A stretch of 64,000 nt of DNA from Russula earlei (taxonomy: Eukaryota > Basidiomycota > Agaricomycetes > Russulales > Russulaceae). Position 1 is the first letter of the stretch, and every line of letters begins with the position of its first letter. Below the pieces are notes generated by a model. That model did no database searches and was not told where the DNA came from. It saw only the letters and a list, made by a program, of their open reading frames with translations. This document shows positions 1-64,000 of the stretch, in pieces. The stretch is from contig JAGFNK010000210.1 in the NCBI GenBank assembly GCA_025769875.1, positions 1 through 64,000 on the forward strand. Direction: 5' to 3'. Both the position numbers and the translations under genes were made by a program.

Positions 1-295
1 TAATGACTGATCCTTTATGATACAAGTTAGTAGTTATGATTACTTTGCTTAGAGACACTCTCACATATTTAAGAGGCACTCAATTAGCTAGATCACTTTG
101 GTTTTGTATTACACAATACTGAAGTGAGTACTTACTATTTCCTATCTTATCTCTCACATCTAATCACACATTGTAGATATCTTTTGATAGGTATTACTGA
201 ATTATAGTTTTGTCTTACACAATACTGAAATATCTTTTGATAGATCTTAAGGATCTTATCTCTGTTATCATAACCTGTGCCCATCTGCTTCAACA
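1..295. mobile_element. LTR family H, inverted fragment at window edge
   Basis: This stretch is the reverse complement of most of the complete family-H LTR at 55368-55850, ending at 295 with the bases matching that LTR's TGTTGAAGC terminus. The left part lies outside the window. It sits directly against a gypsy reverse-transcriptase fragment, so it probably inserted into that older element. No target duplication can be checked here because one end is missing. Confidence 0.75.
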
Positions 296-835
296 AGGTA
301 TAGATCTTGTTGTCTGAGTTTAGATAGGATATGGTTAGCTTTCAGTGTGTGTTCTTTATTGTCATCTTTGGTAGTGATGATGATGTTGTCCATGTAAATT
401 TTCAACCATCCTTGGGCCAGTTCTTCTTGGAAAATATCATCCATGATCATCTGAAAGGTTGCTGGAGAATTTGACAAGCTGATGAACATTACCATGGGTT
501 CAAGTAGTCCATTGCTAGTTTTGAAGATGGCTTTCCATTTGTCTTCCTTCTTGATTCTTATGTAGTTATATCCCCATCTAATGTCAAATTTGGTGAATAT
601 TCCAGTGAGTGCATGTATCAGTTCTGGGATTAGAGGTAGTGGATAGACATTAGGTATAGTCCATTGGTTAAGTTTTCTGTAGTCTTGGACTGGTCTGAAT
701 TTTCCTTGATTCTTTTTGATGAGAAGCAACCCGCTAGCATAGGGGGAGTTTGATCTTCTGATTCTGTTGAGTCACAAGTTTTGTTCCAGGAACTTTCGTT
801 GTTCCTCCTTTTCTTTGGAAGACAAGGAGTGTCAA
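296..835 (-). pseudogene. Ty3/gypsy reverse transcriptase fragment
   Basis: The minus strand encodes the palm of a Ty3-type reverse transcriptase: a YRKLNQWTIPNVYPLPLIPELIHAL stretch region, the FDIRWGYN motif and the catalytic box, which reads YMDN here instead of YMDD. It resembles element D's pol closely in order and spacing. The lost second Asp is a G-to-A change, so the enzyme would be dead. The fragment ends abruptly at the LTR at 295 just after the HILSKL helix. Upstream coding can be followed weakly to about 835, with frame breaks. Confidence 0.85.
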
Positions 836-1300
836 GATCAGCACTGGCCTGAGCCCCAGGTATGTTGTGATGCAATCACAACTCTGATGGATTGATTCAT
901 CAGATCACCTGGACTGGGCATTACCAGCTTCAGCTCATACAGTGACCCAAAAAACTGTTCAAATGTTTTGTACATTTTCATTGTATTAACCATATCTAGA
1001 GAACCACTGCAGCTAATAGTATGTAACTGGGTCAGTGCTGCAACTCTACATCATAGCTTTGTAATGGTATATTTTATACAGCATAAGCACAATTATATAG
1101 GAAGATATAAGGTATATCTTCTTGTGTACCCAATTGAACAGTTTTTTGGCCTTGGTTAGTGAATTCATTATTTCTCAGATTGAGATTCATATTCTTGCCC
1201 CAGAGGGCTAAAATTGAACATGGAGGTCATGTGACCTATAATAAACTCAAACCATGTGCAAATAAGCCAAAACAGCTGCTTCTTCTTCACCAACAACATC
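836..1300. other. No gene recognised
   Basis: AT-rich intergenic or decayed transposon DNA. I see no conserved coding, RNA gene or terminal repeat between the RT fragment and the Tc1-like transposase fragment. Confidence 0.5.
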
Positions 1301-1818
1301 ATGAAGTCTCTTCTTCCTCATGAAGTCAACTACATCATCTCCCTTTCTCCAGGCCAACCATTCAGTCTGTAACATTGCCAAGGCAGCACACAGAAGCATT
1401 GGTTCAATCACCAACATTCACCAGAAATACCTTCCTGACCTTCCAAAGTCCTCTGGAGGTCATCCTTCCAAGCTCTCTAACCTTGACATCTACTATGCCA
1501 CATGCCTTCTTAGCTCTGGAGAAGCAGATACTGCTCTTCAGGTTGCTAGAAGGTTGGAGGTCATCAAAGAGACCACTATCTCCAATCAGACCATTTGAAA
1601 CTACCTTAACAAGGCAGGCTTGAAGGCAGTTACAAAGAAGAAGAGACCTTACCTTAAACCAAGTCACTATTGGGCCAGAAAGGACTTTGCAGAAAAGTAC
1701 CTCTACTGAACTGTGGAGAACTGGAAGAGGGTAATTTGATCAGATGAAACCAAAATTGATCATATGGGCTCAGATCACAAGAAATGGGCTTAGAAAAAAA
1801 AAGAGGAGAGCACCTTTC
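1301..1818 (+). pseudogene. Tc1/mariner transposase, 5' fragment
   Basis: From an ATG at 1301 the plus strand reads an N-terminal helix-turn-helix of Tc1 type (NIAKAAHRSIGSI), then the second DNA-binding helix region with GGHPSKLS, then SNQTI.NYLNKAGLKA, and the start of the DDE domain, .VENWKRVI.SDETKI, which contains the first catalytic Asp. A one-base frameshift lies near 1345, and stops at about 1597, 1706 and 1735 read TGA/TAG where Arg or Trp codons are usual. The gene stops at 1818, where an LTR of family G begins; the remaining catalytic Asp and Asp/Glu are not in the window. Confidence 0.8.
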
Positions 1819-2642
1819 TGTCATGAACCATTTCTCAGAGAGGGCCCTTGAAGGACCCTTCCTTATTAGAGGAAACCCAGCCTCTATAATGTCACCCTGT
1901 TCACTCAGACAAAAGGGGTGAGTAGAGGTGTAAGGTGAGCCATATCACTGGCCTCGGAACCACATGTGGACCGCGTGCGATGCGTGACGCTCAACCTCCT
2001 CCCACACCTTGCCTCCTTCCTCGCATTGCATTGCCCAGTCCTCGCCACCGACCACGTGCACACACCACGCCTCGGCACATGCAACGCGTTCGCATCTCAG
2101 GCCTTTCACCATGGCCTCGACCGTCTCGACCAGTCTCAATTCTCTTTCATGCCTATCTCCCTTTCATGCCTTTCATCCTTAGTACTTCTCTCCTGTATAT
2201 AAAACACCTAGCTACTCTGTAGTAGAAAAGGAGGAGGAAGAATACAGTCTTCTTGAGTTCCCCTTACCTTCAGTCAGAAACAACTGCACGCGAGTGATCT
2301 TGCTCTCCTCTCCTCTCCTTCTCTTCTCCCTTCCTCCTCATTCCTCTTGCTCTTGGGTCAAGACAACCGTCTTTGGATCGCCGTCCAGCCCCACGAACTC
2401 TGCGTGCCCTGGTTTGGCTCGCTTCAAGAGGTGTCCACAATATTGTGCATGCATTGTTGTGTGAGCAATTCTTGGCACAATCAACATACAGCAAGTCCTA
2501 CTTAGTGGCAACCCTTTTAGCAATACAGGACAGTATTATAGCCTCCTTAAAGACCCTTTAGGATGACCCAAAGTGCTATACAAGAGGCACTAACAAGGAT
2601 ACTAAAGGCCCTACAACATGTTATTAAACTAACTCTAATAAC
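1819..2642. mobile_element. LTR family G, inverted partial copy (G3)
   Basis: Reverse complement of the end of the complete G LTRs at 4484-5443 and 20937-21899: it starts TGTCATGAACC and runs through the AGGGCCCTTGAAGGACCC block. It is interrupted by the solo LTR at 1929-2426 and ends at 2642, where an A-family LTR fragment begins. It truncates the Tc1 transposase on its left. Confidence 0.8.
1929..2426 (+). mobile_element. Solo LTR family K (K1) with AGAGG target duplication
   Basis: A 498-bp insert beginning TGTAAGGTGA and ending GCTTCA, flanked by AGAGG at 1924-1928 and 2427-2431. Removing it restores the family-G LTR sequence around GTAGAGGTGTCCAC. A TATA-like CTGTATATAAAA lies near 2193. 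It is richer in CpG than its G-family host, so it is probably younger. No internal protein-coding part of family K was found in the window. Confidence 0.85.
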
Positions 2643-2870
2643 TGTTGTGAATTACCCCTCTGTTGGCTCGTCACCAGTCTTTTGTTATTGTTCTCTCTCC
2701 ATCACCCTTGTTCCCTTGGTTACCATTTCATCCCTTGATGCTGATAACCCTTTAACGTTTCACCTATTGTGTTCAAACTATTGTGTTTCATCTATTGTTT
2801 GAGTTCCTTTTGCTATTGGTTTACCACCATCTATTGTTCCACATATAGTTTATTGTCACAGTTTACTGGC
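2643..2870 (-). mobile_element. LTR fragment, A/B family
   Basis: Starts TGTTGTGAATTACC and matches, base for base with scattered changes, the first 220 or so sense-strand bases of element A's LTR (reverse complement of 33371 downwards). It is truncated near 2870, before the TATA region, and overwrites the G3 LTR. The stretch 2871-2999 holds nothing I recognise. Confidence 0.75.
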
Positions 2871-2999
2871 AATATCTTGTGTTTGATGCCAAAGTCTTGT
2901 TAAGGCTCCAAAGGGCCTTAATAAGATCTATGGTCACATCTATAAACACATCCTACTAATGCAGATATACTTCAAGCAATACTTGTGGAGGGGAAGGAG

Positions 3000-3420
3000 T
3001 GTTATGTCCTTCTGTAGTATGTCAATAAGATGAGAGGGGATCTGCAGACAGGGTAGGAGTCAACTGTTTGGGATTGGCAAACTAAGTCAAGCTTAAGGCT
3101 CAACTACTACAAACTGAGGGCTTTATATAGCTCTCTGGGATAAGGTTCTTGCCACTGTAAGTACTGGTCAGTGCTATAGTAGCAAGGACTGCTCATAGAA
3201 GCAATAGTTGCTTCTGTTATAAACAATCTTGGTGCTGGAAGCATTAGTTGCTTCCATAGTAGCAATCTTGGTGTCATTTGTACTTTCCTAATTAGGAAAC
3301 AATGTACATAGCAGTACAGGAACATCTGGAACAGAAGCAATGCAATTCATTGCTTCTGTATTGCTTCAACAGAAAGATACAATCAATGCACTTTGAACAC
3401 AATATCAAGGAACATAAACA
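3000..3420. mobile_element. LTR-like insert (family J)
   Basis: A TGTTATG...AAACA segment of 421 bp that interrupts hAT-like coding DNA on its right. It contains the block GTCAAGCTTAAGGCTCAACTA and a TTTATATAG TATA-like site, laid out like the family-I LTR at 19934-20467. The 5-bp flanks (AGGAG and GTCAA) do not match, so an intact insertion cannot be shown. Short TAGTTGCTTC repeats lie inside. Confidence 0.5.
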
Positions 3421-5667
3421 GTCAAGATCTGACACACACATGATGCAAAAGATGCAGTCCATAGTTTGGGTGTCCAGCATCTTCCAAACCCCAAACCACT
3501 CGGTAACACAAGGTTGATGCCTGTATGTGACTGTCATAGAAATCAGTATGATCTCTGCAAGGCATGCAGCTCGATACAATAACCTTTGGGACCTTGACAA
3601 CATCAAGAATGATTGCCATCAGCTGTCCTTGGGTCTCAAAGTGGGCAGAAAGGGTGACGTATGCATAATGATTTGGGGATGTCCAGGCATCAGTTGCAAA
3701 ACTGATGCTGCCATTGTATTCCTGTGTGTGACCTATTATTTATTCAACACCAAGTGTTTAACTCTTACCTGTAGCAAGTTTTCAATCTGCTCCCTTGTTT
3801 GGCCAAACACCAACTTCACATCTTGAGTCATAGTGGATGTGGATGATAAGTAGTGTTCCAGGCAGCCAGTTTTCATCAGATTCAAAAACCCATGATCCTC
3901 AACAATCTTGAATGGCCAAAGGCTTTCTGACACCCATTGAACAACTCAGCCCTGCCAATTCTTTTGTTAGCATCTGATCTGGGACTGAGCATCCATCACA
4001 CACTTGGTCTCAGTCCTCATATGAATGCAATGTGAATAAGTAACTTTCCCTTTTCCTGACCATTTGAATAATGTCATAATTAATACAGTTTTAGCCATAG
4101 GCTTTGTAACCAATTCCCTTGCTTCTGCTGTGTTGTTACATTCATTTGCAGCATTCCAGGCCTCCTCACCCCAACAAGATTTCCCATACTTGATCAAATT
4201 ACCTGTTGATGTCTTGTCCTTTGTATTGAGGTAGCATTGGCTTTTGTATTTGCAGCCATGTGCAGCACATTTGAACTCATGGCAGTGTCTGCTATTAACA
4301 TATGTGATATCTGGGACATGTTCATAAAATGCATAAATGGGTGACTTCCACTCTTTGCTAAGACATTCTATTCCAAAAGGTGAGTAGTAATCTTGCTCTT
4401 CAACATTCCCTGTACTCACTAAGTTTATTATCAGAGTCATCATCAGGAATATCAATAACACTGTTGTTTGTTCACTGGGATGATGTCAAGACTCACTGTT
4501 GATCAATCCAGTTCAAGAGTGAGGGATAAGTTCAAAGATGAGCCAATAGATGTCCAAGATGGTGTGGGCAAGAAGTAAGGTCCAGAGCAGTACCAAGTAC
4601 CAGAGAGGTACCATGACTGGTAGCATCGAGAAGTTATACAGGGAAGAGGCCAGAATGATCACAAGGGGACAGTCCTTAAAGGAGTATCCCAGGGGTAGAG
4701 AGTGCCATAAACAAATGGACAGTCTGAAGACTGTCTGCTACTTTATGAGCACTTATATACAAGAGAACTGCTAAATAGGGAACAAGTCATAACCTTGTTA
4801 TCAAGCACAATTGATGGATGAGTAAGAAGTCAGAGTATGCTTGCTGAGCATACTCAGTCATGCTCAGTAAGCTGCTGAGTAAGAAGGCTCCCATTGATGA
4901 GTAAGAGCCTTTACTGTCCACGTGTTCACTGCCTTAGTACATGTGCAAAGCACCTGATTCATTTACTGTGAGTTAGTTTAGGGCTGGTCATTTAAAGACT
5001 TGAAGTTTGGTTCAAGGAATAGAGTTGCTTATAAGGCCCCTTATATAGTTCTATTAGGGTCATTAGAGTCGACCCTAATACTTGTATTAAGGTCCTTAGT
5101 ATTGCTTTATAGTTAGTTCTATGGTTATTAGAGTTAGTCTAATAACATGTTGTAGGGCTTTTAGTGTCTTGTTAGTGCCTCTTGTAGGGCACCTAGAGTC
5201 GTCCTAAAGGGTCCTTAGAGAGGCTATAATACTGTCCTTTACTGCTAAAAGGGTTGCCACTAAGGGGGGCTTGCTGTATGTCAATTGTGCCAAGAATTGC
5301 TCACATGACAATGCATGCACGATATTGTGGACACCACTACTCACCCCTTTTGTCTGTGTGAACAGGGTGGCACCATAGAGGCTGGGTTTCCTCTACTAAG
5401 GAAGGGTCCTTCAAGGGCCCTCTCTGGGAAATGGTTCATAACAGATGAAGCATACAAAGGGGGTTGAGTTCCAGGGTTGTTGCCAGTGTTGGATTTGCTG
5501 TCACTTTCTTTTTAGAGAAAGTGCTTCATCTTCTTTTTCTTGCTGGGGTTGAGGAGTTCAGTAGCCTTCTGCTTGATAGTCTTGATGGTTGTGCTAGCCT
5601 TCAATGCAAGGGAGTTCAAGGACCTGGTACTAGACTTGGTAGACTCATTGTCTTGTCTTTTCCCCAT
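3421..5667 (-). pseudogene. hAT-type transposase gene (split by a solo LTR)
   Basis: Reading the minus strand, a Met at 5667 starts a Lys/Ser-rich N-terminus (MGKRQDNESTKSS, then NPSKKKKMKHF). After the solo LTR at 4484-5443 is removed it continues as a BED-like zinc finger region with Cys/His at spaced positions (CHEFKCAAHGCKYKSQC near 4290-4230). Next comes the hAT core opening, SLWPFKIVEDHGFLNLMKTG and DVKLVFGQTREQIENLL, then a DVVKVPKVI strand near 3600. The downstream RNase H-like catalytic part and dimerisation domain are lost at the LTR-like insert at 3000-3420. Stops occur near 3945-3965. It represents a different hAT family from the transposase spread over 19055-56020. Confidence 0.8.
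4484..5443 (+). mobile_element. Solo LTR family G (G1), TSD GATGA
   Basis: 960 bp, TGTCAAGACTCACTG...TTCATAACA, flanked by GATGA at 4479-4483 and 5444-5448. It is collinear with G2 (20937-21899) but poorer in CpG (for example GATGTCCAAGATGGTGTGG against GATGTCTAAGATGGCGTGG). It interrupts a hAT transposase gene between the N-terminal Lys-rich part and the BED-like finger. Confidence 0.92.
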
Positions 5668-5814
5668 GGTGCAGAGAGGGAAGTCAGTGTTTGAACATGT
5701 TGGCCAAAACTGCATGCTGATATGTCTATTCCAGTCTAGCCAGTACCTGATATACATTTAGTCTGTAGTCATGATGTAAAGAAGATTATGGTGGCCACAA
5801 AATCACATCCAGAA

Positions 5815-6260
5815 ATGCAATGTGACAAGACACACTGACACATCCCTCCCTCACTCTCAAAGCATTTCACCCTCACCACTACCCATGCACACATGCCACC
5901 TTGCCCCCAACATCAAAGCCCATGCTGCATTGCCTAGCCCTCACCACTGACTGTGCACACATGCCATGCCCCTCACACTCAACATGTTTGTGTCTCAAAC
6001 TTTTCACCACAGCCTCAACTGCCTCACCCATTCTTGACTCTCTTGCATGCTCCTATTCCTTTCACCTTATAATTATCTTTAATACTTCTGCCCTGTACAT
6101 AAAAATTCTAGCTACTTTCTGGAAAATTGAAGAATCCCTCTTGTCCCCTCTTCCCTCTGACTGCCTCAAGAAGCCATCTTTGTGTTCACATTCATGTTTT
6201 GCATTCCACCTGGGATTGCTCTCTTTATCTTTTCCTCCCCTCTACTCTGGTTTGAGAGTA
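5815..6260 (+). repeat. Diverged family-K repeat
   Basis: Collinear with K1 at 1929-2426: pyrimidine-rich CCTCACTCTC start, CATTGCC.AG.CCTC.CCAC block, CTTTCACCA.GCCTC, and CTGTACATAAAAATTCTAGCTACT where K1 has a TATA box. Almost every CpG is TpG or CpA. Ends could not be fixed. Just right of it, 6261-6383 contains GGGTGTGGGTAGGGG and its inverse TACCCACACCCATGCC, a small imperfect inverted repeat. Confidence 0.55.
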
Positions 6261-6383
6261 ATATGACGATGGGTGTGGGTAGGGGAGTGGGGAGTGGGTC
6301 CAGTAGTACCTGACCCATACCCACACCCATGCCTACCTGTAGCTGTGACCCTGGCAGGTTACCCCAACCCATGCCATTGCCTA

Positions 6384-6886
6384 GTTCAATAGTTTAGCAT
6401 CTCAAGGACCAAGTTAAACTATTGACTGGTCCACTGACAGAGTTGGTCTCCTGGTTGTTTCACAGAAGAGGAGGATGAGAATAGAGCAAGAGAGGAGAAA
6501 GAGGAACACAAGGGTTCCTCCTAGTTGTTTGATGTCAAGCAAGGTGTAAGCCAGCACAAGCAACTTCTGATTTTTGAGAGGGGATACAAGGCAAGGGATG
6601 TGACAGGATATGAGACAAAGCTAAGCTTGGGGCATTCCCCAGCTTCTACAGGTGCTTAAATACTGTATGAGGCAAGGTTGTACAGTACTATAAGCAGAAC
6701 AATAAGGAGAGCTAGAACCAGTAGCATGAAAGGATCAGAACAATAGATGAAACACAAGGTGAAACAATGTATGTGAAACAATAAAAGGATAAACATCAAG
6801 GGATAGTCAAGGGGATGAAAGTAAAAATAGTTAAAGATGAAACAACAGGGGTTAGTGATGAACCAAAGGAGGGGTAGATCATAACA
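6384..6886 (-). mobile_element. LTR fragment, A/B family
   Basis: Matches element A's LTR from TTTAGCGTCTCAAGG to the TG/CA end (…AGATCATAACA at 6886), including the CAAAGCTAAGCTTGGGGCATTCCCC predicted transcription start. The first 100 bp or so of the plus-strand LTR is missing. It contains a short unrelated insertion AGGAGAGCTAGAACCAGTAGCATGAAAGGATCAG after the GCAGAACAATA block. Confidence 0.75.
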
Positions 6887-7600
6887 GACATGCTCAGCTG
6901 TTAGATGGCTGGGCAGCATTGAGCAGAGAGTGGCCTTAAGATTGGCCATTGTTTCCAGTAGCATGAGCATGAGCATGAGCATGAGCATCCAGATGAGGAC
7001 TTTCTTGTCTATTGGGTACCCAAATTTCTCAAGGGTTCAGGTGGCATGTAGTTGTCATAATATCTGGGGAGCCATGGGTTCCATTTTGGTGAATGTAGCC
7101 TGGTATAGGTCCATCAGTAGGTGTGCAATGTGTTGCTTTGCCTTCCCAGCAAAGTGCTTTTTGAGTGTGTCCTATGTTTTTGGCTCCAACAATGCCTAGG
7201 GCAGTGTCAAGACCATGCCCATTTCATGTCAGTAAAATGTGGGAAAATGCTTCACAATATTTCTGCTCCCAGTTAGTGAAGCCACTTGGGTCATTGCTGG
7301 GGTCTGGTTTTGAGTATGTCCCTTTTGTGACTTTCATTAAACCATTTACTTTGAATGCCTCTATATTTGCTTCCATTGTGCATATGCAACTGTACCACCT
7401 TTGAAGAGTGGTCCATCATAACAACATTGGCTGCTCATGTAATTTTTCCTGCAGCTCCTTTGGTGCCAGTGGGAGCATTGCTGCCTCTTGTGGGCATGAC
7501 ATTTGTGGTTAGTGTTGGTGTGCTCATGGTGTTTCATTATATGATTTGGAAGCTGGCGGGAGTTCATGATGTCAGGGATGACCAGGTCTCATAATCTTTT
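6887..7600. other. Unidentified decayed DNA with a GAGCAT microsatellite
   Basis: No clear gene. Four and a half copies of a GAGCAT hexamer lie at about 6961-6988. The minus strand has short open stretches, one (around 7530-7380) with several Cys and His residues, but I could not match it to a family. Probably an old transposon body. Confidence 0.4.
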
Positions 7601-7948
7601 GGAGCTATAGAATAAGAGCTCAGTCTTGTGTATAAAAAGACTGTATTTGTCAGTTATCTAACCTATAGGAATGATAGCTATGTAGTATTTGCTTCCAAAG
7701 GAGCGTAAAGGAATGTGTAGTACTGACCTCAGTCTTGTGTGTAAAAGACTGAGGAAACAAATGCAATAACTAATAAGGCCCCTTTTACCAACCAAGAATT
7801 CTTGAAATTTGAACTTGAACTTGGATTTCAGGGATTTTCTGGGAGTGATGGGAATGACAGGTGTGATGTAAGTGACATGTGATATGTAAAATATTTTTTC
7901 TAGCCCCCTCCTTCCACTCCTTCCATGTGGGGTATGGCAAGCATGTCA
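7601..7948. repeat. Short hairpin repeats, CAGTCTTGTGTGTAAAAGACTG type
   Basis: Two copies of a small inverted repeat (CTCAGTCTTGTGTATAAAAAGACTG near 7619 and CCTCAGTCTTGTGTGTAAAAGACTGAGG near 7728) lie about 110 bp apart. The same spacing and a similar hairpin word occur twice inside LTR family H (55434 and 55540). The rest, with a GAATTCTTGAAATTTGAACTTGAAC palindrome-like run, is unassigned. Confidence 0.45.
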
Positions 7949-8430
7949 CTAAGGCAGAAAATGTGTCACTGATGTGTGGGTGCACCTGTTTGTGCAACTT
8001 TTGTATGTGGCTCTGGTGCTTGCAACCCTCAACTGCCTCCGTGTTTCATCAATCAATGCCAGATGACTGTCAATGCTCGGGTCGTCCTTGCTCAATTTTT
8101 CCAAGCTATTCCTCAGCGGTTCAGTGGCCTGAAGAAAATTGGTTGTCTCAAGGATACGAGCATTGCTTGGTTTTTTTGGGAGCTCATCTAAGTGCGTGTG
8201 GTATGCATCCAAGCGCTGTTCCCACTGCTCAAGCAATGTCTTTCGGTGTTGAGAATGGTCTATTGAAGGAAGGGGGTCTCCAGGATGGTGCTGCGCATCG
8301 GGACTGCCATGATACCCATTTCTTCGAGGTGAAGTCAATTTCTGAGGAGAAAGAGGGCCTGAAGAAACACAAACGATGGAGTGATGCCAACAGCAAGGCA
8401 ACATACTGCAAAAACAGAGGAGGTTCGCAT
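7949..8430 (-). CDS. Predicted secreted helical protein (possibly frameshifted)
   Basis: An ATG at 8430 opens a signal-peptide-like start (MRTSSVFAVCCLAVGITPSF) that aligns residue by residue, at both DNA and protein level, with the start of the gene at 57273. The body continues in another frame to 7949: SPRRNGYHGSPDAQH, SIDHSQHRKTLLEQWEQRL and a charged helical tail, LEKLSKDDPSIDSHLALIDETRRQLR. The frames can be joined either by one extra T in GTGTTTCTTCAGG near 8370 or by a 65-nt intron with a GTATGT donor after codon 8 and a CTCCTCAG acceptor. The second option would delete most of the signal peptide, so I favour a frameshift. The last 25 codons look unlike the rest. Function unknown; the region is CpG-rich host-like DNA. 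Confidence 0.6.
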
Positions 8431-8811
8431 CGTTGAATGAGAATATGGATTTTTGAAAAGAAGGTTGTCGAGGTATAACAAGACGGCGACGAGGAGAGAT
8501 TGTCGGTAACCAGTACCGGCTGGTAAATGAAATGGTGATTTGGAGGACAGCTAGAGAGAATTGTAATTGCAGGCATTGGCTTTATACTGGGGTGCGTCCA
8601 CCTCCCCTCTGTCCACAGAGGCAAGATCAGGATCATGATGGCAGGTCCATAAATTACATCCGTCGGATCATTTTAATTGATGCGACGTGGATGCAGCGAC
8701 GTTCTAAGCGAGGCTTTGTATACACCTAGACTGAGACGTTACCCGATAACCCTTGACGCGTGCGCCATAAGCGCCAGTGGTTCTCAATAATGTTGGACAT
8801 GCCCCTAGGAC
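8431..8811. promoter_or_regulatory. 5' flank shared with the gene at 57273
   Basis: Upstream of the ATG at 8430 (reading minus) the block GGTACTGGTTACCGACAATCT recurs as GGTACTGGTTACCAATCTTCT upstream of the ATG at 57273, followed in both by a Tyr/Asp-coding-like CCTCGAC run. This suggests a duplicated promoter and 5' UTR. 8640-8811 holds no gene I recognise. Confidence 0.45.
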
Positions 8812-9374
8812 GTGGGCTTCGGCTACGGCTTCATCCGGACTCGGGCCGCCATCGTGTCGTCTCAAATGTGCGTCAGAATCGTGTGCGATTCAGCGTCCCT
8901 TGAACATATGCACGACAAGAAGATGATCATCCGCTTCGGGGTCGATGCGTGCTCATCTACGAAGGGTAGCACAACGACCACTAAACCCAGAATTTCTGAC
9001 ATGATACAGTCAGAGAAGAACAGACCTGCACAATCTGTCGACGATCTCAGAGACACACTTGCATAAGCCTCGTCAGTTCTCCCAGCACGCAAACGGCGGC
9101 TCAGTCAGTCACCAGAGCCCATCATCAACATTGTTCGCACGGGCACTCAAGTGCCGCAAGACGCACTGCTCGAGTTGACCGCGCGATCCGCGAACGATGT
9201 CAAACGGCTGGACTGGAACGAGCTCTACCCCCAGCCGGTGCTCTCGCAGACGCCCAAGCTGCGGCCTGCATCTCGGTGTTCACGAACGCGGCACATTCAC
9301 GGAGTGGCAAGAATGGCGCGTCGATGGTGCCAGTGCAGACGCAGACACAGATGCAGACGCAGACGAAGACGCAG
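8812..9374 (+). pseudogene. 5' half of a conserved fungal protein gene, cut by element D
   Basis: Plus-strand coding in host-like CpG-rich DNA: IIRFGVDAC near 8930, then, after frame breaks and a stop at 9064, RTGTQVPQDALLELTARSA near 9150 and LDWNELYPQPVLSQTPKL near 9210. After a one-base shift near 9258 it continues as VHERGTFTEWQEWRVDGAS followed by an (Ala-Asp)n run that ends at 9374, where element D begins. The frame resumes at 17619. The motif order (RFEVDA, GT.VPQ..L.E, QL...TP.L..G.H..GTF) recalls a large fungal family often labelled geranylgeranyl pyrophosphate synthetase-like; that is from memory and unverified, and no prenyltransferase DDxxD motif is visible. Confidence 0.65.
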
Positions 9375-9869
9375 TGTCACCGACTGGGAGCGGTGTCGCT
9401 GACAAATCAGTTCACGCGCGAGGTGAGCGCAGCGAGTCGAGCAGGATGCTTAAGTCTCTGCGGATTTCAAGGATCTCAGAGACGATATTGCCAGAGCAAA
9501 TATGTTCTGCGGAGAGGGGAGGTTACGAATAAGTCTTCGCGTTAGGAAGACTTATGATTGAAGAAGATTTCGAATGATTTGCTTGATTGCTTACAAGCCT
9601 ACAAGTTCTGAAGCAGGAATCCAGTGATATTCACAGGAGAACAAGCTTAGGGCTTGTTCTTATCAAATGGCAGTCTTATATACATGTGAAGTACTATATC
9701 AAATAGTATTCGCAAGGCAGTGGTGAGGCAATCATACTGGAACATGCAGGAAGCATCTGGTACACACAAGACTTGTTATGAGAGTCATAGGACACACAGT
9801 AAACTCGAGACATGTCCAGGTAGGCTTATCCGGTTGCTGGTCTGATGTGATTTACTGGTTCTTGTGACA
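9375..9869 (-). repeat. 3' LTR of element D
   Basis: 495 bp, same length as the right LTR. It keeps more CpG than its partner. The sense-strand TATATAAG lies near 9678 and the predicted transcript start TAAGCTTGTTCT near 9650. Confidence 0.92.
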
Positions 9870-9889
9870 TTACCCCCTTGTTAAGGTCT
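9870..9889 (-). promoter_or_regulatory. 3' polypurine tract of element D
   Basis: On the sense (minus) strand AGACCTTAACAAGGGGGTAA abuts the TG of the 3' LTR. The 18 nt AGACCTTAACAAGGGGGT recur exactly inside pol at 12545-12562. Confidence 0.75.
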
Positions 9890-9947
9890 AACCTATATAG
9901 GGGAGAACATTTGAAACGCAATGGTGAGTGTGATAGTGAAGTTGGTC

Positions 9948-11145
9948 TCAAGGGACTCGACATATTTTATGTGGTTTGCACCATTGATGGGGAGCTCTGC
10001 AAAGGTCTGCTCTATGTCCATGGTGGTTGCAGAGGACACAGGTGGTGATTTTAGGACAGTTGACGGTGTCATGTCCACCGTCAAGACACCAGGAGCATTT
10101 GTCAGAAGTACAGGGGGAGAACTGATACCATGGGTCTGTAATTGCTTCTTTGGCATCCTTGTGTTCTTGTTTGGTCAGCTGTGGCATGGACTGAAATAGG
10201 ATTCTGGGTTCGAGTCTAGTTTTGGCATTAGCCTTTGCCAACTTGACTTCACTGTCTCGAATCTCCCACAGCACGTCATGGTAATGTCCCCTAGCCGTGA
10301 CAAGGTGGTTGGCCATCTGTTGTGCTTTTTTGATGGCGAACTGATAGTGAAGGACCTCAGCTTCAAGAGACAGGTCCTCCTTGAAGGTGAGGGCCTCGTT
10401 TACAGCCTTTGTGTGTCTGAGCCCTTCTCAAAATAGAAATGCGTCTTTTGTTGTTAAGAGGGGATGAGGGTAGGGGTCGGCACAAGCTCAGATTGAGATT
10501 CGGTGAGTAGGACATCCAGGACCATATGTCGCAATGACTGATGGGAATCCGTTGATTAGATCGGGTAGAACAAATCGTGGGGGAATGGTGTCATCTTTGT
10601 TTCCTGGGTCGGGAATTAAGATGTCAAGCCCTAAGTTTCCTTCCATCCAGCCATCTCCTAGTTCTTGTAGTTCAGCTGTGGTGTCTGTTCCAGGGGCCAC
10701 AGGTGTTACATAGGCAGGGGGTGGAGTGTTGTTGTCGTGTGATGGTATTGGGATGAGGGTTTCGTTGGGGAGTACTAGGTTTACTAGTTGTTGAGGGATA
10801 GGCATGTCAAGTCAAGGGGGAATGGGAAGAGGATCAGGGGAGGGAGAGCAAACATGATAGGATGGGCTGTGGGCAATGGGAGAATTAGTTCCTCTGGTAG
10901 GAGAACAGTTGCCAAAGGCTCGTAGTATGGTGGGTAGGTTTTCTTCGTGCCAGAGTTCTTGGGCTTGTGCTATCATCGCTGCATGTCATGCAGCGTGTCA
11001 TACCAGTAATCGAGCATTGATAGTGGCGGCCATAGATGGGGACGGTTTCTCTGGAAATTGGTAGGGGAATAAGGGTTGGAGTGTATGGAGGAGTGGGGAC
11101 AAGGGTAGCGGAGGAAGTAGTGGGTGAATTGGCGTTGGAAGACAT
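9948..11145 (-). pseudogene. Element D third module: Ser/Pro-rich, double CCHC zinc knuckle
   Basis: Downstream of the chromodomain the minus strand reads about 400 codons, starting MSSNANSPTTSS at 11145 and running through a Pro-rich region (IPLPISRETVPIYGR) and an acidic middle (near 10650). A helical segment (KEDLSLEAEVLHYQFAIKKA, near 10350) follows. It ends with two knuckles of form CX2CX4HX4C (CSWCLDGGHDTVNC and CVLCNHHGHRADLC, about 10090-10000). Several stops break it. Position, length and ending match the modules in elements A and C. Function unknown; an RNA/DNA-binding role is inferred from the knuckles only. Confidence 0.75.
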
Positions 11146-11397
11146 GTTGGGAGAGGAAGGAACATTAGTTGAGTATGGCAATCCTTTCCTTCTTTTATAC
11201 TTTGGATTGTCCAGCCGTAGCAGAGTAGAATTCTTTGAGAAGTTGAGGGGCGTTGAGGTTATGGTGGTCGACCCATGAGTCATCTGATGATGGGTAGCCT
11301 TTCCAGTGTACAAGGTATTGGAGTTTACATGTCTGTCCAAACCTTCTAGCATCTAGAATTGCTTCAATTTCGTATTCTTCCTCATTATCGATGATCA

Positions 11398-11415
11398 GGG
11401 GGGGGGGGGGGGGGG
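11398..11415 (+). repeat. G18 homopolymer inside element D pol
   Basis: Eighteen consecutive G (C on the sense strand) lie between the integrase tail (IETEEYGTPFT then stop) and the chromodomain, coding poly-Pro. Length is unreliable in any assembly and decides whether the chromodomain is in frame. Confidence 0.85.
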
Positions 11416-12544
11416 TCATGTGAATGGTGTGCCGTATTCCTCCGTCTCTATATATGGTAGGAGTAGGTTGACATGAAAGATGTCATGTATTTTCATGGAT
11501 GGTGGAAGTTGGAGTTGGTAAGCGACTTTGGAAATCTTTTTTACAATGGGAAAGGGTCCATAACGTTTTGGGGTTAGTTTGTGATTTCCTTGTGTCTTGA
11601 GGTTTTTACCTTCTAGCCATACAAGGGTTCCTTCTTTCATTTCCGGGGTGTCGGGTTTAGAGGGTTGTTGTTTATGCTCTAAGAGTTGTTGTGCATTGTG
11701 TCTGGATTGTTCTAGTTATTTGAGGCGATCAGTGGAGGCGGGGACGTTATTGTCCTTGAGGTTTATGTTGATCTGGGGTCTGAATCCCATGAGGAGTTTG
11801 TGTGGTGATTGTCATAATACGTTGTTTTTCCATGAGTTGTGCGCATATTCTGCAATGGGGAGCATTTTCGCCCAGGAGTGTGGATGGGTCGTGGTCCAGG
11901 GTCTTAGATATTGTTCCAACCAGGCATTCATTCTCTTGGTTTGTCCGTTGGTTTGGGGGGTGGAATGTGGTTGACATGTTTGTTTGATGCCTAGACTTTT
12001 ACATAAGGCTTTGGAGAAGTTTGATGTGAATTGAGGGTCTCTGTTGGATATGATTCTTTTAGGGGTGCCAAACCAGGGCACGAGGTGTTTTAGATACTCA
12101 TGTGCAACACCTGTTCCATCAATTGTTTTGTTGCATGGGATGAATTTGGTTGCTTTGGAACATCCTTGATCGATGATGGTGAGAATGCTGTCAAATCCTT
12201 CTGATTTGGGTAGGTCAGTGATAAGGTCCATTGATACGTATTGGAAAGGGCCTTGTTCAACGTGTGTGTCAAGTAGAAAGGCCATGGCTCTTTTTCTTGG
12301 TAAGTTAGTTTTGGATTCTTGGCATTTGGCGCAACCTTTTACATATTGCTCTACAAATTGTCGTAGTTTGGGCCCTTCATAGTGTTGTTTGACTAAGTCC
12401 CATGTATTGGCTATTCCAGGGTGTCCTGCAGGTGGGGCATCATGGAATTGTTGTAAAACTTCTCATCATTTGTCTAGTTTGTTAGGTAGGTAAATCTTTT
12501 GTGTAAAACTTTCAGGTGGGAGAAGGGTAGTTTTTTGTTCTTCT

Positions 12545-12562
12545 ACCCCCTTGTTAAGGTCT
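12545..12562 (-). promoter_or_regulatory. Internal duplicate of the polypurine tract (candidate central PPT)
   Basis: Exact 18-nt copy of the 3' PPT sequence, here coding KDLNKG in the RNase H to integrase linker. See finding. Confidence 0.55.
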
Positions 12563-13503
12563 TTGCGATGAGAAAGGGTGTCGGCAATGGTGTGGGTGTG
12601 TCCGGGGACGTGTTCCATGGTTACGTTGAAGTCTTGCATATATTGCATCCATCTTGCCTGTCGTCCAGTTAGTTTCTGTGGTTCTTTGAAGTATGTGAGG
12701 TTTTTGTGGTCTGTCCTTATTCGGACAGGTTTTTCTGCGCCTAGGAAGAATGGTCGGCCACTTTTGAGACCGAAGATGATGGCAGCCAGTTCTTTGTCAT
12801 GTGCATCATAGTTTCTTTCCGCATCTAGTAATGTTCTTGAATAGAATGCTATAGGATGGAGTCCATCTTCATGTTCTTGAGAGATGACTGCCCCTATGGC
12901 AAATCCTGATGTATTGGTGTCAAGAATGAATTGTTTAGTCCAATTTGGAGTTCATAGGACTGGGTAAGATACACATGTGTCTTTTAACGATTGGAATGCC
13001 TGTTCTTCCTTGGGTGTCCATTCCCATTGTCTGTTCTTTTTTGTTAGGTCGTTGAGAGGTCTGGCTTTTATTGAGAAATTTGGGATAAAGTTGCGATAGA
13101 AGTTGCAGAATCCTAGGAAACTTCGGACTTCCTTTAATGTCTTTGGTGTAGGCCAGTCTTTGATTCCTTTGACCTTGACTAGATCCATGGTGATTTTTCC
13201 TTCACCAATAATTACTCCTAGGTATTCAACCTTCCTTTTGTGGAATTGACATTTCTCCAGTTTGAGGTATAGGTCGTGTTGTTTCAATTTTGACAAGATG
13301 TGTTTGACTTTAGATTTATGTTTTTCTTCATCGTTTTCTGTAGCGATGATGATATCATCCATATAAATTTTGAGCCATCCTTGGGCAAGCTCTTCTTGAA
13401 AGATATCGTCCATCATGGTTTGGAAGGTCGCTGGGGAGTTGTTTAGTCCAAAGAACATTACTGTTGGTTCAAACAATCCGTCGCTGGTTTTGAAGGCTGC
13501 TTT

Positions 13504-14333
13504 TGTTATGAACCAAGACCAGGTCCTGGCTGAAGATTGTCCTATTTCACTCAAGAGAGACCTCTCTCACTTTGCATTACCAACTCCCTTCCATTTTCTG
13601 GGCTATCCCTCCTGCGGTACAAGATATCACTATTTGCAAAGGCACCATAACACAACCAGGCACCCGTTTCCTAATCGGGTAATTATCGCGTGGCAGCCAC
13701 ATGGCCACCCAGCCACCAAGGACCCGAAACAGCGGCACAAACTCTTAGAAACTGTTGCATAAATCATCTGACATCATCAAGGCTCCAATGACATCATGGC
13801 TGACTGAGCAACTCCACAGTGACCTCATAGGCTCACTAAGCGCTCCACAGTGACATCATAATGATGTCATCGCTCCACAATGATCAGTAATGCACTCAGT
13901 AAGCCTGAAACTTGACACAAGCAAGTTTATGCCTCTGTAGTCCTATTGGATGGTACCAAAGAGTCTAGAATAGTCCCAGTTCTTTGTAATCGACCCTGTA
14001 CACTGTATATAAGCCCCAATGAAGCATGGCAGTCGTCAGACTGTCCATTTGTGATACTCTCATCTTCCTGGGTACTCCCCCGCGACCGCTCAGTCTAAAG
14101 ATTCCCCTTGCTTCCAAGGTACTCTTCAACGACCACCTTGTTTAAAGCCCCCTTGCTACACTGGCCTCCAGCCTTCGCCTTTGTCTCTTGCAACACCTAC
14201 CAGTCCCCATCTGGTACCTCCTCGTCATTTGGCTCGTCCTCCTGTTCAACGCCACCTTCGCCGCGTATCATCTGTTCCGACCCTTGCTCACCTGCTCCTG
14301 AGTCCTTAGTGATCAGCAGTATGTGTCTTGACA
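13504..14333 (+). mobile_element. Solo LTR family F (F1), TSD GCTTT
   Basis: 830 bp, TGTTATGAACCAAG...GTGTCTTGACA, flanked by GCTTT at 13499-13503 and 14334-14338. Removing it rejoins element D's RT between the WKA and AFKTSDGLFEP segments. A CTGTATATAAGCC TATA box lies near 14005. Other copies are F2 36828-37511, F3 58938-59766 and F4 61934-62671, all in the same orientation. Confidence 0.93.
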
Positions 14334-15351
14334 GCTTTCCATTCATCTTCTTCTTTGATCCTAATATTGTTGTAGCCCCATCTAATGTCAAGTTTAGTGA
14401 AGAGTTCTTTGCCTGCCAAGGCATGTATCAATTCTGGGATTAAAGGGAGTGGATAGACATTAGGTATCGTCCATTTGTTCAAGTTCCTGTAGTCTTGTAC
14501 CGGTTGGAATTTACCATCCTTTTTTTTGATTAGAAAGAAGCTGCTTGCATATGGTGAATTGGATCTTCTGATTTGTTTTAGTTGCAGATTTTGTTCGAGG
14601 AATTTCCCTTGCTCTTCTTTCTCTTTGGGTGAGAGAGGGTATACTCTGCAATTGATTGTTGTGGGGGCATCGGGTTTAAGATCAATAGCGTGGTCCCATT
14701 TCCTTGGTCCAGGGAACCTTTCTGATTCCTGTTCTCCAAAAACTTGGCCATAGACATGATATTGAGAGGGGACTATTTGTTGCCAAGTTAGTTGCCTTGA
14801 TTCTACTTGGGATTCTGCTAGTTGTTGGGCAATTGTAGTTTTTCGTAATTTGGTTTGTACCCAAAGTTTGTCACCCTCCTCCCATTCAGTGATATTTTTT
14901 ATCCATTCTGGTGTTTCTTCATCTCCAGACAGGATTATTCTCCCCATTAATGTTCCTTTGGTCCAGTTGATCTTAGGGTTTGTTGATTCAAGGAAAGGGT
15001 ATCCTAAGATCAGGTCATCTTGTCCGATGTCTGCTATGAGGAACTGGTGTTTGCCTTTTTGTCCTAGTAGTCTCAGTTCTAAATCCACTGCTTGAGTAAT
15101 TTTTCCTAGACAATTGGGAGTATTGTCGACATTCTTTACTATCCTGGGTGCTGACAAGTTTTGTGTTTTCAGTTGGAGTTCATTAGTTATTTTTGGGGAT
15201 ATGAAGCATTCGGTTGGTCCACTGTCGATCAATGCAACTTTCTTTTCAGCTTTTGAGGTTCCAACATATATAGTCAAATTGACCTGCATTGACTTTCTTG
15301 TAGTATTATACACATTGGTGGTACCTAAGGCCTGAGCGATCGCCGATATGC

Positions 15352-17043
15352 TCAGGTGTCCAAAAAATCCTCTTTCTCATCATTGCTGGCTTCTCCAGTC
15401 AGCATCTTGATGAATTCTTCTCTCTCTTCTTTGGAGAGGGCTTTAGCAGCCTCTGCTACTTTAGCAGTTGCGCTCTCCTCAATGATTTCGACAACGGAGG
15501 ATTCGGATGTGGTGTTGGTTACCTCTGCTGCGCGTGTGTGCATTGCTTCATGTTTCAGTTTTGTGGGGCAATCTCTGGCAAGGTGTCCTTGTTTCGAACA
15601 GTGGAAACACCTCCCTTCGGCATGGTGTTTTTCTTTGTTGGCTTCAGTGATTGCTTTGTGTGCTGCGCCAGTGCTTGTGTCCGTCGTGTTCGGGTCGCGA
15701 GGTGGTAGGCGTGCGCGTGGCACGATGGCATTGTTGGTGGCGTTGCTGCGTGTGCCCCAGGTGGAAAGGCGAGCCCAGGGGCGGTTTGGGTTTGTGTTGC
15801 AATTGTGCACGTTAGCGTGATTGGTGAGGACTGCGCGTTTACGCATCCAGATGCAATGTTGCTTCTGGGCACCGGAGATCCACTCTTGAAAGGTGGTTGG
15901 ATCTTCTTGACTAATAATTGCTTCGACTAGTGGTTTGGGGAGGCCACACATGAACAGGTGCATGACCATTGGGTCATCTGTGTGTAGAGATCCTTGTCGA
16001 GCTAACAACTCGAAGTTAGCTATATACTCATCCAAATTATTGTCCTTCATTTTAAGTTCGCGTAGTTGGTCTTGCGCGTGTTTGCATTTGGTGTAATCGG
16101 TAAATGCTCATTTGAATTGTTGCTCTATAGCTTGCCAGGCAGTGAGGCCAAAGGAAATTTCATCTGGGTCAAGCATGACCTTTTCGAGCCACTCGTCCAT
16201 TGCTTCGACCCAACTGTCGACGCGAGGTCCTTCCATTAACGATAGAAAGTAGGCACATTTCTTGATGGGGTGTTGAGCAATTTTACTGTCAAAATTCATT
16301 CGCATGAAGCATCGGAATGTGGTGAGGAATGTGTGAGTGCGCGCATGATCACTGTTGAATGCCTTCGGGGGCATGCCTTCGAGTTTGCCGTTGTCTGAGG
16401 GGCATGCATCGCGGTTGTAATGAGCAAAATTGTTGTAGTCATCAGGGTCTGGACTCGGAGGTCACCTTCTGTGTCCTCCAAAATCTTGGAACAAGGATGG
16501 GCGTGGGTATGCCTGCACCGTCCTGGATGACGCAAGTTGTTGAGGTATTTGCACTGGTGGTTCTTCTGGTTCGTCAGCCATGACGAGAAGTTGCGTTATG
16601 GTTTTGGGTTCTTGTTCCATGGGTTCGGCAGGTGTGGGTCCAGGGGTTGGGGCATGGGATGGATTCTTCAAGTTTGGGATTGGTTCTCCTGATTTGATAA
16701 GCTGTTCCATGTCAAGACCTTTGAGGGGATCAGAGGTTAGTCCAAGAGCCGGGCGTGCGACGTGATAAGCTTCGAAATAGTCTTCGCAGCGTCAAATTTC
16801 GAACCATACACTGTAGAGGGTTCCAAGGCCAACTTTGGCCTTCCTGTAATAAGTGTAGTATCTGGTCCAAGGTACACTGTTTACTCCTACTCTGAGGAAG
16901 TGAGCATTTTCTCTGAAGGTTTCAGGGACAAGTGTGTCGTCGAGGTCTGGGTTTAGCTTGAAGGGACATTTGAGTTTCTTTAGTCCCTCTTCTATAGGTT
17001 TTCCTTGTCCTTTGAACCTCCAGTCTCTAGCCATGGAAGTCAT
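15352..17043 (-). pseudogene. Element D gag
   Basis: From ATG at 17043 (MTSMARDWRF) the minus strand reads a pre-Gag region, a Pro/Glu linker (GEPIPNLKNPSHAPTPGPTP), then the Ty3-type Gag capsid helices (NFDSKIAQHPIKKCAYFLSLMEG; LDEYIANFELLARQGS). It ends with one CCHC knuckle, CFHCSKQGHLARDC, near 15600 and a charged tail ending at 15352. In-frame stops near 16792, 16465 and 16108 (TGA/TAA/TAG) break it. The pol frame begins after the stop with no obvious shared frame. Confidence 0.85.
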
Positions 17044-17109
17044 CTTTCGAAAATTGCTGTATTTAGGGGTGGATGCATGTGTACATGTTCAGGGTCAAGG
17101 GTTCGAAAG

Positions 17110-17121
17110 TAAGCTTGTTCT
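17110..17121 (-). promoter_or_regulatory. Primer-binding site of element D, self-complementary to mRNA 5' end
   Basis: Two bases inside the 5' LTR boundary the sense strand reads AGAACAAGCTTA, the exact complement of TAAGCTTGTTCT at 17398-17387 in the LTR. That word starts about 33 nt downstream of TATATAAG (17431-17424). Confidence 0.75.
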
Positions 17122-17123
17122 AA

Positions 17124-17618
17124 TGTCACCGACTGGGGGTGGTGTCGCTGACAAATCGGTTCACGTGCGAGGTGAGTGCAGCAAGTCGAGCAGGATGCTT
17201 AAGTCTCTGTAGATTTCAAGGATCTCGGAGACAATATTGCCAGAGCAAATATGTTCCATGGAGAGGGGAGGTTATGAATAAGTCTTCATGTTAGGAAGAC
17301 TTATGATTGAAGAAGATTTCAAATGATTTGCTTGATTGCTTGCAAGCCTACAAGTTCCGAAGCAGGAATCCAGTGATATTCACAGGAGAACAAGCTTAGG
17401 GCTTGTTCTCATCAAATGGCAGTCTTATATACATGTGAAGTACTATATCAAATAGTATTTGTGAGGCAGAGGTGAGGCGATCATACTGGGACATGCGGGA
17501 AGCATCTGGTACACACAAGACTTGTTAAGAGAGTCATAGGACACGTGGGAAACTCGAGACATGTCCAGGTAGGCTTATCCAGTTGCCGGTCCGATGTGAT
17601 TTACCGGTTCTTGTGACA
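17124..17618 (-). repeat. 5' LTR of element D
   Basis: 495 bp. The sense-strand TATA box TATATAAG is at 17431-17424 and the predicted transcription start near 17398. It differs from the left LTR mostly at CpG positions, indicating an old insertion. Confidence 0.92.
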
Positions 17619-18050
17619 TGCAGACGCAGACACAGATGCAGACGCAGACACAGATGCAGATGCAGATGCAGACACAGACACAGATGCAGACACAGATGCA
17701 GACGCAGATGCAGACACAGACACAGACACAGACACAGACACAGACACAGATGCACCTGTGTACCTCTCAGCACAGCTCAGCATGACAGCCACTAAGGTCA
17801 TGCAGCTCACCCACATGCTTGGGGATGTCCAGGAGCTTGTGATCTTGCATGGGCCAGCCTCAGGCCCCGCATGCAGCTTCAGTCTTGTGTGCGAGAACAT
17901 TGAGCTATGCATGTAGGGGCACAAAGGTGCGAAGAGTTGCTTGCCTCCAGATGTGAAGGTGCGATTTACCATTGAGGAGGCAGGCTCACCTGCTAGCTCT
18001 GACACCTCGGACATTTCCATATATGGTAGCTTACAAAGATGTGGTCATGT
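17619..18050 (+). pseudogene. 3' half of the host gene cut by element D
   Basis: The (Ala-Asp/Thr-Asp)n frame that broke off at 9374 continues here from 17620 to about 17752. It then reads APVYLSAQLSMTATKVMQL, GDVQELVILHGPASG and FSLVCENIELCM up to a TAG at 17914-17916. After the stop the same frame goes on as LPPDVKVRFTIEEAGSPASS, so the TAG is probably a mutation inside the gene, perhaps of a Tyr codon. Together with 8812-9374 this is a broken conserved fungal gene. Confidence 0.7.
17620..17752 (+). repeat. GCAGAC/ACAGAT hexanucleotide minisatellite in coding DNA
   Basis: About 22 tandem hexamers of the form (GCA/ACA)(GAC/GAT), coding alternating Ala/Thr and Asp. The left 50 bp of the same array lies at 9325-9374 on the other side of element D. 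Every unit keeps the reading frame. Confidence 0.9.
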
Positions 18051-18063
18051 GAAAAATGTGGGC

Positions 18064-18772
18064 CAATACTGTACACCACTGGGAACTCGGCAGTTCACTA
18101 CCATCTCAGTGATTTCATTTTTCCCTGTATCTGCTCAAACAACTCTATTCAAAACTTTGTAGTTATACTATTGAGTACCATTAATGTCATTCTAGCAAAG
18201 AAAAATTGCAGTCCATTGAGTGGTTCTCAAGTAATGTTTTGGCCTGAGGGTCACGCCTACATCACGCCTGCATCACACCACTGTCATGACAGAGGGCAGA
18301 GTTTGATTCCAGCTGGGTGATCACATCACCACAGTATGCTGACTCAGAGGCCTCTGAGGATCTGGGTACTCTCTCAATGCCATGTGCAGCCAACACAAGA
18401 CCATATGTATGAGCAGCAGCTGATGACGTATTAGTAATAATCACTATCCCTCCTCATCGTCCCTTGCCTCATCAATAGGACCCTCACTGGCACAACCATT
18501 TGCACAGCTGCCTTTGCAACACTCTTACAGTACTGCACCATACAGTACTACTACACCATCATTCCAGATTCAATATTGGGACCAGATTCCACTCAATTAG
18601 ATGCTTCTCCTGTTTTCCCTAGTCCTCACCTAATCGAATTGCCATTGTACATAACATTTCATCCTGGAAGGACTTTAATTCGGCATGGGTGTTACATGTA
18701 TGTTACTTTCGTGACATTTGTGACCGCTGAGATGGTAGTGAACTGCTGAGTTCCCAGTGGTGTACAGTATTG
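18064..18772. repeat. 47-bp inverted repeat pair 615 bp apart
   Basis: CAATACTGTACACCACTGGG... at 18064-18110 is repeated in reverse complement at 18726-18772 with one or two differences. The outer flanks (GGGCC and AGGAAG) show no matching duplication, so I cannot call it a transposon end. 18773-19054 contains AT-rich DNA with no gene seen. Confidence 0.6.
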
Positions 18773-19933
18773 AGGAAGTGTTTAACTGGTCCATTGGACT
18801 GAAAATGGACAGCATACCCAACCAGACTGGACCAATGGCAACCAAACTGTAGCTGTGCCAGCTTGTGTGGCAGGAAATAGCTCTGACGCCTAGTTCACCC
18901 AGCAAATTTGCTTCAGCATCTGGCAAGGTTTTTTTTGCAGTGTAATATTTGCCCAGTCTGATTTGCATTTGCATCGCAAAATAGCTATTTTGCATCTATT
19001 TCATGGCAAATTTGTGCTAGTTAGCCCAGATCAACAATTACATAATATGCTTTTGCACGCGTTAAGACCATCGCCCCCAATCTTCATCTGCTGGTACAAA
19101 ATCACCAGCCTCCTTATTCCCAAAGCTATTTCCTGAGCTTGAAGACTGCTGCATATTTTCACTGTGTGTTGTTGTGCCATTGGAGATGCTATCTGCCAAA
19201 ATCTGGATATAATGAGAGATATCAAACTCAGCTGCAAGTAGGGCTGTGCACCATACCCATGTATGTACGGGTGTACGGGACCCATATTACAGGACCTGTA
19301 CCCATCCTGTTCACTGACCGCTGCAGAGTTTATATGGTACAGGTATGGGATGGGTATTACCCATTGAGAACTGTTAGTTGACAGCCATTTACAGCTGTCA
19401 TATGGGTACTTTGTAGTCTAGATTTGGAATATATTTCTCTGGACCACATGTATCGCCAATGTCCCTCACTGATGAGATAAACAGCTTTCACTGTCCAGCA
19501 TCCAACACTCAACATCCAGCCATCTATTGCAAACAATTTGTATGCTTCTCTCTCTTAGTTGTATTGTTTTGTGAGTTCTCCTGAGTTTTAGGCTGGACAT
19601 CCTGATCATCACTGGATTGTTTGTGGATCCTCAGGTGCTGTTTAAAATGACAGGTGGTTTTCCACTGTGACCGATGTTTCCTCTAAACCAACTATCGTCT
19701 CTTGACTCTCTTCTCCCACTTGATTGCTCCTGTCAAACAAAAAATGACTGTCAATATGATTGAGCTCCGCAAAATGCAATATGCCCAGGAGCTGGGGGCA
19801 CACACTATGCTCCAGTGGATGCTTGTGTGGTGAAGTGCTCGAGCACAAGCACAGCTTCCCACCCCCCTTCAGCAGACATTGCTACCATCTCATGCACACT
19901 CAAAGTTCACACCCAAGATCTACCTGCCAGATG

Positions 19934-20467
19934 TGTTAAGATCTGACTGATCTTGTTACCGACTCTTAGTGAAAGAGTTGCTTGATTTAGTTCAAGCACT
20001 AGACTTCAAGTCCTTTGATGTTATCTCAGGAAGAATAGATGTAAGAGAAGATGGGGGCCTCTTTCACTTAGAGTGATTACTATTGTTTGTTTAGAGTGTT
20101 GACAAGATGATTGTTTCTTGTAAGAGAGTAAGTCAAGCATAAGGCTCAACTTCTTGGTACAACAGAGTATTTATACAATATCTTGACAATGGCTGATCCG
20201 ATTTGTACGAAACTTGGGATGCATGTAGCTAAAGACCAGTAGTCTCCAAACACGTAAAGCACAATTCGAAAGTATCAGATATGACTCACGCGTGAGTCAT
20301 CCTTTTCTAGTATCTGTCATCAAACGGTAAGTGGTGAGTAATCAATCAGTAAGCTGACCACTAAGTGAATCACTAAGCAATCACTAAGCAGGAGTAAGCA
20401 CAGATGAGTAAGCAGAGATGAGTCACCAAAGCATAGGTAAGCAGACAAGAACACAAGAATCCTAACA
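19934..20467. mobile_element. Solo LTR family I, TSD AGATG
   Basis: 534 bp, TGTTAAGATCTGACTG...GAATCCTAACA, flanked by AGATG at 19929-19933 and 20468-20472. It carries the palindrome ACTCACGCGTGAGT near 20283 and several AGTAAGCA repeats. Confidence 0.9.
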
Positions 20468-20936
20468 AGATGTGAGACAGCAGCAGCATTAGCAGTAAGT
20501 TTGTTTGTTGGGGTCTGGGCGCTGACCCTGGGTTGACTTTTTTTTTGCTTCCAGCAGCACTGCAGTGCTAGCATGCCTCCATCAATGCTGAGTCCTAGCA
20601 CTGCCCCCAAATGACCACATTTGTACCACCCAAATTTCTTCAGGCATCACCATATTTTGTGGTTGTTCATCCATCACAAGCTCCATTGGTCACACTGGAC
20701 ATTCACATCTCAGTGGTGAATGCAGGCAGTCTGTAAGGCCAAGGATTTTACCATATTCATCATGGGTGCCTGGCAAATCCTCTATTCCAATGGGTCAGTT
20801 CACTGTCAGCCACTTTGAATGATTGGATAGCTCAAACTCAAATGCTTACTTGATAGTTGTCTCACAAATGACAACTGCCCATGGTATCTTCAAGAGATCA
20901 AGCTGCATCCATCAAAGGATGATCCAGCCTCCATTC

Positions 20937-21899
20937 TGTCAAGACTCACTGTTGAACTATCCAGTTCAAGAGCGATGAATTAGCTCGAAGACGAGTCGAT
21001 AGATGTCTAAGATGGCGTGGGCGAGAAGCAGTGTCCAGAGTAGTAACAAATACCAGAGAGGTACTGTTACTGTGAGAGTCGAGCAGTAATGCAGAGAGGA
21101 GGCCAGGATAGTCACAAGAGGATGGTCCTTAAAGGAGTATCCCAGGGATGGAGAGTGCTGTAAACAAATGGACAGTCTGAGGACTGTCCGCTACTTTATT
21201 GAGCACTTATATACTACAAGAGAACGGCTAAATAGGGAACAAGTCATAACCTTGTTATCAAGCACAATAGAGTGATGAGTAAGGAGTCAGAGTGTGCTTA
21301 CTGAGCACGCTCAGTCATGCTCAGTAAGCTGCTGAGTAAGAAGGCTTCTCTTGATGAGTAAGAGCCTTTACTGTCCACATGTTCACTGCTTTAGCACACG
21401 TGCAAGCACCTGATTCATTTTCTGTTAGTTTGTTTAGGGCCGGTCATTTGAGGACTTTGTAGTTTGGTTAGGGAATAGTGTTATCCTATAAGGCCCTTAT
21501 ATAGTTCTATTAGGGTCCTTAGAGTCGACCCTAATACTTCTATTAAGGTCCTTAGTATTGCATTATAGTTTGTTCTATAATTATTAGAGTTGGTCTAATA
21601 ACGCGTTGTAGGGTCTTTGATACTGGGTTAGTGCCTATTGTAGAGCACCTAGAGTCGTTCTAAAGGGTCTCTAGGAAGGCCCTAATACTGTCCTTTATTG
21701 CTAGAAGGGTTGCCTTTAATTGGGGCTTGCTGTATGTCGATTGTGCCGAGAATTGCTCGCGCGACAATGCGCGCGCGATATTGTGGACACCTCTACTCAC
21801 CCTTTTTGCTCGTGTGAACAGGGTGACACCATAGAAGCTGGGTTTCCTTCTATAAGGAAGGGTCCTTCAAGGGCCCTCTCTGGAAAATGGTTCATGACA
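20937..21899 (+). mobile_element. Solo LTR family G (G2), TSD CATTC
   Basis: 963 bp, TGTCAAGACTCACTG...GTTCATGACA, flanked by CATTC at 20932-20936 and 21900-21904. It is the most CpG-rich copy of family G in the window (for example GCTCGCGCGACAATGCGCGCGCG near 21757), so it is probably the youngest of G1-G3. Confidence 0.93.
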
Positions 21900-21919
21900 C
21901 ATTCAACTCTGCACAATGT

Positions 21920-22560
21920 TGTAAGGTGACTTGCTGGCTCAGATGTGGAACAGGCCAGACTGACAAAGTGCCACCCACCACAAGAATCCAGCCAGCAGTC
22001 GAACAACAGGCATGCACATGTGCAACTCCCTCTCTCCTACCATCACAACACACATGCAAGCACACCACACCCTCCACCTCTTGCTTTCAATGCACACTCC
22101 CTCTCCTCTGCCTCCAATGATGTTACCACCAAACACCCAACACATGCGCCCAACACCCTCCTTTCTCCCACCACCACATCACACACAAACGCCTCCACGC
22201 CCTCCACCTCTCACCTCCGACGTACACACCTGCTCCTCCTCCAACACTACCATGCACCCACACGCTCACCCACACCTGCACGCCCACCCACCACTGCCTC
22301 ATCAGTCAGGCAAAAGCCCCCAATGCTCGAGAGCTGACCAACCACCCCTGTTCAGCATTTTGGCCATGCCAACTAGTGCCCACTTGTTGCTAACACCTAC
22401 CATACCCTTTCAAAGTTTAGTTTCATTTCATTTCATTTCATTTCACATGTCACCTCAACAATGCAATCACATGCATCCATACCCAATCCTCTCAGAATAC
22501 ATCTACCCTTGTTTCCTCTCTGTTCTCTTCCATGCATGCTAAAGGCTCCTCAGCGTGAAA
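21920..22560 (+). repeat. Family-K repeat copy (K2), CpG-depleted
   Basis: Begins TGTAAGGTGACTTGC and aligns along about 600 bp with the reverse complement of 63835-63260: CACACATGCAAGCACACCAC, TGCCTCATCAG.CAG...CTCAATGCTCGAGA, and CTAGTGCCCACT.GTTGCTA blocks. Where the 63-kb copy has CpG this one has TpG or CpA. A TTTCATTTCATTTCA run lies at about 22425-22445. The 3' end is not fixed. Confidence 0.6.
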
Positions 22561-22800
22561 TCCACAAACCCAGAATGCTGCATGGATGTGGGAAATCATT
22601 GAAGCTGAGCAAGCATCTGATGAATCAGACTCACATCCATGGCCTCTTTGGAGAAAATATAACAAAGGCAGGTGTGAGGTGTGAGTTTGTTCACAGCTCA
22701 CTGTCCTCTTCAGCTTCTGTAGTGGCTGTAGAGAGGGTTTTCTCTGGTGGCTGAGACACAATCTCTCTCTGTTGCGCTAGCTTGAAGGTGGAGACCATCA
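22561..22800. other. Unassigned interior of the hAT-type element
   Basis: No coding or repeat boundary recognised. From about 22790 the subterminal CCCAT/ATATGG words of the right end begin. Confidence 0.4.
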
Positions 22801-23663
22801 GGACCCGTATACTAGTTAAAAAGAAATTGCACTTGCAATGAGAGCATGTCATATCAGTAGTTTAGTTCCTAATATATAACCCATTACCCATAATATGGCT
22901 GTTCAATCCCCCATACTGTCCCATTTGAGTTCACAGTAAGTTGATATATGGTATGGGGTCAGGACAGGTAGACCCATTTGGACCCATCAAATATATGGCT
23001 GTACCCATAATACAGTATGGTGAACAGCCCTAGCTGCAAGATCAAAGTAATGATGCTCGAATCCAGACAAGTCTGGAAAGCCATCATCCAGCCATTTCAG
23101 GGGATCTGCTTCTGGGTCAACATGTGCAGGGATCTCACTCTCATCACAACTATCATCATCACTCTGATCTCCATCCACAGCCACTTTATGAGTAGCATGT
23201 TGTGAAGTGATTGGGGATTGGTTAATTGTGGCTCATATGTCTCTCCAATCCATGGTAACAGGCTTCCATGGTCATTCCTGAGCAAGGTTGCTTGAACAAG
23301 CACATAGTTTGCTTTGTAGATGAAAGATGTACCTCCCTGTCAAGCTGATTGAACCCTTGAATTATCAGCTGATCTGCTATTGTTGGTACCTTCTCTCATT
23401 TCTGTCTTGGACATTCAGCCAAGTTACAACAGACATTGCACACTTGTTGACCATAGAGACAGGCATAGCAGAGAAGATCTTGACAGTGAGGGCCTTGCAT
23501 AAATGAACATGGTGAACATCTTGCCTGTTGTGTTCGCAGCTTGAGGATCACATGCCGCCAGCACATCAGAATCCTCATTATCTAACAGCCAGCTCCAATA
23601 ATCATAAACACTTTCATTTCACCCACATCTGTGATTGAATGGCTTGACACCAGCCAAATATGC

Positions 23664-24544
23664 TGTCATGGTAACGAGCCATGTCAGTTCTCAAGCCTGA
23701 AGTCAAGTTGATAGTAGAAGTGTGTTCAGGTGAATGGGCTGGTTCCTGTTGTAAAGAGTAAGGATCCCTGCAGCAGTCGAAGTGTTTTATGCTAAACAGG
23801 TTTGGCCAATAGACCCTTCCTAGTATGACTTGGTCCATTGAGAAGCTAGGGTAAGTTTGTAGTGGGATAGACTAGGGCTGGTTCCACTAGCTATATGCAT
23901 TCAAGTCCATAGTGACCTTGAACACTCAGAAAGAAGAAGACAGTATGTCTTGAAGGAGGAGAGCTCTTCTCAGTAGAGTGAAGAGAGACTCTTAGGGAGG
24001 AAGTGATAGAGAGAGAGTAGATGGTGGATGGTGTGTGTGTGTGAAGAGTTGATGAAATGGAGAGGTGGATGTGGTTTGAAAATTAGGAGTGAAGTGGGTT
24101 GAAAGGCAAATATGTTGGACAAGAGTAGGTTGGATTCTACAAGAGGCCAAGCTTAGGGCTTTGGTCACAAAGTACTGAGCTTATATATACAGGAGAAGTG
24201 CAGCAATAGCTGTGCTTTGACTGTGCTACTAGTATAGTAGGAGTCATAATAGGTAAGAGTCATAGGAATGAGGCCACAAATGAGTCAGAACCAAGTGACT
24301 GTGCTGCACAGTAGGTGCGCAGCATTGCAGAGTTGAAACTAAGAAGTAAGCATAAAAGGAAAGAGAACCAAACAAAGGGAAAGTAACAGCAATCCAGTGT
24401 TATGTGGACATGTATGGATCACATGATAACACAGAAGGGATCACAAGATGTAAGAGATCACAAGACCAGTAAGTAAAGGGATGTACAAAGCAAGCAGTCC
24501 ATAGCAAAGGTGAGAAGTAAACATAAAAGGAAAATGTTGTAGCA
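23664..24544 (-). mobile_element. Solo LTR of the element-C family, TSD TATGC
   Basis: 881 bp, TGTCATGGTAACGAGCC...GTTGTAGCA, flanked by TATGC at 23659-23663 and 24545-24549. It interrupts the transposase gene between ALKAQFRAY and LAGVKPF. It keeps the TATATATA region (near 24185) that element C's 5' LTR has lost. Confidence 0.93.
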
Positions 24545-24549
24545 TATGC

Positions 24550-25563
24550 CCTGAACTGAGCCTTCAGGGCATGCAGGGCCTCATATGGCTTCCACTTTGC
24601 AAGGTGAGGATTGATGTCTTCCATGACACTTCTTGCCTCTTCCACAGAATGACCTGCACAATATTCATCACCATACTCATTCTGCAGAAGCTTTAGTAAG
24701 ATAAGCCCAATTCCATCAATAATCTTGGGCATTGATCTGATAGTAGGCTTCCCTTTCTCTCTTGTAATTGTCACAGAGGGAATTGTAAGAGGGTTTGGGT
24801 TGGTGAGGATTGGTGCAGCCTGGTTTTCTAGTCCATAGATAAATACAATAAGTTGATACCCAAATACAAGATCACATGGAAATACTACCAGGGTCAAGTA
24901 CAAATGCAGTCAGGTAGACATTTGATGCCTGCTCATTTCCTATAAGCTGTGCAAACCAGGAATTTGCTATTGCACAAATCTTCTCCTTGAGTTCAATAGC
25001 ATACTTCAACTTTTCTTTCAGACTATCATCCTTGGTCAGGAGATCTTGAAGATGAGCCACAATTGCAAGCCAGTAGGTGTACATGTCTGCAGGATTGGTG
25101 TCCTTGGCTTCCAGACACTGGATTGCACAAGCAAATGGCATCAGAACAGCCCCAAGCTGCTTCAAATCCCTCTGAAGGCAAAAACATCCTCATTGTTGTC
25201 AAACAAGGTGTGAAGCATCTAGTTAAGACAATTTAAATATATGTGGCCTGATCTCAGATTGATGAGTTGGATTACTGCATTATCAATACCAAGGCCTGGG
25301 TTACGAATGATCTTCATGAACACTGGTATTCCCTGCACAACTGAGTCAAGTGACCAATAATAGATGGTCCCAAATCTTGTTTCTCCAACTGATTGGAGGC
25401 CACATTGTATATGTAGATCTTTACAAGCAACATCAAACCAGTCAAGTGTATAGGTTGAAAGGCCCATGAAAACCAAAAGGTCTCACAATTGAGAAACCAC
25501 CTGGACAAGATAACTTAACCTATTCATTCAGGGATCCAGGAATCCAGGATGGAAGATACCAGT
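24550..25563 (-). pseudogene. hAT/DUF659 transposase gene, middle to C-terminal part
   Basis: Minus-strand coding from the edge of element A: an LDWFDVACKDLHIQ segment followed by GLQSVGETRFGTIYYWSL (the conserved ETRFGT region of this hAT group) near 25390. Then come a long helical region with DTNPADMYTYWLAIVAHL (near 25090), LKEKICAIANSW (near 24960), TSD-like loss-of-frame points near 24880, and SVEEARSVMEDINPHLAKW (near 24610). It continues beyond the solo LTR at 23664-24544. Confidence 0.85.
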
Positions 25564-26170
25564 TGTAACGGCGTCGCGGCCGTTAGAGCGTTAGCTCAAG
25601 GTTCAGTGGGGCCAAGTCCCTGTGACTTGGTTCAAGGGTTCAGTGGGGCCGGCTCAAGGAGACCGGTTCAATGGTTTTAGCGTCTCAAGGCTGAGTCAGA
25701 CAATGACTCAGTCCGCAGACAGAGTTGATCTCCTGGTTTCACAGAAGAGGAGGACGATGAAAGAGAGGCAGAGGAGGAAGAGGAACACAAGGGTTCCTTG
25801 AGGTGTGCTTAGGTCAAGCAAGGTGTAGGCCAGCACAAGCAGAGTTGTGATTGAGAGAGGGTACAGGGCAAGGGATGCGACAGGAAATGGGACAAAGCTA
25901 AGCTTGGGGCATTCCCCAGCTTCTACAGGCGCTTAAATACTGTATGTAGCGAGGCTGTACAGTACTATAAGCAGAACAATAGATAAAGGTGAGCCAATAG
26001 CAAAGGTAACTCAACAATAGGTGAAACACAATAGGTGAAACACAATACATGAAACAGTAAGGGACCATCGACATCAAGGGATGAAACGGTAACCAAGAGA
26101 AAGAGGGTGGTAAAGGGGGAACAATAACAAGAGAGTAATGGGCGAACCGACAAGGGGGTAAATCACAACA
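25564..26170 (-). repeat. 3' LTR of element A
   Basis: 607 bp, TGTAACGGCGTCGCGG...AAATCACAACA on the plus strand; identical to the right LTR. Confidence 0.97.
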
Positions 26171-26192
26171 TCATGCCCCCCTCATGCTTAGT
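26171..26192 (-). promoter_or_regulatory. 3' polypurine tract of element A
   Basis: Sense strand AAGCATGAGGGGGGCATGA directly precedes the 3' LTR; the G6 run is the likely RNase H-resistant plus-strand primer. Confidence 0.7.
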
Positions 26193-26200
26193 TCTCCGAA

Positions 26201-27454
26201 CTAATCGGTCTCAGGACCCGACTCACGGAATTCATCGCCTTCGACTTCTGGCCACGCGCTCTGGGGTCCCATGGCTTTGGGGCAGAAACCCCTGTAACTC
26301 CGATGGGTCCTCCTGAGGATGCAATCCACTTGTCCGCTGCAATTAGTGTGCGGTTTGTTACAGTCCTTGTTCCAGTGCCCCCTGGTGTTGCAGTGTTTGC
26401 AGACATGTTGTCGCTTCTGAAGTTGATGACGCTGTGCTTTAGTCATTCGTGCGGGGGTGAGAGGGGTATTGGGGGTACTGGCGTCATCAGAGAACATTTG
26501 GGGGAAGTGGGAAGGTGACCCCATGGGAGCGTCGTTTTGGGACTGGTCGACAACGCGAGGAGGGAGGTACTGGAGAGGAGGGGTTAGGGAGAGAGGAGGG
26601 TGAATGGATGGTGTAGGGGAAGTGGATGACTCCTTCGAGTCCTCGATTTTGTCGTAGCTCCCTGCCAGTGAGTAGTACGGTCCAGTGTCGCGGGTGAGCC
26701 CTCCATCAGTCATCAAGTTATCGAGTTGATGGCGAACTCGGACGGAAGTGTTGTTGGCCCGAAGGCGACTGCGGATGGCGGCAGTCTCTTTAGTGTGGGA
26801 CTGGATTTCATGGAGTCGGTCAGCGAGCTGCCCTTGGAGGACGCTTAGAGCCCCTTGGATGGAGGCGCGCTTGCCCTCCAAGACTTTCAACTTGAAAGAG
26901 CTGGTGCGGAGACGGTAGACGTCGGCAAGAGCACCAGGGTCATGGAGGTTTTCGAGGGCTTGGGCAGCATCAAAATGGAAGGGGTGGTCCTCAATGAGGA
27001 GGCGGAGGTCAGAGGCAGAGACAGAGGGATGAGGGGCAGAGACAACGGGCCGAGCGATGAGCTTTTCCCCATAAGTGGGTTCTCCTCGACCCATAGTTCC
27101 TAGAAGCATGGGCTCGTCATTATATAAGGCGACACGTAAGTATGGTAATAGGCGCTTTCGCCCATTAACGTGAATGTAAAAAGGGGGAACATGCGTGTAA
27201 GGTTCGTAAACAAACCAAGGGGGGCCAGGATGGGTGGGGTCTGCTTGGGTTGGGGTTGGCGAGGGTGTTCCTTCTCGAATGGCGAGTGGGTTGAGGGTAG
27301 CGGCAAGGTCTTGGACCTCGGTTTCGTCTGGGACGATGAAGGTTCGTTGGTCGATGATATGCTGGATCACTTCGGGCGAGAGGGGTTCTTGTTTGATGGT
27401 GGGGGAAGGGGTAAGAATAGGTAGAGGGGATGAGTTAGAAACGGGGGACGACAT
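26201..27454 (-). other. Element A post-chromodomain module (possible internal start)
   Basis: The last 417 codons of pol, from an internal Met at 27454 (MSSPVSNSSPLPILTPSP). Ser/Pro-rich N-terminus, PWFVYEPYTHVPPFY region near residue 1350, a helical heptad-like stretch (LKVLEGKRASIQGALSVLQG) near 1480, and the zinc knuckle CKHCNTRGHWNKDC followed by a Cys/His-rich tail. The start word, length and ending match the separate modules of elements C and D, so it may be made as its own protein or released by the protease. Confidence 0.7.
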
Positions 27455-30400
27455 AGGAGTGTTGTAAGTAGAGGTAGCGTGTTCGTGGTGCCAGGCTGAC
27501 CACTCGGAGGGAGTGGGGGTATTTATGTAGGCTGATCGTATGATGTGGTTCCACACTAAATCTGTAAGTACCGCTCTTCGTACGGATAGATGAAACTCAG
27601 AAAAGCGGGGGTCCATCATAAGTAATTGAAATCCGCGGAAGTCACCAGGAGAAAGAATTCCAGAAAAGAGTTGTTCTCTGGCGGCTAAATCAAAAATTGT
27701 ATATCCGCGGTCGGGGATAGCGGGGTCGTTAACGGAATAAGAAGGGGGGTTACGTGAGTTAATTCGGGGGAGTAATGTACGTTGTTGTATCGTAAGTGTT
27801 TGGAATTGATGTTCTAAGTCGTTCAGACTTTCGTCAGAGTGATGGGATTCTGCGGGATCAGAGTCAGTGGTGGTCATGGTACGGAGTTTGGTGGGCTGTT
27901 GGAGGTGAAACATGGTGATGGCGTCTTGGGCGTTTTTAAGGTTTGAAAGAGGTTCCCAGGTGTCTTCTGCCGCGGAATATCCTTTCCACCGGACCCTGTA
28001 TTGGAGTCGGTTTCTATGGAGACGTTGAGCGGTAATCTTTTCGACTTCATATTCTCCCGAGATAAGGTCAGGTGGTGGCTCCGGGAAGTTTGGTCCATGT
28101 TCAGTTGTTTCTGTGACTGGAGATAAGAGGGAGGCATGAAACACGTTGTGGATGTTCCATTGGGGCGGTAACTGGAGTTGGTAAACAATGTGGGAGATTC
28201 GTTTGGTGATGGTAAAAGGGCCGAATCGTTTAGGGCGGAACTTATGAAACTGATGGGGAGTTTTTAGGTTAGTGCCTTCCAACCAAACCTTCTGTCCTTC
28301 CTCGAAGCCCTTGAATTTGGTTTCCTTGACCCAGTTATTCTGTGCCCTTCTCATTGCTTCTTGTGCTGATTCCCTCATATCTTTTAATGCTTGGAGTCGT
28401 TCTTGGATTCCGGGGAACTTGGACTTAAGCTGGGTGCCAAGCCCTTGAGGGTTAAACCCGATGAGGAGTTCGTAGGGGGTTTTTTTGGTGGTGGTAGACT
28501 TGTGGGCGTTAAAATGGTACTGGGCTATGGGGAGCCAGTGTGTCCATTCTTCCTGTTTCTCTCCTGTGTAGATACGCAGATACATTTCCAGGGTCTGGTT
28601 TGTCCTTTCAGATTGTCCATCAGTTTGAGGGTGGTAGGCAGTGCTTAAATTTTGGTTGATCCCGAGGATTCGGGAAACTTCCTTGAACAAGTCGGAGGTA
28701 AAGCGAGGGTCACGATCGGAAATGATCTTGGAGGGGACCCCAGTCCAAGGGAAGGCATGTCGTAAGAACAATTTGGCCATTGCTAAGGTCCCCATGTCCT
28801 TACGACATGGTATGAATATTGCCGCTTTGGTTGAGTCGTGGTCGGTGATGGTCATGATCGTGTTACACTCTTCTGACAATGGAAGGTCAACGATCCAGTC
28901 GATTGCTATGGTTTGGAACGGTTTCTGGAACTCAGGGGGAATCGGATAAATTGGGGGACGAGTTGGGTGTGTGGAAGTCTTGTTGGCTTGACAGGTGGCA
29001 CAGCCTCGAATGTAGTCCCTGATAAAGTAGGCCATCTTTGGCCACCAGAAGGATTCTTGAATTGAATATAGGGTTCGGGCGTTTCCTGTGTGCCCGCCAA
29101 GGATGCTGTCATGGTAGGTATGTAAAATTTTTCGCAAGAGGGGTTCTTGATATGGCACCACCAATTTTCCACCTTTGAATAGTGCGTCTTCTTCTTCTTG
29201 GAGACCGTGTTTGACCTTCCACATGAGGAGATCTGACTTTCTTTTTCTTTGTTCGGTTAGTACTTGTTCGTAAAGGTCCTCAGTGTGGAGCGTGCGAATA
29301 AAAAGTTTGTCAGGGAGTGCTGTGACGTTCTGGTTGTCTCCTGACCCATCATTGTGGTCAGGTCGTCGTGAGAGAGGGTCCGCGCGATTGGAGACTCCGG
29401 GTTTGTGGTGGATTTCGAAGTGGTAATCCGCGAGTGTTGAGATGTACCCAGCAATCCTTCGGTTGATTTTGTGGGGGAGCCGGTAGTGAGCCAGGTTAGC
29501 GTGGTCTGTGAAAATTTTGATGGGGTGTTTAGTCCCGACTAATAGGTATCGCCAGTGTTGGAGTGCAAGGATCAGAGCTAGGAACTCCCTATCCCAGACT
29601 GGGTAGTTCCTTTCTGCTTCGTTGAACGCGTGTGACATATTTCCGATCATTTTCCTTTTTCCCCTTTGATCCTTTTGGAAGAGGATAGCTCCGGTGGCAA
29701 ACTGTGAGGCATCGGTTTCTAATTCGTATGGGAGGTCGGGGTTGGCAGTGTAAAGTTCAGGGTCGTCGCAGACCGCTGCTATCAAGGTTTCTAGGGCTGT
29801 GGTTGCTTCCGGAGTCCAGAGAAAGGGGGTGCCTTTCTTGATTGTAGAAAAAATGGGGCGGGCTATTTTTGCGAAGTCTCGGATAAATGGCCGTTGGTAA
29901 TTGAGGGCGCCCATGATTTGTTGTACCTGTTTCAGATTGTTGGGGGGTCTCGGCCAGCTTTTGAGGCCATTCATTTTGACAGGATCGATTTTGAGGGTCC
30001 CTTGATTAATTCGGAAACCCAGGAAGTCAATTTCTTCTTGTTCGAAGGCACATTTAGACGCTTTTAAGAAATAGGAGTCCCTTTCGAGAAGGTCAAGGAA
30101 TTCGTGTGTAATTTGTTGGTGGAGGTGTTCTTCTCCTGAGTTCGTGGCTATTGCCACGTCATCTAGGTAGTTGCAAGTGTTTTCGGGGTACTTTAGAAGC
30201 CAGGGTCGGAGGGTGTGGTTCATTGCTCGTTGAAAAGCTGCTGGGGCGTTGGTAAAGCCGAAGCCCATTACCATGGGAATGAAGGTGCCAAATTGGGTTT
30301 TGAAGGCACCCTTGTGTCGGTCTTCTGGGTGGATCAGGATGTTGTTGTAGCCAGCTCTGACATCGAATTTGCTAAAGGTGGTTTTGCCCCTTAATTTGTG

Positions 30401-31270
30401 TAATTGTTCTTCCATGTTTGGCAGGGCATGATAATCTGGAACGGTGGCGTTATTGAGTTTTCGGTAGTCCACTACCATCCTTGGGGCAGTACCGTCTTTC
30501 TTCTGAACAAAGAAAACGGGGGATACAAAATCTGAAACACCGTCTTTGATGAAACCTTTGGCCAGGTCTTCTTGTATTTGTCTTGATAGTTCTTGTTTTT
30601 CGTTTAGGGGGAGTGGGTAAGTTCGACAGTCAAGAAATTTGGGGGCGTCTGGTTTCAGGGTGATTCTGAAGTCGAGCTCTCCTCGGCTGGGTGGGAGTCG
30701 TTTGGCTGCTTCTTCTGAAAAAACCTTCTGATGTCGTAAGTATTCCGGGGGAATGGTGGTTGTTCTTATTTGTGCAAGTCGGACTTTGGGTGGATTTACT
30801 ATGGATACGGGGGTGAGAAGAACCCCTAGGTGGTTCCTTAGGCGGCCAGTGCTCCAATTGACGTGGGGATTTAACGCCCTCAAAAAGGGATATCCAAGGA
30901 TCATTCTATCTTCTCCCAAGTTGGTAACATAGAAGGTGAGGAGTCGGGTGGTGGGTCCGTGACGTACGGTCATGTGGGTGTAATGGGTTAGTGCTCCTCC
31001 TTGATTGTTGGTGCCGTCCACATTAATGATGGGTCTGGGGGTTCTGAGGGTTCGGAGTGGGATTTGTAATTTTCCCACGATTCCTTGGCTGATGAAGTTT
31101 TCTGTTGCTCCGCTATCTAGGAGTGCTTGACCAGTCTTTCCATTTGTCGTGATCATAAAAGGTACTTTCATTGAGTTTTCCTTATGTTGGACAATGGTAT
31201 CTATTTGGGCCTTAGTACCGACTGTTGTACCTTGGCCTAGAGAAAATCCTCTTTGAGGATGAGATCCCAA
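26201..31270 (-). CDS. pol: Element A pol polyprotein with chromodomain and C-terminal zinc-knuckle module
   Basis: One open frame of 1689 codons. Protease: DSG at residues 52-54 and LGYPFL at 125-130. RT: KFDVRAGYNN near 301 and catalytic YLDD at 368-371. RNase H: Asp520, the WDREFLAL helix near 560, TDH near 589. Integrase zinc finger: His720, His727, Cys757, Cys760. Integrase core: Asp791, Asp852, Glu888 (35 residues between the last two). Chromodomain: about 1073-1122, with aromatic cage candidates Tyr1074, Trp1095 and Trp1105. The extra 560 residues end in a CX2CX4HX4C knuckle at 1624-1637. The frame starts 34 nt inside the end of gag in the -1 phase, so expression probably needs a -1 shift near the gag stop, or reinitiation at the ATG at 31270. 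All catalytic residues are intact. Confidence 0.96.
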   Translation of the reverse strand: MGSHPQRGFSLGQGTTVGTKAQIDTIVQHKENSMKVPFMITTNGKTGQALLDSGATENFISQGIVGKLQIPLRTLRTPRPIINVDGTNNQGGALTHYTHMTVRHGPTTRLLTFYVTNLGEDRMILGYPFLRALNPHVNWSTGRLRNHLGVLLTPVSIVNPPKVRLAQIRTTTIPPEYLRHQKVFSEEAAKRLPPSRGELDFRITLKPDAPKFLDCRTYPLPLNEKQELSRQIQEDLAKGFIKDGVSDFVSPVFFVQKKDGTAPRMVVDYRKLNNATVPDYHALPNMEEQLHKLRGKTTFSKFDVRAGYNNILIHPEDRHKGAFKTQFGTFIPMVMGFGFTNAPAAFQRAMNHTLRPWLLKYPENTCNYLDDVAIATNSGEEHLHQQITHEFLDLLERDSYFLKASKCAFEQEEIDFLGFRINQGTLKIDPVKMNGLKSWPRPPNNLKQVQQIMGALNYQRPFIRDFAKIARPIFSTIKKGTPFLWTPEATTALETLIAAVCDDPELYTANPDLPYELETDASQFATGAILFQKDQRGKRKMIGNMSHAFNEAERNYPVWDREFLALILALQHWRYLLVGTKHPIKIFTDHANLAHYRLPHKINRRIAGYISTLADYHFEIHHKPGVSNRADPLSRRPDHNDGSGDNQNVTALPDKLFIRTLHTEDLYEQVLTEQRKRKSDLLMWKVKHGLQEEEDALFKGGKLVVPYQEPLLRKILHTYHDSILGGHTGNARTLYSIQESFWWPKMAYFIRDYIRGCATCQANKTSTHPTRPPIYPIPPEFQKPFQTIAIDWIVDLPLSEECNTIMTITDHDSTKAAIFIPCRKDMGTLAMAKLFLRHAFPWTGVPSKIISDRDPRFTSDLFKEVSRILGINQNLSTAYHPQTDGQSERTNQTLEMYLRIYTGEKQEEWTHWLPIAQYHFNAHKSTTTKKTPYELLIGFNPQGLGTQLKSKFPGIQERLQALKDMRESAQEAMRRAQNNWVKETKFKGFEEGQKVWLEGTNLKTPHQFHKFRPKRFGPFTITKRISHIVYQLQLPPQWNIHNVFHASLLSPVTETTEHGPNFPEPPPDLISGEYEVEKITAQRLHRNRLQYRVRWKGYSAAEDTWEPLSNLKNAQDAITMFHLQQPTKLRTMTTTDSDPAESHHSDESLNDLEHQFQTLTIQQRTLLPRINSRNPPSYSVNDPAIPDRGYTIFDLAAREQLFSGILSPGDFRGFQLLMMDPRFSEFHLSVRRAVLTDLVWNHIIRSAYINTPTPSEWSAWHHEHATSTYNTPMSSPVSNSSPLPILTPSPTIKQEPLSPEVIQHIIDQRTFIVPDETEVQDLAATLNPLAIREGTPSPTPTQADPTHPGPPWFVYEPYTHVPPFYIHVNGRKRLLPYLRVALYNDEPMLLGTMGRGEPTYGEKLIARPVVSAPHPSVSASDLRLLIEDHPFHFDAAQALENLHDPGALADVYRLRTSSFKLKVLEGKRASIQGALSVLQGQLADRLHEIQSHTKETAAIRSRLRANNTSVRVRHQLDNLMTDGGLTRDTGPYYSLAGSYDKIEDSKESSTSPTPSIHPPLSLTPPLQYLPPRVVDQSQNDAPMGSPSHFPQMFSDDASTPNTPLTPARMTKAQRHQLQKRQHVCKHCNTRGHWNKDCNKPHTNCSGQVDCILRRTHRSYRGFCPKAMGPQSAWPEVEGDEFRESGPETD

Positions 31271-32079
31271 AGCTTGGCCCTATCTTCTGCCGGTAAGGTC
31301 TTCATGCGGGCCACCATAGTGGAGGCTTCTTCTTCTTTTGGTGGTTCTGAGGTTGGTTCAGCGGTACGTGCTTTGGAAGTAGTGGGGGTAGTATTCTTGG
31401 GGCACTCCCGACTAAGGTGGCCTTTCTCTCGACAACGGAAGCAACGTCCTTCTTTGGCCAATTGTTTCCTCTCTTCTTCAGTGAGTTTTTTGAAGTTGGA
31501 CTTGGCGGCGTCTACTTGCATCCGATCAGGGTGATGGGACCTGTGTTCCGAAGGGGGGTGTGTGGTTTTTCCTTTAAGTTTCTCTCTGATGGTGATGAAA
31601 CGGCGATGTTGTCTTCTGGCTTCCTCCTTCCATTCTTGAAGGGTGGTAGGCCAGACGTCCCTGTTTAGGATTGCGCGGTAGAGTCCGATTTTTAGACCAT
31701 TTTTGAAGCTTTCTATAGCGATTACGTCCGTTTCTGGCCACCCTGTTTTATTCAGCAGTTGTTCGAAGGTGGAAATGTAATCGTCAAGGGATTCCTTCAT
31801 TGTATGCTTGGCGAGAGCCGCTTGGGCGTCCTCTTTCTCCGCAGTGTTAGTGAACTTGAATGTAAAGTCCGTAACAAAGTCATTCCATAATGCTTCGTTC
31901 ATTCTGTCGATGGGGTTCTGGGCCCTGTTTACCTTTTCCCTTAGTGCGGTTGCTTGTGAATTGACCCATTCTTCAACCTTTTCCCCTTGAATGTAGGAAA
32001 GAGCCAGCATTGTTCGTTTAAAAGGGGAGATCATTACTGCCTTATCATCATTGAGGCCCCAGAATAGATTGAATTCCAT
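31237..32079 (-). CDS. gag: Element A gag (capsid and nucleocapsid part)
   Basis: 281 codons from MEFNLFWGLNDDKAV: Ty3-type Gag capsid helices (FKRTMLALSYIQGEKVEEWV; DDYISTFEQLLNKTGW; GLYRAILNRDVWPTTLQEW), then one CX2CX4HX4C knuckle, CFRCREKGHLSREC near 31430, and a charged tail ending at 31237. The frame is open further upstream to about 32205, where it meets the pre-Gag frame after a one-base shift in a C-rich run. It overlaps pol by 34 nt. Confidence 0.93.
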   Translation of the reverse strand: MEFNLFWGLNDDKAVMISPFKRTMLALSYIQGEKVEEWVNSQATALREKVNRAQNPIDRMNEALWNDFVTDFTFKFTNTAEKEDAQAALAKHTMKESLDDYISTFEQLLNKTGWPETDVIAIESFKNGLKIGLYRAILNRDVWPTTLQEWKEEARRQHRRFITIREKLKGKTTHPPSEHRSHHPDRMQVDAAKSNFKKLTEEERKQLAKEGRCFRCREKGHLSRECPKNTTPTTSKARTAEPTSEPPKEEEASTMVARMKTLPAEDRAKLWDLILKEDFL

Positions 32080-32146
32080 GATAAATCTTTTTGTTTTGTT
32101 CCTTTCCCCTGTGAAGGCAGTGGGTTCTTTTCCGCTGAGGGACCCA

Positions 32147-32740
32147 TTAGTGCCTTGTGGTACTGGAGCGGCTGCCTGAGGGGGTGGGACGACGACTGGA
32201 GGGGGCCTGAGCGGCTATCTGGGGGGCCTGAGCGGCCATCTGGGGGGGTTGTACAGCGACTTGAGGTTGGGCTGCCATATCAGGTTCTGGGGGGTTCTGT
32301 GGGTCGATTTCTAGGGTTTCAATGGGTTCTTGGTTTTCAAGGGGGTCCTCTGGTTCTAGTGCAGGGGATTCGAAGGGTGTCTGAGTTTCAACAGTGTTTT
32401 CTGGTTCAGGGGGGTTGCCTTCTGTAGAAGAGGCTTCTGATTCTGATGGTGGTTCGTAGAGAGGGTCGTTTTCCCTCCAGTAGCCTAATCCAAGGCTGTT
32501 TCTGAGGAGTTCTAGGTCTAGGTGAGTGTAGAGTTGTCCTCTCCTAAGTTGTAGTTCGAACCAACGGTTGTTGATGAATTCAACTGGTAGTTCTTCACCG
32601 TTTTCAGTGGTGATGTAACAAAGGAAAGTGTGAAAGCTGTCCCAAGTGGCAGTTCCTACCACGTGTTTGGGAAGGTCTGGGGATGGTCTAGGTTGAACAC
32701 GGACCCAACGATTCGATGGTAGTTCAAGGTTGATCTCCAG
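32147..32740 (-). CDS. Element A pre-Gag domain in an AUG-free reading frame
   Basis: The minus strand is open from the primer site to 32147 and codes LPSNRWVRVQPRPSPDLPKH, VGTATWDSF, ELPVEFINNRWFELQL and LRNSLGLGYW, then a Glu/Pro-rich linker. No ATG in any frame occurs between the predicted transcript start (33106) and the ATG at 32278. An in-frame CTG at 32740-32738 has A at -3 and G at +4. Element C encodes a related domain (LPEH.TG.A.W; INGRWYKL), also without ATG. A +1 shift near 32205 separates this frame from gag. Confidence 0.75.
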   Translation of the reverse strand: MEINLELPSNRWVRVQPRPSPDLPKHVVGTATWDSFHTFLCYITTENGEELPVEFINNRWFELQLRRGQLYTHLDLELLRNSLGLGYWRENDPLYEPPSESEASSTEGNPPEPENTVETQTPFESPALEPEDPLENQEPIETLEIDPQNPPEPDMAAQPQVAVQPPQMAAQAPQIAAQAPSSRRPTPSGSRSSTTRH

Positions 32741-32752
32741 AATGGAGTAGAG

Positions 32753-32763
32753 AAGCTTAGCTT
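32753..32763 (-). promoter_or_regulatory. Primer-binding site of element A, self-complementary to mRNA 5' end
   Basis: Sense AAGCTAAGCTT, one base from the 5' LTR, is the exact complement of AAGCTTAGCTT at 33106-33096. The latter begins about 33 nt downstream of the TATA-like TATTTAA (33140-33134). Confidence 0.75.
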
Positions 32764-32764
32764 G

Positions 32765-33371
32765 TGTAACGGCGTCGCGGCCGTTAGAGCGTTAGCTCAA
32801 GGTTCAGTGGGGCCAAGTCCCTGTGACTTGGTTCAAGGGTTCAGTGGGGCCGGCTCAAGGAGACCGGTTCAATGGTTTTAGCGTCTCAAGGCTGAGTCAG
32901 ACAATGACTCAGTCCGCAGACAGAGTTGATCTCCTGGTTTCACAGAAGAGGAGGACGATGAAAGAGAGGCAGAGGAGGAAGAGGAACACAAGGGTTCCTT
33001 GAGGTGTGCTTAGGTCAAGCAAGGTGTAGGCCAGCACAAGCAGAGTTGTGATTGAGAGAGGGTACAGGGCAAGGGATGCGACAGGAAATGGGACAAAGCT
33101 AAGCTTGGGGCATTCCCCAGCTTCTACAGGCGCTTAAATACTGTATGTAGCGAGGCTGTACAGTACTATAAGCAGAACAATAGATAAAGGTGAGCCAATA
33201 GCAAAGGTAACTCAACAATAGGTGAAACACAATAGGTGAAACACAATACATGAAACAGTAAGGGACCATCGACATCAAGGGATGAAACGGTAACCAAGAG
33301 AAAGAGGGTGGTAAAGGGGGAACAATAACAAGAGAGTAATGGGCGAACCGACAAGGGGGTAAATCACAACA
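32765..33371 (-). repeat. 5' LTR of element A with TATA box
   Basis: 607 bp. Promoter reading minus: TATTTAAG at about 33140-33133, predicted start AAGCTTAGC at 33106. The 340-nt R-U5 part holds no ATG. Confidence 0.95.
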
Positions 33372-33376
33372 CCAGT

Positions 33377-34885
33377 TGAAATTCAGGCAGATTGAACATG
33401 TCCTTACAGGTGTTGTGCAAGTTGTGACATGCATCTGCCAAATTCAGTACTTGTGGTGTGATCACCACAAATAGTCAATGGCCCTTGTTGGTATTCCCAG
33501 TACCATTGGATGACACACAGCAGAAATGGTAGATCCCTATCTCTGTCACCCACTTTGTGATGTGTCACAGCCTCTGTTCATGTCATTATCAAATAAGAAC
33601 TCACCTTGTACAGAAGGTCACAGATGTATTCTATCATTTGACTAGTCTGTCAACATCATCAAGCTCCATACAGAATGACTGGTGATTGGTGGTGGTGACA
33701 TGCATGGAAAAAAACTTCTTCTTCCCAAGTTTACCTCCATCAAAAGTGAGTGTCATATCTCTGCATTTCTTGAGATAGTTGATTACAGTCAGTTGGGTAG
33801 TGGCAGCGTAAGACAGAACCAGGCTGTCCTTGAATGTGGTGTGGCTTGGAGGTATGTAATTCCCATTGAAGACATTCATCAAATTCTTGAATTTTTGGTG
33901 CTGGATGATGTGTGGAGGAATTCCACAACACACAATAAACTCAATCAAGGCTTTATTTGCCTTTTCCTCAAGTGCCTTCCTCCCTTTGGTGTGGCACTTG
34001 CTAAATGACAAATTAGAGCTCCCAGCACAAATTGGGGTGAGCTTTGTTTGCCCAGAAGACTCTAGAAACTTGCTCAGGTGGCAAACAAGTGGCCCAGTCC
34101 TTGAACACTTCAAGGGTGGTGCTTCCATACCAGCACCGCTCAGGTCCTCATGTGTGTGCTTCTTTTCTATCCTCATCTTCTTGTCCAATTGGTTGAGGAG
34201 ACTGGGTTGTTTCCTTGCAAGTTCTTCTACAGCAGCTCAAACCAAGGCTCCTCCCTCCATCTTGGCCAGATATCCACAGTGCATGGCATGTTTTAGGATT
34301 CACATTTTATTGCATGGACAGCCCCAGGTTGTTCAACATCCCTTGCTTGCAACACACTGAGCCATTTTCTTCTGTGGATCAGTGATGGCATGGCATGGCC
34401 TTGGAATCCTAAGGAGCAGTGGGAATATCTTTTTCCCTCCTTTGCATCCATTGTCAGACTCATCATTGGTAATGTAATCAGAGTCCTCTGTATCATGGAG
34501 GGCTTTGGTATCAGGCTTCTTGTGATCTTTGCAAACAGATTTGTGAAAGCTTGCCACAGCGGATCCATTGAGGGTGGTCTGACAACCTCATTGAGCCAGA
34601 TCTTTCAATTTTGCAAACACATTCTTAGGCAGTGCTGTCCTTGATGGTCCAGGTGTGTCATCAACTTGGATGTCTGGGAGCTGTGGAATTGGTGGTCTCA
34701 TATTGAAATCCAATCACCAAAGGGAAAGCTCACCTTCCCACCATACTTCAAGATACACTTTTCTGCAGAATTGATTGAACTCTTGAGCCATGACAGTAAT
34801 ATGGTAGATCCTGGAAGCTTTGTCACCCAGTACTTGAGTACTGATGCCAATTCTTTGATCCCCTTTCCTTGTTGGGTGATATAGA
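33377..34885 (-). pseudogene. hAT/DUF659 transposase gene, N-terminal and DUF659 part
   Basis: On the minus strand: PLWQAFTNLFAKI near 34560; a Cys/His cluster GCPCNKM..LKHAMHC near 34310 (BED-like zinc finger); a basic linker; LIEFIVCCGIPPHIIQHQKF near 33920; FKDSLVLSYAA.T near 33830; and the DUF659 signature TLTFDGGKLGKKKFFSMHVTT near 33720. The next strand is damaged near 33630, then DACHNLHNTC near 33430 leads up to element A. Frameshifts and stops are scattered. Element B cuts it at 34886-34890. Confidence 0.85.
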
Positions 34886-34890
34886 AGATC

Positions 34891-35490
34891 TGTTACGGCA
34901 TCATGGCCGTTGGAGTGTTAGCTCAGAGTTCAGTGGGGCCAAGTCCCTGTGACTTGGTCCAAGGGTTCAGTGGGGCCAGTTCAAAGAGACCGGATCAAGG
35001 GTTTAGCGTCTCAAGGCTGAGTCAGACAATGACTCAGTCCACAGACAGAGTTGATCTTCTGGTTTCACAGAAGAGGAGGATGATGAGAGAGAAGCAGAGG
35101 AGGAAGAGGAATGCAAAGGTTCCTTGTGATGAGCTCAAGTCAAGCAGGGTATGAGCCAACACAACACAAGTTGTGATTTGAGAGAGTTTTACAGAGCAGA
35201 GGGATGTGACAGGAAATGGGACAAAGCTAAGCTTGGGACATTCCCCAGCTTCTACAGGCGCTTAAATACTGTATGTAGTGAGGCTGTACAGTACTATATG
35301 CGGAACAATAGATAAAAGGTGAGCCAATAGCAAAAGGGGATCAAAAGGTAAGGTGAAACACAAGAGGGTAAAGTGACAGGTGTTAATCAATATCAAGGGA
35401 TGAAATGGTAATCAAGGGGATGAGGGTGACAGAAGGTAACAATAACCAAAATGGGTTAGAGATGAACCAATAATGGGGTAAATCATGACA
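34891..35490 (-). repeat. 3' LTR of element B
   Basis: 600 bp, TGTTACGGCATCATGG...AATCATGACA. Compared with element A's LTR most CpG sites are TpG or CpA (GGCGTCGCGG became GGCATCATGG). Confidence 0.93.
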
Positions 35491-36822
35491 TCATGCCCCC
35501 CTCATGCTTAGTTCTCCAAACTAATCAGTCTTGGGGCCTGACTCATGGAGCTCATCACCTTCAACCTCTAGCCACGCACTTTGAGACCCTGTTGCTCTAG
35601 GGCAGAAACCTCTGTAACTCTGGTGGGTCCTCCTGAGGATACAGTCCATCTGTCCACTACAATTGGTGTGAGGTTTGTTACAATCTTAGTTCCAGTGAGC
35701 CCTGGTGTTGCAGTGTTTGCAGACATGTTGTCGCTTCTGGAGTTGATGACGTTGTGCTTTGGTCATGCGTGCAGGCATAAGGGGGGTGTTAGGGGTACTA
35801 GCATCATCAGAAAACATCTGGGGGAAGTGGGAGGGTGATCCCATGAGGGCATCATTTTGGGACTTGTCAACAACATGAGGGAGGTATTCAAGAGGGGGGG
35901 GTCAGAGAAAGAGGAGGATGAGTTGGTAGTGGAGGGGAGGAGGGAGCAGATGGTTCTTTTGACTTCTCAATTCTATCATAGCTTCCTACCAGTGAGTAAT
36001 ACGGCCCAGTGCTGTGAGTGAGGCCCCCATCAGTCATCATGTTGTTGAGTTGATGGCGAACTTGGATGGAGGTGTTATTGGCCCAAAGGCAGCTGCAGAT
36101 AGTGGCAGTTTCTTTGGTATGGGACTGAATTTCATGGAGCCAATCGGCAAGTTGCCCCTGAAGGACACTCAGGGCTCCTTGAATAGAAGCATGTTTCCCC
36201 TCTAGAACCTTTAGTTGGAATGAGCTCACACGGAGGCAGTAAACATCAGCAAGGGTGCCAGGGTCATGGAGGTTCTTGAGTGCCTGAGCAACATTGAAGT
36301 GGAAGGGGTGGTCCTCAACTAAGAGGTGGAGGTCAGAGGCCATAGCAGAGGGGTGAGGGGCAGAGATGATGGGTCGGGCAATGAGTTTTTCTCCATAGGT
36401 GGGTTCTCCTCAACCCATAGTTCCTAGAAGCATGGGTTTGTCATTCCACAAAGTGACGCATAAGTAAGGCAGTAGGCATTTCCATCCATTAACATTAATA
36501 CAGAAAGGGGGAACATGCATATACAGTTCATAGACAAACCAGGGAGGGCCAGGGTGAGTGGGGTCTGCTTCGGTCGGGGTAGGTGAGGGTGTTCCCTCAC
36601 GGATGGCAAGTGGGTTGAGGGTGGCTGAGAGGTCTTGTAGTTCAGCCTCATTGGGGACAATGAGGGTATGTTGGTTGATTATGTGCCGTATGACTTCAGG
36701 CAAGAGGGGTTCTTGTTTAATGATGGGAGAGGGGGTGAGGACTGGTAGAGGTGATGAAGTAGGAGCAGGGGACGACATAGGAGTATTGTAGGTAGAAGTA
36801 GTGTGTTCGTGGTGCCAAGCTG
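35491..36822 (-). pseudogene. Element B post-chromodomain module
   Basis: Starts MSSPAPTSSPLPVLTPSP at 36778, next to the solo LTR F2, and follows element A's module: IREGTPSPTPTEADPTHPGPP, DLHLLVEDHPFHFNVAQAL near 36330, VLEGKHASIQGALSVLQGQ near 36200. The knuckle region near 35720 can be followed at DNA level. Broken by stops, many at former CGA/CGG/TGG codons. Confidence 0.8.
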
Positions 36823-36827
36823 ACCAC

Positions 36828-37511
36828 TGTTATGAACCAAGGCCAGGTCCTGGCTATATATTGTCCTATTTCACTCAAGAGAGACCTCTCTCACTTTGCA
36901 TTGCCAACTCCCTTCTGTTTCATGGGCTATCCCTCCTGTGGTGCAAGATATTGCTATTGCAAAGGCACTATAGCATGGCTGACTGAGCAACTCCACAGTG
37001 ACCTCATAGGCTCACTAAGCGCTCCACAGTGACATCATAATGATGTCATTGCTCCACAATGATCAGTAATGCACTCAGTAAGCCTGAAACTTGACACAAG
37101 TGAGTTTATGCCTCTGTAGTCCTATTGGATGGTACCAAAGGGTCTAGAATAGTTCCAGTCCTTTGTAATCGACCCTGTACACTGTATATAAGCCCCAATG
37201 TAGCATGGCAGTCGTCGGACTGTCCATTTGTGATACTCTCATCTTCCTGGGTGCTCCCCTGCAACCACTCAGTTTAAAGACTCCTCTCATCCCCAAGGTA
37301 CTCTTCAACGACCGCCTTGTTTAAAGCCCCTTGCTACACTGGCCTCTAGCCTTCACCTCTGTCTCTTGCAACACCTACCAGTCTCCATCTGGTACCTCCT
37401 CATCATTTGGCTCATCCTCCTGTTCAATGCCACCTTTGCCACGTACCATCTGTTCTGACCCTTGCCCACCTGCTCCTGAGTCCTTAGTGATCAGCAGTAC
37501 ATGTCTTGACA
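36828..37511 (+). mobile_element. Solo LTR family F (F2), TSD ACCAC
   Basis: 684 bp, flanked by ACCAC at 36823-36827 and 37512-37516. Relative to F1 it lacks an internal block of about 145 bp between GGCACTATA and GCATGGCTGAC. It splits element B's third module. Confidence 0.92.
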
Positions 37512-39470
37512 ACCACTCAGAAGGGGTGGGGGTATTTAAGGAAACTGACCATATGATATAATTCCATACTAGATCCATAAGTACTGCTCTTCATATGGAT
37601 AAATGAAACTCAGAAAAATGGGGGTCCATCATGAGTAATTGAAAGCTGCGGAAGTTGCCAGGGGAAAGAATTATGGAAAAGAGTTGTTCCTGGCAGCTAT
37701 GTTAAAGATGGTATGTCCACGGTCAGGGATGGTGGGATCATTGACTGAATAGGAAGGGGGGTTATGTGAATTGATTTGGGGAAGTAGGGTATGTTGTTGT
37801 ATCATAAGTGCTTGGAACTGATGTTCCAGGTCATCTAGACTTTTGTCTGGGTGGTGGGATTCTGTGGGATCGGAATTAGTGGTAGTCATAATGCAGAGTT
37901 TGATGGGTTGTTGTAGGTGGAACATGGTGATGGCATCTTGAGCATTTTTAAGATTCGAAAGGGCTTCCCACATGTCTTCTGCAGTGGAGTACCCCTTCCA
38001 TCGGACCCTGTACTGGAGACAGCCCCTGTGGGTACATTGAGCAGTGATTTTTTCAACTTCGTATTCCCCTGAGAGAAGATCAGGTGGGGGTTCCATGAAG
38101 TTCAGTCCATGTTTGGCTGTTTCACTGACTGGGGAGAGAAGGGAAGCATGGAACATATTGTGCCACTGAGGGGGTAAGCGGAGTTGGTAAACAACGTGGG
38201 AAATTTTCTTGGTGATGGTGAAGGGGCCGAATCATTCAGGGTGGAATTTCTGAAACTGATGGGGGGTTTTCAAGTTAGTACCCTCTAACCAGACCTTTTG
38301 CCCTTCTTTGAAACCCTTGAATTTAGTTTCTTTTACCCAACCATCTTGCACCTTTTTCATTGCTTCCTGAGCTGATTCTCATATGTCCTTTAGAGCCTGG
38401 AGTCATTCTTGAATCCCTGGGAATTTGGATCTTAGTTGGGTGCCAAGTCCTTTTGGGTTGAAGCCAATGAGCAATTCATTGGGGGTTCATTTTGTGGTTG
38501 TAGATTTATGAGCATTGAAGTGGTACTGAGCTATGGGAAGCCAGTGTACCCATTCCTCTTGCTTCTCTCCAGTATAGATGCAGAGATACATTTCTAGGGT
38601 CTGATTGGTCCTTTTGGACTGTCCATTGGTCTGAGGGTGATAGGCAGTACTTAGATTTGGGTTGATTCCTAGAATTCGAGAGACTTCTTTGAACAGGTTG
38701 GAAGTGAAGTGGGAATCACAATCAGAAATGATTTTGGAAGGAACCCTAGTCCAAGGGAAGGTGTGTCATAAGAACAATTTGGCCATTTCCAGGGTCCCCA
38801 TGTCTCTGTGGCATGGTATGAATATTGCCACCTTGGTAGAATTGTGATCCATGATGGTCATGATAGTGTTGTTCCCTTCCAACAGTGGGAGATCGATGAT
38901 CCAGTTGATGGCTATGGCTTGAAATGGTTTCTGGAATTCAGGGGGGATCGGGTGGATTGGGGGACAAGTGGGGTGCGTGGAAGATTTGTTGGCCTGACAG
39001 GTGGTGCATCCCCAAATGTAGTCTCAGATGAAGTAGCCCATTTTAGGCCACCAGAAGGATTCTTGGATTGAGTACAAGGTTCGGGAAATTCCCGTATGTC
39101 CTCCGAGAATGCTGTCATGATATGTGTGTAAATCCTTTCATAATAGGGGTTCTTGGTATGGTACAACCAATTTTCCATTTTTGAAAAGTGCACCATCTTC
39201 TTCCTGTAGATTGTGTTTGGTCTTCCACATAAGTAGGTCTGATTGTCGGCTCTTTTGTTCTTTCAAGATTTGCTCATACAGGTCTTCTGTGTAGAGTGTG
39301 CAAATGAAGAGTTTGTCGGGGAGTGCTGTGATGTTTTGGTTGTCCCCTGATCCATTGTTGTGGTCAGGTCTTCATGACAGAGCATCTGCACGATTAGAAG
39401 TTCCAGGTTTATGGTGAATTTCAAAATGATAATCTGCCAGCATGGATATGTAACCTGCAATCCTTTGGTT
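37512..39470 (-). pseudogene. Element B pol, RNase H end to chromodomain
   Basis: Degenerate copy of element A pol from the RNase H C-terminus to the chromodomain on the minus strand. It includes integrase fragments near 39100-38400 and a readable chromodomain (SGEYEVEKITAQ...LQYRVRWKGYSTAEDMWE, about 38070-37930). It ends at 39470 at the TA where transposon E inserted. Many stops and frame breaks. Confidence 0.85.
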
Positions 39471-39545
39471 ATTGTCGTTTTCATGTGACCTTGCACTTGC
39501 CATTTTTGGATGTCATTTTGAGTGCGAAATTAAAACTGCTATATC

Positions 39546-40427
39546 TGTCATGGTAACTAGCTGTGTCAGTTCACAAGTGGAAAACAAGTTGATGATAACG
39601 AGGTGTTCAAGAAACGGGCTGGTTCCCATGTGTAATGAGTAAGGATCCCTGCAGCGGTCGAAGTGTTTTATGCTAAACAGGTTATGGCCAATAGACCCTT
39701 CCTAGTACGACTCGGTCCATTGAGAAGCTAGGGTAAGTTTATAATGGGATAGACTAGGGCTGGTTCCACTAGCTATATGCGTTCAAGTCCATCGGGGACC
39801 TTGAACAATGCAGAGAGAGTAGAGGAAGGTAGGTCTTAAAGGAGGAGAGCTCTTCTCAGGGGAGTGAAGAGAGACTCTTAGGAAAGGAAGGGAAAGGCGA
39901 AGAGTAGATGGTAGATGGTGTGTGAAGAGTTGATGAAATGGAGAGGTGGATGTGGTTTGAGGATTAGGAGCAAAGTGGGTTGCAGGCAAATATGTTTGGA
40001 CAAGAGTAGGTTGGATTCTACAAGAGACCAAGCTTAGGGCTTTGGTCACAAAGTACTGAGCTTATATATACAGGAGAAGCGCAGCAATAGCTGCGCTTTG
40101 ACTGTGCTACTAGTATAGTAGGAGTCATAATAAGTAGGAGTCATAGGAATGAGGCCACAAATGAGTCAGAACCAAGTAACTGTGCTGCACAGTAGGTGCG
40201 CAGCATTGCACAGTCGAAACTAAGAAGTAAATATAAATGGAAAGAGAACCAAACAAAGGGAAAGTAACAGCAATCCAGTGTTACCTGGACGTGTATGGAT
40301 CACATGATAACACAAAAGGGATCACAAGACATAAGAGATCACAAGACCAGTAAGTAAAGGGACGTATGCAAGCAAGCAGTCCATAGCAAGAGGTAAGAAG
40401 TAAACGTAAAAGGAAAATGGTGTAACA
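39546..40427 (-). repeat. 3' LTR of element C (long form with TATA box)
   Basis: 882 bp. Has the 35-bp segment carrying TTATATATA (40062-40070) that is missing in the 5' LTR and in the nested solo LTR. Confidence 0.93.
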
Positions 40428-40445
40428 TCACCCCCCCATCAAGGC
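40428..40445 (-). promoter_or_regulatory. 3' polypurine tract of element C
   Basis: Sense CCTTGATGGGGGGGTGA directly precedes the 3' LTR. Confidence 0.65.
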
Positions 40446-40447
40446 CC

Positions 40448-41641
40448 CTAGAAGTGAGAATGACAATAGTAAGGCCGACCTACTTTCCTCCAAGGCTGGT
40501 CCAACTTTGCAGATTGTACCCTTTTTGTTTGACAATCTCCTCTGTTGGGACAGTTTGGTCGAATGTGCCCCAATTCACCGCAATGAAAGCAGGATTTTCT
40601 GGAGTGATGGGAGGAGATTGGTGGGAGTCTGGGAGAGTTAGATGTGAAGGATGAACCAGAGAGTCGGAAGGAGTCGGCAGAGGAAGACGAATCGAGTCGC
40701 ATAAGTTCCTGTAGGCGACTACCATCTTCTTCTTCGTCTGATCTGTCTTGCCACCTGAGGTTGAGGGTAACCCGATTGAGAGTATTGGCGGCGGCGAGGG
40801 TTTGTTTGACTTCTTTGAGGTGGCCCTGATGTTCGAGTATTTTGGGCGAAGAGGAGGCGTATGGTTTGTCTCCTTTTGAGGATCTCCGCTGTCCTGTACC
40901 TGTATGACTTGACTCCTGCTGTGAGGGAGGGGTCGTTGTCGTCCTCAATGGCCCTATTGACGAAGTTTGTGTAAGGCTGGTCAGCGAGGAGCATGTCCCA
41001 CTGCTCCTCATTGGGGACTGAGATGGGCCAGGCAGCGGGGATTGGTGTGAATACTTGAGAGAAGATGGGTGCTCCCTTGCCAAGGGTAGCATGGATGAGG
41101 GGTTCGGGTCGAGCAGTCCAACTCGACAAGAAACCAGTTTGCCCTGTACATGGTTCCTCCAGGGTACTCAGGGACTGCGAAATCAATAAGGGGGTAGTCC
41201 TGAGGAGGGGATCCAGTCAGGGCTGGGTTGTGGAAGGCGAGGGGCGTCAAAGAATTTGGTGGCCTCAAATTGTTCGGCAAGGGAGAATGGGGATGGAGTG
41301 CATGCTGGGAAAAGGTCAAGTCCCAGGGCATTGCACTCAGATCCGAGAAGGGTGGAGGAGAGGGAGACGGATGGTGAAATAGGGGAGAGACAGACTCGGG
41401 CAACGGCGTCGTCGTCGTCCTCATCGCACTCGTAGGCAGGGGGGTTTTTGAAGGGTAATGACCTTCTTGCCAGTTGGGGAGTGGGGGAGGCGATGGCGAC
41501 GTTGTCGGCATAGGATAGAGTGGGAGAAGGGTAGGTGAGAACAGGGGAGGCACAAGTGGGGACTGGGGACGAGGGACAGTAGGCAGGGGACGAGTAGGTT
41601 GGGATGGGTGAGGATGGAATATAAATTGGGGATTGAGACAT
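40448..41641 (-). pseudogene. Element C post-chromodomain module with CCHC knuckle
   Basis: About 398 codons from MSQSPIYIPSSPIPTYSSP at 41641: a Ser/Pro/Thr-rich N-terminus, an acidic cluster (ECDEDDDDAVA near 41420), the NEEQWDMLLADQPYTNFV region near 40990, an Arg-rich stretch, then CFHCGELGHIRPNCPNRGDC near 40590 and a short basic tail. Two frame changes (near 41185 and 40730) break it in this copy. Open coding extends upstream to 41799. Confidence 0.75.
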
Positions 41642-41799
41642 TGGCAGATATGAGAAGAGGTAGAGTTTGAAGGTGAAGAAGGTGGAGAAGGTGAAGGAGT
41701 AGTTTGGTAGGTTGAGTGGATGAGATGGCAAGCAAGTTGTAGAAGATGCTCTGCCGTCTCGAGTTCTGGAGGAGGGTTTTTATACATGAGCTCGTCCAC

Positions 41800-42071
41800 C
41801 CGCAGGGGAATTTGTCTTTGAGTTCAAGTATTCTTTGAGTAGAGCCAGGAGCGTGAAGGTCAGCAGAATTGACCCATGAGCGCTCCGAAACCTGGGTAAC
41901 CTTCCCAATGAACAAGGTATTGTGTCCTGCCTCGGTACTTCCAGTCTCCAATGATAGCAGCAATTTCATATTCTTCTTCTCCTTGTACAATGTCAGGTGG
42001 TGGTCAGGTAAAAGCTTTGCCATATGCCCCTGTTTCAGTGAATGGCATGAGAAGATCCACATGAAACACAT
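41800..42071 (-). pseudogene. Element C chromodomain (frameshifted)
   Basis: After a TGA following GKAFT, another frame reads PPPDIVQGEEEYEIAAIIGDW and TQYLVHWEGYP; the end of the domain (SERSWVNSADL...ILEL) lies in a third phase. The same break between integrase and chromodomain occurs in element D. Confidence 0.8.
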
Positions 42072-44731
42072 TGTGGATTTTCATTGATGGGGGCAATTTG
42101 ATGTGATATGCCACTGGTGTGATTTGTTGTATCACCTCAAATGGTCCATAACGCCGAGGGGCAAGCTTCTTTGATGGGGCCTTGACCACCAGATTGCATC
42201 CATCTAGCCACACAAGTTGTCCTTCTTTGAGCTTCCTTGGTTCTTCTGATGGTTTGATACGTTTCAGAAGTTCCTCCTGTGCCCTGGATCGTACCTGTTC
42301 CATGATTTTGAGACTGTGTTTCAGCCTCTGGAACAGATATATCCATTGTTGTCCATTTGGCAGTTGGATTGAAACCAAGAAGAAGTTCGTGTGGTGTGTG
42401 CCTGGTGCCTTCATGTCGCCAAGTATTGTGAGCAAACTCAGCAATTGGAAGTAGTGTGTGCCAATCATTTTGCCGTCCATTTATGAATTCCCTCAGATAA
42501 GTCTCTATCCAGAGGTTCATCCACTCGGTTTGTCCATCCATGCGTGGGTGAAAGGCAGTGCTCAAATTTTGTTTGATCCCTGTGGCTTTACAGATGGCCC
42601 TGGCGAAGTTTCCTTTGAAATGGGGGTCCCTGTCAGAGATGATTCTCTTGGGAATTCCGAACCATGGAAATAGATTAGCCAGGTACTTGATGGCGACGCC
42701 TAGACCATCTATGGTTTTATTGCAGGGGATAAACTTTGCGGCCTTTGAGCAGCCTTGATCGACTGATAGTAAGAATGGAATCATATGATCCGGACTTTGG
42801 AAGATCTGTGATAAGGTCCATTGAAACATATTGGAAGGGGCCAGCTGACACATTTGTATCAAATGGTTGGAGTGGCGCATGTTTCAGGGTGGTGATGGCT
42901 TTAGATTCTTGACACTTAGCACATCCCTTGACGTATTCTTCCACAAATAGACGGAGTCTGGGTCCTTCGTATTTCCTTCTTATAAGATCCCAGGTGTTAG
43001 CGATGCCAGGGTGTCCTCCCACTGGGGAATCATGGACTTCCTTCAAGACTTCCCGTCGTAAAACGGGGTCATCAGGTAGGTAAGTTCGTAAGTGGAGTGA
43101 CTTGTGTGAGTAAGCTTTGCAGTGCAAAAGTTTCCTGGTTATTGCCAAAGGTATGGTTAAGGGTAGGAGCACGAGCTTCAGGGATGTTTGCCATCTGCAA
43201 GTGCTCATTGAAGACATGATCAGGTAGGAGCGTGATAGCTTTGTTATGGATGTTTTCTCCTTTGTGATCAGGTCGTCATGATAGAATATTGGCAACCAGT
43301 GTTAGACTTTCCAGGGATAGTCGTCAACTTGAAGTTGTATTCCTGGAGAAGGGCCATCCACCTTGCTTGACGTGGTGAAAGGTCCTGGGGTTTGCAGAAG
43401 TAGGCCAGATTGGCATGATCTGTGCGAATAGTTACTTCATGACGTGCCCCAAGTAGCCAGTGTCGATATTCTTTAAGGACAGATACTATAGCGAGTAGTT
43501 CTCTGTCATGGATATCGTAGTTCCTTTCTGCTGGTAGTAGGGATCTTGAAAAATATACCAGAGGATGGATACCATCTTCAAATTGTTGAGATATAGTGGC
43601 TCCCAGAGCAAAAGAAGAGGCATCAGCATCTACAATGAAAGGTTTGTTGAAGTCTGGGTTGCGAAGAACAGGGTAATGGGTGAAGATATTCTTGAGAATA
43701 TTGAACGAAGATTCTGTGTAATTATCCCAGACCCAGGGTTTGTTCTTCTTTGTGAGCCAGACTAGAGGTTGAACGATATCTGAATATTTTGGAATGAAGT
43801 TGCGATAGTAATTCCCAAATCCAAGGAAAGAGCGTAGTTCAGTGTAGATTGGTAGGGGCTTTCCAATCACGAATTCCTTTGACTTTGATTGGGTCCATCT
43901 TGATCATTCCTTTGCCAATAATGACGCCAAGATAGTCAATTTCTTCTTTGTGGAATTGACATTTCTCAGGTTTAAGGAAGAGGTCATTATCTTGAAGCTT
44001 CTTAAAGATGCGAGTAACGAGATCTTTGTGATACTCCCATCCTTTAGATGCTTGTGTGGCAATGATGCCATCGTCCATGTAGATGTGGAACTCCATATCA
44101 TGATGATTGAGTTCTTCTCTAAAGATATCATTGACCATAGATTGGAAGGTGGCAGGGGCGTTAGTGAGACCAAAGGTCATCACCATAGGTTCGAATAAGC
44201 CCTTGTTTGTTTTGAAAGCTGCCTTCCATTGATCACCATCTTTGATGCGATATGTTGTTATAACCCCATCGTACGTCAAACTTAGTGAAGTATTGTTTAC
44301 TTCCTAAGCGAGTGATGATTTCAGGAATGAGAGGAAGGGGGGTTTTGTTTTCAATAGTGATTGCATTAAGATGTCTATAGTCTTGGACGTAGCGTCATTT
44401 ACCATCTTTCTTGCCTACAAAGAAGTAAGGAGAGGCATATGGTGACTTTGAAGGACGTATATATCCTTTTTCCAAATGTTCCTTTAGGAATTCATCTTGG
44501 GCCTGTTGTTCCACTGGTGCAAGGGGGTAGATCTTGCAATTGAGCGTAGATGGAGCGTCAGGAATTAGGTCTATGGCATGATCCCAAGGTTTGGAAGTAG
44601 GAAAGCGATGAGAGGCTTCTTCAGAAAAGAGCCTTTCAAAGCAATGATAGTTGGGAGGAACTAAATCCTTCCAGTCCTTCTTGTCTTGATCAGCTGCTTG
44701 CACAGCTAGTTGGGTAGAAGTGCTAATTTTT
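42004..44731 (-). pseudogene. Element C pol: RT, RNase H, integrase
   Basis: Minus strand: PWDHAIDLIPDAPSTLNC and SPYASPYFFVGKKDGK (44600-44395); FDVRWGYNN near 44270; YMDD near 44070 (IYMDDGIIATQ); connection FLGFGNYYRNFIP near 43820; RNase H (FIVDADASSFALG, RTDHANLAYF). Then the integrase finger HDSPVGGH...CAKC near 43030-42925 and the core with Asp (MDLITDLP), SDRDPHF and DGQTEWMN, keeping all three catalytic residues. Frameshifts near 44250, 43850, 43290, 42760 and 42350 inactivate it. It is cut from the protease by the solo LTR at 44737. Confidence 0.88.
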
Positions 44732-44736
44732 GCTAC

Positions 44737-45577
44737 TGTTACACCATTTTCCTTTTACGTTTACTTCTTACCTTTTGCTACGGACTGCTTGCTTGCGTAC
44801 GTCCCTTTACTTACTGGTCTTGTGATCTCTTACGTCTTGTGATCCTTTCTGTGTTATCATGTGATCCATACACGTCCAGGTAACACTGGATTGCTGTTAC
44901 TTTCCCTTTGTTTGGGTTTTCTTTCCATTTATGTTCACTTCTTAGTTTCGACTGTGCAATGCTGCGCACCTACTGTGCAGCACAGTTACTTGGTTCTGAC
45001 TCATTCGTGGCCTCATTCCTATGACTCCTACTTATTATGACTCCTACTATACTAGTAGCACAGTCAAAGCGCAGTACTTTGTGACCAAAGCCCTAAGCTT
45101 GGTCTCTTGTAGAATCCAACCTACTCTTGTCCAAACATATTCGCCTGCAACCCACTTCACTCTCACAAACTTAACTCACAACTACCTCTCCATTTCATCA
45201 ACTCTCAACACACCATCCACCATCTACTCTTCGCCTTTCCCTTCCTTCCCTAAGAGTCTCTCTTCACTCTCCTGAGAAGAGCTCTCCTCCTTTAAGACCT
45301 ACCTTCCTCTACTCTCTCTGCGTTGTTCAAGGTCTCGACGGACTTGAACGCATATAGCTAGTGGAACCAGCCCTAGTCTATCCCATTACAAACTTACCCT
45401 AGCTTCTCAACGGACCGAGTTGTACTAGGAAGGGTCTATTGGCCATAACCTGTTTAGCATAAAACACTTCGACCACTGCAGGGATCCTTACTCACTATAC
45501 ACGGGAACCAGCCCATTTCTTGAACACATCTCTATCATCAACTTGCTTGTGAACTGACACGGCTAGTTACCGTGACA
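44737..45577 (+). mobile_element. Solo LTR of the element-C family inside element C, TSD GCTAC
   Basis: 841 bp in opposite orientation to its host, TGTTACACC...CCGTGACA on the plus strand, flanked by GCTAC at 44732-44736 and 45578-45582. It lacks the same 35-bp TATA segment as the host element's 5' LTR. Confidence 0.94.
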
Positions 45578-45582
45578 GCTAC

Positions 45583-46067
45583 TCTGATTGGAGTAGGATC
45601 AAAGCATGGGGGTATAGGAAGTTGCTTGATCCATTTGTCGGTGTCCCAAGTGGAGGCTACAACAGTATCCTCAAGGGTTCCTTTGGTCCAATCAACAGCA
45701 GGGTTGGTAGCACAAAGGAATGGAAAGCCAAGAAGCATGTCATCGGTTGAGATTTCAGCGATATAGAAGCGCATTCGATGTTCTTGTCCTTTAAATCGAA
45801 TGTAAAGATCGACTGCTTCAGTGACAGTTCCGGCTTTGTTGTGAGTTCCATCTACATTGTGCATGACTTTTGGCTTTTGTAGAGTGGAAATTGGGAGTTT
45901 ATAGCGAGTGATGATATTTTTGTGGATGAAATTGTCGGTTGCTCCACTATCAAGTAGAGCGACAAGATCGGCCCTTTGTCCACTAGTGCGTATTTGAACA
46001 GGAACTTTGATTGAATTGAGTCTTGCTACAAATACATCACTAGGGAAGACAGCTCAAATTAAGGCTG
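45583..46067 (-). pseudogene. Element C protease region
   Basis: ALLDSGATDNFIHKN with the catalytic DSG near 45960, MHNVDGTHNKAGTVTEAVDL, and LLGFPFLCATNPAVDW near 45735. It continues into RT if the solo LTR is removed. Confidence 0.85.
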
Positions 46068-46073
46068 GGTAAT

Positions 46074-47285
46074 TCAAGCTGGGGGAAAATCCACGCCGTT
46101 ATTGACCATGGCAGTAGCCCATGAGCAACATTGTTCTTCAGAATATCCAGACATTATAGCCACAACTTCCTCAGGAGATGGTCCTTCATTATAAGTTTGT
46201 GTCTCCTGTTGAGTAGGTTGTTGGACTGGTTGATCATCAGGGGGATTTTCCTGATAATATTCGGTTGGTTGTTCATCAGTTTGAGCTAAACGAACATGGG
46301 TGTCGACCTGTTCTTCAGGGTAATACAGTTCCTGGTATTCATCTGGTTCTATAACTTCAACCAGACGTGTTTTCATAGGAACTGATTTGAAGGTGGTCGA
46401 CTTATTAGGACAATTGCATGCCACATGTCCTTGTTTAGAGCAAAAGAAGCAACGACCTTCGACTTGATGTTGTTTCTTCTCTTGCTCAGTAGTGGCTGCT
46501 CTAGCGCAGTCAACGTCCATTGGAACAACTTGATTGTTGCTCCTAGGAATAAATTGGCCAGTAGGGTTCCTTGGTACAAAGGTAGGATTGACCCTAGGAG
46601 GCGGTCCAGGAGGGGGACGGAATGTAGTGTTGGTAGGACAGAAGTTAAGGAATTGTTGGGGATTACGCGCGATATTGCGTATATCTCCCATATAGCTTTG
46701 CCTCATGGCATATTTGTTGTGTTCCTTTCTAGCCGCTTCAGTCCATTCCGTGAAATTGGTAGGTAGGGTTTCCCTTAATAAGACGTTGTTGAGGAGTGGC
46801 CTACTAAGACCTCTAGCAAAATAGTCTAGAGTTCCGTTTGCATTTAGGTCGTATCCTGCGTCGTTAGCAAGGTTGGTAAAGGTGGCAATATAAGAGTCCA
46901 GGTCAGGTCCTTGTTGCCTTAGAACAGCTAGTTTATTGAACGCGTTTTGCCTTTTATTAGTGTCGGTGAAGGCATTATTAAACGCAGTTCTAAAGTCATT
47001 CCATAGAGCTTCGTTGGTCCTGAGTACTCCAAGAGTGTTGACACTATTATTGACTGTTTCCAGTTGAGTGTCAACCCAGTGGTCCACATTAGGGCCTCTT
47101 ATAAAGGATAGGCAAGCATTAACTCGTCTATAAGGATTGTTGAAGAGGGAGTTTTCATCATTCATATTGCGAAAGATGGCAAACTCTCTCATGAATTTGG
47201 AGGATTGGGAGTGGTCTCCATCAAAGATAGATGGTGGGTTTCCCCTGACCGCTCTGTTAGAAGGGATTGGTACTATGGCAGCCAT
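46074..47285 (-). CDS. gag: Element C gag
   Basis: 403 codons from the first ATG of the internal region: MAAIVPIPSNRAVRGNPPSIF, Ty3-type capsid helices (YRRVNACLSFIRGPNVDHWV; DSYIATFTNLANDAGYD; LSRPLLNNVLLRETLPTNF), a Pro-rich linker (FRPPPGPPPRVNP), CFFCSKQGHVACNC near 46430, and an acidic, Gln-rich tail (DQPVQQPTQQETQ). This frame is uninterrupted. Confidence 0.92.
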   Translation of the reverse strand: MAAIVPIPSNRAVRGNPPSIFDGDHSQSSKFMREFAIFRNMNDENSLFNNPYRRVNACLSFIRGPNVDHWVDTQLETVNNSVNTLGVLRTNEALWNDFRTAFNNAFTDTNKRQNAFNKLAVLRQQGPDLDSYIATFTNLANDAGYDLNANGTLDYFARGLSRPLLNNVLLRETLPTNFTEWTEAARKEHNKYAMRQSYMGDIRNIARNPQQFLNFCPTNTTFRPPPGPPPRVNPTFVPRNPTGQFIPRSNNQVVPMDVDCARAATTEQEKKQHQVEGRCFFCSKQGHVACNCPNKSTTFKSVPMKTRLVEVIEPDEYQELYYPEEQVDTHVRLAQTDEQPTEYYQENPPDDQPVQQPTQQETQTYNEGPSPEEVVAIMSGYSEEQCCSWATAMVNNGVDFPPA

Positions 47286-47900
47286 AGCTGGAGGAGGTGG
47301 AGGTGGAGTGGGAGGTGAAGGTGGAGTAGGAGGGGTAGGAGGTCTAGGAGTGGGTACGTGAGGGATACCAAAGATCCTTTGTGGTACAGGAAGTGGTTCG
47401 GGTGCTGGCGCGGCTTCTACTGCTAGATGTATAGGAGATAACCTAGGTGAAGGTTGTCTGGTTCAAGGTCGAGAGGAAGGTTGTTGGGATTCTTCTGCCG
47501 AAGATAAACAATGTCTTCCAAGAGAAGGTGAAGGTTGATATTGAAAGAGTTGGTACTGGGGGTCTGATTGATCCCAAGTTCCTAAATCGTGTTCTTCGTT
47601 GTCGAGAACAAGGCCTTTGTGAGTGGCGTATTCAAGGTGAAGTCCGACTTCTCGTCTATCAAGTTTATACCAACGTCCGTTGATAACTTCGATACGGTGG
47701 TAAAGGTTTTCGATGCGGAGGTAATATCCTACTTCAGGTTCAGTGGGGTGCCAAAAGGCTTTACCAGTGATATGTTCAGGTAGGTTGTCTTGATTACGTC
47801 GAGTGACGGTTCAGTGTTGAAGAGGGTTAGATGAGGAAGCTGGTTCGATAGAGGGTTCGGGGATAGCAAGAGTATTCAAGGTAGAAGCCGTGGTGAAACG
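47286..47900 (-). pseudogene. Element C pre-Gag domain, in frame with gag and AUG-free
   Basis: Upstream of the gag ATG the same frame codes DNLPEHITGKAFWHP near 47770, YYLRIENLYHRIEVINGRWYKL near 47680, then a Pro/Ser linker. Two TGA codons (near 47817 and 47462) interrupt it, both explainable as CGA to TGA. No ATG occurs in any frame from 47915 to the gag start. Confidence 0.65.
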
Positions 47901-47901
47901 T

Positions 47902-47913
47902 TAAGCTTGGTCT
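47902..47913 (-). promoter_or_regulatory. Primer-binding site of element C, self-complementary to mRNA 5' end
   Basis: Sense AGACCAAGCTTA, two bases inside the 5' LTR, is the exact complement of TAAGCTTGGTCT at 48406-48395. Confidence 0.75.
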
Positions 47914-47915
47914 GA

Positions 47916-48762
47916 TGTCACGGTAACTAGCCGTGTCAGTTCACAAGTGAAAAACAAGTTGATGATAATGAGGTGTTCAAGAAACGGGCTGGTTCCCGTG
48001 TGTAATGAGTAAGGATCCCTGCAGCAGTCGAAGTGTTTTATGCTAAACAGGTTATGGCCAATAGACCCTTCCTAGTACGACTCGGTCCATTGAGAAGCTA
48101 GGGTAAGTTTATAATGGGATAGACTAGGGCTGGTTCCACTAGCTATATGCATTCAAGTCCATCGGGGACCTTGAACAATGCAGAGAGAGTAGAGGAAGGT
48201 AGGTCTTAAAGGAGGAGAGCTCTTCTCAGGGGAGTGAAGAGAGACTCTTAGGAAAGGAAGGGAAAGGCAAAGAGTAGATGGTAGATGGTGTGTGAAGAGT
48301 TGATGAAATGGAGAGGTGGATGTGGTTTGAGGATTAGGAGCGAAGTGGGTTGCAGGCAAATATGTTTGGACAAGAGTAGGTTGGATTCTACAAGAGACCA
48401 AGCTTAGGGCTTTGGTCACAAAGTACTGCGCTTTGACTGTGCTACTAGTATAGTAGGAGTCATAATAAGTAGGAGTCATAGGAATGAGGCCACGAATGAG
48501 TCAGAACCAAGTAACTGTGCTGCACAGTAGGTGCGCAGCATTGCACAGTCGAAACTAAGAAGTAAATATAAATGGAAAGAGAACCAAACAAAGGGAAAGT
48601 AACAGCAATCCAGTGTTACCTGGACGTGTATGGATCACATGATAACACAAAAGGGATCACAAGACATAAGAGATCACAAGACCAGTAAGTAAAGGGATGT
48701 ATGCAAGCAAGCAGTCCATAGCAAGAGGTAAGAAGTAAACATAAAAGGAAAATGGTGTAACA
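47916..48762 (-). repeat. 5' LTR of element C (TATA-less short form)
   Basis: 847 bp. It lacks 35 bp between CAAAGTACTG and CGCTTTGAC that hold TATATATAAG in the other LTR, so the element's own promoter looks disabled or altered. R-U5 holds a short upstream frame of seven codons (ATGGACTTGAAT...TAG). Confidence 0.9.
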
Positions 48763-48767
48763 ATATC

Positions 48768-51457
48768 TCAACAGTTTCTCAACAGATTGCCTTGAAACTT
48801 TGACAGTAGAACCTTATATACTGTATCTATGTGCAGCTAAAATATGGGAGCCTAATATTTAGTTCTTGAAATGTCAATTTTCAGGTGCTGACATGAGTGC
48901 AAAACTTTGAACTGCCATATCTCAACTGTTTCTGAATCAATTGACTTGGAACTTCGACAGTGGGATCTCATGTACTGTATCTAGGTGCAGCCCAAGAGTT
49001 GGGGTCTAATTCTCTGTTCTTGAAGTTTCAATTTTTGGGTGCAATCTGAGTGTGAAATTTCGAACTGCCATATCTCAACCATTTCTCAATGGATTGCCTT
49101 GAAACTTGGACAGTGGGATCTCATATAATGTGTCTAGGTGCAGCCAAAGAGTTGGTGTCTAATTATCAGTTCTTGAAGTTTCAATTTTTGGGTGCCCATC
49201 TGCGTGCAATTTTTCGAACTGTCATATCTCAACCATTTCTTGATGGATTGCCTTGAAACTTGGACAGTAGAACCTCATGTACTGTATCCAGAGGCAGCCA
49301 AATAATTGGTTTCACTTGTTGAATTTTCACATTTTGGGGTGCTGACCCCAAGCATGATAAAATTACATTATCCCTACAGCTGAGCACATGATATGATACA
49401 ACTATTTATGACATAGCACGCAAGAAGGGCACGTTCATGGGACCAGACAAGGACTGACGGAAGAGCAATAAGACAAAATCGAAACGATGACGCGAGGCGT
49501 GCGTCGAGGCAGTGATTGCGATCATGCATGAATGGGCGAGGCGAGGCGATGGTGGGCTGCGAGCCCTCAAGTACGGCGGTGGCGAACAATGATGAATGAT
49601 GGGGGGGTGGCTCAGTAGTCGGAGCAACACAGTGAGTGACAGTGTGCTGCTGTTGGGCACCTTTTGGCATTTCTCGTGCATGACGCGGCATTTGCACACT
49701 ACGATCATCACATTTCACACTGCTTACCCCTCTCACACTTCAAAAAATGCGCTTTTTATTATGCGAGCCATCAGGAAATGTCTTCCACATGTGGTGCATC
49801 ATACTTACCTGAAACCAGGAAATTGCTGTTGACCCTTGGACATGAAAGCTTGCTCCATTCACCTGGCTCATCCACAACATAACCCTCAAAATAGAGCTGG
49901 AGGTTCCCTTCACTGACCACGGGAAGCTTTCCCTGGTCCTGTCCAACAATGGAAGAGGCGAACGCGAGTGGTGGCATTCAAGTTTCGAACTGTCGGTGGC
50001 CGGCCACGTGTGAGCCAGCAGGGCGGTGACTGGAGGAAGGATGAGTTTTGTACATATGGCAGGGAGAAATAACATTGCATACCTTCATCGTTTTGTCAGC
50101 TTTTCATTTTGCTCTCCCACACAGTGTACCACAGTATCGTATGTGTGTGGTCTCAAGCGAGACCTGGAGCTTGCACATCACAGGTTCCCTCCTCTGCAGC
50201 GAGTTCAGATGCGCGCCAACGGGCATGTGCAAGCAGGCATCTCACATAAAGGATAAAGAGTGGATCTTCCGCTGACAAGATATCTGGCATGCAGAAATTG
50301 AGGACCCACATCATCTCCTCGTGCCACCACTTGTCACGGCCCTGCGTCCATGGAACTTCGTTCCCCATGCGCCTAAGAACAAGGATGTGCTCAACATGCA
50401 GGCAGACCTTGAGTGCTGAATCGACTATTGCTTTGGTTGCAATAGTCTTCCCACCGCAACGCCCTTCATTGGCAATAAGGATGACACAGCTCTGGCAGTC
50501 ATTGATACGGTCATGATGCGCCTCTGCAGAGAAGCCAGCGAACACAACAGAGTGGACGGCACCGATGAGCGCTACACACGAGGAGGGCAGCGACCGCTTG
50601 CCATGCCATAGGAAGGTAGATAGAGACGGCATTGCCTTAATTGATGCCGAGAGATTTTCAGTACATTGGCAACACTAGAAGTTTTGTGTGGCAGTTCAGC
50701 ATAGGGATCTGTTGGGCTCATCGGCTTCATAAATGATAGCGGTCTGGGAGAGATGAGCGATCAGACACGGAGATACCCGGAAATGGCTCTTGATCAACCA
50801 TAATCTATGACGGTACGGACCTTGTTGGGATGTTTGAATGCCTAACGGTCTACACTGTTGTACGACACATTCAGACCTACAGGGATGAGGCGACATGAGG
50901 GGTGGCGTGGGGCATATTACTTATGTCAGCAGCGTCTCTGGCACTGGCGGTGTGGAGGCTGTTTCTGCTCCTCCTGAGGTGGCAAGTGACTAAGCTCAGG
51001 TCCAGGGCCTTCTTGGACAATGTGTGTTGCATGAGACTAAAACGACAGTTGGGGTTGAGACCAAGATGGTGGCATGGACGAGTTCAGGCGATGGCTGCAA
51101 GTGAGACTGAAGTGGTGGAAGAAGCCAGACGAAGCTGACATTGTAGGGGCTGGCTGGACCAAAGTAACGGCAGCTAGAGGGGACGACGAGGAGGCTGAGA
51201 CTGCGGCAACTGGGACTGAGACAGCAAGGTGGCACATGTGGCCAACAGAATGGCCAACAGAACTGAAACGACTAGACGGCAGACGAAGCAGGTGCAGATG
51301 GATGAGAGGCAGCAGTGGGCAGGACAGGGGCCGTGATGGCGATGACTTGGAAAGGCTACAAATGGAGCAGCTGATGAAGCTATGACAGGGGTTGATGGTG
51401 GATGAGGGCAGAGAGGACTAGGGGTGGTGGTAATTGGGGAGTCCAACTCCGACTCCA
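48768..51457. repeat. Left arm of palindrome E
   Basis: Mirror of 51638-54328 (mirror coordinates sum to about 103096). 48768-49350 is made of degenerate tandem units of about 150 bp, each with CATATCTCAAC..TTTCT, CCTTGAAACTT.GACAG and AATTTTTGGGTGC words. Together with 39472-39545 it forms the whole arm. Confidence 0.92.
50246..50877 (-). pseudogene. Captured acetyl-CoA synthetase gene fragment (left arm)
   Basis: Identical mirror copy of 52219-52850; see that entry. Confidence 0.82.
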
Positions 51458-51578
51458 AGATGGTCACTTTTCGCTCACTTACATCTGTATACATGGAGAT
51501 TTCCTCCGCAGACATGGTTGTGTTGAGACGAATGATGATCCATTGCACTTCTTCTGAGACTGCTTTGCCTTTAGCCAT
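51458..51578 (-). pseudogene. Mariner-type transposase N-terminus in the palindrome loop
   Basis: ATG at 51578 followed by about 40 codons: MAKGKAVSEEVQWIIIRLN, then SAEEISMYTDVSERKV. This is the first helix-turn-helix of a fungal Tc1/mariner-like transposase family, recalled by motif. It is truncated where the arm begins. It is the only part of E present once. Confidence 0.65.
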
Positions 51579-52218
51579 GGCAGTGATGGGTGTGTTGAAA
51601 AAATTTCCTCTTTGGGAACAAAGACATCTCGACCGTCTCGGAGTCAGAGTCGGACTCCCCGATTACCACCACCCCCAGTCCCCTCTGCCCTCATCCACCA
51701 TCAACCCCCATCATAGCTTCATCAGCTGCTCCATTCTTAGCCTTGCCAAGTCATCGCCATCATGGCCCCTGTCCTGCCCACTGCTGCCTCTCGTCCATCT
51801 GCACCTGCTTCGTCCGCCGTCTAGTCGTTTCAGTTCTGTTGGCCATTCTGTTGGCCACACGTGCCACCTTGCTGTCTCAGTCCCAGTTGCTGCAGTCTCA
51901 GCCTCCTCATCGTCCCCTCTAGCTGCCGTTACTTTGGTCCAGCCAGCCCCTACAATGTCAGCTTCGTCTGGCTTCTTCCACCACTTCAGTCTCACTTGCA
52001 GCCGTCGCCTGAACTCGTCCATGCCACCATCTTGGTCTCAACCCCAACTGTCGTTTTAGTCTCATGCAACACACATTGTCCAAGAAGGCCCTGGACCTGA
52101 GCTTAGTCACTTGCCACCTCAGGAGGAGCAGAAACAGCCTCCACACCGCCAGTGCCAGAGACGCTGCTGACATAAGTAATATGCCCCACGCCACCCCTCA
52201 TGTCGCCTCATCCCTGTA

Positions 52219-52850
52219 GGTCTGAATGTGTCGTACAACAGTGTAGACCGTTAGGCATTCAAACATCCCAACAAGGTCCGTACCGTCATAGATTATGGTT
52301 GATCAAGAGCCATTTCCGGGTATCTCCGTGTCTGATCGCTCATCTCTCCCAGACCGCTATCATTTATGAAGCCGATGAGCCCAACAGATCCCTATGCTGA
52401 ACTGCCACACAAAACTTCTAGTGTTGCCAATGTACTGAAAATCTCTCGGCATCAATTAAGGCAATGCCGTCTCTATCTACCTTCCTATGGCATGGCAAGC
52501 GGTCGCTGCCCTCCTCGTGTGTAGCGCTCATCGGTGCCGTCCACTCTGTTGTGTTCGCTGGCTTCTCTGCAGAGGCGCATCATGACCGTATCAATGACTG
52601 CCAGAGCTGTGTCATCCTTATTGCCAATGAAGGGCGTTGCGGTGGGAAGACTATTGCAACCAAAGCAATAGTCGATTCAGCACTCAAGGTCTGCCTGCAT
52701 GTTGAGCACATCCTTGTTCTTAGGCGCATGGGGAACGAAGTTCCATGGACGCAGGGCCGTGACAAGTGGTGGCACGAGGAGATGATGTGGGTCCTCAATT
52801 TCTGCATGCCAGATATCTTGTCAGCGGAAGATCCACTCTTTATCCTTTAT
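52219..52850 (+). pseudogene. Captured acetyl-CoA synthetase gene fragment (right arm)
   Basis: Broken plus-strand coding in the order of fungal acetyl-CoA synthetase: GLNVSYNSVDR, a TAG where Trp is expected, AFKHPNK, then (frame break) TAIIYEADEPNR, VANVLK with a shift, [62 protein letters not shown] and AEDPLFILY. It ends at the codon before the ATP-binding TSGSTGKPKG loop, where GTGAGA, a plausible splice donor, follows. So genomic DNA, not a cDNA, was captured, and the catalytic part is absent. Confidence 0.85.
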
Positions 52851-53118
52851 GTGAGATGCCTGCTTGCACATGCCCGTTGGCGCGCATCTGAACTCGCTGC
52901 AGAGGAGGGAACCTGTGATGTGCAAGCTCCAGGTCTCGCTTGAGACCACACACATACGATACTGTGGTACACTGTGTGGGAGAGCAAAATGAAAAGCTGA
53001 CAAAACGATGAAGGTATGCAATGTTATTTCTCCCTGCCATATGTACAAAACTCATCCTTCCTCCAGTCACCGCCCTGCTGGCTCACACGTGGCCGGCCAC
53101 CGACAGTTCGAAACTTGA

Positions 53119-53290
53119 ATGCCACCACTCGCGTTCGCCTCTTCCATTGTTGGACAGGACCAGGGAAAGCTTCCCGTGGTCAGTGAAGGGAACCTCCAGC
53201 TCTATTTTGAGGGTTATGTTGTGGATGAGCCAGGTGAATGGAGCAAGCTTTCATGTCCAAGGGTCAACAGCAATTTCCTGGTTTCAGGTA
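53119..53290 (+). pseudogene. Second captured gene fragment in palindrome E
   Basis: Plus-strand frame from ATG at 53119: LAFASSIVGQDQGKLPVVSE, GNLQLYFEGYVVDEPGEWSK, CPRVNSNFLVSG, followed by GTAAGT, a consensus splice donor. The mirror copy is at 49806-49977. Family not recognised; it looks like a host exon. Confidence 0.5.
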
Positions 53291-54404
53291 AGTATGATGC
53301 ACCACATGTGGAAGACATTTCCTGATGGCTCGCATAATAAAAAGCGCATTTTTTGAAGTGTGAGAGGGGTAAGCAGTGTGAAATGTGATGATCGTAGTGT
53401 GCAAATGCCGCGTCATGCACGAGAAATGCCAAAAGGTGCCCAACAGCAGCACACTGTCACTCACTGTGTTGCTCCGACTACTGAGCCACCCCCCCATCAT
53501 TCATCATTGTTCGCCACCGCCGTACTTGAGGGCTCGCAGCCCACCATCGCCTCGCCTCGCCCATTCATGCATGATCGCAATCACTGCCTCGACGCACGCC
53601 TCGCGTCATCGTTTCGATTTTGTCTTATTGCTCTTCCGTCAGTCCTTGTCTGGTCCCATGAACGTGCCCTTCTTGCGTGCTATGTCATAAATAGTTGTAT
53701 CATATCATGTGCTCAGCTGTAGGGATAATGTAATTTTATCATGCTTGGGGTCAGCACCCCAAAATGTGAAAATTCAACAAGTGAAACCAATTATTTGGCT
53801 GCCTCTGGATACAGTACATGAGGTTCTACTGTCCAAGTTTCAAGGCAATCCATCAAGAAATGGTTGAGATATGACAGTTCGAAAAATTGCACGCAGATGG
53901 GCACCCAAAAATTGAAACTTCAAGAACTGATAATTAGACACCAACTCTTTGGCTGCACCTAGACACATTATATGAGATCCCACTGTCCAAGTTTCAAGGC
54001 AATCCATTGAGAAATGGTTGAGATATGGCAGTTCGAAATTTCACACTCAGATTGCACCCAAAAATTGAAACTTCAAGAACAGAGAATTAGACCCCAACTC
54101 TTGGGCTGCACCTAGATACAGTACATGAGATCCCACTGTCGAAGTTCCAAGTCAATTGATTCAGAAACAGTTGAGATATGGCAGTTCAAAGTTTTGCACT
54201 CATGTCAGCACCTGAAAATTGACATTTCAAGAACTAAATATTAGGCTCCCATATTTTAGCTGCACATAGATACAGTATATAAGGTTCTACTGTCAAAGTT
54301 TCAAGGCAATCTGTTGAGAAACTGTTGAGATATAGCAGTTTTAATTTCGCACTCAAAATGACATCCAAAAATGGCAAGTGCAAGGTCATGTGAAAATGAC
54401 AATA

Positions 54405-54630
54405 AATACTGTATGTAGCAAGGCTGTACAGTACTATATGTGGAACAATAGATAAAAGGTGAGCCAATAGCAAAAGGGGATCAAAAGGTAAGGTGAAACA
54501 CAAGAGGGTAAAGTGACAGGTGTCAATCAATATCAAGGGATGAAATGGTAATCAAGGGGACAAGGGCGACAGAAGGGAACAATAACTGAAACAGGTTAGA
54601 GATGAACCAATAAGGGGGTAAATCATGACA
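54405..54630 (-). repeat. 5' LTR remnant of element B
   Basis: AAATACTGTATGTAGCAAGG...AATCATGACA, the last 226 bp or so of a B-type LTR, directly right of transposon E and left of the AGATC duplication at 54631-54635. Confidence 0.88.
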
Positions 54631-54635
54631 AGATC

Positions 54636-55362
54636 CCAGCATCATTTCTTGGCAGAAATTGCTGCAATGCAACCTTGATCTCCTAATTTATGGTGCCCTT
54701 TGTTACAGCATCACAGCTGTTGGAGCGTTAGCTCAGGGTTCAGTGGGGTGAAGTCCCTGTGACTTGGTTCAAGGGTTCAGTGGGGCCGGCTCAGAGAGAC
54801 CAGATCAAGGGTTTAGCGTCTCAAGGTTAAGTCAGGTGATGACTCAGCCCACAGACAGAGTTGGTCTTCTGGTTTCACAGAAGAGGAGGACAGTGAGAGA
54901 GAGGCAGAGGAGGAAAAGGAACACAAGGGTTCCTTGAGGTGTGCTCAGGTCAAGCAGAGTGTAGGCCAGCACAAGCAAGTTGTGATTGAGAGAGTATACA
55001 AGGCAAGGGATGCAACAGGAAGTAGGACAAAGCTAAGCTTGGAGCATTCCCCAGCTTTTACAGGTGCTTAAATACTGTATGTAGTGAGGCTGTACAGTAC
55101 TATATGTGGAACAACAGACAAAAGGTGAGCCAATAGCAAAAGGGGATCAATGACAAATGAAACACAAGGAGGTAAGGTGACAGCTGTCAATCAATATCAA
55201 GGGATGAAACAGTAACCAAAGGGATGGGGGTGACAGGAGAAAACAATAATGGAAGAGGTTAGTGACAAACTGACAGGGATAGATCACAACACCCTTTCCC
55301 CTACATCTTGGACCCATTCCTCATTGATCCAAAACATCAAAAGTCAGTTGACTTTTGCATCC
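54636..55362 (-). pseudogene. hAT/DUF659 transposase gene, upstream fragments
   Basis: Only 54636-54695 and 55297-55362 are gene DNA; the rest is a solo LTR. The pieces read in sequence with 34885 on the left and 55856 on the right when insertions and duplications are removed (EEWVQDV near 55320). Coding is short and frame-broken, so assignment rests on the rejoining at TSDs. Confidence 0.55.
54701..55291 (-). mobile_element. Solo LTR, A/B family, TSD CCCTT
   Basis: 591 bp, TGTTACAGCATCACAGC...AGATCACAACA, flanked by CCCTT at 54696-54700 and 55292-55296. CpG-poor like element B's LTR. Confidence 0.93.
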
Positions 55363-55367
55363 TGGTC

Positions 55368-55850
55368 TGTTGAAGCAGATGGGCACAGGTTATGATAAGA
55401 GCGATAAGATCCTTAAGATCTATCACAAGATATTTCAGTATTGTGTAAGACAAGACTGTAATTCAGTAATACCTATCACAAGATATCTACAACGCGTGAT
55501 TAGATGCGAGAGATAAGATAGGAAACAGTAAGTACTCACTTCAGTATTGTGTAAGACAAGACTGAAGTGATCTATCGAAATATGACGCTCTTAAGTACTC
55601 CAGAGCGTCTCTAAGTACACTGCAGGTAGCTACCATCAATAAGAAACAAAGATCATAAAAGGATCAGTCATTAGTAGCTACCAATTGTCATCAATTAACT
55701 TATCATTGTAAGTAACGCAGATCTCAGCATATGAGCTGAGCCGGACCGCGTGATCCGACGCGTCATGCGCCTGAGCTAAGCCGGTGATGCCCGGTCCATG
55801 TAACCAACGCGTCAACGCGTCAAATCACCCAAGTCAATGATATCTCAACA
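55368..55850. mobile_element. Solo LTR family H, TSD TGGTC
   Basis: 483 bp, TGTTGAAGCAGATGGG...ATCTCAACA, flanked by TGGTC at 55363-55367 and 55851-55855. It contains a 25-nt word TTCAGTATTGTGTAAGACAAGACTG twice (55434 and 55540), and CpG-rich palindromes ACGCGTCAACGCGT near its right end. Confidence 0.92.
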
Positions 55851-55855
55851 TGGTC

Positions 55856-56020
55856 AGCTATATCAGCTAATGGGAGAGCTTCTGGGAGAGCTTTCAGGTA
55901 CAGCTTGAGCTGCTTGAACTTGCCTGCAGTGAGCTCATTGGGATGATTGGGTGCAATAATTGGGGCAAACTGAGGCACAGACACAATGAAATTTGATATT
56001 AGTCTATCAAAAGTAAACAT
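55856..56020 (-). pseudogene. Most upstream coding piece of the hAT/DUF659 gene region
   Basis: Minus strand from 56020: FDRLISNFIVSVPQFAPIIA, NELTAGKFKQLKLYLKALPEAL, PLADIADH, then the solo LTR. Whether this is the true N-terminus of the transposase or an extension specific to this family is unclear. 56021-56161 upstream shows no gene. Confidence 0.5.
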
Positions 56021-56164
56021 TACTGTATGGCTACAGCTTGTCCTCGAGATCTTTTATTTCAAGCTGGGCAACCACGGCCCTGTTGAGACAGTTGAGTTGA
56101 AGTTCACAGCCCATAGACACACTGGCATTCTCGGGCAAATTCGCACCGCGTTTTGACCATCTTA

Positions 56165-56570
56165 CACGACAGGCAGGAAGGGATAAGTCAACTCTGCTTA
56201 TAGTCAACTCAGTGGATAATAAAAGTAAAATATTTCAAGTGCTGAGTAGGGTCTGTTGCGGCCACGAATTATATTACATAAGTAATGACCTTAGTTGAGC
56301 ACAAAAAATGTGACAAAAAAGGTTAAATATGGAGAGTCTACTCATTCTGGCACAACATTTACCCTAGCCTGGCTAAAAGTTGTGCCGGAATGAGTAGACT
56401 CTCCATATTTAACCTTTTTTGTCACATTTTTCATGCTCAACTAAGGTCATTACTTATGTAATATAATTTGTGGCCGCAACAGAGCCTACTCAGCACTTGA
56501 AATATTTTACTTTTATCATCCACTGAGTTGACTATAAGCAGAGTTGACTTATCCCTTCCTGCCTGTCGTG
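56165..56570. mobile_element. Hairpin MITE, near-perfect palindrome, TSD TTA
   Basis: 406 bp: CACGACAGGCAGGAAGGGATAAG... inverted at the right end, arms of about 190 bp with few mismatches, and a short centre ATTTACCCTAGCCTGGCTAAAA. TTA is present at 56162-56164 and 56571-56573. Three-base TTA/TAA duplications are typical of PIF/Harbinger; a CAC start would also fit a CACTA-like group, so the class is open. Confidence 0.8.
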
Positions 56571-56753
56571 TTAGGAAGTTCGGCAAATTAGCTGCAAAAT
56601 AGCCGGGCTAATTTGCAGGTGCAATTTTCAAACGTCTATTTCCCGTCACACTAACGCCAGAGTCAGGACGAGGATAAGGCATCATAGGGCTTGAGTAAAC
56701 GAAAGGATTACGGCGTGGGCACGAAGCTACAGGCCCGTGACAGGCCCGTGACA
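56571..56753. other. 3' flank of the host gene; small inverted repeat
   Basis: GCAAATTAGCTGCAAAATAGCCGGGCTAATTTGC near 56584 forms a short stem. No gene. Confidence 0.5.
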
Positions 56754-57273
56754 CTAATCCCTGATTGTATCACGCATTCTTCCCCTCCCACGGCGATCTT
56801 GTCGTAGCCTACGACTCGGAGGACGTTGCCTCACATCACGTTCCCTGTGAGGACGAGTATTTCGAGTCGCCCCCCCATGCACACTAGGCCCTGGCACAAC
56901 ACTCCCGCTCCTACTCCCACTGACACTCCGACTCAATTGCTCTTCCTCTGGTTCATTTTCCTTATCACGAGACGGCGCGATTACTGTGGGGTCAATGTCA
57001 GTTGCTACTCGATGAAGGTAATCTTCTATCGCGATAGCTTGGTCGTGGTTCCCTCCGCTGGCGTTGGTGTTGTTCCCTCCGCTGGCGTTGGTAACGACCC
57101 CACGTGGGGGCTCACGGGTGAACGGAGTTAATTCTCGATCAGCTCTACGACATAAAGTAAAGTCGAGTCATGAAACAAGGCTTGAAGAGGTAGTCGCACC
57201 TAGATGAAAGCTCGGAGCACGGAGCGACGCCGACGGCGAGGCAGAAAAAGGTAAGGACGGTGGAAGTGCACAT
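56754..57273 (-). CDS. Two-exon host gene for a small secreted, Arg/Ser-rich protein
   Basis: Exon 1 57273-57200, intron 57199-57145 (55 nt, GTGCGA...GTCGTAG), exon 2 57144-56754; 154 codons. The product starts with a signal-peptide-like MCTSTVLTFFCLAVGVAPCS. It continues ADRELTPFTREPPRG, a doubled NASGGN repeat (two N-glycosylation sequons), IAIEDYLHRVATDID, an acidic NEPEEEQ, SVSGSRSGSVV and a basic tail of alternating Arg (RDVRQRPPSRRLRQDRRGRG). The intron joins two frames without a stop and matches basidiomycete intron size. It shares 5' flank and signal peptide with the gene at 8430; the mature parts are unrelated by eye. Function unknown. Confidence 0.7.
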
Positions 57274-57727
57274 TGTTATCATGAACGGGATAGTCGATTG
57301 AAAACTGTGGGAGTCGTCGAGGCAAGAATAAGAAGATTGGTAACCAGTACCAAATATGAAGAATATGAGCACAGCTGGAGATAATTGAAACTGCTTTTAC
57401 ACTCCTTGCGTGCCGGACCGGACTTGTTAATAACCAGAACTTGTCGTTCGTTTTTTCCCTCAGTCTTTTATGAGGTTAGTACTACTCATTCCCTTACCAT
57501 TTACTAGTGTACATAGTCATCATCCCACAGGTTAGCAAACTATCTAATACTGAGTCATCATCCTACGCGCGGAACTCGCACTCAGAATCAGGGGCGTGAG
57601 CCGTAAATGCCTCTTGATTGCATCATGATTTGATTTGATTTGCTGCTTTTGATAGTACTTCGATACATTATTGCCGAGTTGAACTTCCAAAGCTTGCATC
57701 CTTGATGGCAGTGGGGACCACTCGGAA
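57274..57727. other. Promoter side of the host gene; otherwise unassigned
   Basis: The GGTACTGGTTACCAATCTTC block near 57338 is shared with 8520. 57400-57727 is CpG-containing unique-looking DNA without a recognised gene. Confidence 0.4.
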
Positions 57728-58048
57728 TCATCTCCTGCTCCCCCCCCTGCGGTCCCAAGCGATCAAACCCTTGAAGTTGCTCCTGAAACACAGCCAAATA
57801 GCTTCCGGGGACTCACAATTAACCAGTTGGGCTCTGGGGTTAATGTCACCACCGCATGCGAGACACAGAATCGAAAAGGTTGAGAGAACTTGGTCAGGTC
57901 CCAAAGCTTGAACGAGTCGAAAGAGTCGACTGAACGCTCTACAGAGCCCGAGTTGATCCTTATATACATGCGGGTACCTATGCGAGCTACGAGACCTTTC
58001 TACACGATGACGACGATTTGAACGCAACGGAATCCTCGCGAAGACCAC
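57728..58048 (-). CDS. Possible open frame, hypothetical
   Basis: 106 codons from ATG at 58048 (MVFARIPLRSNRRHRVERS). A TATATAAGG lies inside at about 57960, and overlapping frames are also open, so this may be promoter DNA of something else rather than a gene. No family recognised. Confidence 0.2.
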   Translation of the reverse strand: MVFARIPLRSNRRHRVERSRSSHRYPHVYKDQLGLCRAFSRLFRLVQALGPDQVLSTFSILCLACGGDINPRAQLVNCESPEAIWLCFRSNFKGLIAWDRRGGSRR

Positions 58049-58559
58049 AAGACTTCCCTACACCATGAGCGAGCGCACGAGAGCGTGCTACACAATCACG
58101 GGGTCGGTGACAGTTGAGATCTCTCACTGAGGAGGGCAAAGCTCTTGACTATCATTGAAAAAGCAAAGTTACCAGCGCCACTGTATGTCGAAGCTGCGGG
58201 GAAATGTGAATGCTTGGACGAGGGGAATGAGAAATGAGAAAGGAGAGGAGAGGAGAGGAGAGGAGAGGCAAGATTCGGGGCGTGAGATGGCGAGGGGGTA
58301 ACGGAGAGCAAGGACACGAGAGGAGAGCGCAGCAGCGTGCAGAGAATCACAGCAGACGTGGCGATTTCAGGACGTGTGAGCGCAACACCCCTTTGATACG
58401 AAGGCCTTCCGCGCAAGCAACCACCACAGCCGCCTTGTTCGAACGCATGCACTCAAATCAGAGCAAGTGTCACCGCCACGTACTGTCACCGATCACACGC
58501 CAGTTCCGAGGACCAGTGGCTTGATACCTGATACAGGAGTTGAAACAAGGAGAAAGCAA
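58049..58559. other. Unassigned CpG-rich DNA with a GAGAG microsatellite
   Basis: GGAGA is repeated about seven times at 58236-58268. No convincing gene on either strand. Confidence 0.5.
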
Positions 58560-58937
58560 GGGGGCCATGATATGACTCAAGTTTGATGGCCCTTATCTAA
58601 TGATTAATGTAAAATAATTTACAATTTTTGTAGCATAATGTGTGTTCTAAAATCTCCTCAATACTATTTGCTAATGTCATCATTTTGTAATAGGAATCTA
58701 TTGTAACAAAATCTAAAATGAAATTTCACAAATTGTTTCCTACAAATTTGTATCAAAATAATAAATTTTGTTATTCAAAATGTTACAGTTTTGTAATTCA
58801 CATATGTTGATTTCCCAACCAGTGATATCATCCCACAGATGCTCAGCAACCTGGAGCACATACTATTAGTGAATAGGTGGTAGTAGTAGTAGAGTTGTTG
58901 TTCAGATATCATATGAGTAGAGCATCAACCCCCTCAA
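58560..58937. other. AT-rich spacer
   Basis: Strongly AT-rich (AAATTTGTATCAAAATAATAAATTTTG and similar) without coding, between host-like DNA and the copia remnant. A TAGTAGTAGTAG run lies near 58880. Confidence 0.6.
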
Positions 58938-59766
58938 TGTTACAAATCAAGGCCAGGTCCTGACCATAGATGGTCCTATTTTACTCAAGAAAGACCTCTC
59001 TCACTTTACATTACCAACTCCCTTCCGTTTTCTGGGCTATCCCTCCTGTGGTGCAAGATATCGCTATTGTAAAGGCACTATAACACGACCAGGCACCCGT
59101 TTCCTAATCGGGTAATCATCGCGTGGCAGCCACTTGGCCACCCAGCCACCAAGGACCCAAAACAGCGGCACAAACTCTTAGAAACTGTTGCATAAATCAT
59201 CTGATGTCATCAAGGCTCCAATGACATCATGACTGACTGAGCGACTCCACAGTGACCTCATAGGCTCACTAAGCGCTCCACAATGACATCATAATGATGT
59301 CATCGCTCCACAATGATCAGTAATGCGCTCAGTAAGCCTGAAACTTGACACAAGCAAGTTTATGCCTCTGTAGTCCTATTGGATGGTACCAAAGAGTCTA
59401 GAATAGTCCCAGTTCTTTGTAAGCGACCCTGTACACTGTATATAAGCCCCAATGAAGTATGGCAGTCGTCAGACTGTCCATTTGTGATACTCTCATCTTC
59501 CTGGGTACTCCCCTGCAACCGCTCAGTCTAAAGATTCCCCTCGTCTCCAAGGTACTCTTCAACAACCACCTTGTTTAAAGCCCCCTCGCTACACTGGCCT
59601 CTAGCCTTTGCCTCTGTCTCTTGCAACACCTACCAGTCCCCATCTGGTACCTCCTCGTCGTTTGGCTCATCCTCTTGTTCAACGCCACTTACACCGCGTA
59701 TCATCTGTTCCAACCCTTGCCCACCTGCTCCTGAGTCCTTAGTGATCAGCAGTACGTGTCTTGACA
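58938..59766 (+). mobile_element. Solo LTR family F (F3)
   Basis: 829 bp, TGTTACAAATCAAGG...GTGTCTTGACA, flanked by CCTCAA at 58932-58937 and 59767-59772. Collinear with F1. Confidence 0.88.
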
Positions 59767-59772
59767 CCTCAA

Positions 59773-61933
59773 TGCCAACACCCTTTCAGCATTAGAGTTG
59801 CCTCAATGTTTGATGCTGTGGAGCCCAAGTAGAAGATACAGTCAGATAAAGTCAGGACAAGTGAGCAGTTTGGTGAAGATATTGGCAATGTTGTCTTTTG
59901 TGTGTACTCTTGTAATCAATACCTTGTCCACAAGGACTTGTTCCCTAATGTAGTGGTACTTGATCCAGATGTGTTTTAAGTGTGAGTGCCAGACTTGGTC
60001 TTCAGCAAGTTTTGACACTGCATCATTGTTGCAGAATATTGCTGTTGGATTAGGTTGTGTGAATTGGGTCTGAGAGAGTAGCTGTTGTAGGAAAATGGCC
60101 TTGTGGGTTGCACCATGCAGCACAATGTATTCTGCATAAACATGAACTGTCAGCAACAGTTCATTGTTTATGAGATGACCACCATATAACACCAGATCCC
60201 AGTGTGAAGCAGTAACCAGCAGTGGACTGGCTGGTGTCAATGCAGTTTGCAAAGTCCAAGTCTGAGTGTCCAATTAGGGTAATAGAATGCATCCTGCCCA
60301 GTGTGAGTGATAGTGAACATGAACCTTTGAGGTAGTGGAGAACCTGTATGGCTGCAGACCAATGATCTTGGTTGTAGCAATCCATGAACAATGCTAGTTT
60401 TCTGACAGCAAAGGTGATGTCAGGGTGGGTGGTGTTAGCAAGGAGATGAGGTTGCCAATGAGCACGGGATATAGGGTGGTGTTCTGCCATGCTAGCATGT
60501 CTGGTGTGGCAGGGATAGTTTTGTAATCATGCCAAAGTTGTAGGCTGGGTGTCATGGGAAGATCCACCAGATGGGCATCAGATTGTCCAAACTGTTACAT
60601 GATGCAATCAATGAAAGACAATTGGCAAAGTGAAATCAACTTGCCAATGTGGTCATGTTTTATGGATATGCTGAAGGCATATTTGATCAGACCCAAGTCC
60701 AATATCTCACAATGTGATCACAGCAGTTCCTTGAATGAGTTGTTTTCAGCCTTGGAGGAGGCAATGGAGACAATGTCATCAATGTGGACAAGGAAGAGGA
60801 TTGTACCCAACTGGGTGGTCCAAGAGTAGATGCACCACTCACACAGGAGTCATCTGAAACCCCAATCCTCAGCAGCTTTGTTGAATGTTTGGTTCCAAAT
60901 CCTGCTGGCCTGCTTCATGCCATATATGCTCTTTATTAGTTTCATTACCCAGCCTTCTTTCTCAGGTGCCTTGAAGCCAGTGGGTTGTTCTATGAACATT
61001 GTCTCATCCAGGGGCAAAACACCATGTAGGAAAGCAGTTTTGATGTCAAACTGTTGGATGTCCCAATCAAGTGAGGCATTGATATGGAGTAGAATGCAGA
61101 GGGACTCTGGACAAATGGTAGGGGCAGTGGTTTTGGTGTAGTTGAGGCTGTATTGTTGCACATAGCCCTTGGCTATGTAGTGGACCTTGTATCATGTAAT
61201 ATTGCTGAGGTTGTCTCATTTCCATCTGCAAATGAGTTTACCATGCAGGGGCCATTGCCATGCTGGCATGGTGGAGTGAGGGATGAGGACAAATACCTGG
61301 AGGTCCTCAAAGCTTTTGAGTTTGTTGTCTGCACCAGCAATCCAATATTCATGCTCTGGAGATGAGAGGGTGGCCTCCTAGGAGGGTTTGTTGTCCTCCA
61401 AGGCATTTATTGAACTGGTATGTATGGATGTGAGAGCTTGGGCAAGAGAAGAGAAGGAATCATCTAGTGAGATGGGAAAGAGCATATGTGTATTGTGAAG
61501 TGGAAGATATTCAGAGAGAAAGTTACAAATTAAGTTATTAGTACTTGGAATAGAGAGGGATGTGTGTTGAAAAGTAGGTACTGTATCAGTGGTATCATGA
61601 AGAGGTTGGGAAGTGGTATCATAATTTGTTGGTAAGAGAGAACAGGTCATTGTGGTGTCAGCAGGTTGAGGACAGGATGGGCAATGGAGGCCATCATTGG
61701 TAAGAAATCACAAGGTCAGGATCAGGATACAAGTTGACTGGTGCAAGGGGAGAGCAGGGTTATGAGGGGGGAAGTTGGGTGTGGTGGTGGCACCAGAGGA
61801 GGGATTATCTGTTGGACTAGGTGATGGAAGGGGATTGAGAGTAGGGGAAGGAACTGTATAAGGAATGGGGAGGTCTAATCTATTAGGTAAAGTGTGCTGT
61901 AAAGGTTGTTGGATGCATGTCATCAGGAGCAGG
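59773..61933 (-). pseudogene. Ty1/copia pol remnant (linker, RT, RNase H)
   Basis: Minus strand from right to left: a Ser/Thr/Pro-rich linker (61930-61400), RT start (YKVHYIAKGYVQQYSLNYTKT near 61170), the palm QQFDIKTAFLHGVLPLDETMFIEQP near 61050 with copia-type FDIKTAFLHG, IKSIYGMKQASRIWN near 60920. Then come a damaged catalytic box near 60790, HPDITFAVRKLALF near 60410, YLKGS near 60330, GHSDLDFANCIDTSQSTAGYCF near 60240, and the RNase H end (YHYIREQVLVDKVLITRVHTKDNIANIFTKLL) near 59900. Stops and frame breaks throughout. Gag, protease and integrase are absent. Confidence 0.88.
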
Positions 61934-62671
61934 TGTTGCAAACCAAGGCCAGGTCCTGGCCATAGATTGTCCTATTTTCACTCAAGAGAGACCTCTCTCA
62001 CTTTGCATTGCCGACTCCCTTCCATTTTCTGGGCTATCCCTCCTGCGGTACAAGATATCGCTATTGCAAAGACACTATAACACGACCAGACACCCGTTTC
62101 CTAATCGGGTAATCATTGCGTGGCAGCCACATGGCCACCCAGCCACCAAGGACCCAAAACAGCGGCACAAACTCTTAGAAACTGTTGCATAAATCATCTG
62201 ATGTCATCAAGGCTCCAATGACATCATGGCTGACTGAGCGACTCCACAGTGACCTCATAGGCTCACTAAGCGCTCCACAGTGACATCATAATGATGTCAT
62301 CGCTCCACAATGATCAGTAATGCGCTCAGTAAGCCTGAAACTTGACACAAGCAAGTTTATGCCTCTGTAGTCCTATTGGATGGTACCAAAGAGTCTAGAA
62401 TAGTCCCAGTTCTTTGTAATCGACCCTGTACACTGTATATAAGCCCCAATGAAGCATGGCAGTCGTCAGACTGTCCATTTGTGATACTCTCATCTTCCTG
62501 GGTACTCCCCTGTGACCGCTCAGTCTAAAGATTCCCCTCACTTCCAAGGTACTCTTCTTCAACTGCCTTGTTTGAAGTCCCCTCGCTACACTGGCCTCCA
62601 GCCTTTGCCTTTGTCTCTTGCAACACCTACCAGTCCCCATCTGGTACCTCCTCGTCATTTGGCTCGTCCTC
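61934..62671 (+). mobile_element. LTR family F, truncated copy (F4)
   Basis: TGTTGCAAACCAAGG at 61934, collinear with F1 and F3 to about 62671 (GGCTCGTCCTCC), where the last 100 bp are lost. Lies against the copia remnant on its left. Confidence 0.85.
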
Positions 62672-62887
62672 CATCAGGAAAAACCAGTCCGGTCCGTAGA
62701 CACCGCTTAATTCTGTAGACACCATAGACACCATAGCACAACAACATACTATGTAGTGCTCTATAGCATCATAGTAAGTCTATATTGCTCAATGTGGTTC
62801 CAGTAGTTTATGACTATATTTATGTAGGCACAGTAGATGAAACCAAGTCTACATATCACTATGTAGGATGACTGAAATTCTGGTTGT
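62672..62887. other. AT-rich DNA with TAGACACCATAGACACC words
   Basis: Short imperfect repeats of GTAGACACC and CACTATGTAG; no gene. Confidence 0.4.
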
Positions 62888-63015
62888 CTATGGAGATGAT
62901 CAGTTTACTACATTGCACTATGGAGACAATCAGTTTATTACATTGCACTATGGAGACAATTGTTCAATTACATTGCTCTATGGAGACTATTGGTTATTAT
63001 AATTATATTGCACTA
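62888..63015 (+). repeat. 30-bp tandem repeat, about four units
   Basis: Units start CTATGGAGAYRATCAG and end TTACATTGCA at 62888, 62918, 62948 and 62978; the last is extended by 5 bp and followed by a partial CTATCGAG. Confidence 0.85.
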
Positions 63016-63259
63016 TCGAGCCTTACTGATTGGCCATGCTACGCTGCATATTCTCCTCTCCTCTCCTCCCCAACCCACTCTCCCCTTTCCCATCCTCCCC
63101 CTCTCCTTCTCCCCTGATGACACTGTTTTCTTTCTCACCTCTCCTCTCCTGATGGGAGGCGGCCGCGCGCGCGAGTCGGTCGAAGTGGGGGTAAAAGGGT
63201 TTCTTGCTTGCTTTCTTTCTTTCTAATTCCTTCCTTTCTTGCCTTCGTCCTAGAGACGA
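63016..63259. other. Pyrimidine-rich low-complexity DNA
   Basis: CTCCTCTCC and CTTTCTTTCT runs and a GGCGGCCGCGCGCGCG block near 63158. No gene. Confidence 0.5.
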
Positions 63260-63835
63260 AGGCTGGTTTTTATGTACATTAGGACTGGAGGTAGACTAAA
63301 TGGTATCCTAGAATGAGGGTAGCTAAAGAGAGGGAAATGTATTCTGAGATAAATGGGTATGGACGCGTGTGATCGCGGCGTTGAGGCGACAGGTGTAACG
63401 AAGCTAGGCTTTGGAAGGGTATAGTAAAGGGGGCTGTAGCAACGAGTGGGCACTAGTTGGCGTGGCTGAAATGCCGTGAAGGGGTGGTTGGCCAGGTCTC
63501 GAGCATTGAGGACTTCTGCCTGATGAGGCAGTGGCGGGCGTGCGGGCGAGCGAGCGTATGCGTGGGGGTGAGCGTGGGGTATGCGTACGGGTGCGCGTGG
63601 GTGGTAGCGACGTCGGAGGCGGAGGAGCGAGTGTGTGCATTGGAGGCGAGAGGCAGAGGGCGTGGTGTGCTTGCGTGTGTGACGTGGTGGTGGGAGAGTG
63701 GGAGTTGTGGGGCGCGCGTGTCGGGCGTTCGGCTGTTGACTTGTTGACTTGTCTCTCGCGGTGGGTGTGGGTGACGCTTGGTCAGCATTGGCCAGTCCGC
63801 CGTGATCCACATCCAAGCCTGCAACTCACCTTACA
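63260..63835 (-). repeat. Family-K repeat copy (K3), CpG-rich
   Basis: Reading minus it begins TGTAAGGTGAGTTGC at 63835 and aligns with K2 (21920-22560). It keeps many CpG dinucleotides (GCGCACCCGTACGCATACCCC region). A TGTACATAAAAACC TATA-like site lies near 63275. No matching target duplication found; 63836-64000 holds no gene. Confidence 0.6.
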
Positions 63836-64000
63836 GTGCAAAGGAGAGGAGAGGGGAGAGAGCACATGGGGAACATGCAAGTGAGAGTGGTCACACGTGA
63901 AAAATGCTGCTTGCTGTCTATGTGAGTATGCAATGGGATGTTGACATATGTGATGGCAAGGCACAAGGTAAAAAAGGCCAACATGTGCAACTCGTCAACT

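Follow-up and report, generated by a model that had tools for sequence, protein, structure and literature searches.

An AUG-free leader and a probable non-AUG start of a long Gag in two putatively self-priming Ty3-type retrotransposon families of Russula earlei

Introduction

How might a retrotransposon translate a protein domain that is encoded upstream of the first AUG of its genomic RNA? The question is raised by a 64,000-nt stretch of Russula earlei DNA (contig JAGFNK010000210.1), here called the window. It carries two elements, A and C, both on the minus strand, and in each of them a frame devoid of ATG, here called pre-Gag, lies between the primer-binding site (PBS) and the first ATG of gag. 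An earlier note, made from the window alone, proposed that a long Gag starts at a non-AUG codon and a short Gag at the first AUG, a reading that the genomic copies of both elements and their metagenomic relatives support at the level of sequence. Gag proteins extended from a non-AUG codon are already known in murine leukaemia virus (MLV) and in the mammalian gene PEG10, and a CTG start is known in CCDC8.

Two putatively self-priming elements

Elements A and C are Ty3-type retrotransposons that putatively prime their own reverse transcription, as the PBS of each is complementary to the 5′ end of its own RNA (Table 1). In A, a Gag with a CCHC motif is followed by protease, reverse transcriptase (RT), RNase H and integrase between long terminal repeats (LTRs), the order that defines Ty3/gypsy elements, and a chromodomain (PF00385, E 1e-13, Pol-frame residues 1077-1125) places A among the chromoviruses. 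Exact complementarity between PBS and 5′ end, over 11 nt in A and 12 nt in C, groups both with the self-priming (Tf1/sushi-like) elements by PBS. The inner end of the LTR of A was set by means of the PBS, whose first nucleotide is 32763; the raw repeat match extends to 32752. The protein pieces of C include Gag, RNase H and integrase, with CCHC in one piece, and its Pol is broken; protease and RT were not found among the pieces scanned, nor a chromodomain in the six pieces scanned.

The 11-nt self-priming match at the LTR edge of A likely fixes the 5′ end of its genomic RNA at 33106. This transcript start, predicted in the earlier note, is well supported by the PBS complement, by a TATA-like TATTTAAG that lies, by reading, about 30 nt upstream, and by the presence of the 5′ 11-mer in all copies. 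For A, 48 genome matches were obtained, and all 40 main places were used, eight side pieces being left out; for C, 31 of the 40 genome places found were analysed. Protein families mark this genome as fungal: the fungal transcription-factor domain has 34 matches in it and hydrophobin two, and neither family occurs in 14 control genomes. In A, Gag and Pol share about 40 nt (31237-31279) that are read in different frames, as for programmed frameshifting; inspection by eye revealed no standard slippery heptamer.

Table 1. Coordinates of the features of elements A and C in the window
Feature	Position	Strand	Basis
A 5′ LTR	32764..33374	(-)	Direct repeat, spacing 7201, 98.6% identical
A 3′ LTR	about 25563-26173	(-)	Direct-repeat partner of 5′ LTR
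A predicted transcript 5′ end, self-primer, 11 nt	33096..33106	(-)	Exact complement of PBS; 11-mer in 40/40 copies
A putative self-priming PBS	32753..32763	(-)	Complement of 5′ 11-mer; kept in 39/40 copies
A AUG-free leader plus pre-Gag, 828 nt	32279..33106	(-)	0 ATG in any frame
A spacer, hypervariable, 2-3 nt	32750..32752	(-)	14 different sequences among 40 copies
A proposed CTG start of long Gag	32738..32740	(-)	ATTCTGG in 39/40 copies, 7/8 distant loci
A pre-Gag domain, beta-rich in model	32411..32740	(-)	Shared-variant selection and predicted structure
A Pro/Glu-rich linker, pre-Gag domain to short Gag	32279..32410	(-)	Shared-variant omega-like 0.34
A first ATG, proposed short-Gag start	32276..32278	(-)	40/40 copies; context mostly GATATGG
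A Gag capsid and zinc knuckle	31237..32214	(-)	PF03732 4.3e-7, PF00098 1.3e-5
A Pol (protease, RT, RNase H, integrase, chromodomain)	26201..31279	(-)	Stop-to-stop frame; overlaps Gag, other frame
C predicted transcript 5′ end, self-primer, 12 nt	48395..48406	(-)	Kept in 29/31 copies
C putative self-priming PBS	47902..47913	(-)	Exact 12-nt complement; kept in 29/31 copies
C proposed ACG start of long Gag, ACCACGG	47889..47891	(-)	ACG 17, ATG 10, ACA 3, GTG 1 of 31 copies
C pre-Gag	47286..47891	(-)	Shared-variant selection; in frame with gag ATG in 21/31 copies
C first ATG, proposed short-Gag start, GCTATGG	47283..47285	(-)	31/31 copies

Absence of ATG from the leaders

Between the predicted transcript start of A and the ATG at 32278, no ATG occurs in any frame over 828 nt, as had been noted before. 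The accompanying expectation of about 13 presumed uniform composition and was too high, since base composition alone predicts 8.8 and dinucleotide shuffles 5.7; the shortage itself stands, none of 2000 dinucleotide shuffles being as low. The antisense of the same stretch holds 12 ATGs. Taken apart, the two segments of the leader are each weak evidence by themselves: for R-U5 alone, 156 (A) and 94-110 (C) of 2000 dinucleotide shuffles are as low, and for pre-Gag alone 26 (A) and 84-107 (C). When synonymous shuffling keeps the protein fixed, the absence of ATG from pre-Gag is not significant in A (271-292 of 2000 as low), and in C 27-76 of 2000 are as low (copies L070 and L073; L064 was left out, being out of frame).

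Across the genome, 21 of the 40 A copies are ATG-free before the gag ATG. Five of 31 C copies lack ATG over the whole leader of about 1.1 kb; the same five retain most CpG, and three of them have pre-Gag out of frame. For the C copies L064, L070 and L073, which have no ATG in about 1.1 kb, only 6, 3 and 3 of 2000 dinucleotide shuffles, respectively, are as low. In the other copies, leader ATGs mostly fall where the majority triplet reads ACG, in 35 of 38 cases for A and 116 of 142 for C, so both leaders were probably ATG-free when active, dead copies gaining ATG by CpG decay. The window copy of C illustrates the point. Its stretch from 47915 to 47285 is ATG-free, as first reported, but its R-U5 carries three ATGs that had gone unmentioned (48162, 48152 and 48090), which we ascribe to CpG decay.

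Avoidance of upstream AUGs alone would explain why no ATG precedes 32278, and R-U5 is ATG-free as well. The leader could then lack AUG merely so that ribosomes reach the short-Gag AUG, pre-Gag being a relict of coding sequence that is no longer translated. Loss of translation would, however, end both selection on pre-Gag and retention of its domain, and it is on these two grounds that we hold a relict to be highly improbable. Variants that have spread are mostly silent in one frame only, to a degree reached in none of 2000 neutral simulations in either A or C, and the domain is retained among relatives that are 30-38% identical.

Frame-specific selection on pre-Gag

Variants shared by at least three copies were taken to have been spread by an active lineage, and rarer ones to be more often post-insertion decay; CpG changes were excluded. 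The shared variants of pre-Gag comprise 43 silent and 21 replacement changes among the 40 copies of A, against a neutral expectation of 19.4 and 42.6, and 25 silent and 15 replacement changes among the 31 copies of C, against 12.2 and 26.6; the simulations above (0/2000 each) refer to these counts. A low dN/dS in this frame, which the earlier note had put forward as one check on its idea, is thereby borne out on genome copies, with omega-like ratios of 0.22 (A) and 0.28 (C). For the pre-Gag domain of A alone, the shared non-CpG variants number 30 silent and 8 replacement (omega-like 0.14), and the linker, constrained among shared variants (Table 1), has a ratio of 1.51 for rare ones. The other two frames of pre-Gag show the opposite bias among shared variants (ratios 1.5-2.4), and R-U5 shows no clear bias (0.69 in A, 1.25 in C). 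Rare pre-Gag variants also tilt towards silent changes, less so (0.59 in A, 0.51 in C), and the division into spread and decay is therefore not clean. Judged from shared variants, pre-Gag is under frame-specific purifying selection in both elements, which rules out a frame that is open by chance.

Pre-Gag continues without a stop into Gag, for no fewer than 339 codons beyond the short-Gag ATG, in 16 of the 40 A copies; in three of these (L022, L023 and L026) the open frame reaches the limit of the sequence examined and not a stop. In C, start codon and gag ATG share one frame in 21 of 31 copies and, counted on this condition, seven of 31 are fully open (six with ACG, one with ATG). The stops in the 21 frame-keeping C copies are likewise 21 in number, and every one is a TGA where the majority reads CGA, as CpG decay would produce. 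The window copies themselves are imperfect witnesses. From the primer site onward, the leader of A is an open frame, as had been described, but that frame is lost after the short-Gag ATG with a stop at 32147, and the capsid lies in a different one; the Gag at 31237..32214 is out of frame with pre-Gag in this copy and in some others. Likewise, the domain of C does lie in frame with gag, but the window copy has two in-frame TGA codons, at 47813 and 47465.

A bounded start region beside the primer-binding site

Directly after the spacer of A comes a nearly invariant start block, TACTCCATTCTGGAGATC (32749-32732). The spacer, which separates this block from the PBS and is mostly pyrimidine, breaks the frame; because its length varies, nothing upstream stands in a fixed frame with pre-Gag. 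In copies with a 2-nt spacer, a TAA inside the PBS closes the frame; five of the 16 open copies have a spacer of that length. Eight distant loci (L086-L093, 161 nt each) have, by eye, spacers of 3-5 nt. The spacer could record non-templated nucleotides which RT adds on arriving at the capped 5′ end of the self-primer; no hypervariable spacer is seen 3′ of the PBS of C.

Within the start block lies the CTG at 32740 to which the earlier note had pointed. Its A at -3 and G at +4 are confirmed, and the context ATTCTGG recurs in 39 of 40 copies; the exceptions to CTG are a TTG in one of 40 copies and its absence from one of the eight distant loci. Two further near-cognate codons, ATT at 32743, the codon before CTG, and ATC at 32734, two codons after it, are possible alternative starts. 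In C, the ACG in its ACCACGG context was confirmed just after the primer site, at 47891, and shares the frame of the gag ATG at 47285. The PBS ends in overlap with a stop codon in that frame (TAA in 29/31 copies, TGA in 1/31), and three codons separate this stop from the ACG. The distance from PBS to start codon is 11-12 nt in all 40 copies of A and 10-11 nt in all 31 of C. At the other end of the extension, every one of the 71 copies of the two elements retains the short-Gag ATG.

The ATG found at the start position of 10 C copies, one of which belongs to the seven fully open ones, bears on ordinary ATG starts, an outcome that the earlier note had named as counting against its idea. Such starts do occur, but they are absent from the 12 copies that retain most CpG: these least decayed copies have ACG in 11 cases, ACA in one and ATG in none, and ATG is thereby ruled out as the original start of C. 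The ATG and ACA (3 copies) at this position follow the pattern expected from decay of ACG. Of the features that mark a non-AUG-extended Gag, both elements have a near-cognate in-frame codon, a strong context and coding selection on the extension.

Could splicing nevertheless supply an AUG? Short introns are frequent in fungal genes, and the CTGGAG that follows a pyrimidine-rich stretch could, by reading, resemble a weak 3′ splice site. That pre-Gag receives an ordinary AUG from a spliced or alternative transcript is, however, highly improbable. No ATG is available between transcript start and pre-Gag, and in the window copies of A and C no GT-AG pair 40-400 nt apart creates a junction with an in-frame ATG, so that this check, also foreseen in the earlier note, leaves a spliced leader without a candidate junction in these copies. 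Moreover, the 5′ end of the genomic RNA is fixed by the self-priming match, transcripts from U3 or host DNA being the possible exception.

The start block of A can also form a small hairpin, CUCCA-UUC-UGGAG, adjoining the PBS, and its constancy may thus partly serve reverse transcription. Carried further, the block, with its near-constant ATTCTGG, might be kept for reverse transcription or packaging through this hairpin, long Gag arising from another codon or by internal entry. This we judge very unlikely: the sequence of C differs at this place and once more holds a near-cognate codon whose context is strong, and the proteins of relatives start at or near this column. Folding about 120 nt downstream of the start codon gave no sign of a stimulating hairpin, the z scores of -0.96 and -0.94 for A and -1.82 for C being unremarkable.

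Ribosomes might, finally, reach the long-Gag start by shunting past the leader instead of scanning it. Minimum-energy folds pair the 5′ end with the PBS in both window leaders; in A the mostly pyrimidine spacer comes next, and the start lies 10-12 nt on. A duplex at the cap should, however, impede ribosome loading, and the part that is skipped need not be ATG-free, yet it is. A comparable layout is described in excerpts of a study of rice tungro bacilliform virus (RTBV), whose ORF I starts at an AUU just behind the basal helix that closes the leader, after a pyrimidine (UUUCU) tract (PMC3291615). The likeness to A and C thus lies in a non-AUG start behind a helix. In the same excerpts the RTBV shunt needs a short ORF ahead of the helix (PMC3291615). 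In A and C the 5′ pairing leaves no space for such an ORF, and the leader is AUG-free. Shunting is, in our estimation, unlikely, and initiation by scanning is the preferred reading.

Relatives in environmental DNA

A protein search with the open frame of A copy L010 scored 7,992 candidates and found 176 relatives, of which 120 are listed; among those listed, 87 reach the N-terminus by a motif test. The relatives that are 30-38% identical to A (21 aligned) start at or near the same column, one of them later. Among the 87 listed relatives, 16, all from JGI, have V as the N-terminal residue (VAS or VAG), implying GTG as the codon. In the other 71 it is M, which is ambiguous as M cannot separate ATG from GTG or TTG; some of the M-starting relatives may have a true ATG start. 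As regards ordinary ATG starts, these relatives hence answer in part: the 16 V starts favour a non-AUG codon, but the 71 M starts leave the matter ambiguous. The other nine of the 25 listed JGI proteins start further in, most of them at or near the internal Met.

Met is scarce in the pre-Gag of the 87 listed relatives (12 of 14,253 residues) compared with their Gag (983 of 32,575), the cut between the two being placed slightly before the short-Gag Met. In 11 clusters formed at 70% from the listed relatives, the counts are 0 of 1,696 and 109 of 4,122. The short-Gag Met itself is retained in 46 of 50 aligned rows. A second start reached by leaky scanning would require such a stretch, in which Met is avoided until one conserved Met, and the same dual start is probably used by many relatives in environmental DNA, as far as their protein sequences indicate. 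No DNA of relatives outside the Russula earlei genome was found in the viral and genome contig collections searched.

A predicted domain without a known fold

The extension ahead of the short-Gag ATG comprises 154 codons in A and about 200 in C. AlphaFold2 models the first ~90 residues of A pre-Gag as beta-rich, with block pLDDT of about 77-91, that is, with fair to good confidence. The model of a relative also has the beta-rich domain, after which come a long linker of low confidence and a helical capsid part. Structural searches with pre-Gag gave no match above noise (Foldseek against PDB and viral models; VIA-align 2), a PDB sequence search gave one match only, at E 0.48, and Pfam gave none in the window frame or in the N-terminal part of five relatives. 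As modelled, pre-Gag would be a beta domain without a known fold, and it may act in particle assembly, RNA selection or targeting, for example.

Discussion

Taken together, the sequences make it quite likely that in A and C a weak non-AUG start gives a long Gag, with leaky scanning to the first AUG giving a short one. Ribosomes would scan from the cap along the AUG-free leader, and some would initiate at a weak non-AUG codon 10-12 nt past the PBS, CTG in A, ACG in C and apparently GTG in some relatives, to yield a long Gag that carries the N-terminal beta domain. The remaining ribosomes would cross the AUG-free pre-Gag to the first AUG, in good context, and initiation there would yield a short Gag consisting of capsid and nucleocapsid. 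Two Gag starts in one frame on one genomic RNA would in this way produce two proteins and, with most ribosomes passing the weak start, long Gag would be the minor component. What the sequences show is a leader without AUG, selection specific to one frame of pre-Gag, a start region closed off upstream, a second start that does not vary and a scarcity of Met in the pre-Gag of relatives, and the observation is stronger than first noted. From these sequences we infer the production of both products, the near-cognate codon that is used, the product ratio and the leaky-scanning route.

The comparison with MLV glyco-Gag that accompanied the original proposal is apt in one respect and fails in another. 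Excerpts of PMC3542737 describe an in-frame CUG upstream of the Gag AUG that gives rise to an N-terminally extended Gag, and this start-codon layout is shared by A and C. Glyco-Gag has a signal peptide, whereas the extension of A and C is modelled as a beta domain: no hydrophobic stretch was found, and in none of 88 N-termini does any 15-residue stretch of the first 60 residues average as much as 1.6 on the Kyte-Doolittle scale, so that by hydropathy of these 88 sequences a glyco-Gag-type signal peptide is absent.

PEG10 is a mammalian gene from a sushi-ichi-type Ty3 Gag. It resembles A and C in combining an upstream in-frame non-AUG start with an AUG start; in excerpts of PMC2800197, mutagenesis shows that translation begins at two codons, the AUG and an in-frame CUG that precedes it by 102 nt. 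PEG10 differs in being a single host gene with a 34-residue extension, whereas A and C are multicopy families with an extension of 154 or about 200 codons that has its own predicted domain; their leader is AUG-free, and the proposed start lies near the primer site. When the modelled whole Gag of relative P0003 was searched with Foldseek, the best matches were PEG10 capsid C-terminal chains (7lga, probability 1.00, E 0.023), to which the capsid part of this relative would thus be closest, by fold only and at that E value. CCDC8, a PNMA-family gene from Metaviridae Gag, likewise starts at an upstream conserved CTG that completes its N-terminal domain, according to excerpts of PMC11011659. It differs from A and C in being a domesticated mammalian gene whose domain is a putative RNA-binding one (excerpts of PMC11011659).

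The self-priming chromoviruses Tf1/sushi and Tcn1 share with A and C a PBS that complements their own RNA 5′ end and with A a chromodomain, as given in literature excerpts; they differ from A and C in that the excerpts searched yielded no non-AUG Gag start for them. More widely, a limited literature search that covered parts of PMC5009743, PMC6317226, PMC2864245, PMC4600332 and PMC10085805, among others, found no report of a fungal element or chromovirus whose Gag starts at a non-AUG codon. What would set A and C apart from the known cases is thus an extension with its own modelled domain and without a hydrophobic signal, in fungal retrotransposons. A bolder reading, which we regard as rather doubtful, takes the pairing of a non-AUG long Gag with an AUG short Gag to be ancient and common to self-priming chromoviruses. 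The long-Gag start would lie at a set distance of 10-12 nt from the self-primer site, so that the priming duplex could choose between translation of an RNA into long Gag and its reverse transcription, and the paired CUG and AUG of PEG10 would be a domesticated remnant of this design.

If the proposed dual start is real, gene callers that demand an ATG trim about 150-200 residues from Gag in a group of fungal retrotransposons and, with them, overlook a predicted domain that has no Pfam or PDB match. A retrotransposon case would also join the extended Gags of one retrovirus and of the domesticated PEG10 and CCDC8, and whether these two genes inherited their odd start codons would become testable. 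CpG decay is misleading in this setting, as older dead copies acquire ATGs that mask a non-AUG start.

Other features of the window

A degenerate Ty3-type element lies at 14306-16407; its Gag is 25-31% alike to the Gag of the metagenomic relatives, and no pre-Gag match was found at this element. A 2.7-kb inverted repeat (48763-51465 and 51631-54333) has arms that are 99% complementary and 165 nt apart, and is either an assembly artefact or a real palindrome. A further repeat is present in four copies (13501-14333, 36825-37511, 58935-59766 and 61932-62672), which are 72-99% alike over several stretches. Lastly, a short-period array of CAGACG/CAGATG occupies 17600-17773, and a smaller array lies at 9315-9398.
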